Assembly: GCF_949628265.1 (NCBI RefSeq)
Contig: NC_088787.1
Span: 35,452,844-35,516,843, forward strand
From: Cloeon dipterum
Lineage: Eukaryota > Arthropoda > Insecta > Ephemeroptera > Baetidae
Length of the DNA: 64,000 bases
Direction of reading: 5' to 3'
The first letter of the stretch is position 1. The number at the start of each line of letters is the position of its first letter. Below the pieces are notes generated by a model. The model was not told the DNA's origin. It worked only from the letters and a program-made list of their open reading frames with translations, and made no database searches. Position numbers and translations under genes: made by a program. Shown here piece after piece: positions 1-64,000 of the stretch.

Positions 1-73
1 GGACAAAATATTATATCAAAAATGCAAACAAAGGTCATTTTAAATTACGTGAATTACGCTATTTATATACTAC

Positions 74-142
74 CGAAAACGATTGCAGTTCGAATCTCAC
101 TCATCTGAAAACCAAAATTGGCCCACTTCACAATCTGGACAT
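74..142 (-). pseudogene. RCBTB-like exon 1 relic
   Basis: This matches exon 1 of the intact RCBTB-like gene whose start lies at 20140. Both begin M-S and share the WANFGYQ...EIRTAIVF segment and a splice donor in the same place. It is 69 bp instead of 73 bp: four bases (tagc on the plus strand) present in the intact copy are missing, which shifts the frame and gives an early stop. The sequence upstream of the ATG (about 143-185) also resembles the region upstream of the intact gene, so promoter-proximal DNA was copied too. The rest of this copy, if any, would lie before the window. A functional gene starting elsewhere cannot be excluded, but this start is broken. Confidence 0.75.
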
Positions 143-185
143 GACGAACCAACAGGATGATCCAAGATTTTGATCAAGACAAAAA

Positions 186-729
186 TATTAGATTCACGCA
201 CGAGGTGACTTCTATAAGATACGGCCTTCAGCTGATTTACGTTTATGGTCTATTACAGTATAGGTGGCAGCACTGTATAGCAGCAGCTTAAAGGCACGCA
301 GAATTGAGGGCCAGATTGTGAACTATTATTCTTATAATAATTGCGCCAGTATATAATTTTGCAATAAAAAATTAATCTAGAAAACAAATATGTTTTAAGA
401 CAGCTTTCAAATTGATTGGTATAAAATTCAATGAACTTGGAAAAAATTTAATTTTCATTGCGTTTCTTAATAAATCGGGCGAAAATTAAAAAATATTATC
501 AACTTGTTAAATTTGTGTCTCAAACATTTTGTTTCAAATTATCTTCTCTTCATTTTATAAAATTGATTTAAGATTTTAATTTACTTATTAATAATTTTAA
601 ACTGCCAATTTTTGGGTCACCTTTAGGTGCTTTCAACGGCCTCGTGCATCGTTCACCACCAGCAATAAAATATTATTTTCTTTGGTGCTTCAAAAAACAT
701 TTTTTTAAAAAGCGTTTTCGTGCGATATA
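186..729. other. intergenic, no gene seen
   Basis: AT-rich sequence without a supported coding exon. ORFs here are short and have no recognisable domain. Confidence 0.5.
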
Positions 730-1002
730 CCAATTGGGTTTTGCTGCCGCAGCTGCCAGACACGTACGCCGCAACCTTAGAAAACAAGAAATCGCATTAC
801 ACGCCACCTGTCAATTTAAGGGGAGGCAAGATCAGGCAAAACGCAACCTCTGGCATCGCTTCTTTACCTCTTCCAAGTGCCGGTCAGCTGCCAGGATATA
901 ATGCGAGCTGCAGAGGTGCGTGATTCTCTCTCCCGTCTTATGTTATCCTGGCACTTTTATTGCTTGCTGTGTGCCACGCGGGTTGCGTAATATAATCAAT
1001 TG
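730..1002 (-). repeat. dispersed repeat R, short inverted copy
   Basis: Read on the minus strand, this matches both ends of the repeat at 26938-27657 (and 15266-16003). Shared blocks include a start resembling TTGCAACCCG..GGCACGCAG, the motif GCAATAAAAGTGCCAGGATA, and an end GGCAGCTGCGGC. About 300 bp of the middle of the longer copies is absent. Neither ORF across it looks like a real protein. Family unidentified. Confidence 0.7.
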
Positions 1003-1869
1003 AGTTGAAATAGTAAAGTTCTCTGCTTGAGCAAAATTTTAAATTATATCATAAATATTTTTTATTGAAATTTCATCTGAATGTAAAAAAATTGATTCGG
1101 AATTAAAATCAATTAGTTAAAATTTAAACCAGTATGTTATCACACTCAAAATATGATTTATAAACACAATATATTTTTTATCTTATTCGATAAGTGACTT
1201 GGTGAAATTTTTCTCCACTTTTTTCATAAACAACAATAAGAAATATCACGTGCTTTAAAAAAATCTGTCAAACAAATGAGGATTAACTACAGATAATCAT
1301 GTACGAGGTGCAGTTATGATTTGACTTCAGTATGCTGGCTATCTTTAAATACTTCACTTGTTTATTAATTTATAGCCAGACACACTACCTTAAATGTTCA
1401 AAGATAAAAAGTAGCCCCTTAAAAGTCAGTGCGTGATAATTATTTTCATTAATTCTCTATAATGAGCCTGTTAATAATATTTTTGAGCATGAGAATAACG
1501 TCATCGATATCAGTAGAGGCGAAATATACATATTATTTTTCATTTACGGGACTGAAAAATATGAAAAGCGATAATGAATGTAAAAGAGAACGCTCACTGA
1601 TAACAACTTTTCATTAGTGTTTCAACCGCTCAAGGTGTGAGTGTTGGACTGGTGCATATGTGCCTGCTTCGCAGGTGAGTGATTTTAACTTTTTTGCGCG
1701 AATCTAAATTTTTAAACGATTAATTTTGCTTTGAATTAATATTTCTGATTAATTGCTATATTTTGAACATGAGATCAAGCCTTTATCAATTTTTTATTGC
1801 AGTTTTCCAGCTCGTTAATTACGTTTGCAAGCCAGCAAATCCCCACAAAGTGCGAATGCGATAGGAACC
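1003..1869. other. upstream region of LRR gene
   Basis: AT-rich, no recognised coding exon. It must contain the promoter of the LRR gene that starts at 1870. A possible noncoding leader exon ends near 1674, where a CGCAG|GTGAGTG donor-like site is followed by an acceptor-like CAG near 1800. This is inference. Confidence 0.35.
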
Positions 1870-4800
1870 ATGCCGAAACATTCAGTAAAAAAGAACAATT
1901 ATGTGGTGACACCCGAGGTAATCACGGAAAAACAGTTATAAAATTATCAAATTACACTCGATATCCAACAAAGAAAACACTTTCTATTGAAAAATATTAT
2001 AATTAAACGCGCGTTATCAATTTTCATGGCACTAACGACTTTTAAAATTTCAGCAAAGCATTTTGAAGGTTGAGAACAGCAAGAAACTGAAGCTGACGAA
2101 ACAAAGACTGCAAAAATTATGGGACAGCTGTCAGGACGAGCATGATCAGGAAGCCGAAAAAATTGTGGAGAAAATCAGGAAATACATCAAGCATGAAGAT
2201 CGGATGAAAAGCCTCAGTGAGTTAACAAAAAAAATCACAAATATTTTATATCAGTGAAAAATATACGGTTTATTTCAGGCCCTTCCATGCGGGACAAGGT
2301 TTTGCAAGAAATGTCTCGCGCCAAGTACCGAAAATTGTATGAAGAGAACTCGGAGGAGTTTGAAAAATACATGAAAGTTTTCCCGCTTCTGCTCAGCGAA
2401 GAAACTAAAGAGATCGAACTTATTGGTACGCCGTTAGTTTACCCTCTTGACACGAGGAACCTCTACTTGACCAAGGCAAGTCATTATCACAGCCGAGATA
2501 ATATTTTCAAATTCTAAATTGAATACCAAGTCCACTCTTCTGGCCGTTATAAAAAATATTATTCAATTAGATTTCATTATTTTTTAATTAACTTTGGAAA
2601 AAAGCGATCTATTTTCACGTTAGCTGAAAAAAGCGGCCGCTCTGATTGGCCGGCGGTGGTATACGTCATTGTTTGCCAACCGCAGAACTGATCAGAACGG
2701 ACCGCGGGAAAAAAGATCGCTTTTAGAAAGCGCTTTTAACTCATTAAAAGGATAATTATGTTTCTAAAGAGTGTTTTGTTGAAGTTTCTGAGCACACAAA
2801 TCGATTCCTAAGGGTCGAATTAGGTAAAATTGATATTTTTCTGACCAAAAAATCCAGCGTGACGTGCGATCTTTTTTCCCGCCAAAACAATATGAACGAA
2901 TATGGGAGAACTGCGCATGCGTAAGAGCTGGCTGGATCTGACAAAAAAGTCATTCGTACAGGTGGTCTCTCTGCGAGTGCTCAAACCAGCTCTGACGCAT
3001 GCGCAGCTCTCGCAAATGCGTTTATATTGTTTTGGCGGGAAAAAAGTTCGCACGTCACGCTGCACTTTTTGGTCGTGCAAAATATCTACTATACCTATTT
3101 CGACCCTCAGGAATCGATTGGTGTGCTCAGAAACCTCGTCAAAAACGGTCTTCAATCAAATTTATGAAATAAATATTGCATCACGTGGTGCAATTCATGC
3201 TCCCTGCTCAGTATCTCTTATTTAGCAACCCTGAGCAAGCTAAGAAGTTCTTTTACCACTCATAGGTAGTACGTCGAGCACTTTTTCTAACCAATCAGAG
3301 ACCACCAATGCGAAATCTTCCCTGTAAATTTCCCCTCCACCATCATGGGGAGTAAGGGGAAGAAAATAAGTAGCGAATTTATGCGTTGGCGGTCTTTGAT
3401 TAGCTGAAAATGTACTCGACCTGCCACATATAACAACTCCTTTAAAGTTGCTCAAAGCCACCACATAAAAGGGACTGTTTTTTATTTGTTTACTCAATTC
3501 TTGTCCTAATTGAATATAAATTCAACAGCGGTTTGAGTACCTGGCGCTCAACGCGCGCAACCTGCAAATTCTGGCGGTGAGCGGCGTGCAGACGGACGAA
3601 ACGATGGACGAGTCGGTGAAAGCCATGCTTAGCAAGATGGAAAACCTGGAGAAACTGCAGATCCAGAGCTACAGGATCAAGTACACGCACCTGAAGGAGC
3701 TGTGCAAAAAGCTGCCAAAGCTGCAGTACGTTGACGTGTGGATCGACTTCGACTGCCAAACCAGATTCGACGACGTGGACGGCTTCGTGGACAGTTTCTC
3801 GCGGCTGAAATTCTTCCTGTTCAACTCAAAGGGATTCTTCGCGGCCGACTGCGAGGATACCCTGACCCGGATGTGCGTACAGCACCTTCCGGGGCTGCAG
3901 GTGGTGCGGAAGTTCGCGGACAACAACGTCTACCACCTGGACGAGGACTTGGAGCTGCCCACAAATCCGACAGACCTGCGCCACCTTTGTGCTCGCCCCA
4001 GCTTGCGCATTCTGCATGAGACCTTTCCAAAGGTCACGCACCTCAGGGTGAATTTCTTCAACTTCATCGGCTCCTTGGAGGTGGAGAAGATTGAAATCAG
4101 GCCGCTGCTGCTGTTCGACAACATCGAGAGTCTATTTCTGGACAACGTGCCTGCCGTGGAAGTGGTCCAGCAATTCCTTCAGGAATACGGACCGAACCTT
4201 CTGGAACTGCGCATCCACGCCTGCGACAAGAGCGAGTTGGTGATTAATCCGAGAACCATCGCGGTCTCGTGCCCGAGACTTCAGAAACTCAGCCTCTTCA
4301 AGGTCATCATCGAGGAGCTGGGGACCAGACCAAAGAAAGTCGTTCAAGAGCAGGACAAACAGAAACCTTCCATCTTAGTTGCTGATGAGCAAGAGCCAAA
4401 AAAGGTGTTGCCGAAAATGCGGGCTTATGCATTGCCGAATGACTCGTTCCTGCACTTGAGGGAGTTGGCGTTCGAACCAGATGAGTAAGAATATTTTTTA
4501 GATAAAGTAGGTCTCACGCAGCAAGAAATTTTGGGTCACGTTGGCAGCCGCCGGTGTGAAAGAGAAACAATTTAACAGCGCAGGAGAAAAGAATTGTATT
4601 CCGGACTCTTCAGGCCGTTAAAGACCATCTTTGACGAAGTTTCTGAGCACACCAATCGATTCCTGAGGGTCGAATTAGGTATGAAGGATATTTTTCCCTT
4701 CAAAATGTCCAACGTGACGTGCGAACTTTTTCCCGCCAAAACAAAATGAACGTATTTGCGAGAAGTGCGCATGCGTCAGAGCTGGTTTGAGCACTTGCAG

Positions 4801-5632
4801 GGATACCACCTTTACGAATGACTTCTTTGGCAGATCCAGCCAGCTCTGACGCATGCGCATTCCTCGCATGTAGCTTCACATTGTTTTGGCGGGAAAAAGT
4901 TCACACGTCGCGCTGGACTATTTAGTCGGAAAAAATGTCCACATTACATAATTCGACCTTCAGGAATCGATTGGTGTGCTCAGAAAGTTCGTTAAAGACA
5001 GTCTTTAAGCCCTATATCGATCTTGAAACGTTTAAAATAATATTGTCAGACGCGCAAAAAAATTGAAAAATTCGTCTATAGAAAATTCGGTTAATTTTTT
5101 TTCATAAATTGGACGATTTAATCAGGGTTTTGATGTTCATACAAAAAATATTTAAAATATACCGACACTTTTCACTCAAAAAACCTTTTATCTATCTAAT
5201 TTCAGAAGCAGCAATGGGGCGCTGCTGTCGAGTGTGCTTTGTGCGCCGAAACTGGAGCGTTTCATGCTGAGTTTTCGTCGCGCCGAAAACCTCGACATGG
5301 AGGACCTGGAGCGCATCTCCGTCTGGGTCGAGGAGCAGCAAATCCTGACCAACCTGACTCATTTCCAGTTGGCCTCGCACCCTACCGTGCTGAATGCCGA
5401 ATTCTGCCGCGCCTTTAGCGATTTCACGAGAAACGCATCCGCGTTTTTGCCCAAATTGGCGCGTTTTGACGCGATGTTCCGTCTCTCCTGCGTCGACGTG
5501 CGTCATTTCATGGCCGAAGGAGAGGAGGACGTTGTGTGTACTGACCGCGACAGGCAGCTCACCGCGGAAAAATTCGCACAGTTCGGAGAGCATAAATACG
5601 TGCAATTCCTCAATGCGTACAAACGGAATTAG
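1870..5632 (+). CDS. leucine-rich-repeat protein, 596 aa
   Basis: Five exons (1870-1917, 2054-2216, 2279-2475, 3529-4484, 5206-5632) join into one open frame of 597 codons. The N-terminus is Lys/Glu-rich and helical (LTKQRLQKLWD). From exon 3 on there are irregular leucine-rich repeats (LRLLF-type strands such as LQILAVSGV, LEKLQIQSY, LQKLSLFKV), as in insect F-box/LRR-like orphan proteins, though no F-box is clear. The ATG at 1870 sits in a good context (ACCATGC) and is phase-compatible with exon 2. Intron 3 starts with AAG|GCAAGT, a GC donor. Introns 3 and 4 each carry a palindromic foldback element. A decayed paralogue lies at 20753-22594, and the C-terminal exons align (LLCAPKL, ASxLLPKL). 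Function unknown; such repeats usually bind proteins. Confidence 0.75.
2597..2735. repeat. small hairpin MITE in LRR intron
   Basis: The left end AAAAAGCGATCT..TTTTC and the right end GAAAAAAGATCGCTTTT are inverted complements. GC-rich inner segments around GCGGCCGCTCTGATTGG and GATCAGAACGGACCGCG also partly pair. It looks like a short non-autonomous DNA element within the third intron of the LRR gene. Confidence 0.5.
2766..3152. mobile_element. palindromic foldback element F, copy 1
   Basis: The left arm (CTGAGCACACAAATCGATTCCTAAGG...) is the inverted complement of the right arm (...AGGAATCGATTGGTGTGCTCAG), with GCATGCGC-containing inner arms and a short asymmetric centre. It lies in intron 3 of the LRR gene. 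Its ends are more diverged than in the other copies, so it is probably the oldest. No transposase ORF. Confidence 0.85.
4618..5008. mobile_element. palindromic foldback element F, copy 2
   Basis: About 391 bp, bounded by TTAA at 4618-4621 and 5005-5008. The arms are near-complementary over about 180 bp each (AGACCATCTTTGACGAAG at left, its complement at right). The centre is in the opposite orientation to copies 1, 3 and 5. It lies in intron 4 of the LRR gene. Confidence 0.9.
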
Positions 5633-5692
5633 AAGCTTGTTTTAATTAATATAAGATGCAAGAAAATTTGCAATTGTATATTGTGTGATATT

Positions 5693-5698
5693 AATAAA
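5693..5698 (+). promoter_or_regulatory. poly(A) signal of LRR gene
   Basis: AATAAA about 60 bp after the stop codon at 5632. Confidence 0.6.
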
Positions 5699-6390
5699 GT
5701 TTATTTTTAGTATTGATTGAAATAAACCTACAGCTTTATAATAAATCAGGCTTCAATAATCCTAGAACAATTAAATAAACGTGAAAGCCGCAGCTTTTTT
5801 CGATAAATTTTCTTGCTTTGTAAACGGTATTAATTCTTTTATTTAATATAACAACAGATTTTGTAATTTAACCCGCAACGATGTAAAACGATCAGTCGAA
5901 TAAAAACTGTTCAATATAAAGAAATTTTAATTAGGTTTTATTTTAGATGAATTATAATTTCCCAAAATTGAATATTTGTTGAACTCACCCTTTTTTTACC
6001 AGAATGCGCACGGTCTTGTCTTGTTTCTTGAATTCTGCCGTCATGCATGTGGGTTCACTTACGCCGAAAGAATCGAAGTAATTATTATTATTGATTATAA
6101 ACTTGATCTAATCAGCTGCCCACTTGTCACATTGCTGCTCTCATTGTCAGCTGCTGCTGCTGCTGGCTGGGCTGGAGGAGGAGGGGCGTGGCCGCTTCTA
6201 TGGTTGGTTACGTGCGGGACTGCGGGCCGCTAAAATTCCAAAATTTAGACAGCGCGCTCGTGAATTCTTTGGATACCAGTTTACCAGTTACCAGAGTCAG
6301 GCCCTGAGTATATCACTATCAGACAGGTGATCGCTTGAGATCTCACTGAAATCCGTAATTCTGTAGGTTTACCAATCCTTTTGGTTCGCG
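5699..6390. other. intergenic, RCBTB promoter region
   Basis: No coding exon supported. The last part lies just before the RCBTB-like start codon at 6391. A GCT-rich stretch near 6150-6180 encodes only low-complexity alanine/leucine. Confidence 0.4.
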
Positions 6391-7035
6391 ATGTCTAAAT
6401 TGCTAGTTAAGTGGGCCTACTTTGGCTATCAGAAGCAAGAGATTCGTACTGCAGTCGTATTCGGTAATATATAATCGAATAGTAGCGTAAATATCGTAAA
6501 TATCTGCCGCGTCATTACGAACGTGTAATTTTTTTCGTCTTTTTGTTTGGTTTTCTGGTTTCTAATAAGTTCAACACGGTTTGGGAAGGGTGAACTGATA
6601 TAAACATTGTTTATTTTATCATCTTCCTCATTTTCAGGCACAAATGGTGAAAATGTAATTTTTGTCCTCGAAAATGATGAAGTGCTTGCTTTTGGAAAAA
6701 ACCAAAATGGGTGTCTTGGAGCTGGCGTCGAAGGTGAAGTGAAAGTGCTAAAGCGCATTGAAAATTTGTGTGAGCGGAAAATTGAAGGTTTAAATCATGT
6801 GAGAAATATCTGTTGATATTTAATAATGAAAATCTGATATACGCATAGGGTTTGAGTGTACTTGCGATTGCATTTTTGCCATCTCAGGATCTGGTTCCGT
6901 TTTCTCTTGGGGAGAAAATAAATATGGACAGCTTGGATTAGGAACCGACGAACTCACTAAAGTGCCTACCAAAATTTCGGGTTCCCTTGAGCACAAAACG
7001 GTTGTCCAAGTGGCTTGTGGTTATTTTCATACCCT
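6391..7035 (+). pseudogene. RCBTB-like gene, orphaned 5' half
   Basis: Exon 1 (6391-6463) encodes MSKLLVKWAYFGYQ and ends exactly as in the intact paralogue. Exon 2 (6638-6787) gives GTNGENVIFVLENDEVLAFG. Exon 3 (from 6849) gives an RCC1 repeat with VFSWGENKYGQLGLGT. Similarity stops abruptly at 7035 inside the repeat (after VACGYFHT), and unrelated sequence follows. The missing continuation is found on the opposite strand at 12258, so the gene looks split by an inversion. Exons 2-3 and the flanking intron are nearly identical to 16053-16510, implying a recent copy. Without its BTB part it is unlikely to work as an RCBTB protein, though a short transcript could still be made. Confidence 0.8.
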
Positions 7036-8424
7036 CCCCATGTGCCAAAACCAAGCGTATCGACGTCGATTCTCCTCTACGCGCGCTACAATTCCACCGT
7101 TTTCGAACTTACTTTAAAGCCCTTAATTCGCTGAAAATCCAGTCAAATTTTGCTTCCAGCTGTCTAAGCTGATGTATTTTATCAGTTTTCGCGGTTTTCA
7201 TCCGGTATAAAGTCTAAAAAACCAGTGTCGAACTTTCGACGGTTTTACCTGTGGAATTCTGTCGAAAATTCTACATCCACTTGAATCATCACCAAACAGT
7301 CAGAAAAACGCCTAGTTTCGTGATTAAAAGCGTAGGGTGAACTGGATCGAACCTTTATTTCATTAAATCATTATAATTTTAGCGTATTTTTAATCAACTG
7401 TAACCGATTAATTGCATTGTAGCTCAAGCGGTGGCAGAAAGCGCGGTTTTTTTCGGTATCACAGCTGGAGCTGGCAGAGAGCCGCGCCCACTCTAGCAAA
7501 ACATAATTCAAGTAGCCGGCTCGCGCAATGTATATTTTTACGTGTTCCGTCCACCTGCTGACGGTCTCAGGTAAAGTCAGGCTACCCTGAGCCTGAGCAG
7601 CGTGGGAAGAGAGAGTTCTGCGTGTCTGTTGTGCGCCAGAGAGCATATGTGAGCGATTGAAGCTGTACACATTCACGTAAGTTACTTTGCTCGCGAAATG
7701 TAAACATTGCGGTCAAAACGAATTTTTGCCATTTTTTTACAGATCCTTCCTGATGTTCATGACGGATATGTGACAGGCGGACAACGTCAGACAGACATTT
7801 TGGTCTAAGCGGGCGCGAGATTCAGCGGCAGAAAAATTATTTAAGCGGAAGAAATCGGCCTCGGACGCCCTTCGAACCTTATCATTTATGTAAAATTTTT
7901 CAGAATTGATTATGATTTTTTCTCTAGTGATTATTACATTGGATTTCCATCTTTTTAATTTATTTTGACATTTTACAGGGTTGGGAAGCATCAGTTTTGA
8001 TTTGAGACCTGGGACATTGGAGAGTGGCCGGCGAGGATGACGTCGTGTTCGAAAACTTATAATTTATTTTCTTGCATATTATGGAGTTTTCATCTGATTC
8101 ATCATATTTGTCTTATTTTATAACTTCCAGTCGAATCATGTATTTTTCGCATTTCATTTTGCATTTCTGCTATTTAATATTGTTAACCTTATCGTAGTTA
8201 ATTTTTTCTGGAAGTTTTTAACTGACGCGTTCTTTTTAATCTTCTTCCTATTGTTCGTAATATATTTATGATGGCATTCATGCAGTGAAATTTTGTTTAC
8301 CTGCTGAGGTATCAAAATAAGCAGCATTTTAATTGGTTAATTTAATATTTAAGTTATTTAGAGCAAAAAACTTTACACGTTCAATCAATTCAAAATAATA
8401 TCTGATATAATAGATAGTGGTATT
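7036..8424. other. gene-free stretch beyond inversion breakpoint
   Basis: No supported exon. Around 7424-7445 a tRNA-like A-box (TAGCTCAAGCGGTGGCAGA) appears without a matching B-box, so no tRNA is called. Confidence 0.4.
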
Positions 8425-9640
8425 CCAAGTTTCGAAGCTCAGGAATAGGGGCGTTCTCAATTTTCGTTTGTTAAAAAAATCTCCGATGAACGAAATTTGT
8501 TAATTAAAGCTGCACTAACTCTTAACTACGTAGAGATATCGCACTAGAATTGTCACTGCCCAGCCTAGTTTTCGATCTTAAACAACTTTTACATTTGCAA
8601 ACACTTCGCAGGTCGAAGGTCAAGGTCACCTTTCGCAACCTTTTCTCGGAAATTCAAAATTTATGGTTTATATCTCCCTTAGATTTTTGTGAGGTTTAGG
8701 GCCTAAATGTAGTCCGTGAAATTCTGCACAAAGCTCACCAAGTTTCATAGTTGTAATGCCGACAGTTTTGCTGCAATTGGAATTTTAAAATTAAAAACCA
8801 GCTCGAGGCCGCTCGACCGCGCATGACTTAAGGCTGCGGGATCCCCTCTCATTCGTAGAGTATATTTTTTCGCGTGTCACCTGCTTAGACATATCAGGAG
8901 AGGCTAGGGTGGACCTATGAAGGTCGAAATCGACCTTCAGAGTATGTACCTGACGTGACTCTGACAAAAAATGTCAAAAATCGTTCAATTTTTCAAACTT
9001 GGAGCCTTTTAATAGGTTTTAGTCACTCTCAAATATAAAGCCAAAACTACTGAATGACAATTCTGAAGCCGTACCTTAAAATAATAGTGGTAGCCATTAA
9101 TCGTGACAAGATATTGAAAATGATTAAATTTTTAAATCTGTAATTTAAGAAAATAACCTACTGTTATGTACATACGAAGTTAAAATTGAGCAGATTAAGT
9201 GATGATAATTAACGATCTTAATCTTACAATGAAAACTTTATTACGTGGAATTGCAAAAAATTACATGTTTTCCAAAATTTTTATTTTTAAAAGTATAATA
9301 AATTTATGCATTTAATAACATTTCATTGTAAGAATGGGATTGTTTATTTTAAACACTTCATATTAACTTCGTATGTGTGTAAAAAAACAGGATGTCATTT
9401 CTTAAATTAAAGATAGTTTAACCTTTTTTAATCTCACGTCACGATTAATGGCTATCACTCTTATTTCAAGGTATGGTTTCAGGATTGTCATTCAGCAGTT
9501 TTGGCTTCATATTTGAGCTACAGAGCGGCAAAAACCTCTATTAAAAGACTCCAAGGTTGATAAAATTGAACGATTTTGACATTTTTTATTTCAGGGTCAC
9601 GTCAGGTACATACTCTGAAGGTCGAAAGAAATATATTTCC
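8425..9640. repeat. repeat H: inverted copies forming a giant hairpin
   Basis: 8425-9130 is a minus-orientation copy of the intronic repeat at 31556-32206. 9435-9640 is a partial plus-orientation copy. The arms extend inward: 8935-9285 and 9290-9635 are inverted complements (for example ACATACGAAGTTAA versus TTAACTTCGTATGT, and TCTTACAATGAAA versus TTTCATTGTAAGA), giving a palindrome of about 700 bp centred near 9287. No transposase frame seen. Likely a non-autonomous foldback DNA element. Confidence 0.7.
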
Positions 9641-10458
9641 TCTCTTGCAATTCATTCAACTTACGCTCAGCTCTCTCAGAGGTGCAGTCCAGTAATGAAA
9701 GGTGAAAAGCGGGGAAAACGAGCGAAAGCCTCCCTGCGCTCCCTTCCCCTCCCAACACGCTGCTGCGTTCTCTCCCAGATCGACTCGAAAAGAATATATG
9801 GTTAATTATTTCGGCAGCAGGAATCTGGAAACAACACCGTGCATTCTGGCAAAAGGGGTGAAAACGCAACTAAAATTTCATAAAACCAAATTAAAAATAA
9901 CTTCAGTTTTTAATTGACTGATTGTTAATTTTGATGACATCATTTTCCTTCACAAGCCAATTTATAAAAATTTTAAAGCTAACATTAAATATTTATGAAA
10001 AATGCGGCTGATGTTACAACATTTTATCTCGACTGCGATTATGACAGAATAATGACCCAAGATTTGGTGAAGCGCAGGGGAAATTCCTCGAGTCAAGAGG
10101 GATAGTTTACGGCTTGCCAATAAGTCCGACATCCTTTGTTTCTTCGCTGAGCAGAAGCGGGAACTTTCAAATACTATTTTAGCATAAAAGGAGCTGAAAT
10201 AAACCATGTAAGCCGACAACACGCCAAAATTTCTGATTAAAAATCTTTAAAATGATTCGAAAGTTCAAATTGTCTGGATTGTTTAAATTTTTAAAGTAGG
10301 AGATAAATCTAGTGCAAAATTTTAATTAGTAAATATGCGAGAAAATTCATAGAAACAAGTTTTTTGAAACTGGAATTAGCAACACAATTGCCTTACAGAA
10401 AAAATATTTTGAAAACATGCATAGTGCTACTAATCAATGAAAAACTTGTCCACCAGTT
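9641..10458. other. intergenic, 3' of RCBTB half-gene
   Basis: No gene recognised. It contains the presumed 3' flank of the minus-strand RCBTB half-gene. Confidence 0.4.
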
Positions 10459-12258
10459 TTACTTTTGATTAGCCGCCACACGGAAAACTTCCAAGACGAT
10501 TTTTCTCTTGCAGTCAGCAGACTCAAAATTGTTCAAGACATCAACCAAATGCTCCATGCAAAATTCAAAGCAGAACTCACACAGGTCCTACATCCAAAAT
10601 TAATTAATATTAAAATTTAGAATAATTTTTCTAGATCTATCCCACCTTGGCTCCGAGCAAAATTGCCTTCTCATAAACAGTAGCAGCGATTTGCACTGTC
10701 AGGCCAGATTTGAGAATCTTTTCACACTCGTCCATCAGATCTGCCACCTGAAATAAGCGGGCTGTGGCATACACGTCTGCAATAGAAATATCATTGAAAA
10801 TTATTCTCTAAATAAATGCGAAATTAATTTTATACCAAGAGCAAGTTCAGGCGTGAAATCAACTTGATCAGTGTAGAAGTACTTGAGGAACGCGTAGAAA
10901 GATTCATAGCTGTGTTCCTTGACTTCATAGCTGAGACGATTCTCAGCGATCCGCACCCTGAAAAGAAAATCAAATGATTAAGATAATAAAATTACACCTT
11001 AATACTTTTTGCGACTGTCATTCCAAACTCTAAGGAACAAATTCTTGAACACCTCGCTTCCAAATATCAACATATTTTTGTGCACGTGGATTTTCTTCTT
11101 CTCGACAATGAATACAAAGTCAGCAGTTTCCTAAAATAAGAAAAAATATTAAGGAAATTGTCAATGAGAGTGAATAGAAATCTCACAGGATCGTCAAACG
11201 CCTTTCTTACTCGCTCAGTTAGCGAGACTTTCTTCATGCTCTGATTTTTTGCAATTTTCAATTGAAATTGTTGGTAGGTCACTTGAGGAGAGGCAACAGC
11301 GTAAACTCCGTCCAATGACGAGAAGGAAGTGAGCAATGGTTTCAAAACAATTTGACCTTTAATTAGTTTAAAGTGATAAGTTCGGCAATCAATGCATTTT
11401 ATTTAAATTCATACCATTGCAACTGCCCCAGATGTAAACCTCTTTCTTTTTGGTGATTGCAGTGCACGGGTGGCTCTCGTATAGAGTGGCAGCAATTTCT
11501 CTAACCCTGTGTGAAAAGATAATTTACGCTTAAACAAATATCCCAGCTTTTTGTCTCACCTTCCCATCTCTGTTGAGATAATGGTTGGGCTCTCGACAAA
11601 CTCGGTAGTCCCATTTCCCAACTGGCCTTCGCTGTTTTCTCCCCATGAGTAAATTTTTCCGTCGTCAGATAAAGCGAGAGTGAAAAAGGGTCCACAAACG
11701 ATTAGGGAAATCACGACTCCTTCCAGGCCGATCACCTTGCTGGGACTATGTTCCTTGTATGTAGTTGGAGGAGAGCCAAACATGCATTTGGAGTCGTATC
11801 CCCAAGCGCAAATCTTTTAAGATAATAACAAATAAGCTTTTAGGAAAATACTAACTAAATTTTGTCTACAAGAAAATTATAAATTTGCAAATGAACATGG
11901 CCATTAATTCAAATGGAAGCAAAATTTTAATTCAGAAATAGTTTAAATAAAACTGCATTTATAATATATATCCTAGTAAAATCATAATGAGTATTTTCAA
12001 CGAATTCGCAATTGCAATGGTTGTCCTGATTGTAGGAGCGCAAAAGAAGAGACTAATTGGCATGCAACTGAGGTTACGATTGTCCCGTCCAGCAGTCCAC
12101 CAATCTTTCGTGGAAGCGATTGGTCGTCCGTGGTTCCCAAACCTAATTCTCCGTTAGTGTTTTGACCGAAAGCATATACCTGATTAATGGAAACAGAATA
12201 AATTGGATTATCTACAAAAATAATTTAAATTTCACCTCTCCCTCTGACGTCAAAGCTA
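10459..12258 (-). pseudogene. RCBTB-like gene, orphaned 3' half (RCC1-BTB)
   Basis: This aligns exon by exon with exons 4-11 of the intact gene at 17713-20140. It carries RCC1 repeats (VYAFGQNTNGELGLGT, IYSWGENSEGQLGNGT, VYIWGSCNG), a linker, a BTB fold (ETADFVFIV...IHVHKN and YAFLKYFYTDQVDF) and a BACK-like tail ending VAANQK with the stop at 10459-10461. Most exons remain open with usable splice sites. It starts abruptly at 12258 in the tail of exon 3, without the N-terminal exons or the original promoter. It is therefore 5'-truncated by rearrangement rather than decayed; if transcribed from a new promoter it could give a shortened BTB protein. Confidence 0.8.
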
Positions 12259-12701
12259 GCTAAGCGCCGTTTGGAAAGGAAGTCTCGATAAAAGTGAGTA
12301 AATTCAAAGAATATCGATTTCAAATCACTGTGGAAACTCTTCAGCAGTTTATTTTTTTGTTCAGTGGAGGTTTCAAATTTTTACGGTAAATATTTTGATG
12401 TCAATTAATTTGAGTTATTCAATCTGCCGTTTTGAGATTAAAATTGTTGAATTTTGTCGGAATTCACAGAACGCAGCAAGCCGCGAATGCCTGGAATTTC
12501 AAATATTTTGAGGATGCGGACGGTCAATGCATAAATCCGTTTGATTTAGATAATATTTTTCGCATTCCCTACATTTTTGGCATTATTTGTCGCGGCGGTC
12601 AAATCGCTTACTAATTCTTTCATTCGTTTGTATTTTATTTTGTACAATTCCAAAAATTTAAATTTTAATCATTATATTGTCTTACATTTAATTTTTTAGA
12701 A
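12259..12701. other. right flank of inversion, possible exon
   Basis: A short open frame at about 12435-12612 (WNFKYFEDADGQC) has no recognised homology. A pyrimidine-rich TTTTTTAG acceptor-like site precedes the ATG at 12702, so a noncoding leader exon may lie here. Confidence 0.3.
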
Positions 12702-12950
12702 ATGAAGAGCAGAGCCGCGAACGACTTCGAAGTCCAGGCTGCCGTGGGAAAAATGTTTGTGCCGAATGACTCAGAGGAGGAATTCACGTACGGGGATGAG
12801 CCACAACCTTTAACTGACAATGAAGTCGACTCATTGGAGTTTGATGAATACGGACAGCCTGAGCACGATGATCTTTGGGAAGACCAAGTAGTGCCTTCGT
12901 CGATATTAGAACATTATTATTCCTCATCAGACTGCTTCTCGGCAGCCTAA
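12702..12950 (+). CDS. hypothetical small acidic protein, 82 aa
   Basis: An ATG-started frame directly follows an acceptor-like TTTTTTAG and ends at 12950. An AATAAA signal follows at 13098-13103. The protein is strongly acidic (SEEEFTYGDEPQPLTDNEVD, then FDEYGQPEHDDLWED) with an aromatic/serine tail. No family recognised. The combination of acceptor, skewed composition and poly(A) signal makes it more than a random ORF, but nothing shows its role. Confidence 0.4.
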   Translation: MKSRAANDFEVQAAVGKMFVPNDSEEEFTYGDEPQPLTDNEVDSLEFDEYGQPEHDDLWEDQVVPSSILEHYYSSSDCFSAA

Positions 12951-15265
12951 CAGCGCGACTCCTGTGCTATTTTTACATTTTTTTTGTGTTTTTGACGATG
13001 CAAACCAACCAGCTTCCAGCACTTTGAATTAAAAAAAAAGAAGAAGAAAATAGTCACTATGTGGCTCTGTATCTGGAGAACAGTTCGGCAAAATATCAAT
13101 AAAAAATGTTGCACTGAATTTAATTTGATTTTTAAGTTCTCTATTCCCCGAAAACAAAAGATATGAAGACATCAAAATTTGCCGATCACTAACAGAATGA
13201 AAATATTGAAGATAAAAGGATGTTTGACCTGCTCGATCACTTTGTTGATAAGTGCGTTTTTTGGTGCAGGCGTTTATTTGGCCTCCTTCATTACGCGAAC
13301 GACGGCCGCTTCGAGCTCGCTCTTGCGGTCCACCTCGACCTGACCTCGACAGCCGTCCTTGTTTTTTTGTGCCGCTCGCTCACGCTCTCGACTCGAAAAG
13401 CAACCGGGTGCAGCCTTACCCTGTAAGTGCGTTCGTCCAACAACGATGAGCCACGTGAGAAAAGACGAGCTCATTGACAGCGCTTTTTTGACAAAGACCA
13501 ACACGGGGAAATGACAGCCGCCCTGATAATGATTTACATTAGTTTAGAAAAGCGGAATTAGTGCGCCGCAGATACATTTTTTCACTTGGCTAACATGCAC
13601 TTTCCCAGCCGACTTATTTTTTCTTGAAAATAACTAAACGCGATGCAGAGGGATAAAAAGAGTGGGCCCGAGAGATAGGCTATTTTTCCGGGGCACGAAC
13701 GATTTCACCGCTCCTAAGTCGAGAAATTAAAACTTCTGTCCAAAAAAGGGTCGAAATGGAGGAATAAAAATACTTTGGTACAAAATTTAATTTAAATTAA
13801 CTTCCGCTGCAAATTCACACTAAATCCTGCTACTGTGCTTTCTTTTGACGTACTGAAGACCAAAATCAGTCCAGCCATTCGCCGCAGAAAAGTGGGGAAA
13901 TATTTTATATTATATTTATAAAAACCTTTTCACGATTCCACGCCGATTGGCTTAACCGATATAAGTTTTCAGCACACGTCACCGAATAAATATTAAGTGA
14001 AGAATGCACAGTACCAGGATTTATTCTGATATTGCAGAGCAAAGTGCTTTTAAATTGAAAGTATATGGTGGCGCCATCGGTTGGTGGCTTCACAAAATAT
14101 TTCGCGGTTTTTAGTGCATAAAAACGCACCCGCATACAATTAAACCCGCAACCCACCAGAATTGACAAAAAACTAAACCAACGCGCCTCGCGGTGCAGTT
14201 AACTGCGGGTTTAAACCCAACCCGCACTATTACACCTGTGCAGGGCTCTACTGCTTAATCTCTGACGGGCCTTTATTTGGCTAAAAGGTGGTCAAATTTT
14301 ATATTCCCGAAATATCTGTGTCATCGTGAGTTTGAATCGCATATCTTTGAGATAATATCATTCCTGACACATTCCTCTTATTGAATAACAACAAATTCCT
14401 TTGAAATCGTTAAAATCCTACCTGATATTCCAAATATTCTGGCGCGACGAAAATGAACAGGTTCCAACATGTTGCTTGTTGACAAACGACACAAAAGTAA
14501 ACTGCGCAGTTGAGTTTTTTAGCACCGCAGCGCGGCGACCAATCAGATGCGCCAGATCTCTACAGAGAGATGCTCATTGGTCGCGACGACCGATCTTTCG
14601 CTGCAGTGTAAGGAAAGGAGTAGTGGAGTATCAGCTCTGATGCCTTTCTTGCCACCTAGTATCAACTCTCCTTTCCTTACACTGTGTTTCTTGTCCGAGG
14701 AACGCACAGCAATTTTATTCTCGAGTCTGGGTTTTCGAGTCACGGAGTCGCAGTTACGCCATATTGGAATTAATTTGAGCGGGAAATTTATTATATGCAA
14801 TGTTTTCCCCTATGTGACGTCACCTGGGAGACGAGCTATGCCCGACAGACCTTCAAAGGTGCGCATTGCGCATCCTCTCCTGTTTGTTGTGCTGAGGTCG
14901 GTGGTAAGAGCTTTTCGAGAGGCGCATACAAACTACAAAACAGCTGTTGCGCGGGAAATGTTACAGTTAAGATGGGTGTTTTTTTTTGTAAACAAACAAA
15001 AGAAGGCAACAAATTTTGAATCTCATTTCTCATTAAGAATGTAGAAAAAGGGATGAGAACACGCATCTAGAAATGTGGCCAAATTAAAGATTTTTCGCCG
15101 AAATGTGTAAAACGGCAAATGATATCTCGATCCGGATCAAAACTGTTAATAAATAATAACTTCTCTGAACAAGAATGCATCTGCTGTCTAACCGAATTTG
15201 ACTGCTGTAAAGTTCCAAATGGATTTGAAACGTGTTTTTACAAAAATAAGAGTATGAGATGATAT
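12951..15265. other. long gene-free stretch
   Basis: No coding exon supported; ORFs on both strands are shadows of GC-rich or low-complexity DNA. It includes a 3' poly(A) signal at 13098, a dispersed motif GCGATGCAGAGGGAT at about 13640 that recurs at about 24355, and a local inverted-repeat cluster at 14531-14683. Confidence 0.45.
14602..14683. repeat. perfect 17-bp inverted repeat (stem-loop)
   Basis: CAGTGTAAGGAAAGGAG and its complement CTCCTTTCCTTACACTG flank about 46 bp. Just upstream, GCGACCAAT and ATTGGTCGC (about 14537 and 14575) form a second inverted pair. Could be a small MITE or a symmetric CCAAT-box promoter. Confidence 0.55.
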
Positions 15266-16003
15266 TTATGCAACCCGAGTTACACAAAGTGAACCATATA
15301 AGTGCCAGGATAGCATAAGAAGGGAGAGGGAATGAGATGCTTCGGTCGGCCTATTTGGCTCGAAGTGATGGTTGGCTTTGGCTGACCATTCAGCCTCCTG
15401 ACGTCTGAATAGCGAAGGCATTGTGATCGAGCCGTGAACGTGAAGGAGGAAGATGCAAAGACCAAAGATAAAAAATGCCGAGAGTGGAAAATTTTGGAGT
15501 GGGGACGCGCCAGCATCAACGATTGCCCCCACCTATAATTTCCCCGCTCTTGGTGTCTCCTACATTTACCCTGAGTTTTGAGAGAGAGGGAGAGGAGATA
15601 GACCAATGAGGAGCCTCGATTTCCGACAGGCGCGCTGGCGAAGTGCGGCAGAGTCTCCTTATATTCACCCTTTCCCATAAATACTTTAAAATTGGCGGGC
15701 CAGCTGCCAGGAGACAATGCGAGCTGCGGAGGTTGGGTTTTGCCTGATCTTGCTTCTCCTTATACCTTGACAGGTGGCGTGCTAGGTGGTTTCCCCCTAT
15801 TGCTTTCTGTGCTTGCATGGCAGCTGCGGCAACCCAGCACACTACTATCACGTGTTAATCTTCCTCTGCTGCTGCAGCTGCAGCATGCGCCGATCGAGGC
15901 TGTTATTTTTTCCAAATTGGACGTTGGAAGAATATTAACGATGAAGTTGGTATTCTTCAAAGGTCTTGGAAGGCTCGCAAGGTCAAGAAAGACCACACAA
16001 CGT
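15266..16003 (+). repeat. dispersed repeat R, long copy
   Basis: Matches 26938-27657 in the same orientation along its length. Shared blocks include GTGCCAGGATAGCATAA, AGTGGGGA-GCGCCAGCATCAACGA, CTCTTGGTGTCTCCTACATT and CAAGGTCAAGAAAGACCA near the end. Similarity ends right where the short RCBTB copy begins. ORFs across it are not convincing. Confidence 0.7.
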
Positions 16004-16052
16004 AAGCTTCAAAAAATTGCCTATTTAATTTTTTTTTGTGCAAAAGACCTTT

Positions 16053-16618
16053 AATTTGGGAAGGGCGAACATTGATATAAACATTGTTTATGTTATCATC
16101 TTCCTCATTTTCAGGCACAAATGGTGAAAATGTAATTTTTGTCCTCGAAAATGATGAAGTGCTTGCTTTTGGAAAAAACCAAAATGGGTGTCTTGGAGCT
16201 GGCGTTGAAGGTGAAGTGAAAGTGCTAAAGCGCATTGAAAATTTGTGTGAGCGGAAAATTGAAGGTATAAATCATGTAAGAAATATCTGTTGATATTTAA
16301 TAATGAAAATCTGATATACGCATAGGGTTTGAGTGTACTTGCGATTGCATTTTTGCCATCTCAGGATCTGGTTCCGTTTTCTCTTGGGGAGAAAATAAAT
16401 ATGGACAGCTTGGATTAGGAACCGACGAACTCACTAAAGTGCCTACCAAAATTTCGGGTTCCCTTGAGCACAAAACGGTTGTCCAAGTGGCTTGTGGTTA
16501 TTTTCATACCCTAGCTTTGACGTCAGAGGGAGAGGTGAAATTTAAATTATTTTTGTAGATAATCCAATTTATTCTGTTTCCATAAATCAGGTATATGCTT
16601 TCGGTCAAAACACTAATA
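16053..16618 (+). pseudogene. short RCBTB-like copy spanning the ancestral junction
   Basis: About 450 bp are almost identical to 6588-7035 (exon 2, intron, exon 3). Unlike that copy it continues unbroken through CATACCCTAGCTTTGACGTC, the next intron and the start of exon 4 (VYAFGQNTN), which matches the minus-strand half-gene at 12258-12165. It lacks exon 1 and everything after exon 4's first codons, so it is a fragment. Confidence 0.8.
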
Positions 16619-16747
16619 AGCATCTCAGTAGCCAAAGCTACCAACCATCTGACTCTCGTCTCGATCTTCTTTGAGCAGCTGAAGGGGTCAGGGGGTGCAT
16701 ACATTCATCCCCTTTCATCCTCTTTTTGCAATTTTGATAATAATAAA

Positions 16748-17152
16748 AGCGACTACCGTTCCAGGCGCCGCGCTCACCGTCGCATTTTTAAAGAAGCATG
16801 GAAACTTAGGGGTGTAAAGTTATCACCCCTAAACCCTTTAGCTACTCAGAAGAGGTTGAGACGAGTCCAACAACATGTAATTTTTGCTTTTTCTATGCTT
16901 AGAACCAGAGATATAGAGTTGCAACGTTTCGAAACACGCGAAATAAAGTCAAATTTTTTTCCAATTTTCGTGATTTTTGCAAATCCAATTCAGGTTTTTT
17001 TCAGGAAAAAAAACAAACTATCCCTCGTTAGACTCGCCTTGACCTGTTGTGAACAACAGATGGGTGTTTGTTCTCCACCCTTAAGTTTCCATACAGCTTT
17101 AAAAATGTGACCTTGAGGGGCACCAGGGACCAGGAACGGTGGTTGGGCTTTG
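16748..17152. repeat. imperfect foldback repeat
   Basis: CTACCGTTCCAGG...ATTTTTAAAG...ATGGAAACTTAGGGGTG at left is mirrored by CACCCTTAAGTTTCCAT...CTTTAAAAAT...CCAGGAACGGTGG at right, with inner GAGACGAGTC/GACTCGCCTT pairing. This foldback of about 400 bp directly follows the truncated RCBTB copy. The ORF across it is probably not real. Confidence 0.6.
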
Positions 17153-17712
17153 CCTTGACCATTTTTGACCAACTAAATGGTTTTTGACGCAGATATTTAT
17201 TTAATTTAATTAATAAGAGCATCTCCCAAAATCATGATGAACGCATTTTATTGTCTTGATTTCAAATTAGAAATTCTCCGAATATACATATCATAATTTG
17301 AGCACTGTGAAATATTGTTGGTATAAATTTGAAAAAATTGTTTCAATTCCAAAACTCAAATTAATAAAATGTAGAACAAAATTCTAAGAAAATATTAGTG
17401 ACACAAATTAACAACTTCACTTTTTTTTAATTTTGGTCAAGCAGAAATGTACTATTTTCGAACAATATTAAAACAGTAGTAGTGTAGCAAATAAGCGTAA
17501 AGAATTCCTGCTACCGTGTAAAGAGAGAGGCTCAAATATGTGTTGCTTTTACTTTAAAATTTTCCAGTATCAAGTTCTTTTGTAGCTCAATTTTTAAATA
17601 AAATAGGATAAAAGCGAAAACAGAGAATTCGTAGAAACAAATTTTATCGAACTAGCATTACAATTTTAAATACCTGCATGTGCAACTGATCAGTGAAAAC
17701 TAATTCCATGTT
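17153..17712. other. intergenic
   Basis: AT-rich, no gene seen. It holds the 3' flank of the intact RCBTB-like gene. Confidence 0.4.
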
Positions 17713-20140
17713 TTACTTCTTATTAGCCGCCCAACTGAAAACCTCGAAGAAGACTTCTCTCTTGCTGTCAGCAGTCCCAAAATTGTCCACGACATCAATC
17801 AAGTGCCCCTTGCAAAACTTAAAGCAGAACTCACACAGGTCCTATTAAACCAAAAATTAAACAATATTAAAATCGAGAATAATTTTTAGACATTAATCTG
17901 ACCTTAGCTCCAAACAAATGTGCCTTCTCGTAAACAGCAGCAACGTTTTGCACTGTCATACCTGATTTAAGAATCTTTTCGCACTCGTCCATCAGATCAG
18001 TCACCTGATAGAAGTGGGCTAAGGCGTACACGTCTGTAAAATTGATTTTAAAAATTATTCTTAATATCGGACGAAATTTATTTTATACCAAGAGCGAGTT
18101 CATGCGTAAAATCGACTTCATCCGTGTAGAAGTATTTGAGGAACGCGTAGAAAGCATCATAGCTGTGATCCTCGACGATCTGCTCCCTGAAAAATTCAAA
18201 GATAAAACAAGATAAAATTAAAAGAGTCCTTTATACTTTGGGCAACTGTCCTTCCAATCTCCAAGGAACAGTTTCTTGAACAAATCGCTGCCGATAGTCA
18301 AAAGGTTCTTGTGGACGTGAATTTTCTTCCCCTCGACAATGAATGCAAAGTCAGCAGTTTCCTAAAATAAGAAAAAAGATAAAGGAAATTTTCTATTAGC
18401 GAGGAAAGAAATTTCACAGGATTGTCAAACGCTTTTCGTAGACGCTCATTCACCAAGCCTTTCCTCTTCCTCTCATCTGTTGTAATTTTCAATTGAAAAC
18501 GTTGGTAGCTCACTGGAGGATAGAACACAGTAAAAACTTCATCCAAAGACAAGAAGGAAGTGAGCATTGGTTTCTTGGCAAGTTGACCTAAAATTAAATT
18601 TAATTATGTTAGTGACGTAATGTATGGTACTATTCATACCATTGCAACTGCCCCAAATGTACACCTGGTGATTTTCCGTGATTGCAACGCACGGGTGGCT
18701 CTCGTATAGAGAGGCAGCAATTTCTGTAACCCTGTTCGTACATTAATTGCGCTAAAACAAATGATCCTTCCAGCTTTTAGTCTCACCTTCCCATCTCTGA
18801 TGATATAATGGTTGGTATGCTGACGCCATCGGTAGTCCCAGTTCCCAACTGACCTTTCTTGTTTACTCCCCACGAGTAAATCTTGCCGTCGTCCGACAAA
18901 GCGAGAGTGAAATCTCGTCCACTGACGATTTTGGAAATCAAGACTCCTTCCAGGTTGAGCACGTTGCTGGGACTACATGCCTGGTGAACTGTGTGGCACA
19001 ATCCTATTCTTCCGTTAGAGTTGTCACCCCAAGCGAAAATCTGTAATTATTATTAATAAAAATACAAGCTTGAAGGAAAATACAAAGAGTGCATGAATTT
19101 GAAATTGCAAGAAAATAATAAAATGCAAAGAATTGAAAGCAATAATACATCATTTCTGAACCATGATGATCCAAGTACTTGGATTGGTATAAGAAATCGT
19201 AGCATTCAAAATATTACTTTCAACAACCTCGCAAAAGCGATGGATTACAGAAATAATAAATACCTCTCCAGAATGTAAGAGCGCTAAAGAGGAGAAATTG
19301 TGGCAAGCAACTGAGGTTACAATTGTCCCATCCAGCAGTCCGTCAACCTTTCGTGGAAACGATTGGTCGTAATTGGTCCCCAAACCTAATTCGCCCTCCT
19401 TGTTTCGACCGAAAGCGTAAACCTGATTTACAGCAATAGAATCAAATGGATTATTTACAAAAAAGTATTATAATTTTATTTACCTCTCCCTCCGAGGTCA
19501 GAGCTAGTGAATGATAATTGCCGCAAGCAACTTGGACAACCCTTTTGTGCTTTAGAGAGCCTAAAATTTTGGTGGGCACTTTGGTGTATTCAGTGGTTCC
19601 TAATCCAAGCTGTCCAAATCCATTTTCTCCCCAGGAGAATACGGGACCAGATCCAGTAATGGCGAAAATGCAGATTTTGCCGTCATCATCGCCAGCACAT
19701 GCAAATCCTGCATCATTCAGTGTTTGCATATAGTTATAGATATCCAGGAAAACATTGTTGACATGTCAATTTTACCTTCAATTCTTTGTCCACGCAAATT
19801 CTTAACGGGCGCGAGCTCTTTATTCACTTCACCATCGACGCCAGCTCCAAGACACCCTTTTTGGTTTTTTCCGAAGGCAAGCACCTCATCATTTTCGAGA
19901 ACAATAATCACATTTTCTCCGTTTGTGCCTGAAAATTAAACAGAAAAATATTTAAATCCCTGCTATCCCTTTCAATCAAATTTAAATAAGAAATCCAAAG
20001 AAAGATGCCGAAAACGTGAACATTAACTACTTTTATATAATAACTAAATAGTGTTAGATTTTTTTACCGAATACGATCGCAGTGCGAATCTCTCGCGTCT
20101 GATAACCAAAATTGGCCCACTTCACTAGCAATTTGGACAT
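17713..20140 (-). CDS. RCC1 and BTB domain protein (RCBTB-like), 535 aa
   Basis: Eleven exons join into one open frame (coding lengths 73,153,224,159,254,92,170,125,98,131,129; total 1608 bp): 20068-20140, 19776-19928, 19484-19707, 19264-19422, 18787-19040, 18640-18731, 18418-18587, 18237-18361, 18089-18186, 17903-18033, 17713-17841. Exons 2-6 encode RCC1 propeller repeats (VLAFGKNQKGCLGAG, VFSWGENGFGQLGLGT, VYAFGRNKEGELGLGT, IYSWGVNKKGQLGTGT, VYIWGSCNG). Exons 8-9 encode a BTB domain (ADFAFIVEGKKIHVHKN, YAFLKYFYTDEVDF). Exons 10-11 form a BACK-like helical tail. Length and order match vertebrate RCBTB1/2 (about 530-550 aa), which are probable CUL3 adaptors. It is the only whole member of the family here; its partial relatives lie at 74, 6391, 10459 and 16053. 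Confidence 0.9.
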
Positions 20141-20752
20141 GGTGAACCAAGGATGATCGAAGATTTTGACCAAGACAAAATTAAATACGCGATGAAAATG
20201 AAAATTCTGTTTTCGTCGGCTTCGCGAATGGGGCGTGGCTGCTACTTGGCGCCCTTGGCGATACTACTTCTTGTCTTCTTCCTCTTTCTGTTTCTGGTCC
20301 TTCCCGCTAATTTTACGTTCGCTGACTGCGCTGATCGCCGCAACAACCGCGCGGCGCGCAGCCATCTTTTTGAATGTACGTCCTGCAGCTCACTCAACTG
20401 CATAAATAAAAAATTATCTAAGCCTGTCAAAAAAAAAAATAATTTTTCTGGCCTCTTCCTTTAGTAATTCGTGTGTTTTTGAATCAGGTAACACGAGAAT
20501 TCATTCATTTTTAGTGCCCTCAACGGCGGATAAAGGATGAATCGAATTCAAAGAATTTCGGCTTTGGTCTGAAGTGGCGTCAATGATGCCGAATGTGATT
20601 GTTTTCGTTCATGTAAATTATAGTAAATCGGCATCAGGCCTCAGGCCGCCAAATTCTGGCTAATTTTGTTTTCTTTCTCTGTTTTAAGGTCACTTATTAG
20701 TTCTCAGGGGATAATTTGATTTGCGTTATTTGCTTTTTAGACGGAATTCGTG
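20141..20752. promoter_or_regulatory. divergent intergenic region
   Basis: The shared upstream region of the minus-strand RCBTB-like gene and the plus-strand LRR copy. A TTGCTTTTTAG acceptor-like site at 20731-20740 suggests a noncoding leader exon for the LRR copy. No TATA box is evident. Confidence 0.35.
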
Positions 20753-22594
20753 ATGGAAAAAGACGACAAAGAAGCTCGATTCGTTGAGCTCACGAAGGTG
20801 AGGCTGGAGGCCCTGAGGAGGAGGCAGAGTCTATCTAGAGAAACTTGCTGTCCACTACGTTGCCCACAATTTGGACCTTTTCTCCGAGCAAAACAAACTT
20901 GAAATTCTACGTAAGTTTGATTGGAACATTTTAGAAAAATTAATTTGCATTTTTATTTCATTCATTAAAGCCATTCAAGTGCGGGAGAAGGTCTTGCAAA
21001 GAGTGCTGCAGTTTGGCTGCTGTGGTTCCAACGGCAACCCAGAAATGCTACTAAAGGTCATGAAGGCACTGCCCCGCAGCTGCTGAGTCCAAGCACCAGA
21101 AAGGTTGATTAGAAGGGCATCTTCAGCTTTCGCCCCGAAAATTCTGCATTGAAACAAGTATTTTCCGTATTTTCTAATCATTTTTTATTGAAATTAATTC
21201 AAACTGATTTATTAAATAATGTAGGTTTTCCACTGGATTGCTTTTCTGGCTCCCAATGTGGAGGAATTGTCCTTGTCTAGGCCCAGAGCTGGAGTCAGGA
21301 TCCTTGACATGCAGTTGCTGCTTCCGTCACTCAGCCAAATGAAGAAGCTTAGAAAACCTGCTGCTCAATGTGACCGAGCCTAGCTTTTCTGACCTGAGCA
21401 AGCTGTGCGGCTCTTTGCCCAATCTGCAAGTGGCCAGTGTCGGCGCCCTTTGGCACGTGGAGCATGATTTGAGGGATGGCAGCGAGCACAAGAGAAACTT
21501 GCAGAATCTCAGGGTGCTCGAGGTCAACAACCTGTGGCGTTCGCAACACCATGATTTTTTCGCCACTGTGGCTCCCCATCTTGATTACACCCTCGCTCAG
21601 AACTGGGAATATTTACCACTCTCTTCCGACGAGAAGGAGATGCCGCCATTCCTGAAGAGAAGGTTCATTACCCTGGGAGAACGGGAGATGCTGCATGAAG
21701 GGCTCGAACTAGACTGCCTCTCAAGTATCCAAACATCACCCATCTCGTGGTAATTTTTACACCTTTTTAGTATGGACAAGCTTATTCTTATACCGCGGAA
21801 ATTCATTTTTTTTTCAGTCCTATAGGATTGTATCAAGTATATTATTTTTTTCAGATTGAGGACGCTTACTTCGAAGAGCAATGCATCAAAACGGTGCTGC
21901 ATTTCAAAAAAGGTTGAGGCCTTGATCTTCCACGGCGTGAGTTGCTTGGACATTGTGGAGCGCATCTTGGCCGCCTTTGGCCACCAACTTCACTCTTTGG
22001 CCATCTTGAGCACTCATCCGAGCGTAAATCTGGCTCTTGGAAAGATTTCCTTGCTCTGCCCCAAATTGGAAAGGCTGCACCTGGTAAATGCCTCCGTGCT
22101 GGACACCACAAAGGAAGTTTTTCCGGAGTTGACCGAGTTGATTTGGATCAACAGGTGTGAATCCAGCCATTTAAATTATTCTTATCTCATTATTTTTTTG
22201 TTATAGTAAGGAGATTCGGTCAGCATCCAGCCTGTTGTGTGCCCCTAAACTGCGGAAGTTGATGATGAAAGGTGTCTTCAGCTTGTCTGATCTAGAAAAA
22301 TGCACCGAGATGATTGAAAAGGGCGACGTTCTGAAGGAGTTGCGTGCCTTTAGCGTGATTCTCGATCACAGGAACAACCCTATGTTCTATGAACAGCAAT
22401 TCAACGCGGCCAATCGCATGATGAAGACCGCATCCACCCTTCTGCCCAAACTGGTCAATTTTCAGTTCGGCCAAGAGATTGATTCCAGCCATGAGTCTGA
22501 TGAGGAAGTAGATGTGGCCTTTTTGCACTTTCGCCTGGACACTTGCTACAAACTGGTGAAGGAGTATAACAAACACAATGGAGTCTGTCCATGA
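20753..22594 (+). pseudogene. decayed leucine-rich-repeat gene
   Basis: Paralogue of the LRR gene at 1870-5632. The N-terminus reads VRLEALRRRQSLEKLAVHY once a tandem TCTA duplication near 20835 is discounted. Further frame breaks lie near 21080, 21352, 21720 and 21905 (an A-run), and there is an in-frame stop in the segment before 21150. Between the breaks the sequence is clearly LRR-like (LSDLEKCTEMIEKG, LEALIFHG-type, LCPKLERLHLVNAS). The last exon (about 22208-22594) is fully open and matches exon 5 of the other gene. AATAAA follows at 22641-22646. With five or so disruptions it is probably a pseudogene, although assembly indels should be considered because several breaks are small. Confidence 0.7.
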
Positions 22595-23326
22595 GATTGA
22601 AATGACTTTTCAATTATATTTTTTGTTAAATGACCTTTGAAATAAACTTGACGTATGCTACTCTTTGAAAATAAATCACTGCAAGTATTGATTTAAACAG
22701 TCCAAATGAAAGCTCCTTAAATCCTGCCAGATCAAAAACACAGAACCTGAAATTTTCGCCCAACACGCATTTGGGAAATAATAAGATATTACTGCGGTCA
22801 AGCTTGAGAATTTTGGTTTTTCTAAATCTCTTCGAAGTAGAAGTGTTATATTTTGGTATTAAAACACGTTTCTTTAGTTAAGATTAGAGGTTATCACTAT
22901 GAGTTTATTTCTCTTTGCATAATTACATCTTAAATCGAAAATCAGGGTCAATAATTATTAATTTTGATTCATTGATCACGTGCATTAGCAAATTTTAGAT
23001 TTACAAATTTGTCTAACAATAATACAAAATTTCAGTGTCGAATATCAAAACAGTTACAATACACGGATTTTCATAGAAAATGTACAAATAATTAAAAGGG
23101 TTACATTCGAGTGTTAATTAACAACAATTTGATCGAGTAAGCTGCTTCCGGCGACGTACAAAGATATACAACTGGGGCAGATAAAAAATGGACATATTCA
23201 AAGATTGAAACTATGTATTTACCGTATTTACAAAATTCTGACGCTGGTTAAACTGTTTGTAACTCAACACATAATCAGTATATTAATGACAATTTTGGTT
23301 GAAATAGCATATATGATGAACACAAT
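22595..23326. other. convergent 3' flanks
   Basis: Between the LRR copy (poly(A) signal 22641-22646) and the cyclin B stop at 23327. No exon supported; probably the cyclin B 3' UTR in part. Confidence 0.45.
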
Positions 23327-25594
23327 TCAATCCCTGATTGATTTGATCCTGTCCAGATGTCCTTCAACTAACTGGCTTGTCTCAGACACGCTCTTGGTCG
23401 AGTACTTCTTGCGCACGTTCTGAAATAAAAGATTCAAAATATTTTCCAGGACACATTCATGTTAAACAAAAAAACAGATTTATTAAAGTCAAAGATATTT
23501 GAAAATTGGAGTGCTGTTGGGTTTGCTAGACATAGAGAGCGGCCATAATTGAGTCCAACTCTAAATTGTAAATCGCGAAATCAGATTCTAAAAAACTTCC
23601 TAACGCCGCACCAAATTTCAGGGTCACACATAAAATTAAAATACCAACCTGCAAGGTGGACGAGTGTCCCTTGAGGACGACAAGCGCAAGTTGCTTGACG
23701 GCCTGCTCGACCTCGGCAAAGGAAAATCCAGAGAAGTAATGCAGCGGTGGGCTCCAGAGGCGCTTCAGGGTGTCGCTGGGACTTTTGTCAGCCTGCTTGT
23801 ACTCGCCGTACAAATCTTGGTCAAGGTTGACCAGCAACGAGAGGCACAGGGCGGCCGCGGCCTGCAGCGAAGGTCGCACGTGGCACATCTCGTGGCGCAC
23901 CAGCTGCAGTTCCATGAAGTACTTGGCCGCGCAGTGCTCCTTGTACGTGGCGTCGGCAACCTTGGTGTAGCGCCGCAGGAACTGCAGCGGCAACGGGCGG
24001 CCGATGCTGAAGGCCAGCCCGCCAAGGATCCTCGACTCCATCTCCACGACTTGCTTCTTGGTGTACGTGTTGTCCGTGACGTAGACGCAGTCGGCGATGG
24101 TCGGACACAGGATCTCCTCGTATTTGGACGCGATCAGCAAGCTGGTCACGCCCACCAACTGCAGCTGTGACTTGGGAGTAGCCGGGGCAGTCTGTAAAAA
24201 AGAAAATAATCGTTTGTGTCGCGGAAAATTGGCTCGTGTCTCGACCCGCCCCCTTTAATAACTTTTCGAGTCAGCTGATAGGAGTGAAGTTAGCTCTGAG
24301 AGAGGTTTACCACCTGGAGACAATTTCATCCCGAACAAATGGTTCATGCGCGCGATGCAGAGGGATATGAAAGTGGGTGGCCAATTTTCCGCGGTATAAA
24401 TATTTTCAAAAATCACTTGGTACATTAATTTTATCATTTAAAACAAGTTGAAATTCAATGGCTTCTCACCAGCATGTATCTGTCAAAGATGGAAACTGTC
24501 AGGTACAGCGTCTCAGGCATCAGCTTGAACTGGCGGTGGACGCCGACCAGCCAGTCAACAACTGTCGCACGCATCAGATTCGTCATGAATTTGCATTGCT
24601 TGATATACGCATCCGGAATGCAGTACACAACCTGAACAAGAATATTCAGAAAAAGGGACTTCCACTTCAGATGAAAAAAAAACGAACCTCAAGGTGCCTC
24701 ATGTACGAGAAAATGTCCTGAACATAAATGGCCACATACTGGGCGTCCTCAGAGTCAGCCTTGTTCAACTTCTCGAGATTGGCTTTCTCCTCCTGAGAGA
24801 AGCCGCTCAAGTCGGGTTGACTGCCCTGAGCCTCCACCCTGCCAGGTTTGGGCCTAACTGTCGGTTTCACCGCAATGCGAGTCTTCGGAGCGGCCAGGGT
24901 CACCGCCTGCTTGGGCTTGGCTTCTGGCTGCGCTTTCTGGGCAGACAGGATGTTGGCGATGCGGCGAATGACGCCAGGCTTGGTCGTGCCGGCGGTCGGC
25001 GGCACTGCTTCCTTCTTTTCCCGCACTGGGAGTCCCGTCTTCAGCTCTGCAGGCTTTCCTGCCAGTCTGCCAGGTGCAAAATTTCATAATTCAGTTCATA
25101 TAAAAATTAGCATTAAATTATTTTATACTTTGGTTTGACCAAAACGGGCTTGTCTTTCGTGGCATCGTTCTGCTTCCTGACGCCGAGGCCGCCCTTTCCA
25201 GTGGTGACCATCTGGGCCGTCGCCTTTTTGTTGCCAATCAAGCCCAGTGCGCTTCTCACGTGTTGGACTGGCGCCGCTTTAAGCACCACATTCACATTCT
25301 TATAGTTAGGCAGAGCGTTTTCCGCATACTCCAAACCGGTCTGTAAATAATAACAATTCCATCAGTAATCCGAGAAATCCATAATTATGGAATTTATCGC
25401 CCACATTGGACCGCCATTTTGAGGAGTGATCATTGAGGCGAAAAGAAGGAAAAATCACAAGAATTTCGGGGATCGCGAGCCGACCGAGCCGTCTCACTTA
25501 ACCACGCGTTTAAATATCATGAGTCTGATAGATAAATAAATACCTGAGCAGTGCGACGAGTCAATCGAAGCGGCCTTCTTGCAACGTCTGCCAT
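23327..25594 (-). CDS. CycB: G2/mitotic cyclin B, 479 aa
   Basis: Six exons (25544-25594, 25129-25340, 24688-25066, 24470-24631, 23649-24191, 23327-23419) give exactly 480 codons. Residues 46-54 are RSALGLIGN, a classical destruction box (RxxLxxIxN) for APC/C-driven degradation. A basic/proline-rich linker follows. The cyclin box starts near residue 234 with MRATVVDWLVGVHRQFKLMPETLYL-type sequence and ASKYEE, then a C-terminal cyclin fold with HCAAKYFMELQL. The short last exon (KKYSTKSVSETSQLVEGHL) matches the usual cyclin B tail. The partner would be CDK1 at mitotic entry. The B rather than B3 or A assignment rests on the D-box and the tail. Upstream CCAAT boxes fit cell-cycle promoter logic. 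Confidence 0.93.
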
Positions 25595-25846
25595 TTTCAA
25601 ACTGGAAAATTCTCAACTACGCACGCAAATGCACTTCGCATTCGCACTGATCAACTGTAGATAAAAGGGATAAAAGACGGATTTAGGCAAATTTCGATTC
25701 CAAAACTGCCACGGAAGCGACGAATTCGCCGCTACAATCCCGTATTTTTAAACTCAAACAAAAACAACAGAAAACAGTGTCTGACAAAACGAAACGAGTT
25801 AACTCTTCTCTTCAGCAACACACTGACAACTGACCATTGACATTGA

Positions 25847-25918
25847 CCAATCAAATCGCTGATTTTTGCCGGCTGAACGGCGGAGAGGCGGATGAGCGAG
25901 CAGGAGCAACCGACCAAT
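25847..25918 (-). promoter_or_regulatory. paired CCAAT boxes upstream of cyclin B
   Basis: CCAAT at 25847-25851 and 25914-25918 (both written on the plus strand), 67 bp apart, about 250-320 bp before the cyclin B ATG. Spaced NF-Y-type CCAAT boxes are typical of cyclin B promoters in animals. A TTTGAA, CHR-like motif sits directly before the ATG (25596-25601). Function inferred, not shown. Confidence 0.5.
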
Positions 25919-26937
25919 CACAGAGCTTCGTTTTGTCACGTGACCTGGAACTGTCGGGGAAGGAGAATTGGCGGCATTATTTGAATCGCTTGAATGGAAA
26001 AGGTGTTGCGTTATGAGTTGAAATTGGTGGAAGAAATTAAGATAAAAATTCTGTATTTTTCTAAAATGCTAAAATGAATCTTTTTTGCCTTTCTTTGAAT
26101 GAATATGATGCCCCCTTTGATATTAATTCCGAAACAATTTTGTGAATTGCAACTTATTAGTCAGGAATAATCTAGCTGATTTATTATTCAAAAATTTGCC
26201 TTTTTTAAGCAGAGTATTTAACGTATTTAATTTTGAATATTTTAATTGTGAAAATAACTCAATTGAGAACACTCTATTGATAAACCGGAATACACAGACA
26301 GGAATAAACATTAAATGAATTCTACTTTCCAGAATCCAGAAATGAATTTAAGAAAATAAATAGTAAGCTCAATAATGAAATCAATAAAATTCTCTCACCA
26401 CTTACTCTGCCAACTTGAATGATCTAAGTCTGCGGACTACTCCCACACAATCCCGTTGTTATAACTCGTGGAAAAATAACTCGAGTAAAACCCGAGGGCT
26501 ATCGAATCCATGCTTATATAGTGGCAAGCAAGTGTGGTTATATCGCCCGAAACAAGATTGAACAATATGATTTCATCAAATTTCTACATTGAACAAATAA
26601 TTATTCTTACAAAAAAAAGTAACATCCTAACTAACGAGAGATAAGTAGTGCCTTCTATTGTAAGTCTTTATTAGGTTTATTAGAGATTATTCATACTTGA
26701 ACAAAGAAAAACATTCTAACTAACCTATAACTATAATCCAAAGTTACGCAATTTCGAATGTAATCCTGTATTGGTACAATAAAAGGGATTCAAAATTTTA
26801 TAAAAATTAGAAGAGGAATTTAAAACAAAATATTAAGTGGCACAAATTTGGACAAAAGTTATAATATTTTTAAATTTTGCCCAAGGAGAATTTTACTATC
26901 TCGACCAATGTCAACTCAATTTTCGATTAGTTGAGTA
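25919..26937. other. intergenic
   Basis: AT-rich DNA upstream of cyclin B with no supported gene. Confidence 0.4.
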
Positions 26938-27657
26938 TTTTATGCAACCCGGGAGGCACGCAGTATAAGCAATAAAAGTGCCAGGATAGCATAAACTGGG
27001 AGAGGGAATCATATCGACCTGTGCGGCTCGCATAGTATATCCTGGCACCTGGTCAGCACTTGTAGAGAAGGCAAAGAGTTAAAGGAGTGATGGCATTTGT
27101 GGTCCAGCCATGAACGTGAAGGAGAGGAAGAAGCAAAGGCCAAGATAAAAAATCCGAGAGTGGGGATGCGCCAGCATCAACGAGTGCCCCACTATAATTT
27201 CCCGGCTCTTGGTGTCTCCTACATTTACCCTGAGTTTAGAGAGAGGGAGAGAGGAGATAGACCAATGAGAAGCCTCGAATTTCCGACAGGCGCGCTGGCG
27301 GAGTGCGCGGTCGCAGTCTCCTTTTATTCACCCTTACCCATAAATACGTTAAATTTGGCGGGCCAGCTGCCAGGAGATCATGCGAGCTGCGGAGGTTGTT
27401 TTTTCCTCATCTTGCTTCTCGCCTTACCTCGACAGGTGGCGTGCTAGGTGGTTTCCCCCTTTTGCTTCTATGCTTGCCGCTTGCATGGCAGCTGCGGCAA
27501 CACTTTTTATCTATGATCTTTTTGCTGTTGCAGCCTGCATCAGAGGGCTGTTATTTTTTCAGGCAGCACCTTGAGGGTGATGAAATTCTTCAAGGTGTTC
27601 TTTGGAAAGAGGTCCGTGACCATCAGCTGCTCAAGGTCAAGAAAGACCAAGCACAAC
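26938..27657 (+). repeat. dispersed repeat R, second long copy
   Basis: Same orientation and structure as 15266-16003. It starts TATGCAACCCGGGAGGCACG and ends CAAGGTCAAGAAAGACCAAG. It carries open frames but no recognisable domain. Confidence 0.7.
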
Positions 27658-28195
27658 ATTTGCTTTTTGTAACTATATATAAATTTTTTAAATCACCATT
27701 TCGTGCGTTTTTAATTTATTTGAAGCCGTCAATTCATAATGGCGCCATAGTGTAGCGGTTGATTCCGATTTTAAGGACGCATTCAGCCCTGATATTTATT
27801 TCTTATTTTGATAAGAAAAAGAACAATGTAGCCAATTGCCGTAGAAATGTCAGCAAACATTTTGAAATATTATTTAATTGTTTTTCACGCGTTAGTGCTG
27901 AACCGATTTTGGATTTTCGCCTGACAAAAGAAACCATTTTTAGGGTTGAATTCACATCAGCATGATTGAGCCATTTTTAAGCAGTATATTCGTCTTAAAA
28001 ACGCAATAAAAGGGTTTCGACATTATTTTGTTAAGCTCTAAAATATATTTTGGATATTTTTGTCAGCGCAGATTAACTAAATTGATTTATTCAACGCTTT
28101 AAAATCCTTTGTTCATCTGGTGAAAAATATATGTCAGACAAAATGAGAAACCTAATTTGGTTGATTATTTGAGTGTTTGGTGTTTAATAGATATA
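27658..28195. other. intergenic
   Basis: No gene supported. TAGTGTAGCGGTTGATTCCG at about 27750 resembles a tRNA A-box without a B-box. Confidence 0.4.
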
Positions 28196-29173
28196 TTAAT
28201 AAAAGAGAAATAGTGCGACCAGCGTCAAGACGAAGAATCCTGGGAGTACACCCGGGGCCACTAATGTTGCCGACGAAATCGTCAAAAACCATGGTCCTGC
28301 AGGGTATCTGTAATAATATACGTGATATGATAATTACTTATGGAAATTCGGTACTTATTTATAAAGCAAACCATGAATGTTGCATTGAAATAATATCACA
28401 GAAAAAGGAAAATATTTGTTTAAAAAATGACAGAGAATATACTTGATTCCGATGACGCCGCAGGCAATGCGTTTATTATTACTGCTATCCGTTATTTTAT
28501 CCCTTTCAGCATCGTACACAGCCACTGTGCGGCCCAGAATGCAATTCGGGCTGAAAAAGAGCGACAGTTGAGAGTCTTCATATTTATAGGAAATCGCATC
28601 GCCTGCTTCTTTTAACCGTTTTTGCTCAAAATTCTGCTCCGTTTGCCTCATCAGCTGCGATGAAGTGATTATAAAAAAATCAAATTTCCCAAATTTAATT
28701 AAAAATTTTGAACCTTCTTGTGGTTATAGGGTTGTGGGCCGGTGAAGCTGCAGCCGTTGGTCAGGTCGCCCGTCTCGTACACGACCAGGGCAATCCTGGC
28801 GTCCGCTCTCAGGCCACTGACCGTGCCCTGGACCAGAACAGATCCGTTCAGCCCTGATTGCGTGAAGGTCACGCTGCCATTCACCGAAAACCCTAACCCT
28901 GGCAGGTCGCCGAAACTTGTCACAAGTGCAATCGCTGCACGCTCCTATAAAAATTAAATAAATCAGGAAAATGAATCTGCCCATAAATCAATTTTAAAAA
29001 AGCTCAGTTCTCCTTACGTTGTAAATAAAACAGAAATATACTTGCTGATTTTTTATAAGCTTTGAAAACATTTATTTTTCAGGAGCGAAAGAAATTTTTA
29101 AAATTACCTGAGCGGTGGTGGTGACGAGCAGCGTGGTCGCCAAAGCGCAAAATTTGGTCACTTTCTTGTCCAT
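28196..29173 (-). CDS. Cu/Zn-superoxide-dismutase-like membrane protein, 206 aa
   Basis: Four exons (29108-29173, 28714-28944, 28443-28654, 28196-28307) total 621 bp. Residues 1-22 form a signal peptide (CALATTLLVTTTAQ). The core follows the Cu/Zn SOD pattern: GSVTFTQSGLNGSVLVQG, VSGLRADARIALVVYETGD, TNGCSFTGPQPYN, IGRTVAVY-like GRTVAVYDAERD and ACGVIG near the end. The catalytic His-x-His expected before the E-x-GD motif reads VVY, and the histidine expected after the GC..(S)xG motif is replaced (GPQPYN), so copper/zinc binding is doubtful. The C-terminus ends in a hydrophobic stretch (GVLPGFFVLTLVALFLFY), a membrane anchor or GPI signal. This resembles insect 'related to SOD' proteins. A non-enzymatic extracellular or surface role is inferred. 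Confidence 0.8.
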
Positions 29174-30082
29174 TTCTCACAGCAAATAATACACGAGCGA
29201 CGAACTTACAATCACGAGATTGGTTTTCAGACTGTTACAGCTAGAAAATTAAATACTCGTTTCTGGCGCAGCAGATGAGTTGTTCCGCATTTTTATAAAT
29301 ATTTTTGCTTTTTCAACAATAATTGGTCACGTCGTGCTATTGAACTCTCCTATTTAATTTAAACTAAATTACCAATAACAGCTTTTTACCGTGGTAAAAA
29401 TAGTCTTATTGTTCCTGCTGACAAAATAAGAGATTATTATTTGTGAACGAAATAATTAAATTTTCCTTTCAACTGTGCGAAATGTAGGAAACTATGACGT
29501 CACTAATATCTTCTCTGTCAGTTTATTGGCTGATTTAAAAAAATATTAATAATGGTGACGTTTCTTTGCCCTCAAAAATTCGGAAGAAATTCCTGCTGTT
29601 TGTAATAATAGAATTAAAATTCTGATGCACTGATTTTCATTTAAATTAAACAAATTCTACTAAAAAATCGACTCAAGACTGATGAATACGAGAGCATCAA
29701 ACAGCTATAACTTATAAGTTAGTGCCAATCGAACAGCTCTAACATGGAAAAGTTGCACGCAATATTATTTTTTTCAAAGTTCTAGTCCAAAATTTAAATA
29801 GCTATTTTTTAGCTTGATTTAAAGCAAAACATATACCGATAATTATCCGAAAATACAGAATAAATAAGAATAAGCAGTTTCAATTTTATGAAATGAAAAT
29901 GCAATTTGTACTTGTAAGAGTCATAAGTATTATTCATACCATATAATTTAATCTCAGTTTGTACTGCTAACATAGAATAAGAAAACTTGTCGATTTCTTA
30001 ATTTATTTTGTGACTTCAAAATGAAATGATATAATTTCACATACATACTATAGATACACGAAAGGGAAATAAAAATTTGGTT
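29174..30082. other. intergenic between SOD-like gene and UHRF1
   Basis: Strongly AT-rich and apparently non-coding. It includes the promoter side of the SOD-like gene and the 3' flank of UHRF1. Confidence 0.45.
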
Positions 30083-33000
30083 CTATGGATTCTTTGAAGG
30101 TGCTTGAGGACATTGTACAGGGTTGTAACCTGTAAGCACGGCATTTAAAGCTTTATCAAGAAGTTGGTTCACCTTGACGTCCCCTTCCACGCTGGCAAGG
30201 CAACAGGGACAGCTGGCTTTACTGGACTTTTTAAGCCACTTCTTCATACAGGTCTACAACAGAATTTTTTCAGGCTAAATTAATTTATGAAATGATTGAA
30301 ATGATTTTTAACTCAATGACAAGTCAATAGAATGTAAAAAACAGTTGAAATTTAGATAATAAAACTCACGAGGCAGACATTGTGGCCGCAAATCGTGGTG
30401 GTAGGGTCCTTGGCGGTCTCCTGGCAGATGCAACAGGCAAAAGTCTCAGCCAAGGCACGGATGAAGTCCTTTTTTTGCAAAACAAATACAAATGTTGAGA
30501 TTTTCAGGGAGTCAAAATGATTTTTTCTCCCTTAAAATTGTTTCTTTTAGTTTGATTTAATTCATAATAAATAGGAAAACCCCTGATATTATTTTAATTA
30601 TAGATTGTTCTTGAAAATAACTTAAAAACTATAATTCGCATTTTCTCAATAGTAAAAAATTATTATTTTTCAACTCACTGGATATCCCTGTTCCAAAGCG
30701 GGTTGGAGACTATCCCAGTTCCTCTTGTTGCACGTGTCCTCCTTGGCCAAGGCGACGATGGAGGGCGGCAACTGGTATCGAACCCTGGCCCTCTTTGTCA
30801 CAGGCATCCCCTCAAACGGTAGGGTCCTCTTTTTGAGGTGAGTTTCCTCTCCCTCGTCAGGCTCACCCTAGAGAACAGCGTTTTTTGTTGTTGTCAATAT
30901 GCTGTGAGAGATAATAAAGTCAAATAATACCTCGAGGTGTCCGACGCTCATGTCTTTCATAAAGCAGAACCCGGCAGAGGTCCACGGAGACGGCTCGGAG
31001 TCGTCTCTCCTGAGAATGAACTTCCACAGGTTCCTCCTCTTTAACTTCAGTTGGTAGTAAGAGCTCACCTTATAAATTCCATCATAGCTGAAAATTTAAA
31101 AATCATTTTAAATGGGTCCAAAATTAAAATTAGAAATTTTCGGGAAATGGGCAAAGTTTAAGTTCAAACCTACCGGTAGCCAGAAATTGGAGCAAATTTT
31201 GAAATAGTTCCATGCTGGTATCCGCGAACCAGCCTAATTGGCAGTCCTTTCTGCCAGTCTCTTGACACTGCTCCGTTTTTGACATCGAGCTCTGCGTGGC
31301 AGGATTGGGCCAGAGCCCTGCAAATAAAATTCAGATCAATTCCAAGTTGCGCAAGCCCTTCACAAGTGTTCCAAGCCACCAATTATAGACAGCTCTAGCG
31401 GTTTTAATTTCGATTTCTTAAAATAATCTTTTGATATGAAATAAGACACCGAAATTCTCCGTAAAATCGTCAGCTTAGATTTTTCAATTTAAAAAATATT
31501 TTCCACGTTTCTGGACTGATTTTTGTTTCTAAATCGTAAGAAGAATAATTATTTAGCAACAAGGACCGGTTTTAGGATTGTAATTCAGCAATTTTGGCTG
31601 AATATTTGAGCTTTAAAGCAACAAAAACCTATTCAAAGACACCAAGTTTGATGAAAATGGACATTTTAAAATATTTTAAATCAGGGTCACGTCAGGGACA
31701 GACCCTGAATATCGATTTCAACCTTTAAAGGTCTACTCTAGGCCCTATTTTGTTTTCTAAGCTAAAAAATGCGAGAAAATATACTTCAGTAACGAGAGGC
31801 GAGATCGAGCTCGACCTCGAGCCAGTTTTTTTAACTTAAAATTCTAATTGCAGAGATAATATCGCGATTGCACCTTTGAAACTTGGTGTGCTTGTGCAGA
31901 ATTTATTGGGCTACATTTTAGCCCTGAACACCAAAAATATCTAAGAGGGTTATCATCCCTTAATATTGAATTTTCGAAAAAAGGACGCAAAAGGTGACCT
32001 TGACCTTCGGCCTGCGCATTTTTTGTAAATTCAAAAGTTGTCCAGGATGGAAAACTAGGTTGGGTAGTGAAAATTTCAAGGTGATACCTCAACTCTGTCA
32101 AGAGTTACAGTCTACCTTTTACTCACATAGTTCGAGATTTTCGGAGATTTTTTTTAAAACGAAAAAATTTTGGGAACGCTCCCATTCCCAAACTTCACCT
32201 TCTACTAGTAAGTACTAATGTAAGAAAATACAATCGTCACATAAAAATATTACATATAAAAAATAAAATCGCGTTGAATCAGCCTCAAAATTGGACGACT
32301 ACTGCTCGTATACTATTTTCAGATTTTCAGAAAAATTTAAACAAATCGCTTTTGAAACTAATTATTCATTCCTTAAAAGTAAATAAATTTGGATCTAAAT
32401 CTGATTAAAATCTTTGGGAACCTTCATTAGATTTTTTTTTAAATAAATGATTTTCAGCTCGAAAAATCCATTGGAAAGAATTTAAAAATAAACCACAGCA
32501 CTCACAAGTTCAGGCCTTTTAACTCTTGGGCATTGCCTCCGCTTCCAGACAAGACAACGGTTTCTCCGTGGTCCTCATCCCCTGGTTCGACGCCGCCAGT
32601 CAGGCACAAACTCCAAACGCCTTTCTTCGGAGCGCCGCAAATGCCAGCATTGAGGGGCAGATGGACACCATAGCGGCTGACCTGAAATTTTTATTAAAAT
32701 ATAACCTTTTATAATAACAGCAGCCCTCACGTCTCTCCTTGAGGCCCAGAGTCTTCCCGAGGGTACGCCGGGAATTCGGCCAAAGTGCTCTCGAGGGACA
32801 ATGGAAATTACGTCGGTGGCGGCAGTGCTTTCCAAGGGTTTCCCTTTCTGAAGCAAATCCTTCACTTTCTCTTCTCTCCTCTGCAACTCTGCCTTCTCCT
32901 TTTCCTGCTCCTTCTGGTTGACGTTGCTGCATTTGTTGCAGTACCTGAATTGAAAGAAGCAAAAATTTTAATGATTTAATTAATTTTAATAAAAAAAAAC

Positions 33001-35804
33001 AAACCATTCTTCATCAGACTCTATATTTTCCACTGGCGGGGAGGCGCAGGTTGAGTGATAAATGTCCTCACACTCTTCGCAGATAAGTTGCAGCTCCTCA
33101 TCGTGCTTCCCACCGCAGACACAGCAACTGCAGCTTTTGCACTTCTGCTCAGGGTCATCGAAGCACTTCTTGCAGGCTGGAATAAGTCAAATTAACGTCA
33201 GGAATAGTAAAAAATACGTATGGAAGAGCAGGGTTTTGAAGAGATCCAAGCGTTTATTTAACTAATTTTTGTAATTTCATGTACTTTAAGACAGCCAAAT
33301 GGATTTTAAAAGCTTTCCTAGATTTAAAAATAGTAAAATTCAAATATAGGAACGATTATTTAATTCTGATCATCAACAGATCTGAGAAAAAACATCTCCA
33401 GTAAATTAAATCTGGGACAAATGACTTGGAAATGATTTAAATGAAGCTAAAATAAATAAACTCACGCTTTCGAAGAGCAAGTTCGCAGCCAGCATTGACC
33501 CATTCCTCTCTCGACACTAATTTTGGAAAATTTACAGTTCTATGGTTGAACAAAATGGGCTGGTTTATGTGCTCCTCATGAGCAGAAACACTTCCAAATA
33601 CCCTTGTTTTCAGGTTCCTGCGTGGTGGCTCTACTTTAGTAATTTTCGTATGGAACCTTAAAACAACAATGATTATAATTTACAATGCTCTGACAACAAT
33701 AAATGGATAAACACTCACCAACCATAGTGTTTGCTTTTTGGCAGGCAAACATATGCTAAGATCTGCATGCCAACCTCAAGGTCTTCAGGAGCAAATTCTA
33801 CATAACTACACGGCCTTAGATTTTCCACTTTCAGTTCAAGCTCCGTTTCCGACCTGTTAATTACAATATTATTAGTAAATTTTTAATGTTAGAAAATTAT
33901 TGGCAGAGAATCCACATTTTTATAAATATTTAAAATTTTTCTGGCAAAGGTCGTTGATATTTTTTAAAAGTTCAAACGCTCAGCGCTCATACAGAATAAA
34001 TAGGGAAATTGAATCTGTCGGGAAATTGACTCACTCTCCGTCGAGTACGTGGAAGATGAGGTTGCTCTCTTCCTCGTCCGAATCAGCTTCAGCCTGGCTT
34101 CCACTTATTCTCAGCAGTTTGGCCTCGCGCCAGTCACCTTTCAGAGGATCCCTGTAATACAGGCTGTCGCCAACCTAAAAAAAAACAGAACAGATAGTTT
34201 CAAAAAAAGGCGGATAATGTTGATTTATTTTGTGTTGGTGACATTTTCCTACTAAATCTAGTTTAACACGGGTTTGAGCACATCGCGTTTGGCCCTGAAG
34301 TCAGTGGCGCGACCTGAGGAAGGTTGGTGACTGGCGAGGGTGAAAATTTTTAGCCAAATGTGCTCGAAATTGCAGAAAAAGCAATCAAAGCGCGCCGCCG
34401 ACACGATCTCAGGTCGGCATGTACCCTGAAAAGGTTGTCATGGTACCGCCCGTTAAAGCCGAATTAAATACCTATCTAATGAGGGGTCATGGTTGAGGAT
34501 AGGGCAAGCGGTTGAATTTTAATAAAAATTAAACCATTTTCGCTTGCGGAGTCGACGAATGGCCAAAAACCCAAAAAAATCCATTTTAATTTTTCTATGG
34601 GTTCAAATATTTTCAAAATTGGTTTGAAAATAGACGTTAGTCTTCCACGTAGGGTGGAACAGGTGGGAATCCATTGCGGACTCGTGTTTTAAAAAAATCG
34701 CGATTTGTCGATTTTCCCTGGGAAAGTTCAATAACGACGTTTTTCAAACTTCAAATTCTCTCTCCTCCTAGGATTTTGATCGTATCGGCTCTAAGTTAAT
34801 CTTAAAAGATTCCCAGATAAATTTTGCATTCTTTAAACCTTTGTCCTACATCCAAGATAATTTTTTTAAATTTTGATTTTTTCCAAATTTTCGTCGAAAA
34901 AAATTCCTGGTAATTCGAAAAATGGTTAGATTTTGAAAACTGCGCACGGGTGGACGTGTCTTACCAAGGGGCATCGACTGGTGCACGAATCACTGGTCTC
35001 CGGCCCACAGGGCCCGGCTGGGCCCCGAAAACCAAAATTTCGTAATGTCACAAATCATGTTTTTACCCATTTAAAAATTTATAACTCGGCTCCTCTGGGT
35101 CGTAGAGTGGAAAAATCAATGTTTGTTACACTCGCCGTAAGATTCTGCGTATGTTGGGCGTATGTTCTAGCTAGTTTGGGGTAATTTTTGATATTACATG
35201 CATGATTAAAAATTTAAAACCAAATTCCCTTGAATTTTTCAAGAATTATTCACAAATAATCTCTGTTCAAACTTGTTTTTCGAGGGGTTTCAGGAAAACC
35301 TGGTCGAAATTCCACTAATTTGCCTAAATAACTTCTGAAAAACCAAGGCAAATTTAACTACAGACATTTATCGGTTATTACCTCAAAAAACTGGCTTTTT
35401 GGCGAGTCTCTCTGCTCTCCTTGAGGCTTGCTTATCACCTTTTCCTCCTTAGCAATCGCATCTTCTTGCCTTGTCCTTACATTGACGCAATGATTGTCCG
35501 TGATGTTGTAGAAAATCAGGGCTTTTTCATCCTCCAACTGAAACAGCAAACGACGATTTTCTAATTTTTACAACCGATAAAACAACCCAAGTTAATAAAA
35601 TAACTCAAAAATCCAGAAAGTTTGCAGAGTAATGTGGAATAATCGTGAACTCACCAGCTTTCCGAACGAAAAGAGTTGCAGTTGGGCGTTACGCTCGACT
35701 TCAAACGCCTCGATAGCGAGTTCCCGCAACTCTTTAACCAGAGACGTTGTGGGCAAAGTAACAACTTTGTTCTTGCCCTCAAAATCCATGAGCCTGACGA
35801 GCAT
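30083..35804 (-). CDS. UHRF1: UHRF1-type E3 ligase (UBL-TTD-PHD-SRA-RING), 697 aa
   Basis: Thirteen exons (35655-35804, 35382-35537, 34035-34174, 33719-33853, 33466-33656, 33005-33176, 32731-32944, 32506-32681, 31174-31317, 30931-31087, 30679-30867, 30370-30468, 30083-30253) sum to 698 codons. Order: ubiquitin-like domain (MLVRLMDFEGKNKVVTLP), tandem tudor (VGDSLYYRDPLKGDW), PHD (CKKCFDD, CSCCVCGGKHDEELQLIC), SRA (HFGRIPGVP, YGVHLPLNAGICG, YDGIYKVSSYY, ILRRDDSEPSPWT), RING (CCICQETAKDPTTTICGHNVC). The family binds hemimethylated CpG and H3 and recruits DNMT1 for maintenance methylation. The first ATG at 35804 is chosen because it starts the UBL fold. Introns 2 and 9 carry dispersed repeats. 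Confidence 0.93.
31556..32206 (+). repeat. repeat H, intronic copy
   Basis: Plus-orientation relative of the unit at 8425-9130 (which is inverted there). Shared blocks include GATTGTAATTCAGCAATTTTGGCT, AGGGTCACGTCAGG, CTCGACCTCGAGCCAG, AAGGTGACCTTGACCTTCGG and AAATCTCCGA-like ends. It lies between UHRF1 exons 8 and 9. Moderately diverged; no ORF. Confidence 0.65.
34290..35190 (+). repeat. dispersed repeat G, UHRF1 intron copy
   Basis: Shares, in order, several blocks with 51930-53030: GACCTGAGGAAGGT, CAGGTCGG..ACCCTGAAAA, AATGAGGGGTC, GGCCCACAGGGCCCGGCTGG, ATGTCACAAATC, GGGTCGT and ATTCTGCGT. It lies within intron 2 of UHRF1. No coding potential seen; family unidentified. Confidence 0.65.
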
Positions 35805-37942
35805 GGTCACGGCCGATTTGGGCAGAATTTCGGCTTATCATACATTGGCGAGGCGAAGTGTGTGTTGTTGTTTTTGTTGTTGCGAGACAGCTGATCTTGA
35901 GGCGAGGTGAATGACCGGGCCGCACTGGTGGGAAATTGGGATAGGTTAACGGTCGCCTCTGAGTGGCTGGAATTGTCACATGGTTTTGGAGCGTGAGAAA
36001 AGGAGCTAAGGATTTTTTATCGTTTTACTTAATTAAACATGAATTTTAAGTTCTATTTGGATTTAAAACGTATTTAATTTATTAAATATAATCATAAAAA
36101 GTAATAGCGACTAGACTAATTATTTTATTATCTCGTTCTATCTCAAGTACCAATTTATTGAGTCGTCCTCCGTTCTGCACACATGTGATGACCAGGCACC
36201 TGACGCACACTCACACTCACAAGGCAGAAAACCCAACTTTCAAGAGAAGAACGACAATTTTACGCAAAAAGCAGGTAAATTACAGCAGAAAATACGTGCA
36301 TTAATGAGAATTAATTGTTATACAGCAAAATTAGTTAACAAAAAATTTACAATTAACGCTGTGGCAAAATTACAGACCGTAATTTAACAAAACTTGAGCC
36401 AAATTCTCATAAAACTGCCACACTATTATTTAATTTTACTGTCAGAGAGCTACACACGGTTCCCCCTGAACGAATGGAGGCACAAATTTTTCCATTAGCA
36501 GAGAAAATATTCAAATTGCCCAAATTACTTTAAAGTAACCGCTGCTCCACATAATTTGGCCACGATATTTACTGGCATTCATTCCAAAAAGATTGCCACG
36601 ATTGAATTTACAAAACGTTTTATAATTTTCCTACTGTCGCGTGTTAATTAATAGCTCATTAATAAAGCTAAAAAGTTTTCTCTTCGATCCAGATCAGCGT
36701 AAATGGGTTCATAAAAATGAAATATTTGGCTCGGGAGTTGGCCCACCGCAAAGTTACTTTGAGAGAACTGCTCTCCAAGAAATATTGCAGTCGTTTAAAT
36801 CTCCATTCCAGGAGCTGTGTTATTTTTGTCCCAGGGACCGCGCAGTTCTTGAAACTTCGTTGACGTCCGAGCAGAATTAAAATCTACTGTTAAAAATTTG
36901 TTAAAATATATTTACAACGAAGAATTAAAATTAAGGGAGGAAAACCTCTTACGTATGGAGCTTGAATGTTTTCTCGCATCTTGAAGTAGATTTTCTTAAG
37001 CAGAGAAGGACCAAAAGAAAATTCTCATAATTTCTTCTCGTTGAGCAAGATGAATCGAAGGCCCGCAGAATTGTGTGTGTTTATCTGTGGTGCTCGACAC
37101 TCTTCCGTCCTCCAACTAACCGAGCGAGTTGATTTAATTTGCGATGACCTCATAAGACACGGAAAGGTCAAAGTTAAATTTTAATTTGTTTACTCAGAGC
37201 CTGCAAAATGCCATTATGACCTTGCGCTTATCATCCAAAAGGTCAAAGAGTGCGCGTCCTAAATATATTTGTAAGCTTTTTGGATGGGTTCATTTTAACT
37301 GATTTATATGGCAATCTTTTTATATCCATTTATTTCCTAGACACTAACGATAATGTGCATCATATGAAATATCTAATATCATTGTACAAAATTGATGGGA
37401 AACACTTTTTAATACTTAGGAATAAAATGAGAGTATATGTACTATTTTTACAATGTATCAAACGATACATATATCTATCCTATCTATATATAATTACAAA
37501 ATCGTAAATTGTACTATTAACAAAAAAGATGGAAACGTTTGTCTTTTTACATATGGAAATGACGACCATGCAAGATTAGTTTTCAAGAAAAGTTTCGCAT
37601 TGAAATTGTGATAAAGAAAATGAAATTGCGCGAACTTTAAAGAGGATTGAAACTACCGGAAAACCCCTCTTGCTTAAGATTAGAAGTTTGCAATGAGTAT
37701 TAATAGCAAAACGTAATATTTATTATAAATTTAAAAGTTAAGTTAGATATAAGATGGTGGGCCGAACTAAATGCCGAAACAATTGAAATCTATGTGATTT
37801 ATAATATATTAAATAAATTATATGCGGTGTGGCGTTAATTTTGCAGTTACCGCAAACTGCATTTGTGTTCAGGACGGCTCCGGTTGTCACTTTTATTAAA
37901 AAATCAAAAAGGTGATAAAAGATGATTCCGCACAGTGCTCTA
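35805..37942. other. intergenic between UHRF1 and SID-1-like gene 1
   Basis: The UHRF1 promoter lies at the left end; the 3' flank of the SID-1-like gene lies at the right. No supported exon. Several ORFs (36641, 37250) lack domains. Confidence 0.45.
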
Positions 37943-40900
37943 TTAGAAGAGAGCTGAAATCTGGTCACTCGGTACGTCATCAAGGTGTCTGTCGATGATG
38001 AACAAGAACTGCAAGCATAAATTAAATTATTAAACGTTTTATTTACATTTTTTAGCCTTTTATGTTCAGTTTTAAAGGGACACAAGTAAACTTACGAGAA
38101 AGTAAAAGAAGAGGCCGGGAGCAGACAAGAAGTGCCAGATGTCATGGTTGTCAAAGAAACCAAAGAGGACGCACTGTTTGTTTAAAGTCCTCGAGATAGC
38201 TGGCGGACTTTCCCAGTTGTTGCTGGTTTGCAGATAATAGGAGATTCCGAGAGCAAAAAAACCGGTGCTGAGAGCAAGGCAAACGCACGTTGCCACGATG
38301 AACCAGAAGCACTTCGATTTCCAAGGGGAGCGCTTCATGGTACTATTGTAGAACATATATTTTAGTTGAGACAAAATTCAGCAGCTGTTTTTTTCCATAG
38401 AAGTATATAGAAAAATAATCAGCTTGCTTTTCACCGAGGGAGCTGCATAAAATTAAATCCTTTAAAATTAAAAGATCTGCATGTCACTCTTTTGGCCTTA
38501 AATGTTTTTTTTAATTCATTGTGAAAATAGCGTGTATGAAGAATTATTTTCTTACCAAATTTCCGTGTCTTTCACGATCTTCAATGTAATGTAGACTCCA
38601 GATCCATAGGCCAAGTTTAAAATCAGCAAATACAATAGTACTGAGGTGCAGACTTGTGGACGTAATATATTAACAACGATGTCAAATGTAAGGTTGAACA
38701 GGAAAACTGAAACGTTTTTAAATTAAAAAGATTCAGAGCTTGGAAAATGTTAAAAAAAGATGTGAATTTTCTACTTACAAAACAATATTGTGCCTCTTCT
38801 ATACCAGGAACTTGACTCTTTCTTATATCGTTTGCAGTTCAAGTTTGACGAGTTTATCTTACAATTAAATGCTAAAAAGATAGTGCATGAAAAATGCATG
38901 ACGCTGAACACTGGCCAAAACCAGATTTTGGTGTCGAGTAGAACACCAAGCCAGCTAGAGACGCAGATGAATGACAGGAAAGAGTAGATCCATTTGCGCT
39001 CCTGTCGCGTGATGTCTGCGCGACGCTTTTGATATATCGCCAACATGCACAGCACTGCCATCACGTACATATAGATCGTATCTATAACACAAAGGGGTAT
39101 ATCTTAAAATGCGTGTTGAGGGCGTTGAGGCTGCGAAATTTTTTATCTATGGTACTGAACATTTTTTGGTAGTTCAAGGTCTATAAAAGAAAAACACGCG
39201 AAGTACCATGCAGTGAAGATGACTCAATCCCATTGATTAAGATAAGGCTCGCATACTCTCTGCTCTATGAGTCGTACATTCTTGCTTCTCCCTCCCCTTA
39301 AAACCATCTTTGGTGAAGTTTCTGAGCACACCAATCGATTGTTGAGAGTCAAATTAGGTAAAATGGCGATGTTTTCCGACCAAAAAGTGCAGCGTGACGT
39401 GCGAACTTTTTTTTCCCGCAAAAACAATATATTAACGTATTTGCGTGAAGTGCGCATGCGTCAGAGCTTGCTGGATCTGACAAAAAAGTCATTCCTACAG
39501 GCGGTCTCTGCAAGTGCTCAAACCAGCTCTGACGCATGCGCAGTTCTCGCATTCACGTTCATATTGTTTTGGCGGGAAAAAAGTTCGCACGTCGCGCTGC
39601 ACATTTTGGTCGGAAAATATCTCCATTCTACCTAATTTGACCCTCAGGAATCGATTGGTGTGCTCAGAAACTTCGTCAAAGACGGTCTTGATTAAGAACT
39701 TTACTAAAAGAAATAGGCAAAAACAAATTTACCTATTTGGAAGCTATAGCGGTTTGGGCACGTGTGGTAACAGGCGCTAAAGAAACCCTCAGCAAACAGA
39801 GACATGCCCATGGCGTAGTAGAGGCTGGACTGCAGTTGAACGCCATTTACATTACTTTCCCGGTGCAACAGCTTTACTATCAGAACGAAAATAACGCCCA
39901 AAATGCAATATCCGGCATTCGACACGACGTGGTTAAAGTCGATGATGCGCAACTTTGGGTGTGCGCAGTGGAAGTTGTAGTAGCATCTGGTGTCCTGTTT
40001 TCATTAAAGATGTTAGAAATTTGATATATGACGTTGTGACCTGTCAACAGGAACGATGACGTCACCGCGCTTTGGCACTATAATATGAGCTTATTGCCAC
40101 GAAAGAAATCAGAGAATCGCGGTCGCTGGAAAGGAGTCGTTATATATGGCGGCCAATTTTCGAGTCAAGATGGTGTTCATCGGAGCGCCAAGGCGCAGTG
40201 TGACGTCATCGTGGTTTAGACAGGGCAAGTCAGGGCAACTAAATGGTTTAATTTGTATAGTTCTTGCTCACCAAATAATCAAAATTGTTGATGTCTAGGT
40301 TGTACATCGCTATTGTGAGGGAGAATGGAACGCCATACAGAAACATGAAAACTATGATCCAAATAAATCTGCCCGGTGTGTCTGTACTGCTGTCCTCCGA
40401 TGGATTGCAATAACCGCTAAGCGAAATAATAATATTAACACAAACAGCTATGATTTTCCTAGCTTTCTAAAGAGTTACCTGCTTGGTTCTTCAGTTGTCA
40501 GAAAGCCATCTACACTTTTGCAACTTTCCTGACGCTGTATAGTAATTTTCGTGGTAATTTCATTACTTGTCTTGCTGCCAGTCCATGAACTTAATATTGA
40601 ATCTGAATTTTTCAAATTTTCAGTTTTTATCTAAGACTTGCATGGATAACATTACATCTTTTGAACCATTTTTCGTCTTCGATATCTCTGTTGATGTTAT
40701 TTATATTGAGATTTCTGGATCTACTCATCCTCATCCAATCTATGCTCTTCTCTATGGCTCTGCAAAGTGAACATTTAAAATTTGCCCAATGTTTTGGGGT
40801 TCTATACGGACTCAATTTTTGTAAAACTTGAAATAATGGCGACAGCAAAGATGCACAAAAATACGATTCCGAGTATCTCAATTATTCCTTCCGTGATCGC

Positions 40901-42049
40901 GACTCCTGAATTATTGTCATGGATGGTTATCGTTATATTCTTATGGTGAGACGTACTAGGAATCATCAATATCTGCGGAAATAACACATTTAGGGAGTTG
41001 ATTTTTATAATTTGTACAAATAAATACATTATTGTGCTCCGCTTTCCATTCTAGACCATAACACAAGGCGTCATTTGAGTGGACCACAACTCCAATGTAA
41101 AAGTAGCCCTTGGGAAATTTATCTCGCTATGTTGAATTGAATTATTTTTCTATCTTTTAATTCATGAAATGTATATAATACGTGTATCATCATTCCTCCT
41201 CGAGTCAACATGTTTTGCTTGAAGTCGCCAATCATATTGAAGCTACGGGTGACGTGACTGATCGGACACTATAAAAAACATAGCAAATGACCATATTTTT
41301 ATCTTATCGAAATAACTAATGATTATGATGAAAATGAGAATGGTTATTTAATTGTGACTAACTGATTTAGAAATGAAGAGTGTGGCACAGGACTCGGTTG
41401 TACTGATGGCTTCAATGAAGACGGTGATGGTGTTTGGTGGAAACTCAAACTTTAAGTATCTAAGCTGAAAAGGTGTGGCGCTGACGATCACTGGTATGCC
41501 GGTTGAGAATGCAAATGGGTCTTGCTGTTCAACTTGCAAGCTCACAAGTATTTTTTGTACACTGACTGACGAGATAAACACTAGGAGTGACGATGAGTCA
41601 CTCGAGTTAGAACAGAGTGGCATATCCAAGGTGCTTTGCTCCATTCCGCTAAAAACAAATTGTTTAATTGTAATCTGTGACGTGTTCGCTAATTATTCTA
41701 TAGTTACCCGACGTCTTGATAAGGGAGTACCCATGTAAATCGATCGCGTCCTTGATAAGCCGTGACAAACACAGGTTCGCTATCGTTGTTGTCTCTCCTA
41801 CTCGCGAAAATTTTCATAGGAGCTGTCTTGTTCTGCTGCGTTACATTTAATTTAATGTTTTGCATGAATTCAACAAGGGTTAAATGAACTTGCCTTGGAC
41901 GTGTTGTAGTTGACGATCATTGTGTGGTTTTGGTCTATCCATTGTTCGTAGTATTGTCCAAGGGTGCCTTTTACAGTTGCACCATTCAGTTGATGCCATG
42001 TTGTAAGGCATAGGAAGAAAATCAAAAAAGCAGATGGTTTGAATTGCAT
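37943..42049 (-). CDS. SID-1-like transmembrane protein, paralogue 1
   Basis: Signal peptide in exon 1 (MQFKPSAFLIFFLCLTTWHQL), then the SID-1 ectodomain pattern: DRFTWVLPYQDVG, YLKFEFPPNTITVF, CATLFISK, QNMLTRGGMMIH, GYFYIGVVVHSND. Multiple TM helices follow, with DFNHVVSNAGYCILGVIFV, YYAMGMSLFAEGFFSACYH and FGFFDNHDIWHFLSAP, the conserved family motifs. Clear exons: 41894-42049, 41708-41835, 41363-41648, 41182-41268, 41028-41126, 40808-40972, about 40265-40480, about 39728-40003, about 38777-39080, about 38555-38706, about 38095-38340, and 37943-about 38010. Some middle boundaries are approximate. Intron 1 begins AAG|GCAAGT, a likely GC donor. The family moves double-stranded RNA or cholesterol across membranes. 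Paralogue 2 starts at 55467. Confidence 0.85.
39298..39695. mobile_element. palindromic foldback element F, copy 3
   Basis: Bounded by TTAA at 39298-39301 and 39692-39695. It has the same arms as copies 1 and 5 and the same central orientation, and sits in an intron of SID-1-like gene 1. Confidence 0.88.
40053..40212. repeat. 160-bp MITE with CRE-like ends
   Basis: ACGATGACGTCAC at 40053-40065 and GTGACGTCATCGT at 40200-40212 are exact inverted complements. The homology runs on imperfectly (CGCGCTTTGGCAC versus GCGCCAAGGCGC). It lies in an intron of SID-1-like gene 1. Confidence 0.65.
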
Positions 42050-42751
42050 CGTCGTCACGCCTGTAAAAAAATCTTTTAAATTCCGTCCTGTGAATTATCT
42101 TATCAGTTAGCAAAGACACCATTTTATTGAAGTCCAGTGGCGCCTTCAGTGCTGACGAGCCTTTCAATGACAGATACTTTTGCAAAGACCTCAAACGACC
42201 TATTGGAATAAATTCACAGAAAGCAGCACTTCGAAACTTTCTGCAACAAAGCCTTGTGTATGCACTCGTAATGTGAGAATCTGAGCATTTTATTGTTGTA
42301 TGGAGGTTGAGCACGAGACGATTTGCACCTACTTTTGGCTTTCTTGTCATATAGCAATTACGCCATATGTTAATCTTTCGCGATATTGGTAAGCAGAGTT
42401 TTCCCGCTATCAGGTGGTTGCTTGTCTCAAAAGAGATTGCAACCGTCTAGAAGTCTAAATCTGAGAAAAAGTCTATGACTTTCTAGTTTTTAGGGAAAAT
42501 CTGTAGGGATACCTATACACTTTTCTGTCAAACATTTATCATTTCAACACACAAATCACGCAACAGACGAGCCAATATAAACGGACGCAACACATTTCAA
42601 AAGAGAGAATTCCTGCAACCGCCAAGAAGACGACCGGACCAGTCCTGAGGACAGTTATAGTTAGAGTTAACTTATTCTTTTACAACATCTTTTAGAATTA
42701 TGTTAATCGTTTTGGTTAATTCCTCTTTGGAGTTACAACTTGTCCTCTAGA
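42050..42751. other. upstream of SID-1-like gene 1
   Basis: No exon supported; the promoter of the minus-strand SID-1-like gene should be here. Confidence 0.4.
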
Positions 42752-42873
42752 CCCGGTAAAATTGCGCAACTTTTAACAACCAAACGCGAATTTTCTTGTT
42801 GCAAGAAAAGGACAACAATCAATTCGACAGTAAAAACTTGGGTGTTTGTTGAACGTTGCGCAATTTTACCGGG
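42752..42873. repeat. 122-bp hairpin MITE
   Basis: Perfect 19-bp terminal inverted repeats (CCCGGTAAAATTGCGCAAC at left, its complement at right). Pairing continues with mismatches (AACAACCAAAC versus GGTGTTTGTT) and with an inner TTGTTGC/GACAACAA pair. Too short to code for anything. Confidence 0.75.
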
Positions 42874-42909
42874 ACCAGGATGAACTATAATTTCGTGTAT
42901 TTAAATATG

Positions 42910-43770
42910 TTATAATTTATTAAGCAAAAATGAACGCACACAACAAGTGACTGCATTAAATCTGGTGGTGTCCCACAGTGATAAACCTCCACACTCTTTC
43001 CATGCACACATGCACGAAAAACCTGAGTATATATTTGGGATATGACAGTAAAAGAAGGTGAAATATATGAAATTATATCTACCTGAATAGTGTGGACGTT
43101 CTGGACCACAGGATTGCGAGAGTGAATGCGAAATAATCATTAGTGGGCAGCCTTTTATAATACTTAGTTGTTTATTTAATCCTTATCTGTTTACATGAGA
43201 TTAAAAATTTCGACATATTGCGAACCATAGAGAGACTTTCGATAAAGTCTTAATTTTTCACGAGTGGTCAACCAATGACCATCATCGTGATTTTTAGCTA
43301 TGCTGCTGATAACAAAGCTGCAAATTTCTTTTACAATTAATTTTCACGTTATATGAATTTGAACATTTCATCAAAGTCTGATTGTGAAACCCATGACGCT
43401 TAAAAGTTTTGTCAAAGATTTATTATAGCTGCTAAATCAGAAATAAATCATTTTCAAATAGACTGCACTCCCAAATTTGCCACAGGGGAAAAACAAAGGT
43501 TGGCCTATCTATTTGAAAATAACTAAATCACACTATTTGGTTTTCTTTTCCTTATTTTTTCATTTAAAAAAATTATAACTCGCGTCAGGCAAGTCATTGG
43601 CTTGTTCTCTGCAGCGCTTACCTGGCACCACCTTCAACGGCGGTGGTGCACTGTGGTCATTGCTGCCGATTGTGAACTGTGGCTCAATCTTTATAGGTAA
43701 AATGGTTTCTGCGTCACACCAATGATAGGTATATCGGCAATAAGATTGAGATTTTTCTCGGAACAATAGA
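42910..43770 (-). CDS. possible small cysteine-rich gene (tentative)
   Basis: Three candidate exons are phase-compatible: about 43610-43766 (YCRYTYHWCDAETILP, ending in a strong G|GTAAGC donor), about 43085-43152 (SQSCGPERPHYSG, TTCAG|GTAGAT donor) and 42910-43034 (FSCMCAWKECGGLSLWD, stop, AATAAA overlapping the stop). The joined peptide would be rich in cysteines. No start codon is seen in the first exon, and a TATAAAAG before the second could mean that piece starts independently. No family recognised. Confidence 0.25.
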
Positions 43771-45706
43771 AATTAACATCAAGTATATCTAATCAGCTAT
43801 TGCATGTAGACTATTATAATAACTTCGAGCTCTCAGATTCGATCATTCTGGCGATCCTCTGCTTCGACCAAAGTCGAAAGTTAACATAACGTCATTAACG
43901 TGTTGAAATTAATGAAAAAGATAATGTCTATTAGTCATTCATGTGCTACAAAGCTTTTGCATAATACTTTAATACAATCAGAGCGATGTTTCGGGTCGAT
44001 TACGGGCTGATTAGCACCTTCATTTGAGTCTCTTGCATTGCAAAGACGAGTCTATTCGGATTTCAGAAGATTGCGAAAGCTTACCGACTCGCTACTTTTG
44101 CATGCGCAAAAGAATTTCACACGGGACAAAATACAAAATGTCTAGCGTTTCTATAAAAGACCAAGCAAGACCTATGGTCCTTTCCTTGACTTTGACTATT
44201 CCTCTAATAAGGCTAATTAATGCTGATCGTTCGCAAATGTTTTTTTGGGCGTAAGTTTCCAATCCCTAATTATTTTTTAGCTCTTTATTTACTGCGCAAA
44301 TATGAAATCATGGCGATTGCACAAGAAAATGTAACTTAGTGAGTCATCAGTCAACGTCAACACCGTCGGCTTGTTGCATGGTTAAATTAATCTCTATATA
44401 TGGACATGCGGTGTGTATATAAGCGACGAAATTGCAAGATCAAATGAAAAGCACTCTATTATAGTATTTGCCGGTGTCGAAATTTTTGCTGATTAACAAA
44501 TCAAACTTTCTATTATTAGTAGATTAGAATTATATATTCTTATCTTAGGCTTGAGATGATTCGTTCCGGAATTGATAATTTAGCATAATTTACTTCTGGC
44601 GGTGTAGGAATTAGCCAAACACAGACGACAGACGCGACTGAAAAATGGTGGGCAGGCAGCCTGTGACACACCGGCGTCCAGCAGGCTGCGAATTAATTGT
44701 AAGAACGATAAGCGCTCTGGAAGATAAATAAATGATAACGTTCTTTGCAGCATTTTCTCGCGATAAATATGTCTAGTTCAGGGTACAATAGACAGGCTAT
44801 TTTTTGCTAGAAAATCAAATCCAGCTCTATGATTAAATTAAAAAACCACAAGCAGAAAATTATAAAATAATCATCATTTGAATAGTTGTGATATGCTGCC
44901 ACTGACTGAGTTTATTTAGATCAATTTGATTTTTCTCGGCCTGCTGATCGTGATATTCACGAGCATGCGCTTTCGAAATTTGCCCTGTCAACGTCATCTC
45001 ACGGGGGTTGCATGAAGAACAATGATAATATTTAATGCTTTATATAAAAAAACTTAAGCGTCTTAAGACGCGATGATACATTTATTTTGTATTCATAGTG
45101 CGAAGCGCAGCATGCAAATATTTGTAATGTGTTGACCCAGACGCATATATAGAGCGAATTCCATTGCTTGAGGAGTGAAGGCGTGGAGGGATGCATTGTT
45201 TTTCCTTTTTATTTGAGCATATAATATGCATCGCTGCCGGCCGCTCTAGAACATGCATAAAATTCTTCAGAATCGAGCGAGGTTAAATTCCAAGCGCGCC
45301 AAAACCAAGAATGCATTGAACGAGTCTACCACTCACGTGTGAAGAGTACACTAAGGAGGTAAGCTTTATGTCTCTTAAAAAAGGCCAAAAATCAACTTCT
45401 CACCGCAAAAGTTGCGCAGAAAATTTAGCAAACATTTTTTATATAGTCAAACGCCAAGGCATTCAAATCCTTTTGAAAGTTAGAGAGTTCTTTTACTCAG
45501 CCTTTTTAACTCCGATTCTCACACTCCAACAAAAGACCAGACTCACGGTTGTGCGTCTGCGCGGTGTGTCATCGCTCTGCTCCACTAGTCCACTGTCTTC
45601 GTGTCTTCCGCGCATCGCTGCATGCTGCATTTTCTGTTCTTTGAGAATTTTCTCCATTCTCCAGAATCATCGATATAGACAGTCTATTGAAAAGATTTGG
45701 TAGAAA
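43771..45706. other. gene-free stretch upstream of zinc-finger gene
   Basis: AT-rich. TATA-like TATATAAG lies at 44416-44423 and CATATATAG at about 45163. A noncoding exon may end at about 45357 (GGAG|GTAAGC). These may be promoters of the plus-strand zinc-finger gene. Confidence 0.35.
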
Positions 45707-47020
45707 ATGAAAGTGCCGGCGTGCCTTCTTTGCCGGCGCTTGACCACGGACGGTTCTGTGTCCGCCTCGCAGGTGGACAAACAGAAACTGAAATTCTTTT
45801 TCGCTCATTTGTACGAGGAGAAATTACAGGAGGTCGACGACACTGATCGCATTTGTTATTTCTGCATCTGGAGAGCACAGTGAGCATCGCAGTAAAATGT
45901 TAGTCTTATTAATTTAATCTCTTTATGTTTTGAAATTTTCAGGAGAGATTCTTATATACGCCAGGACATATTTTTTACGATGGCCTGGTGGCCAACAAGA
46001 CTGGAAATGGACGCGTCCGCTAAGGTTTTGAGGAAGTACTTCATGGGTGTGTATATAGTGATTTCCTTTGAATTTTCTTACATGACAAATTGTACAAATT
46101 TCCAGAGGAGAAAATTGAGCAGAGCTGGGTAAAACTAAAATTGGAGTATATTGATGTGCCGAAATGCGAACTGAACGACAGCGTAGATGATGAAATGAAA
46201 GAGAAAGATGTTCCTGAACACAGCAGCAGGTAATTTATTTCAAAATTTGAAAAATAAGACATAACTGACCATTTTTTTCACAAACCTCTGGTTTTAAGTG
46301 CACTAAAATCAGGTTTTTTTAACTTTACCGGTTACGCCCCCTTTTTTGAGCAAATAAAATTAGTTGTTACTTCCGGGGTGAGAACAATTATGAAAATTTA
46401 TAGTAAGAAGATAAAAATAGTCCTTCTGAGCTCGAAAGTCGTTTCTTTTTTTCAAAAATTTCAGATTTTCGAAAGGGGTGTACGCCTGGCCAGATTAAAA
46501 TTCACCAGTTGATAGTATACAGCGTCATTAAATTACATTTCCTAATTTTTTCCTTTCTCAAATTAACAATTTCCGCACAAAATTCGTCTGGCTGTTAGAT
46601 GACCTTTAAAATATTTTGGGAGAATCGAAATACCCAAAAATCAAAATCATTTTTAGGAAGAACGTTCCGATGATTCATCCCAGGTTCAACCTTGAGGCAA
46701 AGCTGCAGCCGCGTCAGAGAAGGGCGAAAGGGCAGTGCCTGGAGTGCCCGTACTCGACGAAGTATGCGTCGCACCTGCGAATGCACGTGGCTCGCATTCA
46801 CATGCCGCTCACGCTGCGCTGCGACTTGTGCACCAGCATGTTCGCCATTCCGCAGACCCTGAATCAACACATGAGAAACGTTCACACGTTCAGGAAGTGC
46901 TCTTTGTGCAAGCAAGACGTCACCAACGGAGGCTTCGGGGAGCACAAGAAGCGGCGAAAGTGCCGCAAATGCAATGCCGAGTTCGCGTGCGCTGGTCTGA
47001 ACCGAAATCATCTACACTAA
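45707..47020 (+). CDS. ZAD-like / C2H2 zinc-finger protein, 254 aa
   Basis: Four exons (45707-45879, 45943-46046, 46106-46229, 46657-47020) give 255 codons. Near the N-terminus CLLC (residues 6-9) and CYFC (about 50-53) form a four-cysteine module resembling the insect ZAD dimerisation domain, though shorter. After an acidic linker come C2H2 fingers CLECPYSTKYASHLRMHVARIH and CDLCTSMF..LNQHMRNVH, then a degenerate finger CSLCKQDVTNGG and a CRKC pair. Insect ZAD zinc-finger proteins are usually nuclear DNA-binding regulators. Basic linkers (QPRQRRAKGQ) fit nuclear location. Individual targets unknown. Confidence 0.75.
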
Positions 47021-47366
47021 TATTTCCCTGTGCTTTATATTATTTGTTGATTTAGATTTGCTTTCCTAAAAATTGAGGAAATTTTACTCGTGAACTATTT
47101 TAATTTCCGAAAAATCGGGTGAAGGACCTTCTCTCTGTGCAAAAAGTAGGAATATATATTTAAACTTGTCGCAATTAAACCGTTTGACGAGCTGCAATAT
47201 TTTTAGGAATAAAAGAGTCGAACGAATAAACAGGAACAAGCATGCCGTTTAATTTTTAGGTAAATATCCTAAATCTTTTTGGTCACATCTGCTGTTGAAA
47301 ATCCATAATATGAAAATTATACCAAGCTTAGGGAGTCTGAAAAATCACATTTTAGTGCTTTTGCTG

Positions 47367-47754
47367 TTAAAGACAATCTTTGACGAAGTTTTCGAGCACA
47401 CCAATCGATTCCTGAGGGTCAAATTAGGTAAAAATAATGTTTTTCCCAACCGAAAAGTCCAGCGCGACGTGCGAACTTTTTCCCGCCAAAAAAGTAAATG
47501 AGAGAGCTGCGCATGCGTGAGAGCTGGTTTGAGCACTTGCAGAGAGACCGCTTGTGCGAATGACTTCTTTGTCAGATCCAGCCAGCTCTGACGCACGCGC
47601 ACCTCTCGCAAATAGGTTCATATTGTTTTGGCGGGAAAAAAGTTCGCACGTCGCGTTGGACTTAAAGGGCGGGAAAAATGTCCATTATTTTACCTATTTC
47701 GACCCTCAGGAATCGATTGGTGTGCTCAGAAACGTTGTCAAAGACGGTCTTTAA
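47367..47754. mobile_element. palindromic foldback element F, copy 4
   Basis: TTAA at 47367-47370 and 47751-47754, arms as in copy 2. Located in the short intergenic gap between the zinc-finger gene and the first PARP gene. Confidence 0.9.
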
Positions 47755-47980
47755 TTATTGTGCCGAAAATATTTATAATCCTACTATAAAGATAATATTA
47801 ATGCAGAGCTATAATAATAATATTCGTGGTTTTATATGGCAGTCCATTTAGCCGCAAATTAAGAGATAAAAAATCGATAAGATACCGAGAGATTGCCACA
47901 AACAACGCATTAATATATGCTCTCTCCACATTTATCTGCGTGCAGTCGGTATTATTGGCGGATGTTTTCACCTTTTCCCC

Positions 47981-49074
47981 ATGCAGCAGCGCCAGGGGCA
48001 GAGTGGTGGCCAGCTTCCACAGCCACTCCACCCCAAAAACCCCTTCGGACCGTCGCCACCTAAAACAGCATCTTATTCGGCTCACAAACCCCTGCTGTCG
48101 TCAGCTGCACGCCCTCCACCTTTATTGTCCTTATTAGGAAGCCACCCCTCTTCTTCGCCAAATCAGTACTTTTTCAACCACCCTTCCCTGTTATTACTTC
48201 CTTCTTATCCCTTATTCCAAAACGGGCCCCTTTTATCCTGGGTGGAAATCCGCATCCCCTTAAAACCCAGCCCTCCTCAGAACACCCTCCGCCCTGCTCC
48301 CTCTATCTCCTTACAATTAGGAAAAGCTCTAGACCTTCCTCTCCCTTCCCCTCCTTCGTGCCGGCACCCTGACTGCATCGCCAACTGGCGAGGAAAAATT
48401 AACGGCAGGGCAGTAGTTAAATCGCCAACTAAAACCTTCCTGCAGGCCTACCCTACCGGCAGGTTGTGCGACGAGGAGCTGCAGAGTCTGCTTCCGCTCG
48501 ACTGGTCTCCCACGTGCGTCCACGACTTCCGACGCTTCGGCCTCGTCAGGGTGCCCCTGCCGCCAGGTTACGAGTGCGTCGTCCACAGCCTCAACATGCA
48601 GCTGGGCGGAGAAAGGGTCAGGGCCGTCGAAAAGGTGACAAAAATTTATTTCAGACGGCGCGGTTTGTTTGGTATTTTATTCTTCAGGTGGAGAACCCGT
48701 ACCAGTTCCTGCTGTACCAATTGAAGATGATGGAGGGTGATGGGGGCCTGGAAAGGGTGTTGTTCCACGGGACAAGCTACGCCAACATCCTGTCCATCAC
48801 CAGGGACAACCTGAATTGGCGCCTGGCGGGAAGCAGGGTGGGCCACCGCCACGGCCTCGGCGTCTACTTCTCCACGAGCGCCTCATTCTGCCTCAGGTTC
48901 GGCAGGCAAAGTCGGTGCTTCCTGGTGGCCAGGGTGCCGGTCGGCGCCATCTCCAGGGGCTCTTCCACAACACGCCTGCCTGGCCCGAGTGCAGACGCCA
49001 CCGGAGATGGAAGACACACCGTCGTCAAGTACCACGACCACGAGTTTTATCCGCAATACGTCGTCCACTTTTGA
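47981..49074 (+). CDS. PARP-catalytic-domain protein 1, 346 aa
   Basis: Two exons (47981-48634, 48688-49074; phase 0). The first 140 residues are low-complexity Pro/Ser-rich (start MQQRQGQSGGQLPQPLHP). The rest is a PARP-type ADP-ribosyltransferase: NPYQFLLYQLK, LFHGTSYANI (NAD-binding His), NWRLAGSRVGHRHGLGVYFS (catalytic-pocket Tyr), FLVARVPVG, RLPGPSADATGDG and YHDHEFYPQYVVHF. The closing strand has YPQYV where poly-ADP-ribosylating members carry Glu (YPEYL, YNEYI), so mono-ADP-ribosylation or loss of activity is more likely than polymer synthesis. PARP12/TIPARP-like members often act in stress or antiviral responses; that role is inferred. The tandem neighbour at 49414 is a paralogue. Confidence 0.8.
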
Positions 49075-49413
49075 CTTTTAGAGATAACAAAATTCTCTTT
49101 ATCTATTTTCCCTTTCTCCTAGAACATATATAAATTAAACATAGAAGAGAATCCTGTGTAGTGTGTTTTGTATTGATAAGAAATAATAATTTTAACTTCG
49201 TCGCAAAAGTAAAGTGATAAGATTACAACAAGATAAAACCAATTCGGAGAAATTAAAAGCTAAAGTACGCGATTTTTACCAGATTAAAACCAGCCTTTTG
49301 ATAACGAACACGAGATAAAATAAAAACAATTTACGTCACGATTATCATTTTCATTGTTCCCCGAGTGCAAGCGACTATTTTGGTGCTTTTACGAAGGAAC
49401 TCTGGGCACGGAG
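49075..49413. other. gap between tandem PARP genes
   Basis: The 3' flank of PARP-like gene 1 and the 5' flank of gene 2; no other exon. An in-frame upstream ATG at 49354 exists, but the start at 49414 aligns better with gene 1. Confidence 0.45.
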
Positions 49414-50805
49414 ATGGCGTTCCAGCAGCGGCAAGGAGGGATCCGCCCCCGCCCTGCAGCGCCAACCCCCCAAAACAACCCACCCTTCAGGCCGAGGACT
49501 TTTTATTCGCCTTTTTCCAACACTAATACGGAAACTAGCTCATCAGTCAAGAAGAAGACGAGAGGACCGCCTGCTACACCGTCAACCCCCTCGCGGGAAA
49601 CACACCCCCAACCCCTATCAAAATTAAGTAAACGTCTATCAAAATCGACATCCTGCTTATCTGAGATTGAAACGCCTCAACTCTCGAATTCCCACTCGAA
49701 ATCAATGAACACCCTAATTTTCACAAATTCGACTAAACCGCCCCTACGGAAAAAATCCCACCCCTCCAGATATTCATCCCACCCCTCCCTCGCTCCACCC
49801 CCTCTGCAGAAAACCCTCTCCAAATCGACATCCTCATTGGCCGGAGGTCCACCCCCTCCCCTCATGCGATCAGTCTCCTCCCTCCAATTTGAAGCCGCGA
49901 CATCATCCCCCTCAAAAGTTCCACCCTGTGTTCGTCGCCAAAGGGCGAAAAAGCAGAGGCAGTACAACACCCAGGTCATCCCTGTCGTGCTGAAAAAGGT
50001 TACCACCACCTTCCTGCAGGCCTACCCCACCCGCACCCTTACTGACCTCGAGCTGCAAGGGCTGCTGCCGCCTGACTGGTCTCCAACCTGTGTCCACGAC
50101 TACCGACACTTTGGCCTCGTCAGGGTCCCGCCCTCTCCTGGCGACCTGTATATGATCCACAACCTGAATTTACAAATTGGCGGAATTGTTGTCAAAGGGA
50201 TGGAAAAGGTGAGACAAAGGGCGATTAAAGTGGAATGATTTTTTTTAAATTATAAAACTTGGAAATTGTTTCTAAATTTTACCATTTTTGCACAAATTCG
50301 GCTGAAATTTTCAACTGGCCTTTAAATTTTCTTTGGGAAAAATCGAAATACCGAAAATTAAGTTATTTATTGGAGAACCGTCTCAGAAAAATTATTATTT
50401 TATTTTCCTCAGGTGGAGAATCCTTACCTGTACCTGCAGTACCAGCTGAAACTGATAGAAAGCGAGGGGAGCAAGGAGTTTTTGCTCTTCCACGCCACCA
50501 GCTACGAAAAAGTACTGGCCATCGTGAAGGAAAACTTCAACTGGCGGCTGGCGGGAAGCCGCGTTGGCCACCGCCACGGCCTCGGCGTCTACTTCTCGAG
50601 GAGTCCAACCTTCTGCTTCAACTTCGCCAAGCAGGGCCGCTGTCAGTGCTTCCTGGTGGCCAGGGTACCGGTCGGCGCCGTCGCGACTGGCTTCTCTGAC
50701 ACCCGCCTGCCAGGCCCCTGCGCCGACGCCACCGGAGACGGAAAAAACACCATTGTCAAGTACCACGACCATGAGTTCTATCCTCAATATGTCATCCATA
50801 TCTGA
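49414..50805 (+). CDS. PARP-catalytic-domain protein 2, 395 aa
   Basis: Two exons (49414-50208, 50413-50805) with the same intron position and phase as PARP-like gene 1. The N-terminal 190 residues are Pro/Ser/Lys-rich with repeated SKSTSSL and SKSMNTL-like words, probably disordered and phosphorylatable. The catalytic part keeps LFHATSYEKVLA (His), WRLAGSRVGHRHGLGVYFS (Tyr), FLVARVPVGAVATG and YHDHEFYPQYVIHI. Like its neighbour it lacks the Glu of polymer-forming PARPs. The start MAFQQRQGG aligns with MQQRQGQSGG of gene 1. AATAAA lies at 50906-50911. The N-terminal tails have diverged far more than the catalytic halves. Confidence 0.8.
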
Positions 50806-51002
50806 TAAATTATTTAAAAAAAATTATAGAGTAAAAATAATTGATTTATTTATTGGAAATGCAGAAAAACTGATGGCACTTAAAAAATAAATTATATTTA
50901 AAAGCAATAAAGCTAAAGCGTGTATTATTTCCATTTAATGGATTTGCTTTTTGATGAATACAAAAACTAATAAAAATAACATTATTTTCAGTTATATCTT
51001 GT

Positions 51003-54000
51003 TTAAAACAATACTCGGACGCTCGATCGAGGAACTTTTTCCAGATTTTTGTCCATGGTGAACAAGCACTGCAGAAAACAATAATTAAAATTCAACAACA
51101 ATTAATAATTTTGAAATCAACTCACGCAGAAGAAGGAGAAAAGGCCGAGCGAGGAGCAGACGTGCCAGATGTCGTGGTAGTCGAAAAAGCCGAGCAGGAC
51201 GCACTGCTTGTTGAGGGTGCGCGACAGGGCCGGCGAGCTCTCCCAGGAGGTGCTGAACTGCTTGAAGTAGTGAATGCCGACCCACCAGAAGCCGATGCTG
51301 ACGAATAAACACGCCAGGGGCAGCACGGACAGGCCCTCGCGGTTCACCGCTTTCATTATCACGTAGAGCAGCGTGCCGAGGCCCAGGTTTGCGATCAGAA
51401 TGTAGAGCAAAAATGAGGCGAAGTTCTCAGGCATTGCCACCAGGCCGTAAATGTCAAAGCCAAAATTCAAGAACAAAACTGAAAATAAAAATAATTAATT
51501 TTATTATAATTCATATTAAATAAAAAACCTTACACAAAGCCATGAAGGTGAATCTGACGGGGTGAGCCAGTCTGATCCATTCAAAACTTCTACAGCTCAT
51601 TTCGGGCCGCAGTTTGGAGCCCTGGCCAAAGTAGTACATGTGGAAGGCGCAGTAGCAGGCGACTAATGCGTGCAGGAAGGCGAACACGAACCACCACCAG
51701 AGGTGGTCGTCGAGCAGCTCGCCGAGCCAGCTTACGATGCAGAGGACGGCCAGCAAGGCGAACGCGTTTTTCGGGTGCATTGTGATGCTCGGATGGCGCT
51801 TGTGGTACAGCTGCAGCATGCACACCACGCTGATCACGAACATGAAACACGTGTCTGAAATTAAAATATATGAATTTTAGATTTTTAAATATTTTTCGTA
51901 AGTTTTGGCGCTATAAAAACAGCAATAAATCCTCAGGTCACGTGACCTGAGGAAGGTCGGTGAAAGTCAAGGGAATAAAACCGTCGCCGAGTATCGCCAA
52001 AGGCAAATTACTGAAAATAAAGCATTAAAATCCGGCCTCGGAGCGGATCACAGGTCGGGGAACCCTGAAAAAGGTCGTTTGAATACCTCAGGTCAAAGCC
52101 CTTCCCAAGACCTGTCCGATGAGGGGTCGTAGTCAACGATTGGACGAACGGCCGAATTTTAACAAAAATATAATCATTTACGCACAAGAACATTAAATAA
52201 ATACGCGACGTGTGCCGAGAAAAAAATGAGAAAATTAGTTAAAATTTTTCAATGGGCGCGAAAAATCTGAAAATCGGTTTCCAGACCGGTGGTGATTCTG
52301 TGCGTGCGATGGAGTTGGTAAGGCCCTTCAAGTGTCCTCCATTTGAAAAAAAATCACGAATTTTGGATTTCCCCATGACGTATCCTTATAGGGAGAGTTC
52401 GAAAATCATGTTTTCAAACTTCAAAATTTCTCTAGTCCAAACATTTAGATCGGATTTGCTTGTAATTAGTCTCAAAGTATTCCCAAACTAATTATGAGTT
52501 GATTTACTGTTGGGGTTGTCAAATTTTTTCCGCAAGAGATTAGATACAGTAACCGAAAGCCGGAAGTTGTCAAAAAACGCAAATTTCCACTTCTGCAAAA
52601 AATTAACTGAGATTTTAAGTTAGATAACACATTCACTTAAGACTTAAGTAATGCTTAACTCAGACAGCTAGACGGGAAAAGTCAGGCTCAAAGTGCAATT
52701 ATTTTATATTGTGACTTTTTCGAAAATTCGGCAGAAATTTGTAGTAATTCAAAAAATGGTTAGATTTAAAAAAAACCAAACACGAACAGACGCGCCTAAT
52801 TGAGGGGCGTCGATTGGTACTAAATTCGACGCCGTCCGGCCCATAGGGCCCCGCCTGGGCCCCAAAAACCACAGTTGGCAAATGTCACAAATCGCGTTTT
52901 TCAGACTTTAAAAATTAATAACTCAGCTTCCATGGGTCGTGCAATGAACAACCAAAGTTCATTAGATTCGCCGTGAAATTCTGCGTCTTTTAGGCCTGAT
53001 TGCCGCCACCGCTAGGCTTCGCCAAAATCTGTGCTATTTTTAAGTGTTTAGTTTGATTTTTTTTTAATTTTTCATGTGCCAGATTCGATTCCCGACTTTC
53101 AGATTTGTTAACTATTCCGCTCAGAGGACAATTATTTGGTACCTAGCACCGCATTGTAAATAAGTGGAAGAATTAAATAACCTATTTGAAAGTTGAATCT
53201 GTTGGGGCAGATGTGGTAGCAGGTGCTGCAAACGCATTCGGCAAACAGCGACCAGCCCATGGCGTAGTAGAGGCCAAACTGCCGCGGGATCCCGCACTCA
53301 GGGTCCTTCACCTTCCAGCTTTCTACCTTGATGATCACGAGGAAGAAGAGGCCCAGCAGGCCGTAGCCCACGTTCGACACGATGTGGTTGAAGTCCGAGA
53401 AGAACATCAGAGGGTGCGCGCAGTAGAAGTTGTAGTAGCACCAGTCCTGTTCAATTAAAATAACAGTTGGAAATAAATTAATTGATAAGGATTTCTGACC
53501 ATGTCTCCCGTTTTATGGATGTTCAACTGGTAGACTAGCATCATGTAAATGACGGGCAGGCCGTTGTAAATCATAACAACACCAAGGATCCAGGAAAAAA
53601 GGTGCGTGACGACCGTTAGAGCCTCCTCGTTGTGCCAGCACAAGTCAGAAACCATCATTTCTTGATTATTTCTATAAATTAACGTCTGTAATAATGGTTT
53701 TAAATTCAATTCTCTGGCTTACGTGAACTTTGAAAGGATCTCCTCGATCTTTTCCATTTTAATTCGAGCCATGTCCTTCATCTCCACCTCGTGGAACTCC
53801 TCGTCTGAATCTTTTTAATTATTTTAAATTAAATACTCATTTGAAATTAATACAGGTACCTGTTTGCACTGGATTCTCTTGGTTTGTATCGCGAGTGGGC
53901 GGGTCAAGAGCCTGGCCGTGTTCTTGGCTAAGCCAGAAAAGTTGAAATTAAAGCTCAACCCTTTCGCCTAAAGTCAAAATTATACTTTATAGAGGTGTCA

Positions 54001-55467
54001 CCATCCGCTCCCGACTGTCTACTTCCGTCAGAACTTCCCACTAATGGACTAGAAGGTGAAATATTAATTAAATTTTTAAAAAATGTTGATTTTACGGCAC
54101 CTGTTTGGAACAGATCTGCTGGCGCCTCGTCTCCGCCTCAGCCACCTCGTCCAAAAGCTAACGCAGCAGTCTTTTCCTCTTCAATAAAATACATTTTTTA
54201 TTATACATTTTAAAACAGTTTCCAGAAATTTTTATATACCCTAGCGTGTAGGCCAGCCAGCAGAGAGTGATGACAGCGATGAGAACCGCGAAAAAGCCGA
54301 TCAAGCTGAACAAACTCTCAATGCTCTCGACGTGCGTGATGTCGTGGATGGTGAGCGTGATGTTTTTAATCCTGATTGGGCTTGAAATCGGCGTTACGTC
54401 GATTGGGGTCTGTCAATTATCATTACGTATTTATTTTTGGTTAATTTGGAAGGATTGTACTAACCAGTGTGTCGTTATCCGAGCAAATGTCGTCATTTGA
54501 GTGGACCACAAATCCGACGTAGAAGTAGCCCTTGGGATAAATGTGGCGCTGAAATATATTTTATTAATTTTTTTCGAGTAATTTAGGTTTAATTAAAAAA
54601 CCTACATGGACCATTAATCCTCCATTCGTGGTCATAGTTTGCCTATAACTCTCTTTGATGTTGGAGTGCTCAATCAGCTGGTGCACCGAACACTTGAAAT
54701 GAAAAACGCATAACGTAAATCAACAATTAACGCATGCGCAGTAGGTTATATGATAATCAAAGCATGCGCAAAGAGCTTAAAATTGATAACATTCGAATTA
54801 TTACCGATTTGAACATGAAAAGCGTGGCGCAGGACGTGTTGGGGCTGACAGCCTCTACGAAAACCACCTCCGTCTCGGGCGGAAACTCGAACCTGAAGTA
54901 CCTGGGCTGGGTGGGCGTGGCGCTGGTCTCGGCCGGCCTGTCCTTAGTGAGCAAGTACGTGCCCTGCACGTTGACGTGCATTTCCACGTTGATTCCGTGG
55001 ACGCTGGCCGAAGAAATGGTCACCGAGAGCGCCGAGTCCGTCATGTAGGGACACACGGTGCGGGCCACGAAGTTGTATTGCTGCCCACTGAGGATTTAAA
55101 AAAGGGAATTAATAAAAGGGAGGAATTTGTTAAGAGGACGCGCACCTCATGCTCCAGTAGGGCAGGTCCCAAGACACCACGTCGCGGCCCTGCCGCACCA
55201 CCACGAACACCGGATCGCTCTCATTTCCGCTCTTGGTCACGTGGATCCGAGCTGGGTTCGTCACGTTTAACTATTTTATTAAAATTATAGAAAATGAAAT
55301 ACATTTTAATTTCTGCTGACCTTTTTGATGTCATAGTTGACGACTACATTATCACTCTGACTGATAAGATAGGTATATTTGTGTCCGATGGTGCCGTTTA
55401 TGACGACGCCGCTCGTCTCGAGCCAAGAAATTGTCCAGCACAGGAAAATCACCAGTTTCCATTCCAT
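51003..55467 (-). CDS. SID-1-like transmembrane protein, paralogue 2
   Basis: Signal peptide (MEWKLVIFLCWTISWLE), then ectodomain motifs: SDPVFVVVRQGRDVVSWDLP, RTVCPYMTDSALSVTISS, PRYFRFEFPPETEVVFVEA, CATLFMFK, YRQTMTTNGGLMV. TM region motifs are DFNHIVSNVGYGLLGLFFL, YYAMGWSLFAECVCSTCYH and LLGFFDYHDIWHVCSSLGL. Exons resolved: 55321-55467, 55146-55270, 54805-55087, 54606-54692, 54465-54548, 54240-54409, 53723-53810, 53500-about 53671, about 53181-53447, about 51533-51854, about 51116-51480, and 51003-about 51072. Exons between 53811 and 54239 could not be fixed unambiguously. The large intron 51855-53180 holds repeat G. Ends VPRSSVRVLF, like the family tail. Roles as for paralogue 1. Confidence 0.87.
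51930..53030 (+). repeat. dispersed repeat G, SID-1 intron copy
   Basis: Same order of blocks as 34290-35190 (see there), about 200 bp longer, with a near-palindromic GGTCACGTGACC start. It fills most of the largest intron of SID-1-like gene 2. Confidence 0.65.
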
Positions 55468-57316
55468 TCCTGTGAGAAATATCTGTGAAAAATAATATGC
55501 GGTGTTTTTAATTTAATTTAAATTAGTAACTATTTTTATTAGCTAAATTTTAGAACATGAATGAGCTCTATCCTTGATTTTAATTTAGATGCCAAACAAT
55601 TTCTGCCAAAAATATTATTTGAAATAAATTTTTAGAGAGTTTCCACCAGTAAATTTTTTGTTTAAACAAAGAATTCCTGTTTTAACAAAGAAACAATCTA
55701 ATTTTTTCATGGCGACTTAATATCTCAATGAAAACCACAATTTAACGCTGAATGCGCGTCAAGAATCAACCGCAGAATAACAGGAATAATGACGCAAATT
55801 CCCCTTATCAAGTGAAATGAGAAATAACGATTAATAAAATTGGCCGGCCAAACGACGAAATGACCCAAATTGACTGCGGCGTGTGAGTCGCGCCTGTGTT
55901 TTGATTCCAACACGAGAGTTCATTCACGTGTGGGTTCAACGCAACAGAGACGAGTGTGTTTCGATTTCGAGGTGGGAGAAGGAAAAAGCTGCTTTTAATT
56001 TCGTTAGCAGTCGACGCGGCTGCCTGCCGCCTGTTAACTCGCGACCTTGGCAGCGGCATCAGCCGTTGCCCGCACCATTCATCCACATTCTGGGCCAAAT
56101 GCTAATTTAAATGATTGTCCTGTTAAGAGATTCAACTAGAAAATAGAAATTTGAATTGGTTACTAAATTAAAAAACCTCAAATTTTTATTTGACCGCAAA
56201 ATAAAAATTTTAATACGAATTTAGATACATCTGCTCGTCACAATCCTATTTTGAACAGAATTAAAAATTAATTTCAGTACCTTAAGCTCGTTGTTGTGTC
56301 TGCCGGTCGGCGCACGAACGGGCCAGCATAAGGAAAAGTTGCGGACTCGCCGCACCTCGTTTGCAGCCAGACTGGCTGCGAGAGAGCGATAGCGAGCCGA
56401 CAAGCCGGCCGCGACTCCTATTATTAATTTTTTTCCTCTCTCCCTCTCTCTGTCTTCATCCGGCCCCTCCGCTCAAACCTCCTCCTTTTCTTACGACGCA
56501 CGCGAGTTAATCGGCAAAAAAAATAATATCAAAGCACATTTTTATATGGGAGTTTTCCTCAAAAGATAGTAATTAATTAAATTATAAAAGTAAATTACTT
56601 ACCTGTAGTTGTTTTGTCAATCTAACAATTTAAAGGATTAAATTAGAATTTGTTAGTATTTTTTCCCTGAATTATTAATGAAATAAAACCTTATTCTTCT
56701 GGTCCAGGTACATTAACATCTAACTAAATTTAAATTATTAATATTTATACTCGCGACCCACTAAATGAAAATTCGGAAAATTCAAATACATCAATGTCCT
56801 TAGAGATTTTAGTATTGGCTAGGAGCAGATTTGCGGCTGAATTTCCTATTGAGATCGATCCTCCCTCGAAAAAGACGGCAGAGCCAATGCGGCGGCCGAT
56901 TCTCATTTCCAGCGGGAAAGCGACGAAGCAGGTCGTGAAGGGCGGCGTTAAAAGCAGCCACTCGCATCACCGCTTGAACGCTTAACGTCTTTTTTCATCA
57001 CCTGTTCCCGCCCATTTTATAATTTTAAACTGAACACCACTAGATTATTTCCGTTAATTTTGTTTATTAATTAATTTAAAAAAAACTGAAGCTTATTAAT
57101 GGTTAGAGAAATGTCGCTAATTTATTTCCGTTTTACATTTTATTATCAAATTAAATAAAATAATTCGAATGACACGAAAGCGAGATGTTTAGTTCATAAT
57201 TCTTCCCTAAAATTAGCACAGCAATCACTAGAATTGTTTCAAAGCACATTGAGTTTACGGTCAAAATAAAAGAAAAATTCGAAGAAAATCACAAAGTGTG
57301 TGTCAACACATCACCT
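55468..57316. other. gene-free stretch upstream of SID-1-like gene 2
   Basis: A GC-rich, CpG-containing patch at about 56290-56420 and another at about 55850-56060 look like promoter or leader-exon DNA for the minus-strand SID-1-like gene. No coding exon supported, including the small ORF at 56794. Confidence 0.4.
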
Positions 57317-59937
57317 TCAAGGCGAAACATCATTCTGAAGTGGCTTCAGACCAAGTTCCTGGACCAGAACTGGGGCCAGAGGAATGCTTGACTGCATGAG
57401 GGCAGTCAGAAGGGCCGGTCGCTCGCTGCAGAACCGGCCGACCACCCTGGCCAGGGCCTCGACCCTGAGAACCTGCACAGGCGGGCAGCTGAGAGCAGAA
57501 GCCGCCTCCAGCACGAAACGCTTGAGCAGTGGTGCTCTGTCGTTGCAACTCGTGAACTGCACCACGCCCAACAGGCTCCACTCGCAGAAGTCGTGCTCCA
57601 GGGAGAACCGAACCAGACACCTGCAACAAGCAGAAAATTCGTGAATTAAAAATAGGGGGTTTGCTTGAATTCAACGAAACTGGTCAGTTTTAGTTGCTGT
57701 AAAAAATAAATAATCCCGTAAGAGACAACAATTTAATTATTTCGCATCCTGGAAGAATAAAAATTCACAAACTTTGCCAGAGCGCGGTCGTCAGGGATGC
57801 TACCCAGCATGTGGGCGGCCTCGTGGGCATCACCATGCGTCGGATTGGAGAGTTTCTTCAAAATGACGGTCACAAACTCGTACTGCTTCACATCTGCGTG
57901 GAAAAAACAATTAATTCTGTCTAAAAAATAGGCTTGATTCAAGAAAAATTAAAGAAATCTAATTTTAAAATAATGTTTTGTGTTTAAATAATTTCAATCA
58001 CCTTCGGATTGAGGCAAAACCTCTGTGGGGCTCTTTCTAGTGACACTCTCAGACTCAGATGGAACCACTGTGATCAGGACTGCATGATTCACTGCTTTAA
58101 AACAACGAGATAAAATAATTATAGACTCAAAGAGAACCAAAAATATAATATTCTACCACTTATTCCTTGTGTGGAAGGCAGAGGAATCTTCTTCTCCTCT
58201 TGAGCCATTTTCGCTCCAATCACGGGCGGCCAGCTGCTCGTTGGCTGATTGAGAGATGTTTGAGTGCTGCAGCTTGGGCTGCCTCCTATCGACATCACGG
58301 ATGAAAAGGTTTTCTGCAACACACGTTGCATTAAAAATAATAGTTCCTTAAGATAAAACGCACCGTCATTTCATTGTTCACCTTCTGATCGAGCATAATG
58401 GATTCAAAATCTCTGGCGAAAGTGGCAGGCAAGGACAGAGGAGGATAGCAATGCTGCAAGTAAAAATAATGTATGTCAGAATTCGGTTAAAGATATTAAA
58501 TAAAATAAAATTATTTTTTTCTGAGACGATTCTCGAATAATTTAATTTAATTTTGAGTATTTTGATTTTACCAAAATGTTCTCTAAATGCCAGTTGGAAT
58601 TTTCAGACCAATTTTGTGCGATTTAGTTTATTTGAGAAAATTTTCCTCAATAGGAAAAAATCTGGAAATTTAATCAGCTGTTTTTGAAAATTAATTACCG
58701 AGAGAGGAACAGCGGTATCACTCGAACTTGGGGTAACTTTGAACACAAATCCAGGCCCACCAATGGTGATGACTTGCTTCGCTCCCCTTTCCATGTGAAC
58801 CTTGAAGGTTCTCTTCGGCAGCAGCTGCTTGGCAAGTCGGATGGCCAGCTTTTCAAGAGGCCAGTTGTTCAAGCCCAACACCTGGCTAAGAAGTTTGCGA
58901 AAGAACACCACCTTCGCATCGGGCCCTCCATTTTGGAAAAAGGTCGTGGCCCTGAACAGCAGGGCCACAGCGATGGCGTGCATGGCCATGGCGGAGTGCG
59001 GGCCGCGCAGGGCAGGCAGCAGGGTCTGCATGAAATGCGTCTCGAGCCACTCGTCGCTCGTCATGGTGGAAACCAGGTACGATCCGATCACACTAGGCAG
59101 AGCCAGGGACTTCAGCAGGTCTTTGTTGCTCAGAAAAGGGTCGACTGCGGACGCCAGTGGGCGTGGCAGCTGCTGCATTCCCTCTGGCCAGGTGCTCACG
59201 GCCGTCATGGACACGAAAGAGGCCTTCTTCAGCAGTAGCAGCAGCAGAAGCCAAGCGAACGACTTCAGGTCGTTATTTTTCTTGTTCAGGGCGGTGCTCA
59301 GGTAGACTAACTTGGCGCTATTCACCTGCCTCGAGCTGAAAATCTTGCTGTGTGGAATTTAAATTTTTAGTTGTCCTAAATCCTGATTTGAATTATTAAA
59401 AAAAATATTAATACCTGGAAATTTTCTCAACGACAAAGTTGGACAGTCTGGAGAAGTTGATGGAACGCATCTGTTCCAATTTGCAGACCAAAGCCACGTA
59501 TTTTTCGCTCGTGTGCTTAGCATCCGCCCTGTGTTTGTCCAGTTCGTTTACTAATCTGAAAAGTGGTCATGAAATTCAAGCCCGAAACCCGAAATAAATC
59601 AAAGGTATGATACATACAAGGCAGCCAGAGCGAAAGACCCAATCTCGTCGTACTGTTTCTCGTTGCACTTGTTCTGCTGGATAATTTGCACGGAGACGTC
59701 CATCAACATCTGCTCGACGATGAACCGCCAGTTGTTGCAGCCCAATCCACAGAGAAAAGCCGTAAATTCGGCTTCCAACTCGGGTCTGCCGAAAAAGCGG
59801 GCAAATTTCGTCACGAACCCGGCCGGATTTTCCAGTCATTGCAAAACTTACCGCAGTGATTTCAGCATCCTAGACATTCTTGAGCCGGGTATCATCCCAT
59901 CTAATCCGGGAATTGCGGGTTCTCGGAGATTTTCCAT
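57317..59937 (-). CDS. unrecognised helical intracellular protein, 596 aa
   Basis: Nine exons (59852-59937, 59618-59785, 59415-59555, 58699-59347, 58382-58453, 58157-58313, 58002-58094, 57773-57893, 57317-57620) sum to 597 codons with every intron phase matching, so this is a real, intact gene. The N-terminus starts MENLREPAIPGLDGMIPGSR, then helical, leucine-rich segments (LAALLVNELDKH, LVCKLEQMRS, SFAWLLLLLLLKKASF, LKSLALPSVIGSYLV). A Ser/Thr-rich linker follows, then a C-terminal helical-repeat-like block (DRALAKCLVRFSLEHDF, LKRFVLEAASALS). The sequence has no signal peptide; the leucine run near residue 170 could be a buried helix or a membrane segment. It resembles HEAT/MIF4G-like scaffolds in composition only. 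I do not recognise the family. Confidence 0.75.
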
Positions 59938-61521
59938 GAAGTAAAAAGGAAGTAAGAAATAATAGAGGCTAAAATGATTGGAGCAAGATGGCGGACCGGC
60001 AGAGCGGAACTAAAACAATCACAATCACCTGTGGGGATTAATGAGGGGAACGGTGATAGTGGCGCCAAAGTGGGCGGAGCCAAAGATTCTTCTCATTGTC
60101 GGATTCAGAGCGCCAAAAGTTCTTAAGAATTGCATTGAATTTAGCTGTTTAATTACGAATTAGATTTGGATCATGCGAAATTATTATATAATTTTTTTCT
60201 TTCTCTCTCTGCCTATCGGCTAAATGAGAGCGGTGGGTGGGGAGAATAACCCAAATAAAATCAAACTTCGAATTAAAATTTTGGAAATTTCCATAAAATC
60301 AAGAAACACAAATTCTTGATAGAAATAAATAAATAGAAAAATTCTTAGCCAGCCAAATTCAGCCGCCGATGAAAAAATGGTCAAATAATTAGTAATGTCT
60401 TTTCAAACTAGCCACGCTAGCCGTCAGCCGCTGGTGAAAATTGCCAGCCGCTGTTCTGAATTGATGGCTCTTCCTTTCTTTTATAGTCGACAGATGGAGA
60501 GGAGATAATTACAATGAGCAGGTTTCCCGCAGCGCTGCTGAGCACTCGCTGGCCGGGTCTGCGAACTCCTCATCGTATTTTTTAATATATTAAAAAAGAG
60601 GAAAGGCACGAGGCAGTCGCGACTCGAGTGGGCTGGGCGGGCACACGTCAATGCGGTGAGTGCGCGCTTACTTGCTTAGCGAATCTTTTCAATTTAAATT
60701 CTGTTAATGTTATTAACGACTTTTTTACACTGGATTTCGATCCCCTTTGTTGCGATCTATCCATTGGTGCGTGAATTTTGAATAAAAAATTCCCTAAATG
60801 TAGAAAAAAAAATCGAAATCTTTTATATTTAAGGAAGAAATGCAGACTTTAGTGAGCCGATTTTCTCATAAATTTAAACGTCATGCAACCTGGGAATTTT
60901 TTGGTTTTTTCTTACCTTTATATTGGTATCTAAAATGATTTTTCACATTTTTTTAAACTTTCTTTAATTTAAGAAGACACATTTTTTCTCACTTTTTGAA
61001 AAAAAAACTTGAAGAAGTAGAAATAAATTTGAGAGTGTATTCAATCCCTTTAAAATTAATTCATAAATTAAAAAAGGGTATTTTTCGCTCTTTTTATGTT
61101 TTGGGTTAGCGCATTTTCCCAAATTGAGAGAGCAAGTCTGTGACCTTGAGCGCGAAATGTAAATGGACTTGAATGCCTGCGCGGCTAATTATTTTTCTCC
61201 TTTTTCGATACCTGTTGTTGCGGTGATTCAGACGTGAAGAACAGTTTTTCGTGTATAAAAATACACTCTTTGAGTGCTTGCAAAGCCTAGCTTGAAATTG
61301 AAAACTATCCACTAATTCACTCTACAAAAATTTAATATTTTTTCCCTTTCTCGAGACGAAGGACACAATTTATTTTTTTAATGTTTTCCTTTTTTTAAAT
61401 CGGAATCAATAATCGATTATAATTAATTCACCAAATCACATCAATCCCGTAGAACACCAGACGCAGAATAAGAAGTCAAACCACGCCTGGCCAGCACCAA
61501 AAGGAGAAAAAATAATTAAAA
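59938..61521. promoter_or_regulatory. divergent region; protease promoter
   Basis: Between the minus-strand orphan gene and the plus-strand protease. A GC-rich segment at about 60400-60670 ends with a donor-like GCG|GTGAGTGCG. A TATA box (TATAAAA, 61254-61260) lies about 260 bp before the protease ATG. No coding exon seen. Confidence 0.4.
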
Positions 61522-63764
61522 ATGAAAATTTGGACTCAACTTCTTTTTCTCAGCTGTACCCTGTGCATCACGTGGTGCAATGTTTTTCCAGCTCCATGTA
61601 AGACCAAAAAAACTCATTTTTTCTGCGTCAAACTCGTGAGTGCTTTGCAGATTTCGACGGAGAGGAGAACTTGAGTTTCGCAAACTGCGGCGTTTGGGAC
61701 AAAAATGTAAGCAGTAGCTCATCGTGGCCTGCGTACATTCGACAAGCAAATAAGGGTTGCTACGGAATAATTATTTCTCCCAGATCGATTCTCTCGGGTA
61801 AATGCTGTGTTTTTTGTTTAACAAAGTATTATATTTTATGAACTTATTTATATATTTAGCAAACTGCAGGATTCAAAAGGGAGGTGGATCAGAAATTCTT
61901 GCATACGTTGGAGCGTGTGCGAGTTTTTACACTTACGTGAAAGGCGAATGCAACAGCAAAAAAATCAAAGTAAAAAAATTAATTTACTAAAATTTATGTA
62001 AATTAATTTATTAATTTTCAGGTAGAAGATGTAATCGAAATTAACCACACTCCGATTCCAGGAGAAAGATTCACAATAACTTTTCATCTTTTTACAACGC
62101 AGAAAATGCCGAGTGATATTATTCCAATCTGCCTTTTCAACCGCGGCAGCCAAACGGAAAAATCTGCAGATTCTCCGTATTATGCATGGCTACGATTATT
62201 TGTAATTAAATTACACTTTTGAAGAATTAAATTTAATAATATTAAACTTTCCGTGCAGGGAAGAGGAACTATTCTTCTGCGGGAAGTGCTTCGAAGTCGT
62301 AAGTGCTTTTTAGAACCTTATTTTATATTATTGGGTTTTTAATAATTCAAAATTTTGTCATCAGGAAGAATTGTTTCCTACAACCAATGCTTCGCTAAAC
62401 AACGAACAACAGGTTTGCCGGATCTGAATGAGAAGCTACGACAGTCTCCTCAAAGTAGTCTTCTTTGCGTCCAGGATCCCTATCCGTATTATGGTAAAAA
62501 TCCAGAATATTTTAATATCTAATTTAAAAACGTCTTTGATGAAGTTTCTGAGCACACCAATCGATTCCTGAGGGTCGAATTAGGTAAATTGGATATTTTT
62601 TCCGACCAAAAAGCGCAGCGTGACGTGCGAACTTTTTTTCCCGCCAAAACATTTTAAACCTATTTTCGAGAACTGCGCATGCGCCAGAGATGGCTGGATC
62701 TGCCAAAGAAGTCATCCGTACAGCTGCGGTCTCTCTGCAAGTGCTCAAACCAGCTCTGACGCATGCGCACTTCTCGAAAATAGGTTTAAAATGTTTTGGC
62801 GGGAAAAAAGTTCGCACGTCGCACTGGACGTTTTGGTCGGAAAAACCAAATTCGATCCTCAGGAATCGATTGGTGTGCTCAGAAACTTCGTCAAAGGCGG
62901 CCTTTTCAATTAAAATTCCTTATTTTAGAGAGTGCTTTGGTGAATTCATACAAAGGTCGGTATTTCTTGCGAGGATTCCGAGTGTTTCACTATCTCTTGA
63001 GAGACCTGGAGAACTACAAAAAATACATCGATATTTTACAATTTATTGACACAATCGCGAAACACGCAAAAGACATTTCGATTCTGCCATCTACTCGACC
63101 GCAAGTAAAGCCAGTAAAAGGTAAATTTAACAAAATGTACCATCCCCTTATTTTGATATTAATAAATTTTGAAGGATTCAGGGGATCGGATAACCTGAGC
63201 TTCCCAAATTGTGGAAGAAAACCTAGAGCGGTGGCAAGAGTGAAACGACAGGAGGCAGGGCAGTATTTTTTCTTTGGTTACAACGCTCGGCGAGATAGCC
63301 ACCCGTGGCACGCCGAGTTGAGGAATCCCGCGTCTGGTTTGATCTGCGGCGGCACGCTCATCTCGAGAAAAGCGGTTCTGACAGGTAAATACAAAATAGG
63401 GATTTTATTTAGAATTAATTGATATAATTTTTGTAATATAGCGGCTCACTGCATTGCTGAAATGACTGCCAAGGATTTTCTCGTGACAATCGGAATGTAT
63501 GATAAGAGACAAAGAAATGATCCGAGAATACAGACAAAAATTGTAATTATAAGGAATTCATATTTTTAATAATTTAAATAAATCATAAATCAATTCCAGC
63601 CCAGCAGGATGATCACCCACCCAAATTACACGAGTGGGCAGTTCCATTACGATGTTGGTCTCATGATTTTCGACTCCGGGTTTCAATTGACTGACAACGT
63701 CCGTCCCATTTGTTTGTGGAATGAGGACGCGAATTTGGACCGAGTAGCAGGAAAATTAGGCGTG
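61522..63764 (+). CDS. secreted two-domain trypsin-like serine protease (partial, 3' beyond window)
   Basis: Ten exons are in phase: 61522-61597, 61651-61797, 61860-61969, 62022-62201, 62259-62298, 62365-62493, 62929-63120, 63175-63384, 63442-63542, 63600-63764. Signal peptide MKIWTQLLFLSCTLCITWC. Domain 1 keeps trypsin landmarks (NCG, SILSANC, IPICLFN, LFGRG, CF..LCVQ), but the catalytic His of TAAHC is Asn (SANC), so it is a pseudo-protease. Domain 2 starts near NCGRKP and GYNARRDSHPWHAEL, with CGGTLISRKAVLTAAHC (His present) and HYDVGLMIF (Asp present). The catalytic Ser would be past the window. Similar double-domain proteases serve in insect haemolymph cascades. Two foldback elements sit in its introns. 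Confidence 0.85.
62524..62913. mobile_element. palindromic foldback element F, copy 5
   Basis: TTAA at 62524-62527 and 62910-62913, in intron 6 of the protease gene (62494-62928). Arms as in the other copies. Confidence 0.9.
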
Positions 63765-63781
63765 GTGAGCTTTAAAAATTT

Positions 63782-64000
63782 TTAATGACTATATTTGACG
63801 AAGTTTCTGAGCACACCAATCGATTCCTGAGGGTCGAATTACTCGAATTAGGTAAAGTGGATATTTTTTCCGACCAAAATGTCTATAACGCAAAAAATAA
63901 CTATTTTCCCGCCAAACCGTAAATGCGAGAACTGCGCATGCGTGAGAGCTGGTTTGAGCACTTGCAGAGAGACCACCTGTATGAATGTCATCTTTGTCTA
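63782..64000. mobile_element. palindromic foldback element F, copy 6 (cut by window end)
   Basis: Starts after TTAA at 63782-63785 with the family's left arm (TTTGACGAAGTTTCTGAGCA) and reaches the central segment at the window edge. A 9-bp duplication (CGAATTA) is visible inside the arm. It lies in the intron after protease exon 10. Confidence 0.85.

What the first reader, a model, noticed from the sequence alone, without database searches (positions are those of the whole stretch)
6391..16618. RCBTB gene split by an inversion of about 5.2 kb, with an unbroken witness copy
The plus-strand 5' half stops at 7035 (after CATACCCT) and the minus-strand 3' half starts at 12258 (TAGCTTTGACG). These are exactly the two sides of a sequence that runs unbroken in the short copy at 16500-16520 (CATACCCTAGCTTTGACGTC). 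An inversion of about 7036-12258 of an ancestral plus-strand gene explains position and orientation of both halves. The near-identity of 6588-7035 and 16053-16510 suggests that the witness copy is young.
Basis: seen in the sequence. Interest (0 to 1): 0.75.

Follow-up and report, generated by a model that had tools for sequence, protein, structure and literature searches.

The report
Transposon-split, partly inverted RCBTB gene copy
One copy of a large gene family was hit by a jumping gene and its back part was then flipped over, while a short nearby duplicate still shows the unbroken sequence; it is an unusually legible but ordinary example of how surplus gene copies die.

Summary
The front of an RCC1-BTB gene copy (A; plus strand, 6391-7035) and its remainder (minus strand, 12259-10406) are the two sides of one sequence that runs unbroken in a fragment at 16055-16616 (98.5% and 99% identical; next-best genomic match 78%). 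Twenty-eight paralogues and neighbour copy B are unbroken there too.

The interpretation needs revision. Base 7036 is the exact end of a DNA transposon (T1) whose complete copies have inverted ends CCCCATGTGCC...GGCACATGGGG; two of three show a 2-bp target duplication. Here both gene halves carry CT at the break and the fragment carries it once, as an empty site would. The T1 copy stops at 9625, at the centre of a hairpin-like palindrome; its other end is absent from the window.

Best reading: T1 jumped into A; later about 2.6 kb (9626-12259) was inverted and T1's far half was lost. A is a pseudogene: a splice donor GT kept by 29 of 29 compared paralogues is CC in A.

Ordinary in kind: transposon insertion plus micro-inversion in a clustered gene family. 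Order of events is inferred; assembly error cannot be excluded without reads.

The parts
6391..7035 (+). 5' part of RCBTB copy A: exon 1 (ATG at 6391), exon 2 (from about 6638) and the front of exon 3; ends with one copy of the target dinucleotide CT (7034-7035)
   Evidence: RCC1 repeat in 6830-7036, Pfam PF00415 E 1.3e-18
7036..9625 (+). truncated copy of transposon T1: one terminus at 7036 (CCCCATGTGCC), palindromic core around 8930-9625, cut off at 9625; the far end is absent
   Evidence: other copies start at query base 1 or 2; alignment to L011 and L012 ends at 9625; no far end elsewhere in the window
9626..12259 (-). most likely inverted segment (the inversion is inferred): 3' part of A plus about 0.8 kb of its former downstream flank
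   Evidence: inference
10406..12259 (-). 3' part of RCBTB copy A (rest of exon 3, RCC1 repeats, BTB domain); begins with the second CT (12259-12258 on the minus strand)
   Evidence: RCC1 E 2e-16; BTB PF00651 E 2.3e-18 for exons read by eye
12019..12024 (-). approximate place of the lost splice donor: CC in A where 29 of 29 compared paralogues have GT
   Evidence: coordinates read
16055..16616 (+). unbroken fragment ('witness'): intron 1 end to early next exon of a close copy of A, no transposon, single CT; an empty site
16617..17144 (+). dispersed repeat T2 that abuts the right edge of the fragment
17663..20150 (-). neighbouring RCBTB copy B, uninterrupted at the site where A is split

Best explanation
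A member of a clustered RCC1-BTB gene family (copy A, ancestrally plus strand) was first partly duplicated (the fragment at 16055-16616). Then a cut-and-paste DNA transposon of family T1 inserted into the third coding exon of A, duplicating the target dinucleotide CT. Later, breaks at or near the hairpin centre of the palindromic transposon (9625), at its far end beside CT, and downstream of the gene (9626/12260) were rejoined with the 2.6-kb piece 9626-12259 flipped and the far half of the transposon lost. The result is a dead gene whose front and back lie on opposite strands. Shown: the sequence relations, the exact T1 terminus, the shared CT, the truncation at 9625, the uninterrupted site in 30 comparison sequences, the lost splice donor. 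Inferred: the order of events, transposase or hairpin breakage as the source of the breaks, and end-joining as the repair.
For: Fragment bridges the halves. 28 paralogues, B and the fragment, 30 of 30 aligned, have no insertion at the junction. T1 copies elsewhere start exactly at the base that follows the gene (three copies besides the window's own, from query base 1, 1 and 2). L011 has both ends CCCCATGTGCC/GGCACATGGGG flanked by TA and TA; L012 has CTCCATGTGCC/GGCACATGGGG flanked by AG and AG; here CT/CT. The window copy ends at 9625 against both L011 and L012, within GAAGGTCGA.TCGACCTTC, while their far ends do not occur in the window. A multi-copy transposase-like ORF lies between the two T1 ends on C4. 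A lacks a donor GT that 29 of 29 compared paralogues keep.
Against: The y-side CT could be chance (about 1 in 16): the bases next to it are not T1 sequence, so the second T1 end is presumed lost, not seen. The third complete T1 copy (C4) has no clear 2-bp duplication (GC or TG on the left, TG on the right with one G fewer). The nearest other T1 copy is only 94% identical over 458 bases and 86-88% over longer stretches, although the insertion should be younger than the roughly 1% divergence of the fragment; this needs a source copy that moved or is absent from this assembly. The old adjacency 9626/12260 cannot be checked: both flanks are single copy apart from an 86-base, 83% match. No reads or second haplotype were available.
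Confidence: 0.7

Rival explanations
1. One reading: one inversion of 7036-12259. T1, already truncated, lay downstream of intact A with its terminus facing 12260; a break at that terminus and a clean break inside A were rejoined inverted.
For: Accounts for position and orientation of both halves with one rearrangement; transposon ends are sites where transposase can cut (recalled).
Against: Leaves the matching CT on both halves as a coincidence and needs a separate event for the truncation at 9625.
Confidence: 0.14
2. Assembly error: the contig was misjoined in a palindrome-rich, highly duplicated region.
For: About 30 related copies on C2, most within 35.1-35.5 Mb, and a palindrome of about 700 bases at 8930-9625 make this hard to assemble. 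No reads could be inspected.
Against: The junction 7035/7036 falls exactly on a transposon terminus, and A shows independent decay (lost donor), which a misjoin would not create. The search of the genome showed no second, uninverted copy of the locus.
Confidence: 0.08
3. One-step alternative (aberrant) transposition: ends of two T1 copies attacked exon 3 together and inverted the intervening DNA.
For: Such reactions produce inversions with a transposon end at the junction and a split target duplication (passages of PMC8225341 and PMC2775673).
Against: Transposon ends are then expected at both new junctions; the 12259/12260 junction has none, and 12261-13200 is single copy.
Confidence: 0.05
4. 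Inversion by recombination between two inverted T1 copies flanking the segment, as described for Galileo.
For: T1 is palindrome-rich and present at one end.
Against: This needs a T1 copy at each breakpoint; only one T1 end exists in the window.
Confidence: 0.03

Closest known systems
Galileo transposon inversions of Drosophila buzzatii (PMC2775673; passages seen)
   Same: A DNA transposon with long inverted repeats at a natural inversion junction; target duplications used to reconstruct the event.
   Different: Those inversions carry a transposon copy at both breakpoints with exchanged target duplications and arose by ectopic recombination. Here there is one truncated copy at one side, and the inversion is about 2.6 kb.
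Ac/fAc alternative-transposition inversions at maize p1/p2 (PMC8225341; passages seen)
   Same: Inversion with a transposon terminus at the junction and matching target duplications.
   Different: There both junctions end in Ac or fAc termini with 8-bp duplications; here only one junction has a terminus and the duplication is 2 bp.
CMCT DNA transposons (EnSpm/CACTA, Mirage, Chapaev, Transib and relatives; PMC12730594, passages seen)
   Same: Short target duplications (the paper gives 2-5 bp) and a large transposase; the L013 ORF has a CDFC (C2C-type) motif read by eye.
   Different: The paper gives CA...TG termini in most cases; T1 ends in CCCCATG...CATGGGG. The ORF had no Pfam match at E 0.1 and no PDB sequence match at E 1.
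Ordinary pseudogenes in tandem multigene families
   Same: One copy of many broken by a transposon and rearranged, without visible rescue.
   Different: Rarely is the empty site preserved 9 kb away in a 562-base fragment (statement from general knowledge).

Membership tests
RCC1-BTB (RCBTB) gene family | RCC1 repeats | tested here: met
   PF00415 in 6830-7036 (E 1.3e-18), 11559-11816 minus (2e-16) and 16307-16555 (1.1e-19)
RCC1-BTB (RCBTB) gene family | BTB/POZ domain in the C-terminal part | tested here: met
   PF00651, E 2.3e-18, for exons of A's 3' part translated by eye and typed; the single frame 11070-11402 alone gave no Pfam match
Cut-and-paste DNA transposon (T1) | terminal inverted repeats | tested here: met
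   L011 CCCCATGTGCC/GGCACATGGGG, L012 CTCCATGTGCC/GGCACATGGGG; the C4 copy has both ends. The window copy has one end only
Cut-and-paste DNA transposon (T1) | fixed-length target-site duplication | tested here: met
   2 bp in two of three complete copies (TA, AG); unclear in the third. In the window CT/CT against single CT in the fragment
Cut-and-paste DNA transposon (T1) | transposase | tested here: inconclusive
   626-aa ORF between the T1 ends on C4; 26 protein matches in the genome, itself included; no Pfam or PDB match
CMCT superfamily | CA...TG termini (most members) | tested here: not met
   T1 termini are CCCCATG...CATGGGG
CMCT superfamily | DDE with C2C and H(3-4)H motifs | tested here: inconclusive
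   CDFC seen by eye in the ORF; no alignment to known transposases was possible
Inversion by ectopic recombination between transposon copies | inverted transposon copies at both breakpoints | tested here: not met
   only one T1 terminus in the window
Alternative-transposition inversion | transposon termini at both new junctions with split target duplication | tested here: not met
   no T1 sequence at 12260 and beyond
Inversion, as opposed to assembly error | long reads across the junctions | not testable with these tools
   no reads or second haplotype held

The most novel reading that the evidence does not exclude
T1 and perhaps other palindromic transposons with 2-bp target duplications in this genome act as local rearrangement agents: a stalled excision that cuts one transposon end, together with breakage at the element's own hairpin, flips the neighbouring DNA in one step and destroys half of the element. 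The locus would then be a one-element micro-inversion, distinct from two-copy ectopic recombination and from alternative transposition.
Probability: 0.25. Interest if true: 0.5.

Novelty: new member of a known kind. Interest (0 to 1): 0.3.

Why it matters
It shows, within 10 kb of one assembly, the stages by which a surplus gene copy dies: fragment duplication, transposon insertion, micro-inversion, loss of a splice site. Because the empty site survives next door, insertion point and target duplication can be read directly. For annotation, the two parts should not be called as two genes. If one-element inversions by palindromic transposons prove common, they would be an overlooked source of small inversions in gene clusters.

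Tried and rejected
Simple inversion without a transposon: rejected as incomplete after one search showed that 7036 is a transposon terminus. Staggered-break inversion, in which the fragment would be the duplicated end: rejected because such duplications lie in inverted orientation at the two ends of the inversion, whereas the fragment has A's 5' part in direct orientation and lies about 3.8 kb beyond 12259. Fragment as a processed retrocopy: rejected because it contains introns. The one-ended T1 copy at C2:1.96 Mb as the lost half of the window's element: rejected, since it matches only about 500 bases of the left end, not up to the 9625 equivalent. A far T1 end elsewhere in the window: none found. 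Trees of the two halves to prove independently that they are one gene: not decisive. The first regular expression, for a deletion in exon 3 shared by A and the fragment, gave spurious matches and is not used; the statement rests on the rows displayed. Classification of the T1 transposase by Pfam and PDB sequence: no match. Paper search for RCC1-BTB expansions in insects: 31 papers with at least 4 of 5 terms, 10 listed; judging from that listing alone, none seemed to be about such a cluster, and none was opened. No structure prediction was run.

Full report
What was claimed.

The observation. It is correct. 6580-7035 matches 16055-16512 at 98.5% (5 mismatches and 2 gap columns in 458) and 12259-12154 on the minus strand matches 16511-16616 at 99.06% (1 mismatch in 106). 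In the 190-Mb genome the next-best match to the fragment is 78% identical, so the fragment is a copy of A and not of another family member. In the rows displayed, fragment and A also share a short deletion in exon 3 that the other paralogues shown lack (four others, six).

The gene family. The window lies at C2:35,452,844-35,516,843. DNA searches with the fragment and with the 3' part gave 39 and 52 matches, most of them in clusters on C2 at 35.1-35.5 Mb and 4.1 Mb. I fetched 28 of these copies and compared them with A, with the neighbour B and with the fragment. Set aside were a 3' fragment at 35,435,093, the matches at 4,104,130 and 4,105,446, and the weak matches elsewhere. RCC1 repeats and a BTB domain are recognised by Pfam.

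The break point. In 30 of 30 aligned sequences (28 paralogues, B, fragment) the coding sequence runs on across the point where A is split. A alone is split there.

Why 7036 matters. A genome search with 7036-8400 found 12 matches. Besides the window itself, three begin at query base 1, 1 and 2: C2:35998135-35999519, C2:36427339-36428373 and C4:28793483-28793940. The flanks of these copies differ completely, so 7036 is the end of a mobile element (T1). L011 holds a complete copy (367-5920) with ends CCCCATGTGCC and GGCACATGGGG flanked by TA on both sides. L012 holds a second one (ends CTCCATGTGCC and GGCACATGGGG) flanked by AG on both sides. T1 thus makes 2-bp target duplications in these two copies. 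The third complete copy, on C4, has no clear duplication. In the window the gene's front ends with CT directly before CCCCATG, its back begins with CT, and the fragment has CT once: the pattern of a T1 insertion, with the fragment as empty site. The y-side CT taken alone could arise by chance about once in sixteen.

Where T1 ends. Aligned to L011 and to L012, the window copy runs from 7036 (7034 for L012, which includes the CT/AG) to 9625 and stops. The rest of T1, including its other terminus, is not found in the window. The stop lies at the centre of a short palindrome (GAAGGTCGA.TCGACCTTC) inside a longer one: 8930-9625 pairs with itself at 76% over 736 columns, and the corresponding core of L011 at 87% over 1,724 columns. 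9600-10450 is single copy apart from an 86-base, 83% match, and 12261-13200 is single copy.

Reconstruction. Putting 9626-12259 back on the other strand gives front, CT, T1 (truncated), CT, back, on one strand: a gene with a transposon in exon 3. This explains all three junctions with two events, insertion and then inversion with loss of the far half of T1. I prefer the first, at 0.7. Which breaks started the inversion is inference: a transposase cut at the far T1 end and breakage of the hairpin are plausible sources.

Results that fit less well. The closest other T1 sequence is 94% identical over 458 bases and 86-88% over longer stretches, although the insertion must be younger than the roughly 1% divergence between A and the fragment, unless gene conversion has kept those alike. 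A cut-and-paste source that moved away would explain it; I cannot show it. The trees of the two halves do not settle their common origin: the 3' half places A beside g22, g23 and g24 with support 98/97, the 5' half joins A with the fragment at 100/100 but leaves them unplaced, and the AU test rejects neither A plus fragment with g22-g24 (p 0.25) nor with B (p 0.31) for the 5' half, nor A with B (p 0.24) for the 3' half. The fragment, not the tree, carries that argument.

State of A. A splice donor in the 3' part reads CC in A where 29 of 29 compared paralogues (28 and B) have GT. The donor after exon 2 reads GTTTAA in A, but GTATAA in the fragment and in four of four other paralogues. A is best regarded as a pseudogene.

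The fragment. It keeps introns, so it is a DNA copy. Its left edge lies in intron 1. Its right edge abuts a dispersed repeat (T2) at 16614-16617; in the seven rows displayed other copies of T2 continue to the left with sequence unlike the fragment, so this edge looks like a join into an existing repeat. How the fragment got there is not resolved.

T1's likely helper. Between the two T1 ends on C4 (28784622 and 28793940) lies a 626-aa open frame with 26 protein matches in the genome, itself included. It has no Pfam match and no PDB sequence match. It looks to me like a CMC-type transposase, but that is recalled, and T1's termini do not fit the CA...TG rule given in passages of PMC12730594.

Comparison. 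Galileo inversions carry a transposon at each breakpoint (PMC2775673, passages), and maize alternative-transposition inversions have termini at both junctions (PMC8225341, passages). Neither is met here. The case is a transposon insertion followed by a micro-inversion: known in kind, low to moderate interest.

Noticed in passing
L018/L039, C2:35,336,000-35,340,200 (paralogue g18): A second RCBTB copy carries an independent 4,011-bp insertion in the same exon, 115 bases upstream of the A break, with ends CCCGCCCAGAAAT.../...ATTTCTGGGCGGG and a 2-bp TA duplication: a different transposon, also with a 2-bp target duplication.
   Followed up: partly
window 38072-40000 and 51117-53512, minus strand: Two neighbouring genes or remnants with SID-1 dsRNA channel domains (PF13965; E 1.1e-21 and 4.8e-29 for the first, 4.3e-34 and 8.9e-35 for the second).
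   Followed up: no
window 48433-49074 and 50362-50805, plus strand: Two tandem ORFs with a PARP catalytic domain match (E 3.1e-10; 7.2e-9).
   Followed up: no
window 3520-4488 and 21343-22594, plus strand: Open frames that look like leucine-rich-repeat genes beside RCBTB copies. For 3520-4485 the LRR matches in Pfam are below the curated cut-offs; 21343-22594 was not tested. An 86-base piece at 10084-10169 resembles 2372-2459, upstream of the first.
   Followed up: no
window 12709-12950, plus strand: Small acidic ORF next to the 12259/12260 junction, no Pfam match, single copy.
   Followed up: no
window about 2763-3155, 4618-5008, 39297-39689, 47367-47748, 62518-62916, 63782-63998: Family of palindromic dispersed repeats in direct and inverted copies, possibly short non-autonomous transposons.
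   Followed up: no
window 31560-32196: A palindromic repeat related at 70-73% to the T1 core.
   Followed up: no
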